A DNA stretch of 64,000 nt from Tretioscincus oriximinensis. Taxonomy: Eukaryota; Chordata; Lepidosauria; Squamata; Gymnophthalmidae. Position 1 is the first letter of the stretch. Every line of letters starts with the position of its first letter. Shown piece after piece: positions 1 to 64,000 of this stretch. The notes under the pieces are model-generated. The model was not told the origin of the DNA. It did not search any database and was given only the letters and a program-made list of their open reading frames with translations. Where the stretch lies: assembly GCA_022410635.1 (NCBI GenBank), contig JAJVDF010000135.1, positions 64,734-128,733 on the forward strand. Direction: 5' to 3'. A program made the position numbers and the translations under genes.

Positions 1-77
1 ACTGCTCAAAACTATCAAGGGAACAGTTTAACGTAACAGTGTTAAACTAAGTGTTCCCTTAATTGTTTTGAGTAGTA
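1..77. mobile_element. Tc1-like foldback MITE (copy 1)
   Basis: The left arm begins ACTGCTCAAAAC and the right arm ends GTTTTGAGTAGTA. The two arms, each about 35 bases, are almost perfect reverse complements and nearly all of the element folds into one hairpin. The ends resemble the terminal inverted repeats of Tc1/mariner-type elements that start TACTGCTCAAAA and run into an AAGGGAACACTT block. A second copy lies at 41001-41078. There is no internal coding sequence, so movement would need a transposase from elsewhere. The window edge cuts off any left TA duplication. Confidence 0.75.
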
Positions 78-1645
78 TATTTCATAGGTAGCAAAGAACA
101 TTCAGAACCATATATATGTGTGTGTGTGAACTGTAGCAACAGACATAGTACAGGAAAATGATGTGAGATAGTGGGAGAGTCAAGCACACTGTTCTAATAA
201 CAACTACAAATTAAGAGATAAATCATAGAAAATATGTTTACTTCCTTTTCTTCCTCGTTATGATTCAGGTTGCTTACATTTTTTATCCCAAATCTACACA
301 TTTTTCCCTTAATATTTGCATTTTTTCATTTACAGACAAACAGTGTAAACATTGTCTCCAGTTGTAGTTACAGTTTATTCATGTAATAACAAAAAGGAAA
401 TTCCTATCTGCTGGGCAACATTCTCTGTGCATACAGCTCTCCCTTCCTGTTATCTATACTGACTCAAGCAGAAAGACAGTTTTCAGCTTTCAAAATCCTA
501 GTTATTTTCCACCCCATTAGAGAATGAAGTTCCTTTTCCTTACACTTGAGTCCTCCCTCCTCCCTCTGACTTTTACTCAAGGCAGTCCAGAGCATGAAGA
601 AAAAAGAAGAAAGCCTTTCATCCAATACTTACAGCAGAAGCAAATAAATAAAAATAAGCACGTCTTCCAGCAAAGTGAAGGGCATGAAGCATAAAAGGTG
701 AATATCCACAAACAAAGGTGTGGGATTTCAGAATTTTGATTTAAAAAAATGTATTTGATTATCAGTAAACAAAATGGCATTATTGGTCCAGAAATGTGGG
801 CTCAATTGTAATATTTTCAAGGGTATTCTGCTGTGGATCCTTTGGTGATAACTGATTCTTCACAATCCTTTGATAGCCCAAGTTCCAAACTAAACTATAT
901 ACCACAACAGAGCAAAGTCAAAATTCTGTTGAATGAAATGGCAGCCAACTGTGACGTCCAATGTCTGAGGCCATAGCTCTATTATGTGATCTAGATAGCT
1001 TTGATAAGCCATTGCATATATCCCCCTTGTGCTTGAAGTGTCTTGAGAAAGTATTGTCATCCTAGAAAGCCACTGAAGACAGTTAAAATGCAGAATGGCA
1101 TTGAGGTTGTTTTCTCAATCACTGATGCTCTGGCTGCTCCGTTGCACCTCCTAGGAGTAGAAATAATAGAAAACAATATGGACTAACATATTCTACATAT
1201 GTTCACTCTGGGTCAATAGCCATTCTGGTTCAGTGCCCAAGTCCTTTACTACATGAGAAATCTTGATCAAGGTGGCAAACACACAAGCAATGCTGCATTG
1301 TCACATTCAGCTCAAACCATCAAGATGATTTCACCTTCTTTAATAGTCAAAAGAAAATATAGGTAATACATTTGGGATCATGTAGCATTTCACACTGTTT
1401 GTTGTTTATTGCTATGGATTAAACACAAACAGTTTCTCACTGGTTTTACTTTTCCAAATGACAAAAATTGCAAATGTCAGTGACATAAAAGTTCTAAAAA
1501 AAGAAGAACATGTCAAGATTGGACATAAAACTTCTAAAAGAAAAAAANCATGAGAGTCAGGATTGCCTGCCTTAGGGGTAAGGACAGGCCTTCAAGTTGC
1601 CTCCCATGANTCTCCAGAAAAAGAAGCACAACATTTGTAGATTGA
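78..1645. other. Unassigned AT-rich intergenic stretch
   Basis: No gene, RNA or named repeat is recognised. It holds a short (TG)n run near 116-128. The 577-780 minus-strand reading frame has no recognisable motif and looks random. Confidence 0.5.
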
Positions 1646-1834
1646 ACATAAGAACATAAGAGCCATACTGGATCAGGCCACAGCCCATCTAGTCCAGCAT
1701 TCTGTCTCACACAAAGACCCACCAGATGCACCTGGGCAGTCCGAACAGAGGAAAGCAAAACATGACTCCCTGCAAATAGTATTTTAGGAGTCCTGCCTGT
1801 TGCTCCATCCCAGAGGCAACATCCAGACATCCAT

Positions 1835-4700
1835 TTATACCATTTATACCATTGGTGTCCATTAACCTGTTTAGTCCAAGCTGTTAGCTACCACTACCTC
1901 TTCAGAAAGTTAATTCCACAGGCTGATGACCCTCTGGGTGAAAAAATACTTTCCTTTATCTGTTCTCACTTTTCTACCTATAAGTTCTAAGAAGTGCCCT
2001 CTGGTCCTTGNGCTGTGTGATAGAGAAAACATTTTTTCTCTANTCAACCTGAACATCCCATGCATGATTTTGTACACTTCAATCAGATCACATCTCAAAT
2101 GTCGCCTTTCAAGGCTGAAGAGGCTAGACGTTGCAGCCTGACTTCATCATTTATCATTTCTGTTGCCCTTTTCTGCACCTTCACTAGTTCCACAATATCC
2201 CTCTTGAGATGCGGTGACCAGAATCGAACACAGTATTCCAAATGTGGCCTCACCACAGATTTATAAAGAAGCAAAACAACATTTGCTGACTTCTTTTCAA
2301 TTCCTTTACCTAATTATCCCCAACATGGAACTTTCCTTTTTTGCTGTTGCTGCACAGTGGGTTGACATTTTCATTGAATTGTCCACCAACACTCCAACAA
2401 ACTTTTCTTGCTTGGTTACAGAAAGCTTGGTTCCCATCAGATGGTAGGAGTAGCTGGGGTTCTTTGCCCCAATTTGCATGACCTTGCACTTGCTTAAATT
2501 GAAGTGCATTTGCCACTTTGATGCCCAGTCACCCAATTTCAATAGATCACTCTGGAGTGCCTTTCAATCATTTTCAGTTTTCACTACCCTGAACAGTTCA
2601 GTATCTTCACCAAACTTGGCTACTTCACTATTTACCTCAGCATCCAGATTGTTTATATATATATTGAAAAGCAAAGGTCCTAGTACAGACCCCTCCTTCT
2701 CACCTCTTTCCACTCAGAGAACTATCCATTTATTACTACCCTCTTTTTTATCTTTTATCCAGTTTCCAGTCCAGGACAAAATCTGTCCTCTTATGCCATG
2801 AGTGTGGAACTTTTTTAGAAGCCTTTGATGAGGGANTTTATCAAAAGCCTTCTGAAAATTTAGATATACATATCAACTGAATCCTCTTTATCTGCATGTT
2901 TGTTAACACTCTCAAAGAATTCTAGCAAGTTAGTAAGGCATGATTTACCTTTGCAGAAGCTATGCTGAGTTTCATTCAGCAATGCATGCTTCTCCATGTG
3001 TTTGGTAATTTTGTCCTTAATTATGGTTTCCAACACTTCACCTGGAACTGATGTTAAACTGATGGGTCTACAATTAATGGGATAGTCCCGTGATCCTTTT
3101 TTGAAGATTGGTGTTATATTAGCTACCCTCCAATCTACTGGTACTATGCCCGATCTTAAGGAAAGATTAAATATTTTGATTAGAAGTTCCGCAATTTCAC
3201 ATTTGAGTTATTTAAGAATTCTTGGGTGAATGCCATCTGGCCCTGGGGATTTATCAATTTTCAGCTTATTAAGATTAGCAAGGACCTCCACCCTTGTTAT
3301 CTCTATCCTGTTTAATTCCTGAGAAGACTAAATCTGTTGCGGGTAAATTCCCTCTCAATTTTTTGCCTCAGTTTTCACTGATAAAGACAATCTCCATGTC
3401 TTCCTTGATTATGCCCTTTTGTCCATTGCTATCTAGTGGTCCGACTGCTTTCCTGGTAGGATTCTTATTTCTGATGTATTTGAAAAAATCCTTATTATTT
3501 ATTTTAATATTCTTTGCAATGACCTCAAAAAANTTTTTCGCATCCCTGACTAAAACTTTGCCTTTGGTTTGCCACAGTTTGTGCACCCTTCTGTTCTCCT
3601 CACTCTGATAAGCCTTCCACTTTTTAAATGAGTTTCTTTTCATTCTAATGACTTCCCTTACTGCAGAGGTAAGCCATACCGATGTATTATTGGACTTTGC
3701 AGAACCCTTTCTTCTCTTGGGAATACATTTTATTTGAGCTTCCAATATTTTATTTACAAACAATTTCCACGCTTTTTGAAGGGACTGGACTTTTCTCACT
3801 TTCTCTTTTATTTTTATTTTTACCATTTTCCTCATTTTGGGAAAATTTCCTTTGTGAAACTTGAAGGTTTCTGTGTNAGAAACACTTGATAATTTTATAT
3901 CCACATTCTAGTTGAAAGTTATTGTATTTGGTCACTGTTTCCTATGGGATCAGTTACAGTTACATCTTGTCATGTTCATTACTTAGGGCTAAATCCAGGA
4001 TTCCCTTGCCCCTGGTTGGTTCTAAAACCACCTGCTCTAGGAAGCAATCAGTTAGCATGTCTAAGAATTGTATTTCTTTTTCATGAGTTGAACAAGAGTT
4101 TGCCCAATCAATGTGTGGCTAGTTGAAGTCTCCCATTATTACTACCCTTCCCTTTTTGGAAGCTTCAATGACCTCATGTTCCAAATGAGTATCACTTTCA
4201 TGTGTTTGGTTAGGAGGCCGGTAGCATACTCCCAATATTAGACATGTTTTCTGACCTGATAATATTATCCACAGTGCTTCTGTGGATGGGTCTGTTTTAA
4301 CTGGAAATTTCAGTTTGTATCATTCAATCTCTTCTTTACCATATAAGGCTACACCACCACCAGGTCTCACTTTCCTATTTTTTCTGTATAGTTTGTAACT
4401 TGGGATTACTGTATCCCATTGGTTTTCTTCTGTCCACCAGGTTTCAGTTATGCCAATAATATCGACATTATTGTCATTCACTAAGCATTCCAACTCCCTT
4501 ATTTTTGCTCAGAGGTTTCTGGCATTTGCATACAGGGATGGTCTTCTTTGGTGCAAGTTTGGCCCCGTATATTTGTGAGAAACCACAGTTTGCTCATTAC
4601 AGCTTTTTACTTGAATAGTACATCCAGGTTCCATCACCGATACTATATTATCTGCATAATTCTGTTCCTCAGCAATTGCATTTACATTTACACTATCTCG
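1835..4700 (-). pseudogene. CR1/L3 ORF2: endonuclease-reverse transcriptase, decayed
   Basis: ORF2 of CR1 elements nicks target DNA and primes reverse transcription of the element RNA there. Motifs visible on the minus strand: ITETWW (near 4440), RPGGGVALYG (near 4340), CYRPPNQ (near 4215) and GDFN (near 4125) of the endonuclease; SPGPDGIHPRI-like text (near 3240), the KPISLTS-like and SVLGP region (near 2700) and the FADD-box surroundings (near 2610) of the reverse transcriptase; then the C-terminal block around [20 protein letters not shown] and RGDLIEVYKIMHG (2060-2400). A stop follows KEEIE near 4320, a frameshift lies near 4260, GDFN is followed by a stop, and further breaks occur in the reverse transcriptase. 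Intact relatives in this window suggest that the protein ended near 1835 with a KALN/KGINxY-like terminus. Not functional. Confidence 0.88.
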
Positions 4701-4740
4701 AACTGGATGCTGCCAGCTCCTTTCGGCTTTCCCCCAGATA

Positions 4741-5634
4741 TCAGTTTAAAAGCTGCTCTGCAATCTTTTTAATATNATGCACCAGCAGCCTGGTTCCATC
4801 TTGGTTCCAGTGCAACCTGTCCCTTTTGTGCAGGTATGGCCTGTCCCAAAATGTCCCCCAGTTCCTGACAAATCTAAATCCTTCCTCACNACACCACAGC
4901 CTCATCCACGCATCGAAGCTTCTAATCTCTAGTCCTGTGCATGGTACAGGTAGCATTTCAGAAAATGCTACCTTGGAGGTCCTGGATTTCAATCTACCTA
5001 GCAACCTAAATTTGACTTCCAGGACTCCCCGCTTGGTTCTCCCAACANTGTTCGTACCAACATGTATCACAACACCTGGCTACACACCAGCACTGTCTAA
5101 CAGCCTATCTAGATGTACTGTAATGTCCGCAACATTAGCGCCCGGCAGGCAAGTTACCATGCGGTCATTACACCCATTGCACATCCTCCTCTCAATATGT
5201 CTAACAATCGAATTACCCACTGCAAGAATCCCCCCTTCCTCCACCCTTGTAGGACTGTCCTTGGTGCAAGAGGATACCAGCACATCTACTAATGAAGGGG
5301 TTCCTACTGAGGGAAGCTGTCCCTCTTCCTTGCTCTGATGTTCTCTTTGCCTCAGACCCTGATTCTCCAAGGCAGCTTGAGTGGTGTACTCCTGGGAGTG
5401 GGATGCTCCCACTGCATCCCTGGAGGTCTCGTCCGGATGCCTATTTTTGTCTCTCTGCTTCTCCAGGTCAGCTACCTTGGCTTCAAGGGAAGAAACACGT
5501 TCCCTGAGAGTCAGGAGCTCCTTGCACCGAACACCCCCCTCCATGACTGCTCACCAGTAGGTAGATTGTCATACATCTGACACTCAGTGCAAAACGGGAA
5601 GCCCTGTTCCCCCTGCTGGTTCTCTACCTTCATT
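4741..5634 (-). pseudogene. CR1/L3 ORF1: coiled coil plus SGNH-esterase-like domain, decayed
   Basis: The likely original start is the ATG at 5634-5632, followed within 20 codons by a FCTEC cysteine pair. A one-base shift near 5560 separates this N-terminus from the rest. Next comes a heptad-like stretch (RERVSSLEAKVADLEKQ, near 5500-5450), probably a coiled coil for trimer or RNP assembly. The SGNH-type esterase blocks follow: GNSIVRH (usual form GDSxxR, so the Asp is replaced by Asn), HVGTN (block III) and RDRLHWN (block V, D-x-x-H). One in-frame stop near 5084 splits the domain. Esterase domains in ORF1 of CR1-like elements are established. Their role in retrotransposition is not settled. 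Coordinates end at the LLN terminus before the ORF2 region. Confidence 0.8.
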
Positions 5635-5640
5635 CCTAAT

Positions 5641-6290
5641 ATATTTATAATTTACTTTTATTACTATTAAAATTCTCTTCTGTTTCAAGATCCTTTAGTT
5701 ATGGTTATAATCTGAGATATTTTTAGTAAAACTATTAAAATTATTTCTTTAGTATATGTTATGAAGTGAATTTTCTTTCAATATATTAAAATATTTAGGT
5801 TGGTTTTTTTTTTAAAAAAAAACCTTTCTGTTGGATATAATTAAATTTGTAATGTTTTTAAAATGAACAAAACTAGCTTTTTTTAAAGAAAAATCTTTTT
5901 CTTTTTTTTTAGTAATTTGTATAATGTTTATATCTCATACTCAATTGTAACAACAAAATATCGGAGCTCACCCCACAGTGGAGCTGTTTTTTTTTATTAT
6001 TGTTGGCTAGTATTTTAAAAATATATATAAAATCTAAATAGAATTATCTTTTAGTTGAGCTGGAAAAATTTCGGTTTGCTAAAAGTCTCCAAACTCCAAG
6101 CTCTCTCTCCTGGCAATTTTCTGCCCTTCTTCCTTGGGCTGGAAAGAGGAAGTGACTGAGTTGGTTTGCTAGCTACTCCCTCTGACTCACCAGATTGTTT
6201 TGCTGAAGCATTATTTTGGAGGGGAAATGAACTCCCTGCTCCACAGAAACAAACAGGATTTTTTTTTNAAAAAAAGAAAATTCATAACAA
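5641..6290 (-). other. Possible 5' UTR of the CR1/L3 element
   Basis: Directly upstream (minus sense) of the CR1 ORF1 lies very AT-rich sequence with homopolymers, then a more balanced stretch at 6050-6240. No other copy in the window reaches this far, so the boundary cannot be fixed by comparison. It may be part of the LINE or older flanking DNA. Confidence 0.3.
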
Positions 6291-7176
6291 TTAAAAGACT
6301 TAGGTTGAATCCACACAGCAAATTCTTACCTGGATTGGAGTGACACAGAAGCAGCTTCACCACACTGGATCTCACCTCAACTATGATCTGTGTGCTGAAA
6401 AGCTCTGAAGGTCTGGGTTGTCCTGTAGCTTGTTAATTCTGAGCCGCTTTTGAAGTCCTATCACTGTGTGGCACATGGAAGTTCAGGACTTCCACAGCTG
6501 TACTGAGAAGGTGCAAAAAGTCTCGCGAGTTAAGGGAACCCGCCAATCAGCTGAGCACGTGCGTATGACAGCAACAAGGGATTCCTGGATATTGCTCAGC
6601 AGGTAACTGCCGTCCTCTCGCACTGAACTTACCAGCAGCTCCATGCAATATCCCAGGTAAGTGTGTGTGTAGAGGTGATTGGGTATAGCCTGCAAAGCCC
6701 TGAAAATGCATGGCATAGCCTTGTGTGTGGGGAAAGCCTTAATTGGGATCTTGCTATTGTACCTTAGGACCATCATGGCATTTTTTTACCACTAATGAGA
6801 ATCACCAGATCAAAAAAATAAAGAAATGGAAAGCAGGACCAGAGTATCAAAAATTAGGACAATACCAGGACTGAAAATTGTCAAAGAAATGGTAATAGGC
6901 AGAAGTTCGTGAGAGTTATTTTTCTCCTTCAAAGAACAATCTCAAAACATTCTTCCCCTTATAGGCTTTTCTAGACATAGTAGGGTCCCTGAGTCAAGTT
7001 AGGACACTCCTGATTGGAATCTGGAAACAACAGCAGCCTGCGATGGGACGTTCTGTCTCTTTTAGGAGAATAAATAAATAGGAAAGGGGTAGGGAAGGCA
7101 CAGATTGCTAGGATAACAAGATTTTGGTTGAATTTATTAGTTTTCCTATATACAGACATTGCTCCATGATTGCTGG
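6291..7176. other. Unassigned; possible Harbinger-like MITE end at 6299
   Basis: The sequence CTTAGGTTGAATCCACACAG at 6299 resembles the left end of the TTA-flanked MITEs at 42657 and 34070. A matching right end was not found. The 6483-6776 minus reading frame has no recognisable motif. Nothing else is identified. Confidence 0.3.
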
Positions 7177-7188
7177 ATGATGATGATG

Positions 7189-7252
<64 letters not shown>
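7177..7252. repeat. (GAT)n then (TAA)n microsatellite, left flank of the R4 LINE
   Basis: A few GAT units pass into a pure ATA/TAA tract that runs into the assembly gap. With the matching (TAA)n tract at 9457-9528 it brackets the R4-type LINE. (TAA)n is the known target of Dong-type elements of the R4 clade. Confidence 0.95.
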
Positions 7253-8197
7253 NNNNNNNNNNNNNNNNNNNNNNNNNNNNNNNNNNNNNNNNNNNNNNNN
7301 NNNNNNNNNNNNNNNNNNNNNNNNNNNNNNNNNNNNNNNNNNNNNNNNNNNNNNNNNNNNNNNNNNNNNNNNNNNNNNNNNNNNNNNNNNNNNNNNNNNN
7401 NNNNNNNNNNNNNNNNNNNNNNNNNNNNNNNNNNNNNNNNNNNNNNNNNNNNNNNNNNNNNNNNNNNNNNNNNNNNNNNNNNNNNNNNNNNNNNNNNNNN
7501 NNNNNNNNNNNNNNNNNNNNNNNNNNNNNNNNNNNNNNNNNNNNNNNNNNNNNNNNNNNNNNNNNNNNNNNNNNNNNNNNNNNNNNNNNNNNNNNNNNNN
7601 NNNNNNNNNNNNNNNNNNNNNNNNNNNNNNNNNNNNNNNNNNNNNNNNNNNNNNNNNNNNNNNNNNNNNNNNNNNNNNNNNNNNNNNNNNNNNNNNNNNN
7701 NNNNNNNNNNNNNNNNNNNNNNNNNNNNNNNNNNNNNNNNNNNNNNNNNNNNNNNNNNNNNNNNNNNNNNNNNNNNNNNNNNNNNNNNNNNNNNNNNNNN
7801 NNNNNNNNNNNNNNNNNNNNNNNNNNNNNNNNNNNNNNNNNNNNNNNNNNNNNNNNNNNNNNNNNNNNNNNNNNNNNNNNNNNNNNNNNNNNNNNNNNNN
7901 NNNNNNNNNNNNNNNNNNNNNNNNNNNNNNNNNNNNNNNNNNNNNNNNNNNNNNNNNNNNNNNNNNNNNNNNNNNNNNNNNNNNNNNNNNNNNNNNNNNN
8001 NNNNNNNNNNNNNNNNNNNNNNNNNNNNNNNNNNNNNNNNNNNNNNNNNNNNNNNNNNNNNNNNNNNNNNNNNNNNNNNNNNNNNNNNNNNNNNNNNNNN
8101 NNNNNNNNNNNNNNNNNNNNNNNNNNNNNNNNNNNNNNNNNNNNNNNNNNNNNNNNNNNNNNNNNNNNNNNNNNNNNNNNNNNNNNNNNNNNNNNNN
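7253..8197. other. Assembly gap, 945 N
   Basis: Only N. It starts inside a (TAA)n tract and ends inside the R4 reverse-transcriptase frame, so the missing sequence probably holds the 5' part of that LINE. The N count may not be the true length. Confidence 0.99.
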
Positions 8198-9365
8198 TGT
8201 GGTCAGCAAAGAATATACCCAAAGGATCAGGAAAATTCTGAGAAGCAAATTGAACGGTGGGAATACAATCAAAGCCATAAACACCTGGGCCCTTCCTGTC
8301 ATCAGATACACTGCTGATATCATAAACTGGACACAAGCAGAGCTTGATAATCTGGACAGAAAAACAAGAAAACTGATGACAATTCACTACTCATTACATC
8401 CTCGTAGTGATGTAGACAGGCTATACCTGCCTCGAAAATCAGGTGGCAGGGGACTTCTGCAAGTAAAACAAACAGTTGAAGAAGAGAAGCACTCACTGGC
8501 AGAATACGTCAGCAACAGTAAAGAACCTGCACTGATTGAAGTCACGAACAGGAAAGTACTCAAAGCCCAGCAAACAAAAAATCAGTATCGGAAAACTGCA
8601 ATACAAACTCGAGAGGACAGCTGGCGCAACAAAGCCTTGCATGGACAGTTCCTTGATAAAATCGAAGGAAAAGTTGACAAAGAAAAGACCTGGCTATGGC
8701 TGAAAAATGGTTCGCTGAAGAAGGAAACAGAGGGCTTGATACTTGCTGCACAAGAANAGGCTATCAGGACAAATGCAATCAAAGCCAGAATTGAAAAATC
8801 AACTGATGACCCAAAATGCAGACTGTGCCAAGAAGCTGATGAAACGATGGACCACATCCTCAGCTGCTGCAAGAAAATTGCACAGACTACAAACAGAGGC
8901 ACAATTATGTGGCACAAATGATACACTGGAACCTTTGCCAGAACTACCATCTTCCAGTAGTAAAGAACTGGTGGGATCACAAACCAGAGAAGGTTACAGA
9001 AAACGAACATGCAAAAATACTCTGGGACTTCCGGATCCAGACTGACAAGGTTTTGGAACACAATACTCCTGACATCACAATTGTGGAAAAGAACAAAGTG
9101 TGGATCGTTGATGTTGCCATTCCTGGGGACAGTAGAATTGTAGAAAAACAGCACGATATCAAGACCTGAAAATTGAACTGCAGAGACTCTGGCACAAACC
9201 AATGAAAGTGATTCCAGTGGTAATCGGCACACTGGGGGCTGTACCCAAAGACCTGGCCCAACACTTGAAGACAATTGGCATTGACAAAATCACCATCTGT
9301 CAATTGCAAAAAGCCACTTTGCTCGGATCTGCGCGCATCATACGAAAATACATCACACAGTCCTA
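8198..9365 (+). pseudogene. R4/Dong-type ORF: RT C-terminus, CCHC knuckle and restriction-like endonuclease
   Basis: The part after the reverse-transcriptase core runs from 8198 to about 8885 in one frame (AINTWALPVIRYTADIINW, LPRKSGGRGLLQVKQ). The knuckle follows as CRLC-x8-H-x4-C near 8818-8872. A frameshift near 8885 moves the text to the frame holding NTPDITIVEKNKVWIVDVAIPG (9063-9130). There the PD and the later VD of a PD-(D/E)xK-type nuclease can be seen. A second shift near 9165 leads to the C-terminal block LGAVPKDLAQHLKTIGIDK and ends with an ARIIRKY motif near 9350. Two frameshifts and one N make it inactive as assembled. Either shift could be a sequencing error, because the text is otherwise free of stops. 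Product of an intact copy: site-specific nicking and target-primed reverse transcription. Confidence 0.85.
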
Positions 9366-9456
9366 GACGCTTGGGAAGTGTTCGACTTTGTGATATTGAG
9401 ATACGAAATCCAGCATATCTATCTCGTTTGCTGTGGTGTACTGTTGCTTTTATGTC
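8198..9456 (+). mobile_element. R4/Dong-type LINE, 3' half
   Basis: The open frame from the gap edge continues through a region with strong R4-clade character. It ends in a CCHC knuckle and a restriction-like endonuclease domain. Elements of this clade carry their endonuclease at the C-terminus, unlike CR1, L1 and L2, which carry an apurinic-type nuclease at the N-terminus. The short 3' UTR ends directly in (AAT)n without a poly-A tail. The TAA tract on both sides fits insertion into a TAA microsatellite, as known for Dong. The 5' half is in the gap. Confidence 0.88.

Positions 9457-9528
<72 letters not shown>
9457..9528. repeat. (TAA)n microsatellite, right flank of the R4 LINE
   Basis: A pure AAT repeat of 24 units directly abuts the 3' end of the R4-type element. 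It may combine the element's own 3' tail repeat and the remaining target tract. Confidence 0.97.
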
Positions 9529-10322
9529 CAGCTAAATACTGATGTTTGGTAAAACAAGCCTCCTGGTCCTCCTTGCTATTCAATGAGCATTTGGATCAAA
9601 TTTCAAACTTTTTTGAGACAAGTTTGAAATACAGGGTGGGGGGACTTCATGCAAATCTCTGGAAGGGAGACAATTCCGCTATAATTAAATCAAGTTAGAT
9701 CATTCCTATTATTAATACACGTGGCAACTTTTTTGAACTCTGAAAAATTATCTTTCAGTAAACACAGCACCCTTATTTTAGAAATTCTCTCATTTATTGC
9801 CCCCACCAAAGCAAAGTGTATATATTAATCAATTAATTATTGGTGAAGTTGTATTCAAGCACCATAACTGTTGCACCATAGCAAAAATTTCGCTATGCTG
9901 CCTGCCTGCCTGCCTGGATATTAATTAGCAATTTTTGCCTCCATGTGACCCCTTAACCTCGTACATTTGTGCTCTTGCTAAATATAATCNAGCAGTAATT
10001 TTGCTCTTTGCTATTTGGCATTATTCAGAGTGATCATTAAAATCCCTAGTCTCTTTGGAACCTGCAGATAGGAAGATTTTTTACATGAATGTTGCAATTC
10101 ACTTAATAACACTTAATGAAGTTGTCCTATAAGTAATGTCAAATGTAAACAACAAGAAAAAATATTTTTTTTGTTTATTTTCTCATATTCTTTTTGGCCA
10201 CAGATGAAAAGTCTTAACATCTTCTATATGCTTCCTCTCTTTTTAAATAATGTTATGTTCATTAACATAACATCAACACCCTTCCCTACTTTTGGGTATT
10301 GTTTTAGTATCTTATTCTGTTT
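9529..10322. other. Unassigned intergenic stretch
   Basis: No gene or named repeat recognised. It holds a short (TGCC)n run near 9899-9915. Confidence 0.5.
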
Positions 10323-10387
10323 TTAATGTTAACCACCCTGAAACCTTCAGGTAAAGGGTCGTATAGAAATTCAAATAAACAAATAAA
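10323..10387 (+). repeat. L2/MIR-type 3' tail fragment
   Basis: The block CCCTGAAACCTTCAGGTA, followed by a short unit ending in AAATAAACAAATAAA, matches in the sense direction the 3' tail of the L2 element at 31302 and of the SINE at 59021. Only the tail remains, so LINE or SINE origin cannot be told. Confidence 0.7.
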
Positions 10388-10975
10388 GGATATCCTAGGA
10401 CTTATATCCATTAATGAGAGGCTGCTTTCTATCTCAAATATTCTAGAAAAAAAATTATCCAGAGATACTTAAATCTACAGTCTTTAAAATTTAGAATATT
10501 ACTGGAGAAGTCATTAAACATGTGTTCTAGAATATCTGCTTTTTGATAGTGATCTCCCAAGCTGGGTGCTACCCTAGTTCAAATTGAACATACACTGCTT
10601 GATCAGTAACATAAGAGTTGCTTATAAATCAGAGCTTGATTTGCCTGCACAAAAATAAATTGGATCTATTTGATTGTTTTTTTTTAAAAAAAAATACAAC
10701 AACAGATTTAACTGTCTTTAATAGGCTATAAAGGTAAAGAAGAGATTTTGTGTAAGACTTCTTCAGGTGAAGTACTCAGATCTTGCCAGACAGCTAAAGG
10801 AAAACATGATCCCAGTGATCTTGAGATACTATTTTATACCTCAGGAGGAGGTGGAGGAAGTGGGAGCAAAAACTATCTTAAGNTGCATCCATCTGTCAGT
10901 CTCAAGGCTTGATAGGAGCACTCCAGAAGCAGCAATGCCAGATTGGATCACAGGCTTTCTGTACTAATGGCATTG
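10388..10975. other. Unassigned intergenic stretch
   Basis: AT-rich. No gene or named repeat recognised. Confidence 0.5.
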
Positions 10976-11330
10976 AAAAGGCCCACTTCCATGTTACTTT
11001 GGAAAGTGGGGAAATAACGTTCCAGTGGCACAGACCTTGATTGCAGTGCTCATCCACCCATATGACCCAGCATCAGGGCTTCCTCGCTGCTGGAATGAAA
11101 TCTCACTCAAAGTTGCACAAGACCTTGTTTCCAGCAGCCAATCAGGGAGGCAGTGCATGGGAGCCATGTCACTGTGATTCCAGTGTCCCGGAGGTTGTCA
11201 TGGTGCCAATGCAATCAGCACAAGAAGGCCACCTGTGTGCAAGGCAACATATACATGTGAGCGAGCCATGAGTCCGCTCTCCCTTAAAATGCACCACATA
11301 GGCACGTATGTGGACATGGCCTTAGAGGAC
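10976..11330 (+). repeat. Unnamed repeat family Y, copy 1
   Basis: Shares clear homology with the reverse complement of 56345-56590. Common blocks include CTTCCTCGCTGCTGGA (CATCCTCGCTGCTGGA in the other copy), CCAGCAGCCAATCAGGGAG and GCACCACATAGG. It ends with ATGTGGACATGGCCTTAG. There is no coding sequence. Probably a non-autonomous DNA element, perhaps hAT-like, but terminal repeats were not established. Confidence 0.6.
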
Positions 11331-12067
11331 TCTGAACAACAACAAATAGACATATACAAACATTGTGGTTGGTGTGAATATACCAGTTTTTAGGGAAATC
11401 TGTATTTTACTGGGCCTCAGTTAATTTTTGCAAGCAAAAATTTTCAGCCTTCTCATTTTTTACTTCTATAATCCTGAACATCTATACAGGACTGGATTTG
11501 GATAAAGATTTCAGATCATGTTACCTGCTACTTCATTCCCTGCTGTACAATATATGTAAAGACTGTCACCCCACTACCAAGACTGTTACTGCTTGGAGAA
11601 TTTACTACTGCTAATTGCACAGCACAATCTAAGTGGAGAAAGAAGATCAATACATGATCAGTTATTTGGTATTATGTGGCCTATTCTTGTTGGTTTATTA
11701 TTGCTTGTAATGGGCCAGTTTTTAAATACCCTTGAGTAACTGGTCTACTATTAGTTAGAAGAACTAGAAAGTAGGAGAAAGAAAGTGTTGATTTTCAAAG
11801 CATATATACTAACTGAGCAAGAGAGAAGACATTTTTCATTGTGCCACTGGAAAAGAGAGAAAGACAGAACCTGCTACTGGGTGCTGAATTTTTTGCTCAC
11901 CTGTATTTCAATGGAAATTTACTTTGTAATACATTTGGTTTTCATGAGCTGCTTTGACAAGTCTGGAACTATCAAGTGCCTCACTTGACAACACCAAACT
12001 CTTCATCCCCCTTATAGTTAGATGTTTTTCAATAAAAACTGCTCTTCTTCACTGGCTTTACGTGTCT
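11331..12067. other. Unassigned intergenic stretch
   Basis: No gene or named repeat recognised on either strand. Confidence 0.5.
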
Positions 12068-12845
12068 TCTTTTTTGGAATTTAGAACACTTTATTATTTT
12101 TAATACGCATATTGCAGTAAAACAGATTTCGTTTTATACAATGTCTCCAAAATTATTCCCCTTTTTCCTCCCTCCCTCCCCCACTTCCTCCCCTATTTAC
12201 AAACTAATTCAATCCTTTGGCAGGAGGGGCATAGATCTCAAAAATTAATCTTAATCTTAACTTCATCCCTTCACTCGCTAATCTTGCCCCTATATAATTT
12301 TTTTACAGTCAACCCATTTTTGTTTGCAGCTTCTCATTTTCTGAATATTGATTCTACAATTGGAGTTATCAGTCACATTTTCATGCATTTTCTGAATTGT
12401 CCATNACATACTGTCTTTCCACCCACCACTGGAACAGTATGTGCCCATGAAATCATTTTATTTACCACATCTCTTACACTGTCTGACATAATAGTTTTCA
12501 AGTCTGCATGTAACATTGCCATTTTACTTGTGATTCTTATATTTAATAAAAAAAAATATTTATTTCTCTTTCCACCTTTACCTAAAATTCTTTAACCATA
12601 TGTATGAAAGTAACTCTTTGTTGCCATTCATGCCAACATGTTCTAATAACATTTGGAGGAAAAAAATGTGACAATTGTGCCAGTGTTCTATACCATTCCT
12701 TCTTGTATCCTTCATACAATTATTTTTTGTTTCCTGTTTCACATAATTTCTTTTCTTTTATCGTCCCTTTTTATATTTATATTCATACTCCATATTTTTT
12801 CTGCTATCTCTTGATGTACTGACATAATTTGTCTATATATTTTCC
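12068..12845 (-). mobile_element. 5'-truncated L1 remnant (ORF2 C-terminus and 3' UTR)
   Basis: On the minus strand the segment near 12705-12600 reads WYRTLAQLSHFFPP, then RTCWHEWQQRVTFIHIW. This aligns with the L1 ORF2 C-terminal block (LSHML..CWHC..H.W..C) seen intact at 49300. The second Cys is replaced by Trp and the last Cys is lost, so the zinc knuckle is dead. Downstream the frame is broken by stops. The 3' UTR has a G-rich tract (C-rich on plus, 12158-12194) and ends in an A-rich tail seen as T-rich sequence at 12068-12100. No target-site duplication was recognised. An old copy. Confidence 0.7.
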
Positions 12846-12994
12846 TTGCTAGCCCATTTCCTTTTCAGTAGCTTTACTCTTACAATTTGGATGATGTTAT
12901 GAACAGTACAATGAATAGTACAAAATTTTACATTAATTTTAACCATCCTCTTTCACACAGCAGACTCACTTCTTTCTGAGCAAGGGATTATATT

Positions 12995-13384
12995 CAGTGG
13001 TGAGATACAAAAAATTTGACAACCGAATCTAGCAAAATTATTATATTCAAGCTCATACAGGCACCCAATAGTCCCTCCCTACTCTAGATCCTACCCATGC
13101 TCCACCTCCTGCCAGAAATGACATCACTTAAGATGTCACCTCCTCCCACATCCACCCAATGTAATTTAAGATGTCATTTTTGAGACACTTGTCATTTTTG
13201 GTTTCTGCATCCTGGAACTCCATCACTCAATATGGCATTCCTGGAAGCAGCAACCAGAAATTACATTGGGTGGATATGGGAGGAGGTGTGAGAGAGAGAG
13301 ACTTGATTGCAAGTGCATTTTAACAACTTGTTCACTGAACTCAACAATTAGATATTGGTTCCATCGAAGTGGTGTGAACCACTG
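12995..13384. mobile_element. hAT-like MITE with a long internal inverted repeat
   Basis: Starts CAGTGGTGAG and ends GAACCACTG, giving short inverted ends of the hAT type. Inside, 13137-13167 and 13258-13288 are 31-bp inverted repeats with one mismatch (CCTCCCACATCCACCCAATG on the left). No transposase sequence. No clear 8-bp duplication outside the ends. A non-autonomous copy that depends on a transposase from elsewhere. Confidence 0.6.
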
Positions 13385-13388
13385 ATAC

Positions 13389-15690
13389 TGATACAGATTA
13401 ATTAGTCTCTAAGTGCTACTAGCCCCTTTGCTGGACTTTCTACTGGACTAATATGGCTATTTCTCTGAAATTATATACTATGGTTCTCAAGACTCTTTCC
13501 TTGATATGGGATTGGGATAGATACTAGATATTTTCATTTGATATGTAAGAATGATCCAATTTTAATATATTACAGATATTGAATTCTCACAAGCCGAATT
13601 AAACATAAAAATACTCTAATAGTAGGCTGCATCAAAAAGAGATATCTCTCCCCCCCCCCCCTTTAACTGTAGAAATATAAAGAAAAAAAGTTGGGAGTGC
13701 TTAACCAGCTGAAACATTCTAGTTTTGTAAATAACATTTTTAAAAAATCGACAAAAGAACAAGTGACCGTATCTGAAAAAGCATTTCTTCTTTCTGTTCT
13801 GTTTCTCTAACCTCAANTTTATCTCCAATTGTAATATGAAGACTTGTAAATATATGCTACTAATTTTAAGTATGAAATNTATGTAGTAAATATAAGAAGT
13901 TATAAATTTATGTTTATGTATAAATTGTTTGCTAGAATATGCATTAGTTTTTAAAAAATCTGTATTTTTCTTTCACATTTTCTAGCTTTTCTCTTAATAG
14001 GATTTTTTTCTGTGTTTACACTTGCCACTGCAGAATGTATGTTCCTCTCAACACTTTTACATTTAGAAAGAACTAGTTTTGTTTATTGCTCATTTCCTCC
14101 AAAACCGTTGAAGCATATGCCTAGCAAAGTAGAAAGTACAGATGTCATAGTCCAGTGAACCAAACAGCAGAACACACCAAGGTCAAAGCTGCAGTACAAA
14201 CTGTAATGATTTCTGTTTGGTTTTCACATAATTACTGTTCACAGGGCATGTAGGTCACTCTGCTTAATAAATAGAGCAAAACAGTGTTGGAAGAATTAAT
14301 AGCTAAGAAGTAGCAACAGGTACTAAAAAAGTTGTTAAGAACAAACGATGCTCTACTCAGAGAGTACATACTTTTCATTCGTTATCAGTCATATCTCTGA
14401 AGCCTGCTCTACCAAAGAGAAAGAGTGGATGGGAGGGAAGGAGAGATGGCAATACTTAAAATATATTTTTATATTTTGCATAGTTTGTCTTTTACTGCTG
14501 TGGCCCTCTTTTAGACCTGCTGATGAAGGTTTAGATATAAACTTATAACTAAAAATAATCCTGGGCTCTTCGGTCAGCTAATAAAATTAAAAAAATGTTA
14601 TTGTTGTCCCTAATATTTTCATTCTGAAATTTGGTTTCAGTAGACTGAAGTCAAATATTCTGTTTTAATCAAGTTACATTTGATTAATGTAAAAACTATG
14701 GGGAAATTTTAAATTTAATGCTATGAATTCTGCACGTACTTAACACAATACACATGAAAATGTTTTACATTTGTTTAAAGCCTCTGAAAAGGACCTTTGC
14801 AGGAGATGGTAAAAACAACTGCTTTACAGGAAAAAAAGAGATGGGACATGCTCCATTTTCACACATGCTTGGAAGGATAATCCTGACACTGACACATTGA
14901 TCTGTTCAAGCATCCCTCTGGCAGCCAGAGCTGTTGTCTAGACTCAGGTGAGGTCCACCATCAAAGCAATCCAAACATAACCTAGTTTAAACTGCCTGGA
15001 AAACAGAAGGTTAATAGTTCAATTTGGCATATAATCCTTGAAATAGTCATAGACATAAACATACTGAACACTGATCTTTGCCAAGAAAATTGTTTGCTGG
15101 TAGTCACGTCAGATCCTGCTCAATGGTACCCAAAGCAACAACGTGAATAACAATGGACTTATTGGAAGATGATTCAACTATATGATGAAACTCGTAAGGA
15201 ATTACATCTGTGGATTCAATAGTGCATAGAAACTAACTTGTGTTTATTTATTATTAATTCCCAGGAAACCAGAGATACTGTCTTGTGAATCTTTAATTCT
15301 CCTTATTGATTGTTGTTGATGCTGGGTTTTGCCAAGTAAAATCTATGTACACCTTCATCCTGAAGAGGGAACAGATATTGTTTGTCCATGTCCATGCTCA
15401 CTTGCAACATGCCACCAAAGACAGAATGCAGCAAAGAATAAACCTAGGGCCAAATTGTTACAAACCTCCAGTGACCTTTGCTATGCAGAGGTTGGGTGGG
15501 CTTCATTCATAGAAGTTATTCAGTTTTAAGGACCTGAACTCTTGGTTAATTTCAACAATCGTGTGGTTGTAAGAATGAAAAAAATAATTGGTGGATAGAG
15601 TCAACATATTTATGTCTTAATGTAACTATTATTTATATTTATATCAGAGAGAGAGACAAAGGGAGAAACTATAATTCCATTGAGAGGCCA
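13389..15690. other. Unassigned intergenic stretch
   Basis: AT-rich. Contains a C homopolymer at about 13651-13662 and no convincing gene or repeat family. The scattered short reading frames show no motif. Confidence 0.5.
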
Positions 15691-15757
15691 CACATATTTA
15701 TTTTATTTATTTATATTTATACCCCACCCTAAACCCGAAGGTCTCAGGGAGGCAAAC
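15691..15757 (-). repeat. L2/MIR-type 3' tail fragment
   Basis: (TTTA)-rich run, then a TTATACCCCACCC block and CCCGAAGGTCTCAGGGAGGC. This is the same tail as in the L2 LINE at 31302-31380 and the SINE at 59080-59125, in minus orientation. The GAGACCTTCGGG hairpin core is kept. The body of the element is missing, and a CR1 fragment follows directly. Confidence 0.75.
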
Positions 15758-15762
15758 AATGA

Positions 15763-15930
15763 ACAAATGTTGTTTTGCCTCTTTAAAAATCTGTGGTGAG
15801 GCCACATTTGGAATACTGTGTTCAATTCTGGTCATCACATCTCAAGAGAGATATTGTGGAATTAGAGAAGGTGCAGAAAAGGGCAACAAGAATGATCAAG
15901 GGTCTGGAGCACCTCCCTTAAGAAGCAAGG
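15763..15930 (+). mobile_element. CR1/L3 ORF2 fragment (C-terminal)
   Basis: Plus-strand text equals the CR1 ORF2 segment that reads [19 protein letters not shown]...[18 protein letters not shown] in the 39.6-kb copy, here with breaks. Both ends are lost. The 3' UTR and the 8-bp tail repeat are absent, so the piece was cut out of a larger copy or deleted at both sides. Confidence 0.8.
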
Positions 15931-15939
15931 GAAAGGAGA

Positions 15940-17040
15940 GGAAGTGAACCAAGATTGTTGGTGGGCAGGTCTTTTAAAACCTCCCTTCCAGTAGGAGCTA
16001 CAGGCAGTCAGCTGGTACAAAACATCTTCCAGGCTCCTCTTGCTTCTGTAAGCATCCTGTCCTTGTCCCAGCCCATTCATTTGTTCTGGGGTCCTTCAGG
16101 CTGCATTTCTTGGTTGCAGTACCTCACCATGCGGCTGGCAGAACACCATCCACCGTTGTTCAGCTAATACTTTGCACATACACTTCCAGAAGAGGAAATG
16201 AAGGATTAGCCAAGTTACTATTGAAACAAAGGGGCTGGGATGGGGTGGCAAAGAGGTGGCAAAAGGTGGTTAGACCGGAAATGCAAAGTAGAAATCAAAC
16301 TGCAAAAGTTGAAATTACAGGCTTGGACAGTAACTTTTAAGCAATAGTAAATAAACTTCTCAATATTACAAACTATAGAATATTAATAGAGGCTTGCATA
16401 AAAATATTTACAGGTATAAAATACAACATGAATCAGTGCTATATGACACGGTAACAGGCCATGTTCTCCTATGATGTTCTCCTATGTCTCTCCTAGAAAG
16501 CCTAAGAATACTAATGAATCCTAATAAAAATATATATTCCGTGAACTGTAGCCATGTCCTTCTTGACTCAATGGATGGTGTAACACCGTTGCCTCATGCT
16601 ATCCACATATCCTACTGTATCTCTCAACCTAACTGATCAAGCTTTAAAATGAGATGATTCAAAGATCATGTTTTAAGTGGCTTTGTCTCATGGGCTGGAA
16701 AATCAGATTAAATTTTCATAGCTTCTGGATAAAATACTACATGTGGCTTGCTAAGTGAATAATATCCACTAATAAGTAAAGCATTTTAACTTCAAAGTAA
16801 TTGGAAAACTCAATGTTCAAATGGATCCAGTTCATTAATAGTCTATCTTTTTATTCCCTTATTATTTCACACATGGATTATCTTTCTCTCCTCTTTCTTC
16901 CTCCCTCTCTCCCTCTCACTTGACAGTATGACAAAGGGATTGGGGAAAATCACTAGTATAAAGAGAAAAAAGTGCATCTTAGTTCTATCAACAGCAAAGT
17001 ACAAGGTTTGAAAACAAGCTACAGTTTCAATATAAGTAGT
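15940..17040. other. Unassigned stretch upstream of the CpG island
   Basis: No named repeat. A pyrimidine-rich run (CTCTTTCTTCCTCCCTCTCT and on) lies at 16883-16920, about 130 bp before GC content and CpG density rise sharply. It may belong to an upstream promoter region, but no specific site is supported. Confidence 0.4.
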
Positions 17041-17281
17041 CTAAACCAGTAGAAGTCTGCTGCCGCTGTGACTACAGCAGCGCAGGCATTTGCCGAGGGG
17101 GAAGGAGGAGACCCCTCTAGGAAACCGCTCATTTCGCTGCCCGGAAAGAGGGCGCGAAAGGATGACGCGGTTTCCTGGTGTCAGACGGCTTAAAAGCCCT
17201 CCGACAGACACCACTTCCTCCTTCTCCTTCGGACGCGCGAAAGGACCGCACNTGTCTTTCGCGCTCCGCAAGTAGCCCCCG

Positions 17282-17292
17282 GCCGCCATTTT
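17282..17292 (-). promoter_or_regulatory. YY1-type motif
   Basis: GCCGCCATTTT on plus reads AAAATGGCGGC on minus, which matches the AAnATGGCGGC form of the YY1 site found close to many CpG-island start sites. YY1 also tethers XIST RNA at its own locus in mammals. The parallel here is only suggestive. Confidence 0.5.
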
Positions 17293-17749
17293 AGCCGCCG
17301 CGTGGGGCCTACTTTTTACTTTAGAAGCTGCCACCGCCGCTTCCCTGCGCCAAAACCAGNAACCGGAGGTTAGTTAAGCTAATTTTCAAGCCTTTGGGCT
17401 TGTTTTACCTCCGGGGTTTTGGCGGGTGGGAAGCTCTCTAGGGACCAGGCTCCGAGGGGCCTTGGGCCAAAGAGAGAGGTGGACGGGAAGGGGCGGGAGG
17501 TTTCTGGAGTGGGGGAAGCAGAATCCCCCCCCCCTCCGGATTTCCTCCCAAGTGGGGTCTGGATGCCGAGGTGCACCCCTCCCCTTTCAGGCCCTTGCAG
17601 CCGTTCGAGGTCGCCTCGTCAAGCCCCTGCTAGGCCGTCGCGGCCGTTTTATTGTGGCCACCNCAGCGAGCGCGTGGTCTGCACTAGGAGAAGCACGCCG
17701 CCACCGAGGAGCACGCCGTGCCGCTGCTTTGGACGATCGGGACCATCTG

Positions 17750-17803
17750 ACGGAGGTAAGCAAGCGACTTGCAGGCCTTACCGGCCTAGCAGCTTACCTC
17801 CGT
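17750..17803 (+). other. Hairpin around the exon-1 splice donor
   Basis: ACGGAGGTAAGC at 17750-17761 and GCTTACCTCCGT at 17792-17803 form a perfect 12-bp stem. Inside the 30-base loop, GGCC at 17774-17777 can pair with GGCC at 17783-17786. The stem buries the GTAAGC donor. Its mirror image puts an equally good donor on the minus strand. Confidence 0.7.
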
Positions 17804-17850
17804 GGGGCCCCGGGGGGGTTGGGTGACTCCTAGCCCAGGCTCCAAAGGGC

Positions 17851-18642
17851 CTGGGGAAGGAGGGCCGGCGGCGGCGTGGGGAGGGCGGGCCATAGCGTCT
17901 GCTTTTGACCCCCTTCCCCTCCAAAATATTCGGAGCAGCTAGCTCCAGCCCCCCAAGGGGTGGAAAAATGGGAGTTGGGGTGATTCACCCCACCCCAAAT
18001 AGTAACAGGAGCAGTCTTGCTCCAGCNGGCTGCATGGAGGAGGCTCCGAGTTCTCACGGAGCAGCAGCCACTTGGGTACTAGGGTGAGAGGTGGGACTCT
18101 CACCGGTTGTTTAATTTTCAGGCATTAGTTTTCTATAAGAATAAGAATAATATGATATTAATAATAATAAAATAATTAAAAAATTAAATAAAACACATAA
18201 ATATACATTAAAAACAAAGCAAAATATCCATTCTTGGTCTAGGTGAATTGTGAGCCTTTAGGCCAGTGTTTCTTGCTTTGAATAATTATAATAATATATA
18301 TAGTTTTGCTGTTGCACTGTTGGGATNCTGTGCAGCTATGCTTTAATATTGCCATTTGCCCTCTGAGATACTACTGATTGGCCATAGATAATAAGATTTA
18401 GCATTAATGTACATGAATAAAAAGTCGCAGAAGTTGTGCAACTCCTAATGACAACTTGAATGCTCCATTGTCCTTAAAAGGCACATCTATTACACAGTGT
18501 TGACATCAGCATGGACATACAACACAGTAATACCAGATTTCATGGAGTTATTCATACCAATGTTGCTCTGGATGCAGTATATCTAGCAGATGGCTCTAAT
18601 AGCATTTTGAAGAAAAAGCAATAATATATAAATCTTCTTCAG
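17851..18642 (+). other. Intron-like AT-rich stretch with acceptor
   Basis: After the GC-rich part up to about 18100 the sequence turns AT-rich. No repeat family was named. It ends in a short pyrimidine tract and AG (AATCTTCTTCAG, 18631-18642), after which the tandem array begins at once. Confidence 0.4.
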
Positions 18643-20365
18643 GTGCACAGCCATATAATTAGTGCTGGTGCAGGGTTAATCAGGGTTTGGTTAAGTTTGG
18701 TGTGTAATCCTTATATATTGCTAGAGTGCTGTTACAAAGGGCAGCCATCGCAGTGCCTATTATGGGTTCCCATACAGATTCTCATACACATGCTGCAGCA
18801 CTTTGCAATATGGGTCAGACCTGGAGACTTCCATAAGTTCTTTTAAAATCATTCATANGCAGGGTCAGTGCTGGTACATATAGGGCAGGCTTCTGGCTGC
18901 CTGCAGTAAGTTCATAAAATATCCTCATCACGTGCCAAAGTACTGGTTCCATATGGGGCAGGCTCTTCAGTTCCTGCCATAAGTTTTCATATTGTTTCTC
19001 GCACTCATACTCAAGTACTATTGCAATATAGACCAGCCACTTTAGTGACTGCCACGGGTGCGCATACAGCTAGGTTCATTCACAGGTTGATGTGCTGTGG
19101 CTATACNGGTTGGACATCTAGGGGCCTGCCATAAGTTCTTANACGGTTTCTTATATTCATGCTACAGTGCTGGCCAGATGGGGTGGGCTCCTGGCTGCCT
19201 GGCATATTTTCCCATATAATAATCTCACATGCATGCTAAGCATACACATAATAAAGTGATTTTGCATATTGGGCAGGCTCTTGGGTGCAGGCCGTAAATT
19301 ATTATATCTGCACATTCTAATGTGATGGGGCATATGGGGCATAAGTCTCATACAAAGACTCATACACATCTAAAGTATGGAGCAGATGGGGCGAGCGGCT
19401 GGGCGCCGGACATAAGTTATTGTCTGCCTCAAGTCCTTGTACTATTTCTCATACAGATTCTATAGCGTGGGCGCTTTTTAGGGCTGGCTCCTACGTGCCT
19501 GCCACAAGTCCTTGTACAAATTCTCATACACATGCTATATTGCGGGCGCTTATAAGGCTGGCTCCTATGTTCCAGCCATAAGTCCTGGTAAAAATTCTCA
19601 TACACATGCCATAAGTCCTGGTGCAAATTCTCATACACATGCTATAATACTGACACAAGCTATAGTGCTGCGCTTATAGGGCTGGCTCCTATGTTCCTGC
19701 CATAAGTCCTTGTACAAATTCTCATACACATGCTATAGTACTGGTGATTATGAGGTGGGTTGTAGGGTGCTGCCACTAGTTCTCATAAGAATCCTCATAC
19801 ACACGCCAAAATGCTAGTGCATTTAGGGCAGGCTCCTTGGTGCCTGCCGTAATTTTGGATACGAATGCTTGGACATTGCTAGAGTGCCGTTGCATTTTAG
19901 GGCATGCACAAAATTTTTCAAATATAATTCTCAAGGGCCTGCCATAAGTCCTCTTATAAATTGTCATACACATGCTACAGGCCCGGGTGCAATATAGGGC
20001 AGAGGCATAAGTTCCTGCCATAAGTTCATATTATTACGAGAACAACAATGAATGTTCATACTTATCTAATGCATGGCACTATATAGGTAGGCATAACAAG
20101 GGCTAGTGCAGTCTTGGGCAGGCCCCGCTGTGCCTGCAATAATTTCTCATACAATTCACATATATAAAAATGCGCTGTTGCAATATAGGGTGGACACTTC
20201 AGCCTACTATAAATTATGTCTATCCTCATGCACATAATTAACTGCTGGTGCAATACTGGGCAGACGTCTCAGGGCCTGCCATACGAATTTAGTACCTAAA
20301 ATCTCATATATGAAGTGCCAGTGCATTATGAGGCATTCATGGGGGTCCTGCGATAGTGCATTTAT
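18643..20365 (+). repeat. Tandem array of diverged ~75-90-bp units with a conserved stem-loop
   Basis: A unit of the form TCATACACATGCTATAGTGC, then a short GGTGCATATA-like link, GGGCAGGCTCC, GTGCCTGCCATAAG and TCCTTGTACAAATTC recurs more than 20 times with strong divergence. The block at 19433-19750 is most alike: unit starts at 19433, 19508, 19582, 19615 (partial) and 19705, so the local period is 74-75 bp. In many units GGCAGGC and GCCTGCC face each other across 8-10 bases and can pair (18885-18904, 18957-18978, 19827-19848, 20118-20137). One unit has a double change that keeps pairing (GGCTGG/CCAGCC, 19556-19577). No protein frame is kept across units. No similarity to the transposons in this window was seen. 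Confidence 0.85.
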
Positions 20366-22379
20366 GTGTTGATGAATTACTTATGGATCTTTAAGATGGG
20401 TAGATCCAGTGACGATAAAATAATTTTTCTTCATTCTTAATTACTTAGGGACAATTTCGTGGCATTAAGAGGCCATTCCTTAGNGGATATTGATTCACGG
20501 ATCACGAGATGGGTGCACCTTTAAAATTATTCTCCTAGACAATAAAATAATCCGCATCACCCTGTTCGGGATCTTGCAGATATTTCCTTTGACATTATAT
20601 CTGAGCAGTGAAAATAACTTTCCCTCATCACATCAAAAGGAGGATGCTTTCTATAAGGACTTGCTAGGATACTAAGTCCATTAGCATTGTGGGTATGGTC
20701 GATAGGAATTCCAGATCCACTTGAGTTTCTTCACTTGGGGTAAGCAGATATGTTCCTCTCGGACAGCGTCTGGATGGATGTTTTTACCAGTAGCAGTACA
20801 GGATTGGTCATACAGATCTTTGCTGCAATGCTTTACCATGATTCAAGGGATAAGGAGATACTTCTTTTATACAAAATGCTTTGCTATAAGTCAGGGGCAG
20901 TCAGAATTGTCTGCCGCCATCATCACTATCCTGCAGGCAGGAATGGCTACTCAACTTAACAATAACATGCCTGGCTTTCTAAAATTTTACCATAGGCATC
21001 AAAGAATGGCGATAGATTTACAGTACATGGGAATTATGATGTGGTGGTAATTATAATGTTGNGAGCATTAAAATGCTCTCCTTGAATCTATAACTTGCCA
21101 AGGGATCATTAGGCTTGAGTAAAAATTCAGGGTATCCGAAGGCATTTCCCTTAGCATTAATATGCTAAAACGTTAAGGCTGGGGCATAATCTACTACTAC
21201 ACAATGAAACTCCTGCTCATAATATGGATGCAACCAAGTACCTTTGCTGTGCTGGACAGTCACCTGGGGACAGTCTGGTAAAGATCTGCACTTACATAGG
21301 GCGGGCATATACGTGGCAATGGCAATTAAATAGAGGAATATTGCACAAGAGGATGCTGAGATAAGGAAGCGTACATCGCGGAGGTACTGTACATCTTATG
21401 CACGGAAGTTCATAAGAATAAGCGCGACTAGTTCACTGCTCTACATTGATACCTAGTAGTAGAACATTCTACAGCTATCCGACACAAGGGTTGCAAGTCC
21501 GGAAAACTTAAGCTGTAGCCAAGCTTATTAAAACGTACGTATTTGAAAACAAAAGCTTTGCAGCTTATAACATTAGATCAGCCGTCTATGGCTCATGATG
21601 AACTTGCACTGAAAAACCCTCACATTTGCAGAGTGCAGATTTTACAGGTGGTGCAATATCTACTTGAACACCCTCTGAACGCCTTGCAGCAAATATTTTA
21701 CCTATGGCACTGCAGGCAGGGAACAATAATGTTGCCATTTGCCATAGAGTCAAAGGACAGGATATCAGGAATGGCGTTCCTTAGCTAAAAACTGATTGCA
21801 ATGATATTGTCAGTGTCAGTACAGGTCCAGTGCAGTAAGATGTCAGGGGAAGCTGAAGCCTTGGCCATTATTACCTTGAAGTTCAAATAAATCAGATCAG
21901 CCATGGTTATAACAACTTGCTGAGGTCGGCCTTGGCTTAAATTTGGAGCGTCACGATGACCCTGCCTCCTGGTGGTGCATGCAGGTATATTTGACTTGCC
22001 GGAAGGGCAACACCACAATGGTAAGTGCTTTATTTTAACAGGGACAAGCACATGGTCAGAGTACCACTGTCCGGGGCTTTGGCACCTGCTTGGGTCAGGT
22101 GCATCGGGTGCTCAAGCCATTGGATCGGGCTGGCCTTTTGATGCTCAGTCAGCTGGTTGGAAGCCACACATGCTGCGTTGGGGCCTGCCCTGGTCCGGTA
22201 CAGATTACTTGGACCGTGGGAGGGATGTGGCCATTAAGAATGCCCGACATATATTGGGACAATCAAGGAGCTGGGAGCAGTAAAAATTGCTGACAAGTAT
22301 CTAATTTAGCAAGATACGATTGAAAAGGTCTTTGCCCATGTTTACGTTACTGTGTTTTTGTTTTTTCTCTCTTATTGGA
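20366..22379. other. Unassigned CpG-retaining stretch after the array
   Basis: No LINE, SINE or MITE text is recognised. CpG sites are frequent for this window (GTACATCGCGGAGG, AAGCGCGACTAG, AACGTACGT). A frame at 21543-21788 has an IxQVxQYLLE-like text that loosely recalls tyrosine-recombinase retrotransposons, but no catalytic residues can be placed. A consensus donor is at 22020/22021 and an AACAG acceptor-like end lies only 21 bases further, too close for a real intron. It may be lncRNA exon, a very decayed DIRS-like element, or both. Confidence 0.4.
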
Positions 22380-23711
22380 NCTGCTATGTGGTTTGAAGTG
22401 GAGTGGCACTACTGAACCCCGGCCAAGTGAATCAGCCCAGGGGAAGAGTAAACACCAAGGTAGTACGGAGGATGACACAGCCGGGCGTCGTGGCAGTTGG
22501 GCACAATGCCTCCAATACAATGGCAAACGCCTGGTTCAGGCCTGGTGGAGTTCACGTGTCGGGGCTGGTATGTGGGCATGGCTGGAGAACTCAGGAAGAG
22601 TTCTTTGGAATGTTAGTATGGAGTAGGAGGTGGTCTGGCGGAGAGCATGGATGCTCTAGTGGCGGTGGCACAGCTTGGCGAAGTCGAGAGGAGCCAAGAA
22701 AACCTGAAGAAAGAGGTCCCCATGGCTACCTCATAGCTGGAGGGCCCTTCATAAAAGGGTTCCGAACTTGTGTGCTTACCTGTGGGGGCCGGTAGGTTGA
22801 ACGCAGGTTNNNNNNNNNNNNNNNNNNNNNNNNNNNNNNNNNNNNNNNNNNNNNNNNNNNNNNNNNNNNNNNNNNNNNNNNNNNNNNNNNNNNNNNNNNN
22901 NNNNNNNNNNNNNNNNNNNNNNNNNNNNNNNNNNNNNNNNNNNNNNNNNNNNNNNNNNNNNNNNNNNNNNNNNNNNNNNNNNNNNNNNNNNNNNNNNNNN
23001 NNNNNNNNNNNNNNNNNNNNNNNNNNNNNNNNNNNNNNNNNNNNNNNNNNNNNNNNNNNNNNNNNNNNNNNNNNNNNNNNNNNNNNNNNNNNNNNNNNNN
23101 NNNNNNNNNNNNNNNNNNNNNNNNNNNNNNNNNNNNNNNNNNNNNNNNNNNNNNNNNNNNNNNNNNNNNNNNNNNNNNNNNNNNNNNNNNNNNNNNNNNN
23201 NNNNNNNNNNNNNNNNNNNNNNNNNNNNNNNNNNNNNNNNNNNNNNNNNNNNNNNNNNNNNNNNNNNNNNNNNNNNNNNNNNNNNNNNNNNNNNNNNNNN
23301 NNNNNNNNNNNNNNNNNNNNNNNNNNNNNNNNNNNNNNNNNNNNNNNNNNNNNNNNNNNNNNNNNNNNNNNNNNNNNNNNNNNNNNNNNNNNNNNNNNNN
23401 NNNNNNNNNNNNNNNNNNNNNNNNNNNNNNNNNNNNNNNNNNNNNNNNNNNNNNNNNNNNNNNNNNNNNNNNNNNNNNNACCTGGGGCGACTGCCAAGCT
23501 GTTGCGCCTGGCCACACCCCTACTCAAGCCATGGCCCAATTCCCTCCACTTCTGGGTGATATTCCAAAAGTACTGATCAATATTATTTAGATTTCGGGTT
23601 GCGTTAATGTTACGAGTTTGCGTCAGGGTTTTTTTTGGAACATTGTTAACTGGCTAATAAATTACTCATGTTCAATTTACAACTGAGTGGTCTCCATTCT
23701 CTTCCCTCCAA
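22380..23711 (+). repeat. Unclassified repeat family X, copy 1 (with gap)
   Basis: Two blocks match the other X copies. CTCTAGTGGCGGTGGCACAG (22650) matches CTCTTGTGGCAGTAGCACAT (38805), and GGAGGGCCCTTCATAAAAGG (22739) matches GGAGGGCCCCCTTTAAGGGG (38896). After the gap, CCCCTACTCAAGCCATGG (23517), AATAAATT (23656) and TTCCCTCCA (23703-23711) match 45627-45860. It ends near 23711. The text around the GGGCCC block would read EGPFKGF-like in translation, as in DIRS-like elements of reptiles, but I cannot confirm the class. A solo LTR or other non-autonomous element is possible. Confidence 0.6.
22810..23479. other. Assembly gap, 670 N
   Basis: Only N, inside X copy 1. Reading frames that cross it are artefacts. 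Confidence 0.99.
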
Positions 23712-26260
23712 GGCAAATTGAAAATGCTCTTTCATTTGTATAGATCTCTGTTTTAAGATTAACATTTATGGGATAGCTGCTGGAGGACCACACTAGTTGC
23801 AATTTCTGAACCATTTGCAAAATAATCTTCACATTGAGTGTGCTGTGATAGGCCACCAATTTGAAGGCCAGAAGAGTATGGGCCAGAATAACCCTGTGTT
23901 CCGTACCAAAGCCTGCAGTTGCTTAACAGGAAGTACCCTTAGAAAACACTATCACTTGAGCTTGAAAAGGCTGCAGGGCTGAGAAAACTTNTTTGATTTT
24001 AGAGACCAGGACAAACAGCATGCTTATCTTGTTTGATTAAGTTTCTATCTCTTTGTCTGCACCCAGCTAATCACTTCGTCCAAGCAATGCTCATTTATTA
24101 TATCATAGATGAAGATAAAATAGTGATGTAGAGCTGGCTACCTACCAAAGTACACTATAGAAAGCTGCTGGGTGATAGGATTAGAACAAACAAGGAAAAC
24201 TATTTCCTGTTCTTCAACTAGGAGGGTTATTAGTCTATGAAAATTACTACCAGAAAAGTGACAAATTCATGAAGGCCCTGAGGAGGAAATACTGCCCTTG
24301 TTAGAGAGGCATGCAGGTTAGTTCTTAATGTAATTTGCAAGGAATTGAAAGCAGGTGAAGACTTTGCCTTTGTCTTCTGCTTGACATTCATAGAAAGTTG
24401 ATGGGTCACTGTGTGAGACAATGAGACAGAATGTTGGATTAGATTATTTTTTGCCTGATCTTCCATGGTTCCTTTTATGTTCTGATAGATTCAACAGTGT
24501 AAAGAGTTATAGGCAAAGTAAGGTAGGTCTTAGGTGGGACCTGCTGCAGATTTCACTTGGTAGATGATTCCAAGATATAGTCTAGACTAGAGCTAAGTGC
24601 AGAAAAAAATCTAATAGATTTTGAATCCACAATAGAGATGGAACACATTAATCGTTGCTACACCTATATCAGTGATCTCTATTCTGATATAAGCAGCAGC
24701 ACATCCACACTTACATGCTGTCCCAAAATGCATTTTTAATCCAACTTCAATCCTGAAGAACTGTACTAAATCAAGAAAAACTCAACCAGGTCTTCAGGAT
24801 TGGAGGTAGATTAAAAGTAATGTCAGAACAGAGGCATTGATTGGATTTGAATGAATTTGGATGTGGTTGCAGGAGGCATACATTAAACCTGCATTCTAGC
24901 ATTGTCTTGATTCTCGTACTACCCAACCTGCACTATATAGATACGTAATTATTAGTTTACTTACTATATACTTCATTTTGCTTGTTGTTGATGGACTGAA
25001 CAATTATAATTTGATAGTGATATGGAGCCAAAGAATGGTTAGATTTGATTCACAGGCTGCATCCCAACATACCCTTTCTAACATGGTCAGTGTGCCCTCA
25101 CCTTTGGCCCAGCCCTGATTAGTTAGTTCCATTCTTTATCTATTTTTCCATGGTGGAGTACAGTTTTTATCTCCTTACAAAAAGGGGTGGTTACAAGCAT
25201 CCCCCTCTTTCTGAAGGGAGGGGTGGAGAGAGGGCTCTTGTCTGTCCCTTGTGTTGCTATGAACGTCATAGAAAGGTGGTGAATCTGCATGTAGGATCTT
25301 CACAATCAGATGACTCCTCGAAGATGAGTATTGAAGAATAGGTCACTGATTAACCGTGTCTTAATCATCTCAGGAAAACCATAATGCTAGCTAATTAACT
25401 AAAGTAAACAATGAGCATCCTACACTAATTTAAGCAAACTTAGAGGCAAACTTAAAGGCAAACTGTATTAACTAAGACTAACTAGAATAAACATTAAGAT
25501 AGACTAGCTTTTCCAAATTCATAATCGCAACACCCTTCCATAATCAAAGAACTATTTACGCATTTTGGAAAATGGAGGTCAATATCTTTCTGTCATATTG
25601 GTCTTCTGACTATTGTATTGAGCTGCTCTTTGGTGCTGAACTGCAAATCCATAATTTCTACCTGGNAATTAGATCTTCGAGTGCTGTCAGCTCAATACAA
25701 AAATCTTGATATCTGATTTGAAGGAACAAGTGCAAAATGAATCTTGATCCCTTTAATAACCAATAGAACTTATTAAAAAAGCAAATTGAATGTACCTATT
25801 CTGCAGCAACTTTATAACTGTCCCCCAAAAAGTCACTATTGTTATTTTAAAAGATTTATTATTAATTTAAATGTGCTGAACTGATGTCTGGCATGTTCAA
25901 ACTATATGCAGAATTGTTTTGAAACAACCTTTTTCTCTCTATGATAAGCAGATTCAGGTCCTCTCCACATGACAAGTTAAAAACCTCTATTTTGTTAACT
26001 TAATGTGTTTGCAAAGAAAGCGGGAAGACTTTCTAATCCACGTGGGCAGACAAACTGTCTAATGAGAAACCAAAGTTCTGAGACATGCTTAGTAGCATTC
26101 TGCCCACAATAATCACATGACTAGAATGCAATTGCCTTTCCTCTCTTGTCCAGAGATTTCATTAAGAAAGAGATACATGAAGGGAAATCTGATTGAATCC
26201 AGCACCTTTCACAAAGATGTCAGGAAATATCTGCAATCAGCAGATTACGGATCCTTGCAG
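23712..26260. other. Mostly unassigned; MITE candidate at 24650-24880
   Basis: Within it, TTTTAATCCAACTTCAATCC (24734) and the later TCTTCAGGATTGGAGG-TAGATTAAAA (24791-24817) form an imperfect inverted repeat of about 27 bases, suggesting a decayed MITE. The rest has no recognised feature. Confidence 0.4.
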
Positions 26261-26296
26261 ATGCATTGTGATGCATTCCAATGCATCACAATGCAT
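26261..26296. repeat. Perfect 17-bp palindrome with 2-base spacer
   Basis: ATGCATTGTGATGCATT, CC, AATGCATCACAATGCAT. The arms are perfectly complementary, and a further ATGCATTGTGGTGCATTC half-copy overlaps the right arm. It sits just before the 5' end of the L1 remnant. Confidence 0.95.
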
Positions 26297-26312
26297 TGTG
26301 GTGCATTCAGGA

Positions 26313-28075
26313 CTGCAGGTAAATATAGATAAATCAGAGATTTTATTCCAGAATACACCACCAAAAGAACAGTTAGAAATTAGAAAAAGAGCAGGACTCA
26401 AATTGGGATTAAAGAAAAAAAATATTTAGGAATATGGTTCTATAGGAACGTGTATAAAATTAATAAAGGAAACTATAACAAAGCATGGGAAAAAATAAAT
26501 AAAAATTTAATATGCTGGAAAACTAAAAATCAAACCAGATTAGAGAAAATTAGAACGGCCAAAATGTTTATATTACCTGCCCTGTCTTATCTTTTTCAAA
26601 CATTATTGACCCGATTTCGAGTAAAGAATTGGAAGCATGGACAAATAGAATAATAAAATTGATAAATAATAATACAAAAGCAAGGTTAAAGAAAAATTGG
26701 CTAGTATCAAATGAAAATAAAGAGGGATGGGGGTTCTGGACATTCACAAAATCCATGATGCTTTTCAGTTAAATAATATCCTAGAAATTCAATACAAAAT
26801 AAATGGACTAGAATAATTTTTAAAAAATGATATAAAAACAAAAGATATTTTATTTTTTACTCAGCCTAGAGCACAGGAATGGCATTGGATTGAACCATTT
26901 ATTTCAGTGATGAAAATCTGGAAAACAAGGAAAAAATTAATATTAGAGAATCAAAATAGTAAATATCAATTAATATATAAGACAAACAATGGAGATGATT
27001 ATAAATAGAGCTTTTAAAAAAACTATATGCAGGAGGAATAACTAGACTACACCAGCTATATAAATCCAATTTAGAACCACTACCATTTCAGGAAATATTA
27101 GAAAAATTGGTACAAGAATATTGGCTACAATCGAGATATATATCAATATATAACAGATAGGTCAATAAAGGACATTATATGTCTACAGGATAGTAAATGG
27201 GAAAAATTATATATAAAGAGGAAAAGAAAATTGCTTCTGAAATATATGCAATTATTAATTATACAAGCAAATCTATAATATAGGAATTAAAGAACAGATG
27301 GATAAACAACATATCAATACAAGAATCGAAAATAGAAAGAGCAATCAAATCTATAAAGAATGAAAAAATGAGTAAATTAAAGAAAGCTAGATTAAAGATA
27401 ATACATAAGTGGCATTTAACTCCAAAACGATTAGCTCACATCTTAAATGATACATCTGACAATTGTTAGTTTGGATGCCAGATCCCAGCAGATTATTTTC
27501 ATATAATTTGGATATGCCCTAAAGCGCAAGACTTCTGGCTGATAATTCAAAAAGAAATAAATAATATATTACAAACAAAACTTGACTTTAAATAATAAAA
27601 TGATCACGATACTATCTGACCTAGATAACATAGAAACAACAACACAAAAGAAGAATATCAAAGATTTATTAACATGTGCACAATTGACTTTTTTAAGGGG
27701 GTGGAAAGATCTTACAAAAAGAAATACAACAATATGGTATGATTATATAATCGATAAGATGCTGGTCGATATAAGCTCAACTAAGATTTATCATTTGAAC
27801 AATATTAACAAAATAAGAGAAATGAAAGAAACATGGGCAAGAATATATAATTATTTAATACAAACAAATGGTACAACCCTCAAAATTATATAACCTTAGA
27901 CTGATTTTTGAAATGTAAAAAAAATTCTCTCAATTCTATATAAGCATAAATCAATAGCCCGGGGTGGGTGGGATAAGGGAGGTGCCAGTTGGGGGCAAGG
28001 GAGAAAAATATATATTGTAAATTAACATGGTATGTATGCATTGTTAATACACCTGCACAGAAAACAATAATAATA
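26313..28075 (+). mobile_element. 5'-truncated L1 remnant
   Basis: Plus-strand text follows L1 ORF2 from the end of the reverse transcriptase to the 3' UTR. The L1 starts near GGACTGCAGG and ends in an A-rich CAATAATAATAAAAAG tail near 28065. A G-rich tract, GGGGTGGGTGGGATAAGGG, lies in the 3' UTR at 27961-27979. No target-site duplication was recognised. Confidence 0.8.
26315..27893 (+). pseudogene. L1 ORF2 C-terminal part, decayed
   Basis: Readable pieces: LQVNIDKSEILFQ (26310), KINKGNYNKAWEKINKNLI and IRTAKMFILPALSYLFQTLL (26450-26610), the knuckle region LTPKRLAHILNDTSDNC with a stop in place of Trp, then GCQIPADYFHIIWICP (27417-27520), and a C-terminal tail LRGWKDLTKRNTTIWYD (27695). 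The knuckle reads Cx3Cx7HxxxxC instead of the Cx2Cx8Hx4C seen at 49.2 kb. Multiple stops and frameshifts. L1 ORF2 carries endonuclease and reverse transcriptase; only the region after the polymerase core is left here. Confidence 0.8.
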
Positions 28076-28419
28076 AAAAGATCTCTGTTAGAAAAATGTG
28101 GTGAAGCAAACATGATGATGGAACATCCCAGCAAGAACCAGGTAAGGAAATGCTATGTGCATGGAGCCTCAGAGAAAAGACATGTCATGTAGAAGTGTGA
28201 TGCAGCTTTGCATCACAGCTTTGAGGCGTGAATTGCACAGTCATTAAGAGAGCAAGAGATTTATTCTTTAAGCCCTGTATTGACCATGGACAGGAGTAAG
28301 CTCTGGCTTCAGCTCTAACCAACTGAATTATTTGAAGAAAGATTTGCAATCTATATTTCAAATAGATTCATGAGTACCACCACTAATCTAGTGGGGAAGA
28401 TAGAATAGATGTAAGCTTT

Positions 28420-28500
28420 TGGGTAAAAGTTAACTTTGTAAACTACTCTGAGTCCCTTCAAGTGAGAAGAGTGGGGTTTAAAATCCAGATTCTTCTTCTT
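28420..28500 (+). repeat. MIR-like SINE tail with (CTT)n
   Basis: AACTTTGTAAACTACTCTGA, then GTCCCTTCAAGTGAGAAGAG, followed by GGGTTTAAAA and TTCTTCTTCTTCTTTTCTTC. Same tail type as at 43690 and 50530. The 5' head, if present in 28200-28420, is too decayed to call. Confidence 0.6.
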
Positions 28501-30124
28501 CTTTTCTTCAATGAAGAGACCAGAAATGGTGGATGGTACCTTGTGTAAAGGTAGATGCTATACATGATGGTACAGGTGAATTTCCCATTTTAGGAGGTCT
28601 CACCCATGTTTTACCTGCATCATGCCTTCTTAGAGATACTGAACAAGTTGACAGAAGCCTATAGTAGCCTAACAAATGCAAATAATTTAACCTCTGTATG
28701 AAACAACCAGATGATCTATTAATTTCCCCCCCAACTTCTAAGTTTTTGTGGCAGATTATTTTCATGGATATAATCATGGATTTACTTGCTTCTTCTGCTT
28801 TTTCAGTTATCTGGGCTGTCATGGATTTGCTATGTTCTTATGTTGGAATGAATTACTTGTCCTTTCCCTTCGTAAATATGTTTCTATTCTACAGCAGCTG
28901 GCATGATTGGGGAATGCACAATATCTTCAAGCTCATGTATCCTCAAGTTCATTGAGCACCCACAAAACATATATTTATGAGCACTTAATTTTGGAACTAA
29001 TTTAAAATACTTTTTTTGTTGGCCTGTTCTTCTCAACTGCCGATTATCTCCAATGGGATGATGATGTCACTAGTGCATCAGTTAGATTCTGGAATATTAT
29101 TTTCTCTGCTTCATGAATGTTCAAGGAGGTGATTAGACTGCCTTTTTTCTCTTGCTGAATTTGTATACAATAATAGCATTCACTCACCTCATTCCATGTC
29201 AGTGATCATACAAGGCCTGCATGCTCTGCTGTCCCTGATTCCTATGCCCAGATGGAATGGCCTTACACTAATCTTAAAGGAGGCCAACTCTTCTTAAAAT
29301 AATACCTTGTTAAGTCTTGTGGGAGGATAGATAACCCAGCAAGTTAATCTTGTTGCCTTTGGCTGGAACTCCTTTACAGGTATGAAAACTTGACTTGATT
29401 CTCTTCTCCACAAAGTGCAGCCTTTGTTGTTCCACTGCTCTTCCCTTACATGACCTCCTATCGTGATTGGTGGATTTTGATTCTTCAAATATTTTGACTT
29501 CAAATATAGTATTTTATAGGTTATTCTAGGTTTTTGAAACTTCCTCTTTGAATCAAGCGCACTTATGAAGTTTCACTGGAAGAGAAACTGATTCTTTAAG
29601 ACCGAATTTCTCTCAAAGAAAAAAAAGGTTAACAGATTCTCAAACCTGGTCTTATTATTAGCAATATAATAAGCTCATTTTCATCAGTTGTCTATGTTCA
29701 CACAAACTATAAGCAGGGAGGAGAGAATTAGGTCTTTCCATATAGCGTTTCTCTGTGCTTCTTGTGAAGCACCAGTAAATTACTGTCAATTATCACTGCT
29801 GCTTGAAGTTCATAAATAGCTGTTTGGTATATCAAAAAGAGCACTGTTGTGCGTGCAGAATGTCCTAAATTTAGTAGTAGGAGGCATGGCAACTCACCCC
29901 TGGTCTTGACAGGAAACCTTGTTGAATCTACATAATCTGTGAAAAGTAGAATTTTAATCAAAATCTTCTGTATTCTATCATATTGCTATGTGGGCAATAA
30001 TGTTGTAAATGAATTTGTTTTATTTTTATTTTTACAAAGCAAGCAACTTCTTAAGAATTGGGATTCAGTGTGAAGATGTGCAAGAGACACTTGGAATTAT
30101 TTATTGCATTGAAATTATTAAGAA
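28501..30124. other. Unassigned intergenic stretch
   Basis: No named repeat or gene was recognised on either strand. Confidence 0.5.
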
Positions 30125-30430
30125 TTTAAGAACATAAGAGGAGTCCTGCTGAATCGGGCTAGAGCCCATCTAGTCCAGCATTCTGTCTCACACAGTAGTC
30201 CACAGTCTGAAGCAGAAGACAAACTCCTTAGGTGTTCTCAACTATCTGCAATTGGTACTTCAGGAATCCTGCTGTTGCTCCATCATGGAGGCAGAATCAA
30301 GAGATCCATCCTAGTAGCTATTTATACCCTTAGCTTCCAAGAACATGTATAACCAGGTTGCTAGTTACTACCACCTCCACTGGAAGTTAATTTCACAGGC
30401 CAGTGACTCTCTGGATGGACCCAACTTGGA
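30125..30430 (-). mobile_element. CR1/L3 3' UTR fragment
   Basis: Begins on plus with AAGAACATAAGAGGAG, the reverse complement of the CR1 terminal repeat. CCCATCTAGTCCAGCATTCT and the CCACTGGAAGTTAATTTCACAGG block follow. A 5'-truncated LINE copy with the 3' end kept. An AAGAATTTAAGAACATAAG start near 30119 suggests one extra diverged tail unit. Confidence 0.85.
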
Positions 30431-30714
30431 TAAATGCATTTCTGTTATTTCTGGTGATACTTGATGCTCGTTTACATAGTTATGACCCTGACATTCCCTC
30501 TACAACAACTCTTACAAACTCCCTGTTGTCTTACCCACTGCATAGGAGGATGATAGAATATTCAAAGTTACGAAAGATACTGAGAGCTATCCTTAACTGC
30601 TTGTACTCTCATTGACCTAAAGGCTTGCATCTATTCTACTTTCCCCACCATGTTATGGCCATACTCATTTATCTACTTGAAAATTTATTTGCTTTCAAAT
30701 AGCTGAGTTGGCTG

Positions 30715-30830
30715 AAACCATGGCCAGTAGAGGGTACTCACCCCTCCATGGCTGACACAGGGCTTTGAACTCTGGTATCTTTGTTGAAACACTGAAGATT
30801 TTAACCTCTGCACCACTATGTCTCAGACTA
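30715..30830 (-). repeat. tRNA-derived SINE head
   Basis: On minus, a box A-like AGTGGTGCAGAGGTTAAAA is followed about 30 bases later by a box B-like CCAGAGTTCAAAGCCC. The spacing and sequences fit an internal RNA polymerase III promoter of a tRNA-related SINE. The tail is not recognised. Confidence 0.55.
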
Positions 30831-31049
30831 AAGTCGCTTTACTCTGCTGTTTTAAAATAGTGTGATTAAACAACACAGCATACTATCCTTATGCCATTAT
30901 GCCATGAATATAGCTGAAACATGTGACAGACACATTAAAGTCATGTAATAGTGTGACAAATTGGCCTCATGACGAACCCTTGTATGACTTAGAACCCAGG
31001 CCCTGGTAACATCTTGTGGCCTTTTTATGATTCTTTGCTGTTGAAACAT

Positions 31050-31290
31050 ACCTAAGGGTATAAATGGATACTAGGATAGTTGTCTGGATGTCAGCTCCCG
31101 GATGGAGCAACAGGCAGGACTCTTGAAATACCATTTGCAGGGAGTCATGAACAGGAGCATATTTTGCTTTCCTCTGTTCAGNCTNCCCAGGTGCATCTGG
31201 TGGGCCTCTGTGTGACACAGAATGCTGGACTTGATGGGCTGTGGCCTGATCCAGTATGGCTCTTATGTTCTTATGTTCTTAACTCTGTCC
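31050..31290 (+). mobile_element. CR1/L3 3' UTR fragment
   Basis: Sense copy of the CR1 3' UTR: CAACAGGCAGGACTCTTGAA, CCATTTGCAGGGAGTCATGA, then CCCAGGTGCATCTGGTGGG, ending in TCTTATGTTCTTATGTTCTTA. It ends 12 bases before the (TTTA)n tail of the inverted L2 element. The open reading frame here is only UTR text. Confidence 0.9.
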
Positions 31291-31301
31291 AGACAACATG
31301 A

Positions 31302-31302
31302 T

Positions 31303-31337
<35 letters not shown>

Positions 31338-33515
31338 TATTTATACCTCTCCACATACCCAAAGATCTCAGGGTGGCGAACAGTAAAATATCAACACAAA
31401 ATTAACAAATTGAACACAGTATAAAAACAATATCTAAAAGTGGGGATAAAAATGACATTCTCTTCAGCCAAAGGCCAGGTGAAAGAGGTACGTGTTCAAA
31501 GATCTTCTAAAACCACACAACGACGATGACAGACGCACCTCGAGGGGGAGACTATTCCAAAGATGGGGGGGGGGCAACCACTGAGAAGGCCCTACCCTGG
31601 GTTCCCACTCCATTGTTGAAAGGGGTGGTACAACTAGGAGGGCCTCCCTTGCAGATTTAAGGCACAGGCAGGTTGGTATGGGAGAAGGTGTTCCTTTAGA
31701 TATTTGGGGCTAAAATTATTTAGGCCCTTATAAGCTAAAGTCAGCACCTTGAATTGGGCTCAGTTGCGGATTGGCAGACAGTGCCGCTCTCTCCAGACTG
31801 GCCAGCCGTTCCAGTCAGCAGTCTAGCTGCTGCATTATGAACTACAGCTTCCAAACCATTTTCAAGGGCAGCCCCATATAGAGCGCATTACAATAGTCCA
31901 GTCTTGAAGTTACCAGAGTGTGGCTTACTGTGGCTAAATCATACCTGTTCCGAAATGGCCATAACTGGCAAAACAGACGTAACTGGATGTAGGCACTCCT
32001 GGCCACTGCCTCCACCTGGTTTTCAAGTGTCAGTGCAGAGTCCAGAAGCACCCCCAGATTTTGTACCCGTCCCTCATAGGGCAATTCTACCTCATCAAGG
32101 ACAGGGTGTCTCCCCACTTCACAAACTCAGGATGCTCCAACACACAGAACCTCCATCTTGTCTGGATTCAGCTTCATCCAGCCCATCACTGCCTCCAGGC
32201 ACCTGTCAAGCACTTCAACCACTTCTCCTGAACCAGATGGAACAGAGATGTAGAGCTGAGTGTCATCTGCATATTGATGACACTTCACTCCAAATCTCCT
32301 GATGACCTCTCCCAGCGGCTTCATATAGATGTTAAACAGTATGGGGGTGAGGATCGACCCATAAGNAACCCCACAAGTGAGATCCCAGGGTGCCGAGCAT
32401 GACTCCACCACCACCACTCTCTGGAAGCAGACTTGTAGATAGGAGCAGAATCACTGTAATGCATTGCCACCAACTCCATTGGCCAATGGTATCAAAAGCC
32501 TCAGAGAGGTCCAGGAAAACTAACAGGGTCGCATTGCCCCATCCCTCTCCCAGAGAAGGTCATCAACCTGGGCAACCAAGGTGGTTTCTGTGCCATGACC
32601 AGGCCTGAAGCCAAATTGAAATGTGTCTAGCTAATCCATTACTTCCAAGCAAGTCTGCAGTTGAACAGCCACGGCCCTCTCTAGTACCTTGCGCAGGAAG
32701 GGAATGTTGGCCACTGGGCAGTAGTTGTTCAACTCTTCTGGATCCAGCGAAGGCTTCTTAAGGAAAGGGTGCACCGCCATCTCTTTAAGAGCCAGCGGGA
32801 CCACCGCATTCCTCAAAGAAGCGTTCACCACTCCCTGGACCCACCCAGTCATACCCTGCCGACTGGCTTTTATAAGCCAGGAGGGGCAAGGATCCAGACA
32901 GCACGGCGTTGTTCGAACCCCAACAAGCAGCTTGTCCACATCATCAGGTCACAATGATTGAAACTGATCCAATATAACTGGACCAGACGGTTCTCTGGAC
33001 ACTTCCTCTGGGCTACTCACAAGAGTGGCATCCAATCCCTCACGAATCTGAGCAACTTTACCCTCAAAGTGCCTTGCAAATTTGTCACAGCAGATATTGG
33101 ATGGCCTTTGCGTTTGCTCTCTCGGGTTAGATCTTATCAGGCCATTACCATTCGAAAGAGCTCTGCTGGATAGCTACTTGAGGACGCAATGGTAGCACTG
33201 CCATCATTGCCACCACTGCCACATGGTAGGCGTGATAATGTGCTCTAACCTGTGTTTGGTCAGATTCTTGCAGAGATTTGTGCCACCTGCGCTCCAGCCA
33301 TCGGCCTTCCTGTTTCATCACCCTTAACTCCCCAGAATACCATGGTGCTCTACTGGTTCCACAGACATGCCGAGGGCACATGGGAGCAATTGTATTGATA
33401 GCTCTAGTAATCTCCCGATCCCAAAGGGAGATCAGAGCTTCGACAGGAGGGCCATCCATGCCAACCAGGAAATCCCCCAGAGCATTCATACTAATGGGGT
33501 CCTGACACAACATTT
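31302..33515 (-). mobile_element. L2-clade LINE, 5'-truncated
   Basis: Minus orientation. The (TTTA)n tract at 31302-31343 is the 3' tail, followed upstream by a TATAAATATAAATAAA-type end and a CTGAGATCTTTGGGTATG hairpin block (31350-31375). A long 3' UTR-like stretch (31380-31840) and the coding part (31842-33513) follow. Coding motifs match the L2/Maui group rather than CR1. The 5' end at about 33515 is a truncation with no recognised duplication. Confidence 0.88.
31842..33513 (-). pseudogene. L2-clade ORF2, RT region, decayed
   Basis: Motifs on minus: APWYSGELRVMKQEGRWLER (33350), LVGVRTTPCCLDPCPSWLIK (32900), FLKKPSLDPEELNNYCPVAN (32750), SILTPILFNIYMKPLGEV (32345), the catalytic YADDTQLYISV (32270), LNPDKMEVLCVG (32150) and SRLDYCNALYMGLP (31890). 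LDYCNALY and LDP-x-x-x-N-N are L2-like. Frames are interrupted between these blocks by frameshifts, and one N is at 32366. The Asp pair of the YADD box is intact, but the protein is not. Confidence 0.85.
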
Positions 33516-34069
33516 CAAATGCTGTCCTGAGCTGCTAGCTCATTTGGACATTTGGTTTATGATGGCCCTATACTTTCATATTTAATTGAACAAATTTCAT
33601 CCATCTTTAAAAATTGCCTTTCAATACCTGAGAATACATCTTTTGTTGGAGACAAAAAACTGCATTTAAAAAAAGATCCAAGTAAATAATCTATGAACTG
33701 AGCAAATTAAGAAAGAAAAACTTGAGTCAGTACATTGAACCTTATTGACCTACTAGAGTTTTTTTGTGAGGGGGATTTGCTTTATAAGTTAGTTGAAAAT
33801 TCAGTAGCATAGTGGGTGGGAAGTTTGGAAAGAATAAATGGCTAGGAAAACAAAAGACTCCCCCTCTAGTACATTTTTAATTAAAAAACATTAAGACAGT
33901 TTAATAAGAAGGAAAAGGGGAAATGTACAATTTGATTAATAAGTGACAGCAGGTCAGTCAAAATGTTCAAATTATATAGGTACCCAGAGTTGGCATGTGC
34001 AGATCCACTTCTTGATAGCTTGGATTTGAGTTCAGAATTATTTAGTAATGAATGAGACAAACAAGATTG
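33516..34069. other. Unassigned intergenic stretch
   Basis: No feature recognised between the L2 element and the DNA element at 34070. Confidence 0.5.
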
Positions 34070-34915
34070 GGCTGCATTCACATTGCCCCTTAATGCACAC
34101 ATAAATGCGAAGACAAAGTCCACAAAGTTCTGATTGTGTTACCATAAAAACGGTCTCCAAAGTGCTCCTGCGTTGCTCAAAATGCACACCACAGGTTTCT
34201 GCTGTGCATTCCTTGGTGAAATCCCATTATCGCTGCTCCATTTTGTAATTCAGGTTACTTGTACTCCGACAATGCAGATCCTCGTAGCTTCGCTCATGTA
34301 TGTGAGAGGTCCGTTCTCAGTCGCACGCTGGGACATGATGTTAGGGGAGATTCAGCCTATTAGGGAAAAGGGCATCCCTAGGCTGTGTTGTGTGCTCATA
34401 ACATTTGGGACCAGTTCATCCTGACCTACAAGGGAGGCAGACAAGTTCCAGCCACAATCAGTCATGGGGAGGGAGGGGGTTGAAAGAGCAACAACCTCGA
34501 TCAGTAAGCATCAGGCACGAGCGATTTTGTCAAAACCACACTGCTCTCCCTCTCCACCCCCTGTCGCCATTGCTTTTGCTTTTACTAGTAGTGCCCTGAG
34601 ATCTTCAAAATGGTACAGGGGAGGGAGGGATGCTGCAAAGAGTCAAACAAACAAGTGAGAGGGTGGAACTGGGGGCTCTTTTGTTTGGCATTCCCTTCTG
34701 GCTCAGCTGCTTGCTCTCCCCCTCCTCCTTGGTGGAAAAACAGGTACTTCCGGCTACTTCAGCTCCGGTGGAACAGATTCATTGAGCACTTGAAACTATG
34801 CAATCGGGGCACTAATGTGATTTGGATGCTCAGGTAAAATTGGATGCATTTTAAGCCCTCACTTTGGTTTAAATTTGGAACCATTCTGTTTTAAGGGTCT
34901 AATGCGAATACAGCC
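34070..34915. mobile_element. PIF/Harbinger-like non-autonomous DNA element
   Basis: Left end GGCTGCATTCACATTG and right end (reverse complement) GGCTGTATTCGCATTAG match, with CCCTTAA following in both. The right flank is TTA (34916-34918) and the left is TTG (34067-34069), close to the TTA/TWA duplication of Harbinger-type elements. The 846 bp hold no transposase motif. It is GC-richer and has more CpG than its surroundings (TACTCCGACAATG, CTTCGCTC, GTCGCACGC), which suggests a more recent arrival than most neighbours. Confidence 0.6.
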
Positions 34916-34918
34916 TTA

Positions 34919-36776
34919 ATCTTTTTACTCTGTTGGCTTTGTGCTATGGAATAGATTTGAATAAAAATTGTAATATTTCATTCTATGCAGGGGTACAAGA
35001 ATTTTCATTCTACATAATGAAATACATACTTGTGGGTCTATGAGGCACCTTTTTTGCATGGCGCTCCAGGAAGTGTCATTCACGTTAGAATGATGTACCA
35101 TCAAAAATATTTCTCTATAATTTTTCCAGCTAGGAACTTTTGTTCCCAGTGTTCAAGTGCTGGATACTAGCTGGCTTCAAGAACTGAATATTTACCTACC
35201 ATTATTCTTCGTCTGGGTCACAAAAAGTCTGAATCCTGAATTTCTAGCAAAATTGTTCTTGTCTAATTTCCATCAAAAGCAGGTTACCAACAACGGGCCA
35301 ATTAGTTGGGCATATCTGCTGTATATTAGATTAATCTGGGATATATTTTTTGTATATGCTAGGGATAATTCATTTTGTGCCAACCTTCATTTATTGGTGC
35401 CCACTGGTGTGCCACTAAAATGGATCTTTCATGCCTGAAAAATAAATGGTTACCTTTTCCAGGCCTCCATAATCTAGACCACCACAAACTGTTGCACTGA
35501 TGGAGCTATTTAATTAGCTCTGCCAGTAATCTATATGGAGCATACCAGAAGTGGGCAGGGCCTCAATACGAAACATATAGACTTTAAGTCCTTTGGTTTG
35601 GTTTGGGGATCACTGCAGAAAAGTCATTTGAAGCTAGTAGCTGGGGATGGACCATCATGGAGCCCAAAATGCTGATGGACCTTAGCCAGCAGTAGAGTTG
35701 CTCTGATCCAACATGGTGTGAGCATAGTGCAAAACAAGTTGTGCAAAAGCCTCTTTCAGAAGCATGTGGTTTTTAGGCTCTCCAAAAGTCAATTAAGAAA
35801 GATTTGATTGCCTCAACTTGCATAACACAGCCTGAAGTTCTGTTTAATAAACAAAATACTTTAAAAGTTAAATGTATTTGTTGGTGTGTGTGTGTGCGTG
35901 ATATCCCCTCCATGTTCCCTTTCACTTCTGCTTAAGGACACTCAACAGTGAGCTTGCTAGTTTTCTAACCTATTTCTCAGTTACTGATGTTATTTCCTAG
36001 TTTCTTGACTTAGTCACTGAGCCTGCAGACTGCCATCACCCATCTGGGCTTTTTTCCACCTGGAATTCTGCCATTTACACATAGTCATGCAGAAATACTC
36101 GTTTTTGTCACAGCCAGATACCAGGACTTGTCATGATGCTATGGAAAAGCATGACCTGCTATTATTCAGATGTCTCTATGACATCTGTGGCTTTAGCATA
36201 ATAGAATAGCATTCAGAAAACCTTTTAGAAAATGTGCATTTCTCCAGTCTTTAAAATTCTGTGTTGGCGGTGGATAAAGTTATTAAAGCCTAGTTCTCAT
36301 GATCTCCATGCGAGTTGTGCTATGGGTATAAATGGCAGTGTTGGCAAACGTGAAAATCAAGGCTGTGTTTGGACATATCAAAATGGGTGCCTCAAAAATA
36401 TTGTGCATGACATTTTGTATACCCCAAACTTCACAGAATGCATAGGGAAAGGATGATCAGACTAGTGAGTGAAAATTTCACCTCAAAGGCATCTCAGAGA
36501 TGCTTCTTTTGTTATGAGGTACAAATATTTTTGGTTTGCTTTGTTCTAATGATCTGTACAGTCATTCTGTATTTGCGGCATGTTAAGGGAACTTTGACGT
36601 AACCTAGCCATCTCAGTGACAGCATTCAGAATGAACACTCTTTCTCATTCAAGTGCAGTTTGGATCATTCTGAACAGAACATTATATGTGCCGATATCAT
36701 ATAGTGTGCAACAAGCATGCAGGATTCATTAAACCATCCCAGACAGATGACTGGCCAGTCCCTGTTTAAAGACTTC
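34919..36776. other. Mostly unassigned; possible CR1 tail trace at 35640-35715
   Basis: TGCTGATGGACCTTAGCCAG, then GAGTTGCTCTGATCCAACATGG, loosely recalls the CR1 3' UTR (CTGGACTTGATGGGC, CTGATCCAGTATGG). A (TG)n run is at 35883-35900. Nothing else recognised. Confidence 0.4.
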
Positions 36777-36893
<117 letters not shown>

Positions 36894-37164
36894 AAATAAG
36901 AGTAAGTCAAAGTTAATTCTCATCTTGCCTCTAATGATTATATGCAAACCTCTTCCTACATTCTGCACTAGTTAGATTTCTTTTTGACAAATACGTCGCA
37001 GTGCACTTGGGTGTTGCAGGTGAGGCTTGCTGGCAGGGGACAATGGCACGCCGTCCAGATGATCAAAGCCCCAGAATTGGGCCATGGAGAGTGCAGAGGA
37101 AGTGGTGCCAAGTGGTGCATATTTAAGTGTGTGGCACACCTCCCTCACTGCTGCTGCTGTGAGC

Positions 37165-37445
37165 ATAAGAACGTAAGAGGAGCCTTGCTGAGTGGGGCAG
37201 GTGCCCATCTGGTCCAGCATTCTACCTCACATAGTAGCCCTCCAATTGCGTTGGGGCAGTCTGGAACAGAGTAGGACAAAATCCTCAACTGTTCTCGATG
37301 CCCTGCAGGTGGCATTTCAGGAACGCTGCCTGTTGCTACATCTCGGAGGCAGTGTCAAGACATCCTTCCCAGTAGTTGGTTATATCCTTGGCTTCCATGA
37401 ACTTGTCTAATCCTGTCTTAAAGCTCTCCAGGCTGTTAGTTATTC
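37165..37445 (-). mobile_element. CR1/L3 3' UTR fragment
   Basis: Plus text AAGAACGTAAGAGGAGCC, CCCATCTGGTCCAGCATTCT, then CAACTGTTCTCGATGCCCTG and GGCATTTCAGGAACGCTGCC. This copy is the best local guide to the uninterrupted form of the CR1 that element X broke at 44.86/45.86 kb. Confidence 0.85.
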
Positions 37446-38699
37446 CATTATATTTGTCCTTCTTTCTTCAAACAAGTAATAATGGGTTCTTAACAGTTCC
37501 CTTCAAATCTAGTCCAGTACAATGAATTCAATGTGGGTCAAACAATACAAAGTTGCAGTGTGGTGTTAGGATCATGGCTACTAGCAGCTATCTNTTAGGA
37601 CTCTACCCCAAAGTTTAGCGTCAGCCTTTCAGCATACTATGGTTAGCTGTGGTAACCCACAGATCAGGAATACAAGGTATTGGGAGGAAAGAAATCACCC
37701 TCTGTCTGATGTCATGTCTGTGTTCCATCTCCATGCTGATATGATGACTTTTCATAACTGGTGATAGGACTATGAAGCTGGAGACTGATTATTTGCAATT
37801 GTGCTAATGTTGCCCAGTACATTGGGATGCAGTCAGAATATTTAGACTGTCTTTATCCTGCATGGGTTCTCCTGTAGAATTTGGCTTACATTTGTTCTGT
37901 ATTGAGGCTGCTGCCTCAGCCCATTTGAATTCTCCTCCTATAGAATTTGGCTTACATTTATTTTGTTTTAGGGCTGCTGCTGCAGCTAGTGCCACCTCCC
38001 ATTTTAAAAAAAAAATAAAGAAAGGTCAGGGTGGACAGTTTTTGTCTCGGTATCAAGCAGACAGTTTCTAGAGGCTGTCCTGGTACTTCAGGGGTCCCCC
38101 CTTTTCAGTTTGGCTTACACTCATTTTANGAACATCCGGGTGGGTGGTATTTAAGCGATGGGTTCCAGTGGTCAAGGGCTTCTCAGTCTTATATACATAC
38201 AGGTCTCTTATATTGTCCTTTGATTTTCTTGATAGGTGCTCCTCGGCAATTGTGTTTGGTTGAGCACAACATAGTCTATTGGGCCAGCTGCTTTGCTACT
38301 TCATTTTACATCAGTCGAGTTCCCTGAGGCTGCCAAGTGCACTGCACCTGATGGGGCTGGGACGCTGAGGAATGCAGTGGGCTGAGTTGTGTCTGGGAGT
38401 GCCATACGATTTAGTTTTCTACTTTAGTGAGACTGACCTGCCAGCTTTTCAAAGGCCTGTACTGAAACATATGATTACCAGTGACTTTGAATCCTTGTTG
38501 AGGCAATTTCTAGGACTCAAATGGTTTTCATCTCTCCTGCTGGTGTGCAGATGCTGGAAGGGAGCAAAAGGCTTTACCCTTAAGAGAATCTGTAGATGTA
38601 TAGATTTCTTTTTGACCATTGGGTTACTGACCATGGCGGTCAGTAATTAAACATGGTTATATAATTGCTTCAGTGGAGAACATGTTATGGCCTGATGTT
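37446..38699. other. Unassigned, with a 63-bp tandem duplication at 37868-37993
   Basis: The two units begin TCTCCTGTAGAATTTGGCTT (37868) and TCTCCTCCTATAGAATTTGG (37931), and a weaker GTTTGGCTTACACTCATTTT occurs at 38109. Part of this stretch may be the left end of X copy 2, but no matching text in the other X copies was found here. Confidence 0.4.
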
Positions 38700-39204
38700 G
38701 TGCATTTATCTGCTGTGGATACAGAGGCATGGCTGTACAGTGTTTGTAAGACACAGATGCAATGGATATAAGCGTAAGAGTCTGTGGCGGGAGTGGCTGT
38801 TTGCCGCTCTTGTGGCAGTAGCACATCTTGGCTGGCCATTGGGGAGAGTTTATAGCTGCATGGGCAGTCTTCCCCTAGCTATCCCATATTTGGTGGAGGG
38901 CCCCCTTTAAGGGGTTCATCATTACATACTTGCCCTTGTGGAGGGGTTGGGAGCCTAATGTGACCTTGAGTCAGGGAGTGGGTGACTCAGGCTGCCANCT
39001 TGAGAGCCCCAGTAAAACCTCCTTGATGCTCCGCTGGTCCACCTCAAGCATGGGCTGGGCAGAGCTCACAGAGGTGCCAAGTGGTGGCCGCCTTAAACAT
39101 GGGCTGGGCAGAGTTGGACCCATGAGTAAGACGGTATCCGTCCGATGCCGGATGGGCTGGGCGAGGCTTGCAGGAGGCAAGCTTAAAAGGTGTTGCCAGC
39201 CCAG

Positions 39205-39929
39205 ACATAAGAATATAAGAACATAAGAAGAGCCATACTGGATTGGGCAAGAGCCCATCAAGTCCAGCATTCTGTCTCACACAGAGGCCCACCAGATGCA
39301 CCTGGGCAGTCTGAACAGAGGAAAGCAAAATATGCACCTGTTCATGACTCCCTGCAAATGATATTTCAGGAGTACTGCCTGTTGCNCCATCCCTGGTAGT
39401 AAATTTCACAGGCCGATGACCCTCTGGGTGAAAAATACTTTACTTTGTCTGTACTCACTTTTCTACCCATCAGTTTTAAGGAGTGCCCTCTGGTCCTAGT
39501 GTTGGGGGAGAGAGAAAACATTTTTCTCTATTCACCCTGTCTATCCCATGCATGATTTTGTACACTTCAATCAGATCACCTCTCAAACATCGCTTTTCAA
39601 GGCTGAAGAGGCCCAGACGTTGCAGCCTTGCTTCTTAAGGGAGGTGCTCCAGACCCTTGATCATTCTTGTTGCCCTTTTCTGCACCTTCTCTAATTCCAC
39701 AATATCCCTCTTGAGATGTGGTGACCAGAACTGAACACAGTATTCCAAATGTGGCCTCACCACAGATTTATAAAGAGGCAAAACAACATTTGCTGACTTG
39801 TTTTCGATTCCTTTCCTAATTATCCCCAACATTGAATTTGCCTTTTTTGCTGCTGCTGCACACTGGGTTGACATTTTCATTGAATTGTCCACCAACACCC
39901 CAAGATCCTTTTCTTGCTCGGTTACAGAC
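39205..39929 (-). mobile_element. CR1/L3 LINE, 5'-truncated, inserted in X copy 2
   Basis: 3' end at 39205 (ATAAGAATATAAGAACATAAG on plus), then the 3' UTR. A deletion near 39390 removes about 100 bases of 3' UTR and the last codons. The C-terminal ORF2 text is better kept than in the other copies. CAGACAT occurs at both junctions (39200, 39925), which may be a short duplication or microhomology. Confidence 0.88.
39410..39929 (-). pseudogene. CR1/L3 ORF2 C-terminus
   Basis: Reads [57 protein letters not shown] and [20 protein letters not shown] without a stop from 39931 to 39635. The continuing text (SLEKRCLRGDLIEVYKIMHG-like) then follows in another frame, with a small deletion at the SLL/LEK junction. 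It covers only the region after the reverse-transcriptase core. Not functional. Confidence 0.85.
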
Positions 39930-40215
39930 ATGGGCGTGGCTTAAGTCCCTGGGTCCAGCCTGGTGAGCGGGCTGTGCGGGACTATCTACCAGATGTGCTT
40001 CCTTACACACTCCTACTGCCCTGGCCTTTTTCCTCCAATTAACAATGCAATTCACAATGATCAATTAAGTGTATTTGCTAATGCATGTCTTTATAACATA
40101 GATAAATTTGACTATCTTCAAGTATGGTAACGTATGAAGTATTATGTACTTAAAAGTATTCTGTGCTTAATTCTTTTAATAAATGGTGAAAGAATGTTTC
40201 ATTAGTGTCCATGTC

Positions 40216-41000
40216 AGCTACTCCATAGCCCGCAACTCTAAATATATTAATCTTTAAACCATAATATTGTTATTTTTTTGCAGAAAGTAAAGAAGGCAAT
40301 CTTAGTTTTAATAAAACCTTTTTTTCTCTAATCAATCATGTTAATTTATCTATTTCAGCATAAGTGTTTGTATTTTTCTATTTTAAATAGATAATATTAC
40401 ACTGTAATATCAAAATATGTTTCAATTATAATTTTCTTATTTCATTTTAAATTTTGGATACATGTAAAGCATGAATTAAGCTTACGACCATCACATCTGA
40501 CATCTGACATCACATATATGTTTTATTTCCTTATTATTTTTTCCTGATCGTATTTACCTCTACTCCACTCCAACCCGCCCCAAATAAATTCAGGTATTTC
40601 CATTTGCTTCAGTTCTCTAACAATCTATTTTGACAGATATTCACTGATACTTACCTTATAAATAAGAAAAAATAGTCATATTTTACATTAATGAAGTTAG
40701 TGTTTAGAGATAGAAAAGTTTTTAATCATTTTATTACATTCTGGCATGTTGCAAAGGCTCACATGACTAGGGCTTATTCAGACACAATCTTACTAGGGAT
40801 TCCTTGAGATGGGGCTTATTCAGACACTAATTTAGTAGAGATTGAAACAAACTGTACTGTAAGTAGATTACATTCTACTTATGTATGAGCTTTGTTCTTG
40901 CTTCTTCTAGCCAGCTCCATTTTGAAGGTGGAATGATTGATAAAAATCTAGTGAACAGGGGGAAACAGAAAAACAAAATACAAACAGGTGAATTAAAATA
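40216..41000. other. Unassigned; 42-bp tandem duplication at 40770-40850
   Basis: GGGCTTATTCAGACAC occurs at 40770 and 40812 with similar text after each. Otherwise AT-rich sequence without recognised features. Confidence 0.45.
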
Positions 41001-41078
41001 TACTGCTCAAAACAATTAAGAGAACACTTTAACATAACAGTGTATGTTAAAGTGTCCCCTTAATTGTTTTGAGCAGTA
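41001..41078. mobile_element. Tc1-like foldback MITE (copy 2)
   Basis: TACTGCTCAAAACAATTAAG on the left, CTTAATTGTTTTGAGCAGTA on the right, an almost perfect hairpin. The palindrome extends two bases further on each side (ATATA...TATAT), consistent with TA target-site duplication in an AT-rich site. It is better preserved than the copy at 1-77. Confidence 0.85.
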
Positions 41079-42653
41079 TATATACTTTGAATTAGAAATT
41101 ATGGACATTTCTTGTTAAAAAGTTAATCTGACAGAAGACCTTTTCTGCTCCCTACTTTCAAAATTCTTCAGTCTATGAATCTCAAAGTCTTCAAGCAAAT
41201 TGCCTTTTGTTCAATGCTAACTGGAAAGCTGTTAAACAGAAACAACAATTTAAATTAAACAATTTAAATTTTGTTCTGCTTGGCAGAGGCTCTCTCTGAC
41301 CCATTAATTAAGACGTAGAATTGCTGGCTTTCTGAATTCTCTAAAATATAAAGTTGTGTTTGAATTATAAATGCACATACACTGGTCTGCACAACCTCTA
41401 GCAGCTTGGGCCAGGCTGCACAGATATGTACTGTATTTGCACAGCCTGGAAATATGCCCTAAGTAAGGTCATTGGTCCAGTTTTGACAAGGTGCAATAAT
41501 ATGTTTTTGTCCACATTATAAGGATAGATGGGAACTGAATAAATGTCCCTTCAGAGGCCAGAAAATGACCAATCATTTCCTGTCATTGGTTAAAATGAAT
41601 GGAACTGATGGGAGCAAAAGATTAGCAACATCTCAGGTGGGAAGCAAAATTATGGCTCTTCCAGTCTTGATAATCTTGATTTCATTTTATATACTGATTT
41701 TGGAATTCAGCTGTTCATGCCAGTATAGCTATTTTTCTTTTGCTATTATTGAATAATTTTGGCTGGTAGTTTTTCTGTTTTATTTTTTTTCTCTACATTT
41801 CCATCAAAAAAGCTATTCCTAAGACTATAGTAGAAGATAAATTTATGGAATATAAAGTTGTGCTATTAATACATTAAATATGTAAATGACTGCATCTATA
41901 AGAGGAACAGCACTTACCAAATTACTGCAATGCTATTTTTTAAAAAGGGAAGAAAAGTGATAAAATCTGAGAGAAAGATTTTAGCATCATATGCATCTCT
42001 GAATTTGAGTGCCTCAGATTTCAGGGGACACTCCCTTGGGGAAGAAGTCAAGAGTACAGAAATAAAAATAATAGGATTCTTTGTTAGAAAAGGTGATATT
42101 GGCTGTCATGAGTATACCCCAAAGAAATAGAGTTCACTGTAACAGTAGATAACTGAGGGAAGAAACTGAGATTCTAATATGAGATAGAGGAAAAACACAA
42201 ATATTAAAGATGGACAGGGCATTCAGAGTCAGGAACTGAGGAAAATGCCACAGACCTATTTCTGGAACTTGTGCAAATTTCAGAGCTTATCCTCAAAGCT
42301 TATGCAAGCTTCTAAAATGAGGCTGTGATGTTTTCCTTGTTCCAGACAAATCTTGTTTGCACAAATTCAGTAATGTGTTTAGGGATCTGTTATAATACAT
42401 CTATAGCACATAAAATGTATTGTAACAAATCCCTAAAACACATTACTATGGTCTGCTATATCAGAATAGAGAGTGAATCCTCCTATGTGGAAAGTGTGTA
42501 CTAGGAAGCAGCTTGTTCCAGCATACAAATAAAAACCTTGGATCCTCCGTAACATGAGGGGCCTTGGTTCACTTTTATCACACATTTAAATGCCATAAAC
42601 ATTTTTTTCTTCTAATGAAAATCCCCTTTCTGCTTAGTGTCCTAGACAACAAC
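41079..42653. other. Unassigned intergenic stretch
   Basis: AT-rich, no recognised gene or repeat family. The 41930-42130 frame has no motif. Confidence 0.5.
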
Positions 42654-42656
42654 TTA

Positions 42657-42801
42657 GGCTGTATCCCCACATCACTTATTTATTCCATTATAGTTGAATA
42701 TTTCACAAGCACTCTGGGGACAGATTTATTCTAGAATATTTGTGCTTTATTGTGGAATATCCAGGTATAGTGGAATAAATAAGTGATGTAGGGATGCAGT
42801 C
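42657..42801. mobile_element. PIF/Harbinger-like MITE, 145 bp
   Basis: Terminal inverted repeats of about 45 bases: GGCTGTATCCCCACATCACT on the left, and GACTGCATCCCTACATCACT as reverse complement on the right. The flanks are TTA at 42654-42656 and TTA at 42802-42804, a perfect 3-bp duplication as made by Harbinger-type transposases. A truncated relative may lie at 47405-47500. Confidence 0.75.
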
Positions 42802-42805
42802 TTAG

Positions 42806-43509
42806 TTCACCTTTATGATTGACCTGGCTCTTGCTTTATTCACTGTGATATAAAATTCAGTAGAAAATGAAGTTCCTTATCTATTCATGGTGACTAACAT
42901 AGCATGACTAACAGCCAAATTCTGGGTAATTTATTTTTCCAAGATAGTAACCTAATTTAGATTTCAGTTATGTTGCTGCTTCTCAGCATGGTGCCTCAAA
43001 GTGATGTCACTTTTTGGAACAGGTCTCAAGGCCACAGGCCTATCCCTTTTATCTTGTCTGCCAGATAAGATTTTTTTTATATAAACTGGCATTACAATTT
43101 TCCCATGACAATCCAGCATAATGCTAAGGTCATATGAAATGTATATTGATGAGCTATCCAAATTAGGGAATGCCATGCCAAGATATTATAAGAAAAGTTG
43201 GCATTTAAATGTGAGAAATAAATATAAATAGATGAACTTATGTGTTTGTGAATTTTATAGCCATCTTAAATACTATATAAAAATGTTGTTTATGGTTTGC
43301 AATTTTTCTAGCAATTATGTTTAAGATAGTCCAATGACAGGTATTCAAAACATATTTCTTTGAAATGTTTTGTACATGAATCCATTCAGTAAAATATATT
43401 TTTTTAAAAAGGAGCTTGTTCTAAGCTCAAAAAACCCTTGACTTTTTAAAAAAATGATGAAATGGTGGCTTTACTTTCAAATTTTGAAGTTTGTTCAAAA
43501 ATTATTTGA
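42806..43509. other. Unassigned intergenic stretch
   Basis: No feature recognised. Confidence 0.5.
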
Positions 43510-43752
43510 AATAGTAGGTATCACCCGAAGTGTTTCAGGTGGAAGGTGGGTTGTAGGGATGTCTCCTGGTTTGGTTCTGCACTCTTCAATAAAAAACAAC
43601 TGGATGATCTTGGGCTAGTCACAGTTCTTCGGAGTTCTCTCAGCCTCATCTCCTTCACAAGGTGTCGTGAAGAGAACAGAAAATTATGTAAACTGCTTTT
43701 ATTCCCTTTGGGTTGAAAAAAGCAGGGTATAAAAACCAACTCTTCTTCTTGT
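43510..43752 (+). repeat. MIR-like SINE
   Basis: Core GATCTTGGGCTAGTCACAGT and TCTCAGCCTCATCTCCTTCA, then the tail GTAAACTGCTTTTATTCCCT and GGGTATAAAAACCAAC followed by TCTTCTTCTT. The GxxxxTGGGCxAGTCAC core is that of MIR/CORE SINEs. A tRNA-like head was not resolved. Confidence 0.75.
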
Positions 43753-44140
43753 CTCAGTGTGTTTCAGCAGCTTGTTTTCCTCAAGAGCTGTGAAAAATAA
43801 ACTTGATATGATTTTTTTCAACAAACATCTTATAATGAAACTAATATATGAAAACAAATGTATAATTACAAACAATTATAAACATTTACATCAATACATT
43901 TCCAAACAGCTTCTGCTGGTAAAGATTTAAGTGAAGAAAACAATATTCTAATATAACACTTGACATAGCTGTAAACAGAAAGTTTTAGGGACAGGTGTTA
44001 CAAATCTTGAAAAGCTATTTTATTCTGCCAGGACTTAATATTTAAAAAACAATAGAAAAGGAAGGCGAAATCTTTATAAGGAAATATATGCAAAGAAAAA
44101 AACAATTTTTTATTTAAAAGAAGCTAAGGGCCTTTCCCAC
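43753..44140. other. Unassigned intergenic stretch
   Basis: No feature recognised. Confidence 0.5.
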
Positions 44141-44490
44141 CTCATTTTGCCTCACTATTTCTTTTTAAATGTGTTCATGACCCGCCTCATCTACCTAAAT
44201 TTTCCACACTGCTCTGACACATTGCCTAGAAATCTCATCACATGACAAGCCCCATAAGGCACTGATGCACTTGCCTTACTACAATTCCCAGGATTCAATG
44301 CAAGCCAAGAGCCAATTAGATTTACCATGTTTACATTGGTGAATATCTCCATGAAAGTTTTTTTCAGGTTATAGAAATGCCCATTGTTGAAACACAAACT
44401 GCTGCATATAGAAATTCTGCGACAACAGATCTTTTTAGCATGTGGATTGCTGAACATGTGTGGTCCCTTGGGGCAGATTGAAGGTGAGTT
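44141..44490. repeat. Unnamed repeat family Z, copy 1
   Basis: Homologous over about 340 bp to 61670-62030. Shared blocks include CATCACATGACAAGC, CTTGCCTTACTACAATTCC, the CAAGAGCCAA block and TGxxGGCAGATTGAA-like ends. Probably a non-autonomous DNA element. Ends not proven. Confidence 0.6.
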
Positions 44491-44717
44491 GCCTTTAATG
44501 TGTACTAGAACTGAAAAAGAATTTTCTTTCCAATATATAATATTGTAGAAAAACTCAAGTGTTTAAGGACCTGGAAGGCTTGCATTGGCACTCTGAGGAA
44601 AGAAGCAATCAAGATGAGTAAGAGAGGTATTTAATTGCTTTTCAGATGGTATCCTAAGCCTTGTACCTCATCCTGAGTCTATGTCTAGTATTACTTTGGG
44701 GGGGGGGGGTGACTCAG

Positions 44718-44864
44718 AGTTTAAGAACCTAAGAGAAGCCCTGCTGAATTGTGCTGGCGCCCATCTAGTCCAGCATGCTGTCCCACACAGTGGCACACNA
44801 ATTGCATCTGGGCAATCTAGAACAGAAGAAGGCAAAATGTTCAACTGTTCTCGATGCCCTGCAA
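44718..44864 (-). mobile_element. CR1/L3 3' UTR, right-hand part of an interrupted copy
   Basis: CCCATCTAGTCCAGCATGCT, then CAACTGTTCTCGATGCCCTGCAA. It breaks off exactly where element X starts and resumes at 45861. Compare the unbroken text at 37300-37330. Confidence 0.85.
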
Positions 44865-45860
44865 GGGATGCTCACCTGTGGCTTGTCCCCAGAGCTCCCA
44901 TTTGCGGCAGCGGCCTTCATAGCAAGGGCAGCATGTCATCACCGCAGCCACGACCTCTCAAGATGCTCTAGCCGGCTGTCATCCCATCTCGCTGCTCCGT
45001 CGCGGCAAGACATGATGACTTCCAGTTGCAACACACTCTATTTAAGGGGCCGCACTGGCTGGTTTCTACCTCTTTGCTTGGCGACACTTCTCCCTCCCTT
45101 CCCAGACTATGGGGTAGTCATGGGGATAACTGCCTCCAGGCAATTTGACTCCCCTTGGCCAACTGAGATGCGTGACCTGCCACGCTAACCAAGGGGAGTC
45201 AAATTGCCTGGAGGCAGGTATCCCCATGACTGCCCCATAGTCTGAAGGGCCCCTCCTAAAGGGGTTCAGGAGTTGTGGAGCCTACCATTGGGGATGGATG
45301 AGGCTAAGTCATGAGGGGGCGCTATACACAGGACAGTTCCTTGAAAGCCCCATTCAACTTCCTTGAAACTCAATGGTTGTTGCCGCCTCAGTGCTGATGA
45401 GAGATTGGGATGGGCAGACTGCAATGGGTTGGGCACACCAGGAGCGTGAGCAGCCATGGACTCACACCACAAGGCATGGTCAGGGCCCGAGCTGATAGAA
45501 TGGATGGGCTGGCCTTTCCATTGGGGCAGGCAGCCAGGGGCCTATGCCATACGTTGGCATGGCCAAGGTAATGGCAGTCAGGCCAGATGTCTGACCGTAA
45601 ATCAACCAAGATGCTGCGCTGCCAAACTCCTACTTATACCATGGCCAATTTCTCTCCAGTTAGGGTATACTGACATCTTCATTCATATTCTCTTGGGTTA
45701 ATTTCTGCATGTTAATGTTCTGATGCACTGTATTCTGTTTAATTAGTCTGTATCGGGTTATGCATATTGTCANGGTTTTGCGTTTAGGTTGATTTTGCTT
45801 GTGTTAATAAATTATTTATTTGTTTGAATCTGTTNTGGTTCCTTCCTGATTAGTCATCCA
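44865..45860 (+). mobile_element. Unclassified element X, copy 3, complete insertion of 996 bp
   Basis: It interrupts a CR1 3' UTR and is flanked by CTGCAA at 44859-44864 and 45861-45866, a 6-bp target-site duplication. This gives exact ends: GGGATGCTCACC at the left and TTAGTCATCCA at the right. Inside are a 56-bp inverted repeat (45103-45244), the GGGCCCCTCCTAAAGGGGTT block (45247), CCATGGCCAATTTCTCTCCAG (45639) and AATAAATT (45809). A short TSD and a terminal CA fit an LTR-type element, but the left end lacks TG and no second LTR is seen. No long reading frame. Confidence 0.7.
45103..45244. repeat. 56-bp inverted repeat inside element X
   Basis: Arms 45103-45158 and 45189-45244, 30-base loop, two mismatches (one would be a G-U pair in RNA). 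The left arm starts CAGACTATGGGGTAGTCATG and ends TTTGACTCCCCTTGG. The near-identity of the arms suggests a recent origin or conversion between arms. Confidence 0.95.
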
Positions 45861-46147
45861 CTGCAAAAGGCATTTCAGGAATACTGCCTGTTACTCCATC
45901 TCAGAGGCAAAATCAAGACATCCATCCTAGACATCTATCTTAGTAGCTGTTTATACCCTTGGCTTCCATGAACTTGTCTAATTCTGTCTTAAAGCTATCC
46001 AGACTGCTAGCTACTATCACCTCTTCTGGAAGTAAATTCCATAGGCCGATGAGCCTCACACACTCAAATATATGGATAGGTAATGCATAAAAAGGATGCT
46101 TAAAATGGTTTTCTAAGGCATACTGTATTTCAAGCAGAAGGATCATA
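45861..46147 (-). mobile_element. CR1/L3 3' UTR and ORF2 end, left-hand part of the interrupted copy
   Basis: Resumes with CTGCAAAAGGCATTTCAGGA and continues GGCTTCCATGAACTTGTC. On minus, 46060-45940 reads RLIGLWNLLPEEVIVASSLD and FKTELDKFMEAKGINSY before a stop. This shows the natural C-terminus of the CR1 ORF2 of this family. Confidence 0.85.
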
Positions 46148-48595
46148 GCAAAATGATCCTAGATGTCCTGGATGATTCGCAGCCAACTTCACTCCTACTT
46201 TGCCATAACATTTTCAAAGTGCTGTGCAAGGGTCTTTAAAAACAGACAAACAAACATTTTCAACGTGTTGGATAGTTCAAAGATCACATGGGCTTTCTGA
46301 TTTAACAGCTTGTTCTGAAATTGATCAAAACTGAAGTTCATCTCATGCAAACCATTAAATCAAATGCTATATTTCATTATTCTATGGCCTGATTTGGGCT
46401 ATAAGTTGATGAAGATTGTGGATTATACTACCAAATTGTTCAATACTACCATACAGCAGCAAATGAGAGATAATGTTATTGGTTGTCATTTGGATAAACT
46501 GCTCAAATGAAAGAGTAGTATTAGTTGTTAATTTCCCCACTTTTCACTGAAAATATTGAAATAAAATTCTGATTTTGGCAGCATCTGTTATAAGCTGTTT
46601 TTTTAAATGGGGTATCTGTGTCACCGTTTCATAAAAGAGCATCTGTTTTTACCAGGAAACCAAATAGTACTTATGTACCAAGTAAATCATATATTGCCAT
46701 AATCCCCATCACAACAAACACATCAATATTAAAAGTGCTTAAATGATGAAAACAAAAGGCAGGATCAAAGGTTATGGTTTTTACCTATCCTTTTTACTGA
46801 CCCAGACAATAAAAGTATTTGCAGTAGACACAAAACAATTTAATAGGATAAATATATTTATCCTTAATATAGATTCCCACATAAAATATGAGAAATTGTT
46901 TTTATTTGTCGCTATTATCCTGTGGACAGCAGCTCCCTAGGAGGAAAAGGGAATGAGCATTCCCTTTTCCTTGGGTGCTGTTTGAGTCTCCAACAATTCT
47001 GTCTGTTCAGCTGTTCAGCACTGCTGACCAAGAGAGATGCATACTGAGAAAGATGTGGGGTAGACTTACACAGGAAGGGAGAAGGAAGATCTTGCTTCCA
47101 CCTGTGATGACTGAACTGCCGAGCCAAGAGGAAGCCAATTCTGCCTTCTGCTGGGATTCCATGGATAGGAATCTACAGTAGCATACTTTCCAAATCTTTT
47201 ATCAAGCCCCCATTGTACCAGTTAGGTTGGATGAATTACATTTATTAGATCTGTTTTATCTTCTTCCCTGGTATACTCTGATACTTTGGAGTGAAGAGTG
47301 TGATGTACATCTTTTGAATAAACAAATTAGTAGAAGTATCCACAATACCTCTTTTTTGTCTTCCAATTCATTGGAGCAGCCTTATTAACCAGCATCCATG
47401 TATATTTATGCTGCTGTGGGTGCATATTCTGAAATTAAACTGTGCTTTATTCTGGAATAGCCAAGCGTACAGTTGAATAAGTATGTGATGTCTCAGTCTT
47501 ACTGTCTGAGAGAAACAAATGCCAGTCATCCCAACAGTAAGTTGGAAAAGCAGTTCTGAGAGCAAAATTGCCCTCAACTGTGGTTTGGGTCTCTACATAA
47601 ATGGTATAAGTTAATTTATAAAAGAAATTAACTGCATCATGAGATTTAGAAGGTATTAATTATATTATTATCGTGACAGCTAGGTCTTTATGGGGTTTTT
47701 TATGTCACCATGGTAACATTTCAAATATGCATATCATATAAAGAATTCCAATCATAAGGTCATACCAACTGTACAAACTGAGGAAAGTAATTATCTACAT
47801 AATTTGGGGGCAATCAGCTATCAGACATGGACATTGTGGCCTCCGCACCACTAATATGTTATATTAAAAAGCACTTGCTTCTTATGATTTTTTAAAAAAT
47901 ATGAATTATATCTTTAAAATATTTAACAACTGGCTTGCATTCTGAGAAGAACACTGACCACTGTGACATGTGATGATCTATTTGTATATACTAATAGCCA
48001 CTACTACAATAATCACATTTCTGTAATATTACATGGAAATGGATCCTTCTTAAAAATTACAATCATTTCCATAATTTAATTCATTTGAATCAAATTATGG
48101 CAAATGATCTATTCCGTTCAGTTACATGTTTTCAATGTCAGCCTTCTCTGGAAAGAATCCATGCAAAGTTCAGATATTTATGGACATTTGGATATGTATC
48201 CAAAGTGTGGAATCCATGATGATGAATTATCTTCTACCAAAGAGGAAGGAAGGAAGGGGAGAAGAAAAGAAATAAGGAAGGAAAAGAAGGTGTATAAATT
48301 CCAACAGCAGTTTGAATTAACAAATCTTTCATTATGATAATGATGATGATGATTGTTGTATTAATTATAACACTAACCATTATTTTCAAGGAAATGATAA
48401 GACAATCAAAATAAAGATACCATAAAATCCATTTCTCCCTTTTAATTCAATATTTTAAATTGGTTTTATAAAGTATGACAGATGTAAAGATATGGTGAAT
48501 GCAGCTTCTATGAGTATGTAAAACAAAACATCCTTTTGCAGTGTGTAAAAAACAATGCCATTGGGCAATAAAATTATTTGTTTTCACAGGATTTA
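46148..48595. other. Mostly unassigned; MITE trace at 47405-47500
   Basis: CTTTATTCTGGAATAGCCAA and TTGAATAAGTATGTGATGT recall the inner part of the MITE at 42657. A purine-rich run (GGAAGGAAGGGGAGAAGAAA) is at 48246-48290. No gene recognised. Confidence 0.45.
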
Positions 48596-48616
48596 TCAGA
48601 ATCTAGACATTTTAAT
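48596..48616. repeat. Target-site duplication of the L1 insertion, left copy
   Basis: Twenty-one bases starting TCAGAATCTAGACATTTTAA, identical to 50109-50129. Confidence 0.97.
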
Positions 48617-50108
48617 CTTTTTTTTTTAATTTTTTTTAAATAAATTTTTATTGATATATATAAGTATGACAATACATAATTACACACATATATATGTTGA
48701 ATCCAACAATCACCCAATACAAGTCATACAATAAAAGAAAATGCCACCACCACACCAAAACGTGCTCCCCTTCCCTCCCCCCCCCAACTCGAGGATATCT
48801 AAAAAATCTTAAGTGAGTCTTTCCAAATCCAAAATCCAATATATTGTAAATGCCGTGGGTGAATACATCTTATGAAATATCACATGGGAGATGAAGGCCC
48901 TCCACTTTACCTCCCACACTGGACGTGATAAAATTCCCAATCTTTTTAGCCTTCTTTCCCTTAAATAGTCAAAGAGTACAATTTCTGACATTTAATCATA
49001 CCAGGCTTCCTGCGTCCATTTATCTTTGTCCTTCCACCCTCTTGCTATTAGAATATGGGCTGCCCTTATACCTTGCTTAAATATATATGCATTTTCCCTC
49101 CCTAACTGTCTTAAGATCATATTACCAATAAGGACCTCTTTCACTACAGGAATGTTTACCTGAAGTATATTTGTAAGTTCCCCAGTAATTTCTTGCCAAA
49201 ATTTATTAACTTCTCTACATTCAAACCACATATGCATATAGGTTCCTATATCTGTCCCACAATGCCAACATAATGGTGATATATTAAGCATATGTGATAG
49301 TTGACTTGGAGTCCTGCACCACTTTGTCATTAATTTCAATTCCCCTTCCCTAAACTTATTATAATTAATTAAAATAAACTCTTTTCTCCATTCTTCCCAA
49401 TTTTCATCAGTCATATCTAAGTCTTGTATCCACCTTTGTTTTATGCTATCGTAATTTTTATATCTCTCCTTAATTATTAACCTATATAATGTTCCAACTA
49501 ATGATTTCTCTCCTTGTATTTTTTTATATACTAATTTTTCATAATCCGAGTATGCCTCTCTCATTTTTTGTATTGTTAGTGGTTTATTTATGAAATTATG
49601 TATTGGTGCTTCTGTTATCCATTGTAGTGGTGTTTCTCTCATCTTCCTCAACCTCTCAATCGTCCACGGTACCCCTCTACCATCATATAAATCTTGAGTA
49701 ATTCTTATTCCTTTCCTTTTTAACATCTGTATGTACCTTGCTAAATTTTCTTCCCCTTTATTATTAATAATCTTTAGAGAGGCAGTTTTATAACAATCAA
49801 TTTTAAATTTTCTCTGAATCTGACGCCACACTTTCCAAGTTGCCGTCATTGGTGGTAACCATTTGTTTGTTTGCTGTTTTGGTATGTTCTCTTTCATAAG
49901 CGTAAAATTTACCATTTCATTTAATATTAATTCCATATTCACTACCTTATATTCCCCTCTATGCTCCAACTCTACTGCTTTCAAAAACTAGAAGGACTCC
50001 CAATAAGTTTGTAAGCAGGGAATTCCCCAACCTAATTGTTCCTGAGTGGAAAAAAAGGTCCTTTTAGGGATTTTTCTTGTATTGTCTTGTAAAGCCCATT
50101 TCTTTATT
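48617..50108 (-). mobile_element. 5'-truncated L1 insertion with perfect TSD, 1492 bp
   Basis: T-rich sequence at 48617-48650 is the poly-A tail of a minus-strand insertion. The 3' UTR follows, with a G-rich tract (C-rich on plus, 48764-48787), then a long ORF2 frame to the truncation at 50108. Both sides carry the same 21-bp duplication. The intact duplication and the single stop indicate the youngest LINE insertion in this window. Confidence 0.95.
48992..50106 (-). pseudogene. L1 ORF2 C-terminal domain
   Basis: Open from 49984 to 48992 (330 codons), and in the same frame back to 50106 with one TAG stop at about 49992. Upstream text reads KWALQDNTRKIPKRTFF and QLGWGIPCLQTYWESF, then LKAVELEH. 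This fits the stretch after the L1 polymerase (W..K..RI.RK....GGLGxPxL..Y). The C-terminal knuckle is intact: CWHC-x8-H-x4-C at about 49265-49210, followed by FWQEI. This domain binds RNA and helps target-primed reverse transcription. Endonuclease and polymerase are lost by 5' truncation. The first codon of the open part is not a natural start. Confidence 0.9.
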
Positions 50109-50129
50109 TCAGAATCTAGACATTTTAAT
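50109..50129. repeat. Target-site duplication of the L1 insertion, right copy
   Basis: Identical to 48596-48616. Confidence 0.97.
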
Positions 50130-50519
50130 AACATATGCCACTATTAGAACATATTTCAGTCTACTATAGAAATTTCCATAAATTGTACATAAAATATTTT
50201 TAATAGTAGGCATGGAGACCTCAATTAGACAATTAGATAAAGTGAATCGATACATTGAATAATCAGACTTTTAGGGCCCTGATCACATATTTACTTTTAA
50301 ACTTTCTTCTGTTGAGCTTCAATTCTGAAGAATTAGTTTATTTTTTTCTGAACTAAACCCCATTCTTTGGGTCTAAAAGGTGTGGAAAAAGTTCAAAGTA
50401 AAAATGATGCCATAGTCTAAGATTCACTTTTGCAAACAATTCTCCCAAACTCCCCAAAGTTTAGATATTATATTATGGCTATGGACTTCACAGTTACTTC
50501 TTGTCTAGTTTGTGTGAGT
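50130..50519. other. Unassigned; MITE candidate 50268-50423
   Basis: TAGGGCCCTGATCACATATT at the left and, reversed, TTAGACTATGGCATCATTTT at the right, with TTTACTTTxxAACTTT shared inside, form an imperfect inverted repeat. A decayed MITE is likely. Confidence 0.45.
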
Positions 50520-50622
50520 GTTAATTAAAATATCTTTTTGTAACCCTTCGGGTAAAAAAATAACCCTGTAAGCTGCTCTTAGTCCTTTTGGGTGAGAAGG
50601 TCAGTGTATAAAAACATATTCT
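50520..50622 (+). repeat. MIR-like SINE tail
   Basis: TTGTAACCCTTCGGGTAAAA, CTGTAAGCTGCTCTTAGTCC, then a GGGTGAGAAGGTCAGTGTAT block and AAAACATATTCTTCT. Same tail as at 43690 and 28440. Confidence 0.65.
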
Positions 50623-50782
50623 TCTCCCTCTTCCTCCTCTTTCTCCCCCTCCTCCTCTTCTTCTTCTTCTTCCTTTTTTCTTCTTCTTCTTCTTTCTTCT
50701 TCTTCTTCTTCTTCTTCTTCTTCTAATTCTTCTTCTAATTCTTCTAATTCTAATTCTTCTAATTCTAATTCTAATACTTCTG
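50620..50782. repeat. (CTT)n with CTAATT variants
   Basis: Pyrimidine-rich CTT array that turns into TTCTAATTC units at the right. It lies between a plus-strand SINE tail and a minus-strand SINE head and probably fuses the tails of both. The Glu-rich minus reading frame here is an artefact. Confidence 0.9.
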
Positions 50783-50789
50783 CTAATGG

Positions 50790-50920
50790 AAATTCACCCT
50801 TTCTCTCTCTAGCAAAAACTAGGCGAAGAGTATCTCCCTGCACCATAAATTGAACTCATAACTTGAAAGAGACTCGTGGTTGTTTTGCAGGCTACTAAAC
50901 AATGAGCTAACTCACTAAAG
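50790..50920 (-). repeat. tRNA-derived SINE head
   Basis: On minus, TAGTGAGTTAGCTCA (50917-50903) resembles box A and ATGAGTTCAATTT (50859-50847) resembles box B of a tRNA-type promoter. The body then runs into the GAA/ATTAGA-rich tail. Confidence 0.55.
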
Positions 50921-50935
50921 GGATCCTCAGCATGG

Positions 50936-52794
50936 AAAGTGTAGTCTCTCAACATGACTATGTAGGGGTCCTCCAATACTACATCTGTAGTAATATCTGT
51001 TAATGAGCTCTATCATCTAAATAATTGTATATACAAAATTGATTACATGAATCTTATTTTCCTCTCGCTACAGTTTTCTTCTTTTTCTCCCTATCTTGTT
51101 TTCATTTTGAGCTATGTACTGTAAAGAAAAATCCATATTTCTGCAGATTATTGCAAGCTGCTATGTGAGCCTTTGTGCCTGCTGAGCAGAATAAAAATAT
51201 TTTAAGCTGCTAAACAATGACAAACTACGGTCAGTGAGGTAAACTGAATTACAGACTTATTCTGCGTTTATCTTTTTTACATCCATAACAGAATGGAACA
51301 AGTAACTGGAATCGGTTTCTACTGGAGCAGGATATTTCAATGTGCTTTAAATATTGCTGGATCCTGGATGTTCTGGGTGTTATTCAGGAACATCTGGATG
51401 GTCACTGTTTGAAAAAAACCTGTAAGTAAATTTTCAAGTATATCACTGTGATTGCCTTCAAGGAAATACTCTGGAAATTAGAAATGATGTACATCAAAAA
51501 TACTGTTAGCAGTTGAACATTAACATAGAAAATGAAAAAAAAAAAGAATTGTGTGCTTAAAACTTTATTTTATATGATATAAAACTTATTTGCCAAGTCT
51601 TTTCCAGAAAAAATGTATGCTGACAGTCATAAGCAACCATATAGCACTCCAACAGTTATGCATTGCCACAGTTAATACAATTAGTTGACAAGTATATGTA
51701 TTTTTGTATAAACACTGCTGAAGGTTCTTTTCATATTTCATTTTTAGTTGTTTGTTCTAAAGAGCAATGGCTATCCAACCAAAGAATTAAATCTCTTTAT
51801 TGAAGTGCAGCAATAAAAATGTACTTTTAATGAATTCGGCTGATATTCAATGTGATAATTCATTTAGCCCTTACAATAAAAAGTGGTTACTAGTTCTGAT
51901 CAGAATAATTCACAGCTGTGCAGCTGAATCCAAATTTTAATTGTCCTTGTTTTTCATATGTAAGTTAAATATGGTTTGGATTAATCATCACTATGTACAA
52001 TGAAATTTGTGTATGGCTCCATGAATCTTTTTGCAAGATGCTGTGAAGTCCAAGTGCAATTAATTTTTTCTGGCTGCATTAATAAAACAAAACTCTTATT
52101 TCCACGGTTTTGCAATTAAGCTCTCCAAGACCAATATTCCGTCCACAAAGATCTTATATAAATGAAATACTGTAAATTGTTTCTTCTTTTCCTTAAAATT
52201 CATTTATATATCTGTTTCATTATCTTATATTTATACTTATTTTAAATCAATACATCACGTTTTGGGTACAGACCTAAACATATTTTCCCATTGAATGCCA
52301 AGTTGCATTCTGGAAAAGCATAACCTGCTCATTTCACAGGCCATTTCCTATCTAGGAAAGAGTCTCAGGTGAAAGCGGCCTATGATTTCCAGTTCATAAC
52401 TGCCATTCTTTATAATTGTTGTAATTATCTGGATAAGCCCATCATCTGCAAATTGCTTCATTTGCACAACTATTCTGTAGCTAATATAAACATGCATGCA
52501 AAGCACAAAAAACAATATCTGTGACTGTTGGCAGAACATTAAGGCCAAATTCACACTTTGACAAGAGAATATTCTAAACAATTACCAGGAACAGAACATT
52601 CACACCACTATCCTTTAACCATAATTGGGTCCTGTTTGCTAAGGTCTCAGAAATACATTTTATGGATCGGTGTGCAGGAGATCTAAAATGTTGTTGAACC
52701 AAGAATTCAGTATAGAGGAAATAAAGAACTTCTGTTCATGGGGGGTTGTACCAGGATGATACGGGATTAAGAACCCTGGATGAGTTTTCTTTGT
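50936..52794. other. Unassigned intergenic stretch
   Basis: No named repeat or gene recognised. Confidence 0.5.
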
Positions 52795-53005
52795 AAAATC
52801 TTATCCCTCATCTAAACCAGCTACTAGGATGGATGTCCTGATGCTGCCTCTGAGATGCTGCAACAGGCAATATTCCTGAAAGACCATTTGCAGGGCGATA
52901 AGAACAGATGAAGATTTTGCCTCCTTCTTTTCCAGACCACCCAGGTGCAATTGGTGGGCCACTGTGAGAGACAGAATGCTGGACTAGATGAGCTATGGCT
53001 GGCAT
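52795..53005 (+). mobile_element. CR1/L3 3' UTR fragment
   Basis: CAGCTACTAGGATGGATGTC, GCTGCAACAGGCAATATTCC, then CACCCAGGTGCAATTGGTGG and GAATGCTGGACTAGATGAGC. It stops before the TTATGTTC tail repeat. Confidence 0.8.
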
Positions 53006-56000
53006 ACATGGGGGATGACCTGGTAGCTGGTATAGATGAGGGATCAGAGTTTACAAAGAAAACTNATTTAGGCCAGGCGTTTTCCCCCATTTTAGTAGCG
53101 CTATTGCTCTTTGGCCCCTTCTACATGATGAGTTAAAACTTGCAAATGATTGTGGATTTTACTTGTCTCTACATACCTCTATAATCCATGTGGAGCTAAT
53201 TCAGCAGAGCTCCTTTTATGTTCTTAGGACATTAAAAGATCAGGATATTACTGAGCCTGTGCAAACTGGGGCTTAAACGTATCAGTAATTTACCAGTAAT
53301 TTGAAAAACTCACAATTATTTCTGAGCCTGGAAATGTTCCTGCAGGATCATATTCTTGCCTTTCTGTGTTCTACATGTTACATGGAATGTTTCACCAAGT
53401 TGCAGAGGTGGTGGGAACAGCTAGGCATATTAGACACCAAAATACTAAAAACTTAATGTTTCTGGGCTAGGGATAGTGTGAAAACTAAAAAGGATTCTCT
53501 TGGCAACAGTTAACAGATCAAAAAGATGAAAAGAAGGAGAAAGTCCAGAGTATCAAAAGAGTGGGCAAAAGTCACTCTAGCTTGCTTTGTCTCCATCTTC
53601 CCTCCACATCCATCATCTGGTTTCACCTAGAACAGAGAAAGAGCAAAAGGGTAAGAAGGTGTAGTTGTTTAAGTTACCAAAGTGTGGGATTAGCTTTCAC
53701 TAAAAATATGAACAATCCTCTATATCACCAGAAATATGAACAATCTTCCATATCAGCCAGACAAGCTATTAAAAGGGGACCCATTCTGCTAAACACAGAG
53801 ATTTGGTAACTGTACCCCTGGCCAATTGGTGGGAATGGTTCTCAGAAGCCATTCTCTGAAACCAAAGCCATTCCCTTATATTCAGAACATNATTTTTGGA
53901 AACTACTCCTTCCCATTAGCTTGGGAAAATGTTTCCTGCTTTTTTTACTTTCCTAGGTAGAAGCCCTTCTTCTTCTAGCCCAGGAGCAGGAAGTGTGAAG
54001 GCTGCATTCTCTAGCCTTTCTTTGTCCTACATGCCTGACCACCTCCCCCTCATTTGTTCTTTCTGCAAGAACTTTTCAGTAGCACAGGAATGATTGTGAA
54101 CTGCTTAAAATCAGTTGTAAAATGCTGTTAAGAATACAAGGTATGTTTAACATATGTTTAAGAGTGCTTTGGGAGTCATTGAAGCATAGGGAAGCAATTA
54201 GCAATGAGAATGCTCTGTTCCTGCTAGTTGCTTGAATTATTGACAGTCAGAGGTTCTAAGGATATGTCCAAGGATCTCTGTGTTAGAGATTGGTTACAGA
54301 TTACTTAAAGATAAATATTACAGCTATACTGGCACACCTGGATATATGGAAATCAGCTTCTGGGTTGGCATCTCTCTTTCCCCCTTCCACCTAGCCTGCC
54401 CACTGCTCTTATCATCTTTGTTGTAAGGATCAGACAGTCAGCTTCCAAGCTGAAAGTTTAGACCCAAGAACCAGACATACCACATCAGAATTTTCATCTA
54501 ATCGCAAGTATGTTAACTAAAATTTATAATAAAACTATAGAAACTAGGAAGGAATTTTTAATTTAAAATCATTACTGATTGGGTCAAAAAGCAAAAAAGA
54601 AATCTGTATAAAGGGGAAAGTTTGGGTTATTGTTTAACTTAGTCTATATGACTGAAAGTTCTCATATAGGCTCAGGAATTTGGGATTTAATAGTAGATAT
54701 TTTAATAAAAGCCAGGGAAATTACTCTTGCAAGAGGTTTGACTGTGCATTGGCCTGAGTGGATTGGAAATGTAGGAAAAGTTTAAAATTAAACGTCTATA
54801 CAGTAGTTCCTTTATTATTATATTCATTTTATTCATATAAAAAACAAACCTTTGAATGAAACCTCATATTTAAACTGCAAGAGTAAGGACTTTTTCCCTT
54901 CATCTTGCTCTCTCCTTTGACCTGTGTGCAAGGAATAAATTTACTGAGGATGCTCAGCAAAAACTGGCTAAGCAAAAAGGGAAATACATGTTCTTTCCTA
55001 AAGAATGTTAAAAGTTATAACAAAAGCCCAAAAACAAGCTTAGTTTTTTGTTTATTTACAATGCAAACAGACCAAACTGACCAGCCACTTACACTTCTCA
55101 TGAATGTTTTGTGATTTAAAAATGTCCATTTTACCTCATAAATGAAGAGAAACAACTTTATTGCTTTATGGTTGTTTAGGAAATAAATTACTTTTAGAGT
55201 AAAGAATTGAAGCCAGCCCTGGAAGGATTATTGTACTTTTATTTGTTTCTACAAAAATAAGTTTTTTTCCTGCTTCTTGCATCTTTCTGAGTCTACCTAA
55301 AGATATATCTGTTAAATACCAGCTTCTCTGTGTGTCCCCCTCACCTGTTTAAATAAAGTTCTGAAATATTGCAAAACTGGTATCCCAGTTTATTTTTTTT
55401 AAGTTCCAACTGTGGATCCCAAACCATGAGTCAATCAGAATCTTCTCAACCACCATCTGGTGCTATTTCTCTATCCGACAAAGCCTTCATTTCATTGTAG
55501 AGCTGATAAAGATGCGGGTGGTACAAACCGCATTTATAGAAGGAGTAAAATTGCTGATGGCAAAAATTATCTGCCTGTATCCGCTTGTCCTTTTACATAT
55601 CTCATCTGCAGCTGGGATCTCAGAATAGGATGCAACTCATCATAAAAACCCCTAAGCACACAGCTTTCATGTTGTGATTAGAATGCATATACTTTTCATT
55701 ACCCAATGCCACTCAAATTGCTTCCTGCTGCTGGATGATCATTTGATGGGGGGTATTGTTCACAAAGCAATTGCTGTGTGAGAGCAAGTCTACATGAAAG
55801 GAATGATTATAAAGAACCTACAACAGGATGTATCATTTGTCCGTTCTCAGGAATCAAATCAGATTACACAACTGACCGACTAAAACAAATGTCTGCATTA
55901 TGGAACACACATTTCTGAGCATCTGAAAAACAGAAAGGAGAAATATAATATAAAATATGCCTAACTATGGCAAACCAAGTATGAATGCAGCCGTAATGAA

Positions 56001-56344
56001 AAATAAAATTTTGACTAGCTGTTAAAGTGTTCAGTAGCATTTTACACTTTATCAATATGATGAATTTATTCTAAGTTCCTAGAATGAGGTCTTTTTAAAA
56101 GGAGCAGTGCACTGAAATGAACTGATAAACTATCTATCTGAGAACTTTTCAGTCAAATAACCTCTGCTCTAATTATTTTTGGATCATTTTCAATTATTGC
56201 AGCCTGAGGACATAGGCACGTTGTTTGCTAGAACATGCACACTTTCTTCTCACATGTCCATTTTGATAGAATGCATCATGTGTCACAGGGTGAAAGTGCT
56301 ATGCTCTCTTCTTAAAATAACCTCCCTAAAACACAGAGGCATTA
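53006..56344. other. Unassigned intergenic stretch
   Basis: No gene recognised on either strand. A GCCCCTTCTACATGATGAG segment near 53117 looks like a MITE end, but no partner was found. Confidence 0.4.
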
Positions 56345-56590
56345 TATAACTACTTGTATGCACCTATGTGGTGCTTGCACATCTACCTTATATTCCATGG
56401 CAGTTATGGTGGACTACTCCCAACTACATCGCCTTGGAAACGGGAGGGACATTGGCGTCACAGTAACATAGATCACGTCCACTGGCTCCCTGATTGACTG
56501 CTGGAGCATAGGCTCATGCAATTTCGCGCTGAGATCTCACTCCAGCAGCGAGGATGCTCTGATGCCAGATCCACATGGAAGGTACAAGAT
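56345..56590 (-). repeat. Unnamed repeat family Y, copy 2
   Basis: Reverse complement is homologous to 10976-11330: CATCCTCGCTGCTGGAGTGA, CCAGCAGTCAATCAGGGAGC, then a GTTACTGTGACGCCAATGTCCC-like block. It has more CpG than its flanks. It directly abuts the CR1 fragment at 56597. Confidence 0.6.
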
Positions 56591-56596
56591 GAGACT

Positions 56597-58155
56597 GTAA
56601 GTGATCCCATAGGAAACAGTGACCACAATACGATAACTTTCAACCTGAACGTGGATAGAGAATAGCCAAGCAGTTCTAACCTTCAACTTTCATAGAGGAA
56701 ATTTTCCCAAAATGAGAAAAATGGTAAAAAAATAAAATTAAAAGGGAAAGTGAGAAAAGTCCAGTCCCTTCAAAAAGCATGGAAATTGTTTGTAAATACA
56801 ATATTGGAAGCTCAAATAAAATGCATTCCCAAGAGAAGAAAGGGTTCTGCCAAGTCCAAGAAGACACCCGTATGGCTTACCTCTGCAGTGAAGGAATTAA
56901 TTAGAATGAAGAGAAACTCATTTAAAAAGTGGAAGGCTTATCCTAGTGAGGAGAACAGAAGGGAGCACAAACTGTGACAAACCAAATGCAAGGTGGTAGT
57001 CAGGGATGCGAAGACAAACTATGAGGAGCATATTGCAAAGAATATTAAAAGAAAAAATAAGGACTTTTTTAAATATATCAGAAATAAGAATCCTACCAGG
57101 AAAGCAGTTGGACTACTAGACAGCAATGGACAAAAGGGCATTGCAGAGAGGTTAAATGATTTTTTTGCTTCAGTTTTCACTGAAGAAGACAGAGGGAATT
57201 TACCCGCAACAGATTTAGTTTTCTCAGGAAGAACACCAGAGGAATTAAACTGGATAGAGATAACAAGGGAGGAGGTCTTGCTAGCCTTAATAACCTGAAC
57301 ATTTATAAATCCCCAGGGCCAGAAGGCATTCACCAAGAATTCTTAAAGAACTCAAATCCGAAATTGCTGAACTTCTAACCATAAGATCAGGCATAGTACC
57401 AGTAGATTGGAGGGTAGCTAACGTAACACCAATCTNCAAAAAAGGATTGTGGGGTGATCCCAAAAATTATAGACCCATCAGTTTAACATCAATTCCACGT
57501 AAAGTGTTGGAAACCATAATTAAGGACAAAATTACTAAACACATGGAGAAGCAAACATTGCTGAATGAATCACAGCATGGCTTCAGCAAAGGTAAATCAT
57601 GCCTTACCAACTTGCTAGAATTCTTTGAGAGTGTTAACAAACATGTAGATAAAGGGGATCCAGTTGATATTGTCTAACTAGATTTTCAGAAGGCTTTTGA
57701 TAAAGTCCCTCTTCAAAGGCTTGTAAAAAAGCTTCATACTCATGGTATAAGAGGACAGACTTTATCCTGGATTGGAAACTGGCTAAAAGATAGAAAACAG
57801 AGGGTAGTAATAAATGGACAGTTCTCTGAGTGGAAAGAGGTAAGAAGTGGGGTACCCCAGGGATCTGTACTGGGATCCTTGCTTTTCAATATATTTATAA
57901 ATGATCTGGATTCCTAAGTAAATAGTGAAGTAGCCAAGTTTGCTGACGACACTAAACTGTTCAGGGTAGTGAAAACTGAAAATGATTGTAAGGCACTCCA
58001 GAGTGATTTATTGAAATTGGGTGAGTGGGCATCAAAGTGGCAAATGCACTTCAATTTAAGCAAGTGCAAGGTCATGCACATTGGGGCAAAGAACCCCAAC
58101 TACTTCTACCACTTGATGGGAACAAAGCTTTCTGTGACCAAGCAAAAAAAGGATG
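56597..58155 (+). mobile_element. CR1/L3 LINE fragment without its 3' end
   Basis: Starts GTAAGTGATCCCATAGGAAA, in the linker after the endonuclease domain, and runs through the reverse transcriptase to GTGACCAAGCAAAAAAAGGA. There the C-terminal part and 3' UTR are missing. Because LINEs are copied from the 3' end, loss of the 3' end points to a later deletion. Confidence 0.88.
56700..58155 (+). pseudogene. CR1/L3 ORF2 reverse transcriptase, decayed
   Basis: Readable: SLQKAWKLFVNTILEAQIK (56763), FFKYIRNKNPTRKAVGLLDS (57060), EFFASVFTEEDRG-like text (57160), NYRPISLTSIPRKVLETIIK (57465), LLNESQHGFSKGKSCLTNLL (57558), the region equal to [11 protein letters not shown] (57680, after a stop), [19 protein letters not shown] text (57850), FADDTKLFRVVKTEN (57940) and WASKWQMHFNLSKCKVMHIG (58030). 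Stops follow DPVDIV (57677) and INDLDS (57917), and a frameshift lies near 57295. The catalytic FADD motif is still present. Not functional. Confidence 0.87.
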
Positions 58156-59020
58156 GAGTCTTTATATGGACATTTTCAAAGTTTTCTCATACCAAGATAA
58201 GCCTGGTTTCATACTTTACAGATCCTGCTTTCTATTGGGGAATTGTCTGCTTACATAATTTGAATGTAAGATGGTCAAACTGGGGGTGGGGTGGGTGGGT
58301 GGAAGGGAACTGCTGAGGAATGTATTTGCTTTCTGGTCATCATATTTATTTGTATCTTGTAACAATGACTGCTGGTACACTGGTACCAAAACAAAACACA
58401 GTGTACTTGTAGTTCAGTTTCTATATGCTGATCTTAAAATAGACCTTTTGAGGACAGAAATAATTTGGGCAAAAGTCGTGCCTGTAATGCTAATTTCCAG
58501 ATTGTACTATTGTATTTTGGTCTATCTGGATATGTTCTTGAACATACGTAGTTCAAAATCAGTAACTTATGCAAAATGAAGCCTTGTTTAGTCTTGTAGG
58601 GATTTGTTTACAATTTGCTACTGGGCATATTTTAAGGTTTTAATTTTTATTTAAAACTCTTGAGTTCTCATGATGGGAAAAACCTGGGGTGAAAATCAGT
58701 CACGTGAAATAGGAATTCCCTCCGTTGTTTTCTTCCAACTCCAGCCCCGTTTTAAAATCTGCACATGCTGACAGTCTGGTCCTTGGGTGTATTCTGGGAA
58801 AGGAGGAGAACCCCAAAGGCACAGGGCAAAAGATTCCCCTCACCTTTTTTCCTGTACACATTGGAACTTCAGCTACCTATCTGGACAGTTAAGATCAGTC
58901 AAGGGAACCCAAGCTTCTACAGGAAAAAAGGTGTTGGGGAGGCAGAAGATCGAATCTCATAAAGGAATATAAGCCAGTAAGGAGAATACTTTGTGTTATG
59001 TAAAGCATCCCACTTCATGT
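58156..59020. other. Unassigned intergenic stretch
   Basis: No feature recognised. Confidence 0.5.
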
Positions 59021-59306
59021 ATTTTATTTATTTATTTATTTATTTATTTATTTGTTTGTTTGTTTGTTTGTTTGTTTGTATTTATATCCAGCCCTATACC
59101 CGAAGGTCTCAGGGCGGCCTACCATAGGGTGGTGCACATAGCTTTTGTTGCTTTCTCCACAACAGACACCCTGTGGAGTAGGTGTGGCTGAGAAAGTTCA
59201 AAGAACTGTGACTGGCCCAAGGTCACCCAGCTGGCTTCATGGAGGAGTGGGGAATTGAACTGGGAGACTACCAGGTAGGAGTTCTACACTCTAACCACTA
59301 TATCAA
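59021..59306 (-). repeat. tRNA-headed MIR-like SINE with L2-type tail, nearly complete
   Basis: Minus orientation. Box A TAGTGGTTAGAG at 59300-59289 and box B AGTTCAATTCC at 59261-59251 form the polymerase III promoter. The core GACCTTGGGCCAGTCACAGT follows (59225-59206), then CCTGAGACCTTCGGGTATAG (59115-59096) and a tail of (CAAA)n and (TAAA)n at 59080-59021. The tail matches the L2 LINE at 31302, which suggests L2 machinery moved it. Confidence 0.85.
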
Positions 59307-61669
59307 ACTGACTATCTATATTAGTTCCCTTCCAAAGTAAACTTCAGCTTATCATTGCACAGTTTATCATTGCTTCTTACAATCATATTCTATTATTAAA
59401 GTATCAAAACACTGTGGTTGTAACTGAATTATTTGTGATAGTTCCCCAAATCAGGAAATTATTGACATTTTAAATACAAAAGACAAAAAAGTGCTCCCAA
59501 TTCATCTCAAACTCCTATCATTTCAGAAATATGATTTATTACGCAAGTTGTAGCCAGAATGTATTACATGTATAAACTGAATGAAAGAGGTTAGAAAACA
59601 GATTACAACATGTTTAATCTTAATCACGCTTGTATAAGACATTTTGCCATGAAAGATACTATTTTAAAATGCTACAGGGTACAAGAAACAATTTATTCAA
59701 AAAACTGGTGCAATAAGAGACATTTTCCTAGTTATTGAGTCTGGGATGTAAGATTTGTTCATGTACTTAATATAGCCAGCAGCAATCCATAGATTTGATT
59801 TGTTGTTAATGTAGTTCATTTTGATAGTATTTTTGTTTTATAGTCTTGTTCATCTCAAAATACAATTAGACTAAAACTATTTTGGGGGGTTAATGTGCAG
59901 ATATAATTCCCAACTTTCCACATTATTCCACTTTAATGATTTACTGGTGCTAATAAATCATGTTGCCTTTTTGTTGCCTAAATATTTATTCCACCCCTTT
60001 CAGATAAGTGAACTGTTAGAGATGGTGGTGCTGTAGTATTAGAAACTGGCTTTCCAAATTGTTAGCTAGACTAAGGCTCCATATACATGGAGGATAAACC
60101 AACAGAAATCCGCAAGATCACAGAGTTTGCTGGAAAAAGAGTGGATATACCTCTATTTGGATCTGTGGTCTGAAGTTGATGAGAAGGCACAGAGAGTCAA
60201 AACTGTGCATGCCCAGNCAGCTGTAATCCTGCAGTCCTACTGGCTGACATATTCTCGTGCTGCTTGTCTCCTCATGACGGCATGACAATTAGTAGGCTGC
60301 AGGAAGCTGTACAATTGGATGATGCAGGGATTTTGATATGCAGTTGGAAATGCATGTTCTCAGATGCATGGCAAAGCCTGGTGAAAGCTCCATTAAGAGG
60401 TATGGCTGGATAGTGAAAATGACAGACCATTGTGTCAAGAATCAGGTCATGTGGCTGTGACCTAACACTAGATATGAGTGCTTGTTTTTTGATATACAAA
60501 AAAATACCAAGTGTATTCAATGAATTACAGGTGTGTCCAATTAGTTGGCTTATTATCTGACAATAGGTATGTGCTTGTGTGAAACAGCTTCAGACAAATG
60601 AATATTTATTCATTTTGCTCTTTTTCTTTTGTGGGAAACTTCCTGCATAAGATATACACACGAAAAGAAGAATTCCCCAACCAGGGATGGAAACTGGAAG
60701 CTGAAGTTCAGAAATCTGTGTTAAAAGACACCATGATAATAATGCAATAGTCCACATACTGCTCACATGTAGAATTATTTGAAAGATGCAAACCATTCAT
60801 CTCACTCTCTGAAAAAGTAGTTATTTGAGAAGAGTGGGGCAGGAAGTATTCATTAAATGGAACTTCTGAAGATATAGTGTAGGAGTGAAAAAAGATGCAA
60901 CTGCTGTTGATCTGAATTTACAAAACAAAGGGTGATACTTTATTACAAGCAGGAAAATCATAATTTATGCTCTTCTTCCCCTTTTCCCTCCTTCGTTAGA
61001 AAGGAATATGATTTATCAGAGAAGTTTTATTAGACTAGGGTGTGTTGATAGGTGACATAACAAAAACTTCCTGTAAGACCTGTCTCAGCAGAATGTATTG
61101 TATTTCTACGAAGGACACTGACGCACATTGTAGACCATGTTTTCTCTCTGTAAAACTATAATAACATCATATATTAAATAAGGGAGCAAAAGTCATTTGG
61201 GCATTTAGTACAACTTGACATTTCATCTGCTATAAAGCACTTATTCTTTGGCTGAATCTGTAGTCATGTTGATTTAAGGTATCCTTAGAAGCAATGCAGG
61301 GACCATAAATTTCAAGTTACAATTGACTGTCATCAGGATGAAAAACTAGGTTGCATACAAATTTATCCCACATTCAGTTTAATAGGGAATAAAATCACCT
61401 CTTATTTATAATTTCTTTTTAGTCCTTTTCTTCTGTAGGTTTGCTAGGATTAGTTTTTCAGGAAGAATACAAAGGCCAAATGTCTCATTAGCTTGATCAA
61501 CAGAGAGTTAATGGAATGAAAAATGGATAAAAATTAGCCTGGTTGTAGAATCTGCATGAAAGACAAAATGCAACAGATCATTTCAATTCTGACCTTTCTA
61601 TTCCAGGATATAATTTTTTCCATGCAGTCTTCACTTCCTTCTTATTTCCTATGAAATTTTTAAAAGTTT
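59307..61669. other. Unassigned intergenic stretch
   Basis: No gene, RNA or named repeat recognised. Short frames at 60272-60796 show no motif. Confidence 0.5.
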
Positions 61670-62030
61670 TCCCTAGCATTTTAAGGGTGCTTCCTCACCA
61701 TATGTTTACNTTTGCTAAATCTTTTCAAAATCAGAAAAACATGTTCGTGATCCAGCCTCACCTACCTTCAAGTTTCCATGCTATTTCATTACTTTGTTTA
61801 GCATTCCCATCACATGACAAGCTCTATAAAGCATCACTGTGCTTGCCTTACTACAATTCCATGCTTTCTCTGGGAGTCAAGAGCCAAGGAACGTTTACAT
61901 GCAGCCTTGAAGTCTCACAAGATTTGTACAAACTATGGTGATTGGAAATTCCACAACCATAGACCTTTTTAATGAGTGGATCAATGAACATTCATGACCT
62001 TTTGAGGTGGATTGAATGGGATATTGCTAC
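61670..62030. repeat. Unnamed repeat family Z, copy 2
   Basis: Matches 44141-44490: CCATCACATGACAAGCTCTA, GCTTGCCTTACTACAATTCC, AGTCAAGAGCCAAGGAACG, and GTGGATxxxTGAACAT near the right end. One N at 61710. Confidence 0.6.
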
Positions 62031-62370
62031 AAACTCTCTAGAAATTGTGAGTGGGCATGTATTCTAACTATTTCTTAGCAATATAAAAATAATACACATG
62101 AAAAATCAAGAAATTAGGAATTAAAGTCTAGAAACAATGTAACATGAGTTAATATATCCAAGACTGTGTTCCCACAGCAAAATAAACAAACAAACCAGTT
62201 GGGAGAAAAACAAAATGAATGAGAATTTACTTCACTTTTTTTTACTCCCTGCAAGTCAGTGGCACCATTTTAATACTGTACTCCAGGTTAAAGAGCCTTG
62301 CCGTCTGTGTGATCTAAATGTGCTGCATCACCTCCTTTGCCCCCTCGTCCCTCAGCACCTGCCCTAATAA
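62031..62370. other. Unassigned stretch
   Basis: Nothing recognised before the CR1 fragment. Confidence 0.5.
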
Positions 62371-62371
62371 T

Positions 62372-63981
62372 AGGAATGCAAAGAAAAACTTTGAGGAGCA
62401 CATTGCAAAGAAACAATAAGAACTTTTTCAAATACATAAGAAATCAGAATCCTACCAGGAAAGCAGTCAGACCACTAGATAGCAATGGACAAAAGGGCAT
62501 AATCAAGGAGGACGTGGAGATTGCAGAGTGGTTAAATGAATTTTTTGCTTCAGTTTTCACTGAAAAAGACAGAGGGTATTTACCTGCAACAGATTTAGTC
62601 TTCTTAGGAAGAACACAAGAGGAATTAAGCTGGATAGAGATAACAAGGGAGGAAGTCCTTGCTAGCCTTAATAAGCTGAACATTAATAAATCCCCAGGGC
62701 CAGACGGCATTCACCCAAGAATTCTTAAATAACTCAAATGTGAAATTGCGGAACTTCTAACCAAAATATTTAATCTTTCCTTAAGATCAGGCATAGTACC
62801 AGTAGATTGGAGGGTAGCTAACGTAAGACCAATCTTCAAAAAAGGATCCCGGGGTGATTCCGGAAATTATAGACTTGTCAGTTTAACATCAGTTCCAGAT
62901 AAATTGTTGGAAACCATAATTAATGACAAAATTACCAAACACATGGAGAAGCACGCATTGCTGAATGAAACTCGGCATGGCTTCTGCAAAGGTAAATCAT
63001 GCCTTACTAACTTGCTAGAATTCTTTGAGAGTGTTAACAAACATGAAGGTCAAGGAGATCCAGTTGATATTGTCTAAATAGATTTTCAGAAGGCTTTTGA
63101 TAAAGTGCCTCATCAAAGGCTCCTAAAAAAGCGCCACAATCATGGTATAAGAGGACAGACTTTGTCCTGGCTTGGAAACTGCCCAAAAGATAGAAAACAG
63201 AGGGTAGTAATAAATGGACACTTCCCTGAGTGGAAAGAGGAAAGACGTGGGGTGCCTCAGGGGTTTGTACTGGGACCTTTGTTTTTCAATATATTCATAA
63301 ACGATCTGGATGCTGAAATAAATAGTGAAGTAGCCAGGTTCACTGACGACACTAAACTGTTCAGAGTAGTGAAAACTGAAAATGAATGTAAGGCACTCTA
63401 GAGTGATCTACTGAAATTAGGTGAGTGTGCATCAAAGTAGTAAATGCACTTCAGTTTAAGCAAGGTTATGCAGATTGGGGCAAAGAACTGCAACTACTCC
63501 TACTACCTGATGGGAACCAGGTTTTCTGTGACCGAGCAAGAAAAACATCTTCGGGTGTTGGTGGACAATTCAATGAAGATGTCAACCCAGTGTGCAGTAG
63601 CAGCAAAAAATCCATGTTNAGGGTAATTAGGCAAATATTGTTTTGCCTCTTTATAAATCTGTGGTGAGGCCACATTTGGAATACTGTGTTCAATTCTGGT
63701 CACCACATCTCAAGAGGGATATTTTTGAACTACAGAAGGTGCATAAAAGGGTAACAAAAATGATCAAGGGTCTGGAGTACCTTCCTTATGAAGTCAGGCT
63801 GCAATATCTGGGCCTCTTCAGCCTTGAAAGGCAATGTTTGAGAGGCGATCTGATTGAAATGTACAAAATCATGCATGGGATGGACAGGGTGAATAGAGAA
63901 AAAATGGTAGCTAACAGCTTGGATAGCTTCAAGACAGGACTAGACAGGTTTNTGGACACCAAAGCTTTAAATGGNTACTAG
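62372..63981 (+). pseudogene. CR1/L3 ORF2, RT and C-terminus, decayed
   Basis: Readable: FFKYIRNQNPTRKAVRPLDS (62425), EWLNEFFASVFTEKDRGYLP (62526), LNINKSPGPDGIHPRILK (62679), then after breaks LVSLTS/PDKLLETII-like text (62880), [20 protein letters not shown] (63114), [20 protein letters not shown] (63250), FTDDTKLFRVVKTENECKAL (63340; the FADD Ala is replaced by Thr), HLRVLVDNSMKMSTQCAVAA (63540) and [19 protein letters not shown] (63640). It ends NSLDSFKTGLDRF before the deletion-shifted terminus. Several stops, for example after ILK (62732) and near 63400. Not functional. Confidence 0.87.
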
Positions 63982-64000
63982 GATGGATGTCAGAATGGTG
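62372..64000 (+). mobile_element. CR1/L3 LINE fragment running off the window
   Basis: Starts in the ORF2 linker (GGAATGCAAAGAAAAACTTT) and runs through reverse transcriptase and C-terminal region into the start of the 3' UTR at the window end. An internal deletion near 63903 joins GAATAGAGAAAA to TGGTAGCTAACAGC and removes roughly 130 bases that other copies have. Confidence 0.88.

What the first reader, a model, noticed from the sequence alone, without database searches (positions are those of the whole stretch)
17041..22020. Possible undescribed long non-coding RNA gene: CpG island, spliced first exon, tandem stem-loop array
Seen: a CpG island with a strong donor (CGGAG|GTAAGC, 17755), an AT-rich intron-like stretch, an acceptor (AATCTTCTTCAG, 18642), and a tandem array that starts at the first base after that acceptor. 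No protein frame is kept. Known: several chromosome-regulating long RNAs (XIST, Rsx) have tandem repeat modules close to their 5' end and CpG-rich promoters, and a repeat-rich long RNA has been reported in lizard dosage compensation. Inference: this locus may be such an RNA. I cannot tell whether it equals any known one.
Basis: partly seen in the sequence, partly recalled or inferred. Interest (0 to 1): 0.82.

Follow-up and report, generated by a model that had tools for sequence, protein, structure and literature searches.

The report
Candidate repeat-bearing noncoding RNA gene
A stretch of reptile (squamate) DNA looks like a gene for a long RNA that makes no protein, with its own promoter and an old 74-base tandem repeat, but its proposed hairpins and any sex-chromosome role are not supported by the sequence.

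Summary
Most of the anatomy is real. The window has one CpG island (17.0-18.1 kb), a high-scoring donor at 17755 and a degenerate array of ~74-nt units (20 clear copies; recognisable over 18647-20365) found nowhere else in the window. No sign of a protein was found. Raised CpG content joins island, array and the next 2.3 kb into one block, up to about 22.7 kb, where a dispersed repeat begins. The acceptor at 18642 is weak by a simple matrix. The donor lies in a palindrome, so the antisense strand carries an equal donor and the strand is open. The 'stem-loop' claim fails: the array folds no better than shuffled sequence and shows no covariation. Best reading: a CpG-island long noncoding RNA gene of a squamate with an exonic minisatellite, at most a single-stranded, multivalent protein-binding platform. 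A link to dosage compensation (XIST, RSX, MAYEX) is untested and has no specific support. No RNA data and no other squamate genome were searched; the own-genome search did not complete.

The parts
17001..18100 (.). CpG island, candidate promoter; the only one in the window
17282..17292 (-). YY1-type motif AANATGGCGGC (motif recalled), the only exact match in the window
17364..17500 (+). First copy of an old tandem duplication in the island; opens with a hairpin (17363-17414) around a donor-like site (GAG|GTTAGT, 17368)
17751..17888 (+). Second copy of the duplication; opens with a 12-bp perfect stem (17750-17761 with 17792-17803) that contains the donor
17753..17761 (+). Candidate donor, last exon base 17755; an equal donor on the - strand has its last exon base at 17798
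   Evidence: matrix recalled
17756..18642 (+). Candidate intron (inferred), with AT-rich stretch 18135-18239
18623..18643 (+). Candidate acceptor, weak by matrix (2.66)
18647..20365 (+). Degenerate tandem array of ~74-nt units, 20 clear copies plus fragments
20366..22686 (+). Rest of the exon-like block: raised CpG o/e, no similarity elsewhere in the window; donor-like site with last exon base 22020 (score 9.8, rank 16)
22687..23551 (.). Dispersed repeat (pieces match 45192-45293 and 45606-45661), interrupted by assembly gap 22810-23479; probable limit of the block
23656..23661 (+). AATAAA, a possible 3' end signal beyond the gap (others lie inside the block, such as 19250, 20541 and 21886)

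Best explanation
A stand-alone RNA polymerase II noncoding RNA gene of a squamate reptile. A CpG-island promoter (17.0-18.1 kb) drives a spliced RNA, most likely to the right. The second exon opens with an old, diverged minisatellite of ~74-nt units and runs on to about 22.0-22.7 kb. If the RNA has a function, the array most likely acts as a multivalent, largely single-stranded platform: each unit repeats short motifs (such as TCTCATACA) that RNA-binding proteins could recognise, with no conserved hairpin. The duplicated hairpin that buries the donor may tune first-intron splicing. Shown: island, array, lack of coding signs, CpG-raised block, duplication, folding potential of the island hairpins. 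Inferred: transcription, strand, splicing, protein binding, any function.
For: Only CpG island in the window. CpG o/e 0.335, 0.449 and 0.494 over 18647-20365, 20366-22020 and 22021-22686, against mean 0.192 (sd 0.079, max 0.41) of 61 overlapping 1.7-kb segments outside 16.9-23.7 kb (segments with more than 300 N dropped). 16801-22686 resembles nothing else in the window except at AT-rich 18135-18239 (E<=0.01). The array starts 4 bases past the first base after a possible acceptor. No host protein domain above cut-off in the parts of the window scanned with Pfam, and two ORFs without relatives. + strand motif density in the array: CATAC 9.9 per kb against 1.0-1.1 in two controls; YCAY 27.3 against 13.7-17.9.
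Against: No RNA evidence. The acceptor is weak and the donor palindromic, so antisense is possible. On the - strand the array is enriched for GCATG (6.4 per kb against 0.6-1.3), so motif content does not favour one strand. Unit substitutions show no excess of A>G over T>C (28/273 against 27/310, P 0.57), the asymmetry I expected from germline transcription; A>T exceeds T>A (25/273 against 10/310, P 0.003) and T>G exceeds A>C (17/310 against 5/273, P 0.028), among six comparisons. Rates differ little between unit columns (HKY+G alpha 5.2, log-likelihood gain 2.4), so selection on the unit is weak or absent. Motif enrichment follows from repetition alone. One outside segment (8501-10200) also reaches CpG o/e 0.41.
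Confidence: 0.6

Rival explanations
1. The island is an orphan (distal regulatory) CpG island and the array an untranscribed intergenic minisatellite; the splice sites are chance.
For: The acceptor is weak; column rates in the unit are nearly uniform; intergenic non-methylated islands also mark distal regulatory elements (PMC3583005, passages).
Against: CpG retention over the whole block; array start close to a possible acceptor; 45-64% of known long noncoding RNA starts in mouse and zebrafish carry such islands (PMC3583005).
Confidence: 0.2
2. Transcription from the island runs leftward on the - strand (or both ways) and the array is not part of the main transcript.
For: Equal - strand donor at 17798 and high-scoring - strand acceptors, for example first exon base 17503 (12.9).
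Against: The CpG-raised block extends to the right; 1.7-kb segments left of the island are not among the 16 highest except one at 8501-10200.
Confidence: 0.1
3. A chromosome-regulating, XIST/RSX/MAYEX-like RNA.
For: Tandem array near a presumed 5' end; squamate source; exact YY1-type motif in the island.
Against: No structured repeat; no Rfam match at gathering score; no sign of selection on the unit; YY1-type motifs are common in promoters (recalled).
Confidence: 0.05
4. The 5' part or untranslated remnant of a longer or decayed protein-coding gene whose exons lie outside the window or in unscanned parts.
For: CpG island with a donor; donor-like site at 22020; 48401-54000 and the two gaps were not scanned.
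Against: No Pfam match near the locus and no relatives for two ORFs.
Confidence: 0.05

Closest known systems
XIST (eutherian X-inactivation RNA), repeat A
   Same: Tandem repeats close to the 5' end of a noncoding transcript; YY1-type motif near the start (XIST YY1 sites recalled).
   Different: Repeat A is 26-mers in 7.5-8.5 copies with AUCG-loop hairpins and U-rich linkers (PMC5742192, passages); here ~74-nt units, about 20 copies, no AUCG in the consensus and no folding excess.
RSX (marsupial X-inactivation RNA)
   Same: Repeat domains in a long noncoding RNA.
   Different: RSX is 27-30 kb (PMC11112854, passages); the block here is about 5.7 kb. No RSX sequence was compared.
MAYEX (green anole dosage-compensation RNA)
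   Same: Squamate long noncoding RNA; the window is most likely squamate.
   Different: Cannot be compared: the primary paper is not held. Passages of five citing papers were seen; none gives its sequence or place.
FIRRE and DXZ4 (repeat arrays with CTCF sites; recalled)
   Same: Tandem array in a noncoding locus.
   Different: No CTCF-like enrichment in this array: 1 relaxed match against a shuffled mean of 0.87 (consensus recalled).

Membership tests
Long noncoding RNA gene | Transcribed, stranded RNA longer than 200 nt | not testable with these tools
   No RNA-seq available
Long noncoding RNA gene | No conserved protein product | tested here: met
   Pfam six-frame scans of 15001-22809 empty; two ORFs without relatives; ORF length within the shuffled range
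Long noncoding RNA gene | Own promoter | tested here: inconclusive
   CpG island present; no transcript start seen
XIST/RSX functional class | Tandem repeat modules near the 5' end | tested here: inconclusive
   Array present; 5'-proximal only if transcription starts in the island and runs on the + strand
XIST/RSX functional class | Structured repeat units like repeat A | tested here: not met
XIST/RSX functional class | X-linked, sex-specific, coats its chromosome | not testable with these tools
   No chromosome assignment, expression or imaging data
Any RNA family of Rfam 15 | Match at the family's gathering score | tested here: not met
   0 matches in the window; 5 matches at E<=5 in 16800-24000, all below their gathering scores. 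I did not check which long noncoding RNAs Rfam holds
MAYEX | Same sequence or locus in the green anole | not testable with these tools
   Paper not held; no squamate genome at hand
Satellite or transposon | Many copies at unrelated loci | tested here: inconclusive
   No copy elsewhere in the window; own-genome search did not complete (12 tries, last)

The most novel reading that the evidence does not exclude
A squamate repeat-rich noncoding RNA that regulates a chromosome (possibly the sex chromosome) through about 20 single-stranded protein-binding units in place of hairpins, with first-intron splicing gated by a duplicated hairpin that buries the donor.
Probability: 0.05. Interest if true: 0.85.

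Novelty: new member of a known kind. Interest (0 to 1): 0.33.

Why it matters
If transcribed and conserved, it would be one more long noncoding RNA with a 5'-proximal tandem array, in a reptile lineage, and a case in which the array persists without a conserved hairpin. Only a link to a chromosome-wide function would make it important.

Tried and rejected
Stem-loop units: rejected as a conserved feature. Of three single units that I picked, two fold well (19812-19860 z -2.24; 19541-19590 z -2.42) and one does not (18869-18920 z -0.27). Strand from G-U against A-C mismatches in the consensus stem: 11 against 12, no signal. Strand from substitution asymmetry: no A>G/T>C signal. Coding gene: no support. 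tRNA: none, with the tool's bacterial code. Known RNA families: none at gathering score. CTCF array: no enrichment. Pumilio sites as in NORAD (recalled): none in the array or in 20366-22020. A third copy of the island duplication: not found in 18011-18400. Donor hairpin as a rarity: perfect stems of 11 bp or more with loops up to 60 occur at 11 other places in the window, so the stem alone is not exceptional. Neighbouring host genes: none found; Pfam covered six frames of 1-7252, 8198-22809, 23480-48400 and 54001-63999, not 48401-54000 or the two gaps. Papers: eight answered searches listed no description of this locus or array; that is not evidence of absence from print. PMC6761961 (passages) has nothing on the locus.

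Full report
What is there. The window contains one CpG island, 17.0-18.1 kb. In the six-frame Pfam scans the hits above their cut-offs were all reverse transcriptase or endonuclease domains of retroelements; three weaker hits fell below their cut-offs (GDSL lipase and synaptobrevin; zf-RVT). 48401-54000 and the two gaps were not scanned. The source is most likely a squamate: of 694 relatives of the retroelement ORF at 8199-8900 (120 listed) the first five are lizards (Phrynocephalus 77% identity over 98%, three Hemicordylus, Anolis carolinensis 83% over 78%); against that, a scorpion record is 85% identical over 67%, and many lower rows are unnamed or invertebrate. Species and chromosome are unknown.

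The array. A profile seeded with 13 units and iterated on the window finds 20 units of about 74 nt at E<1e-6, all on the + strand; weak - strand matches inside the array (best E 0.016) reflect the palindromic part of the unit. Local alignment extends the recognisable array to 18647-20365. Mean pairwise identity is 63% over 186 of 190 pairs (range 43-93%; pairs with few shared columns dropped), so the array is old, with closer copies near 19.4-19.75 kb. The unit length is not a multiple of three.

The stem-loop claim. The consensus does contain GGCAGGC...GCCTGCC, and those columns pair far more than when slid (72.9% against 31-44%). But dealing partners anew among 19 units gives 71.0% (106 of 500 shuffles as high), and the covariation score is reached by 75 of 500. 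RNAalifold gives no pairs. Folding z-scores of the 11 tiled windows over the array average +0.10 on the + strand, against -0.03 for 42 control windows. I read the hairpin as a feature of the ancestral unit that decays without compensation.

The CpG island has structure of its own. 17364-17500 and 17751-17888 are an old tandem duplication (65% identity; score 33.3, at most 20.9 in 300 shuffles). Each copy begins with a hairpin (z -3.78 and -4.44), and the second buries the donor 17755|17756 in a 12-bp perfect stem. Because that stem is a palindrome, the antisense strand carries an equal donor at 17798. The outermost pair differs between the copies as C-G against A-U (read): a single compensated change, no proof. 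Stems of 11 bp or more occur at 11 other places in the window.

One block. CpG o/e is 0.335, 0.449 and 0.494 over the three parts of 18647-22686, against a mean of 0.192 for 61 outside segments, one of which reaches 0.41. Apart from AT-rich 18135-18239, 16801-22686 resembles nothing else in the window; from 22687 a dispersed repeat begins. This is my best evidence that island, array and the next 2.3 kb are one unit, though recent origin or local hypomethylation could do the same.

How it most likely works. Transcription from the island to the right, at least one intron, and an exonic minisatellite that is at most a multivalent single-stranded protein-binding platform. Only the anatomy is shown. 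Selection on the unit is not evident, and strand tests from the array gave no clear answer: + strand CATAC and YCAY and - strand GCATG are all enriched, as repetition alone would do.

Comparison. XIST repeat A is 26-mers in 7.5-8.5 copies with AUCG-loop hairpins (PMC5742192, passages). RSX shares k-mer groupings of its repeats with Xist but no linear homology (PMC11112854, passages). MAYEX was seen only in passages of citing papers: one says that it acts in cis in Anolis and associates with an acetyltransferase other than MOF (PMC12527168), and its title calls it an old RNA recruited for dosage compensation. Nothing here ties this locus to any of them, and nothing excludes MAYEX.

Verdict. A credible but unproven noncoding RNA gene with an exonic tandem array, ordinary in kind.

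Noticed in passing
17364-17500 and 17751-17888: Old tandem duplication in the CpG island; each copy starts with a hairpin around a donor-like GAG|GT.
   Followed up: yes
45130-45217: 29-bp perfect inverted repeat in a dispersed element related to 22687-23551.
   Followed up: partly
40998-41081: 23-bp perfect inverted repeat with a second one nested at 41024-41055.
   Followed up: no
57432-58091: Well preserved reverse transcriptase domain (Pfam 213.7 bits).
   Followed up: no
21962-21975: Near-consensus CTCF-like core on the - strand, one of the two best in the window (consensus recalled).
   Followed up: no
window-wide: 48 isolated single N bases besides two gaps (7253-8197, 22810-23479), perhaps masked ambiguous positions.
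   Followed up: no
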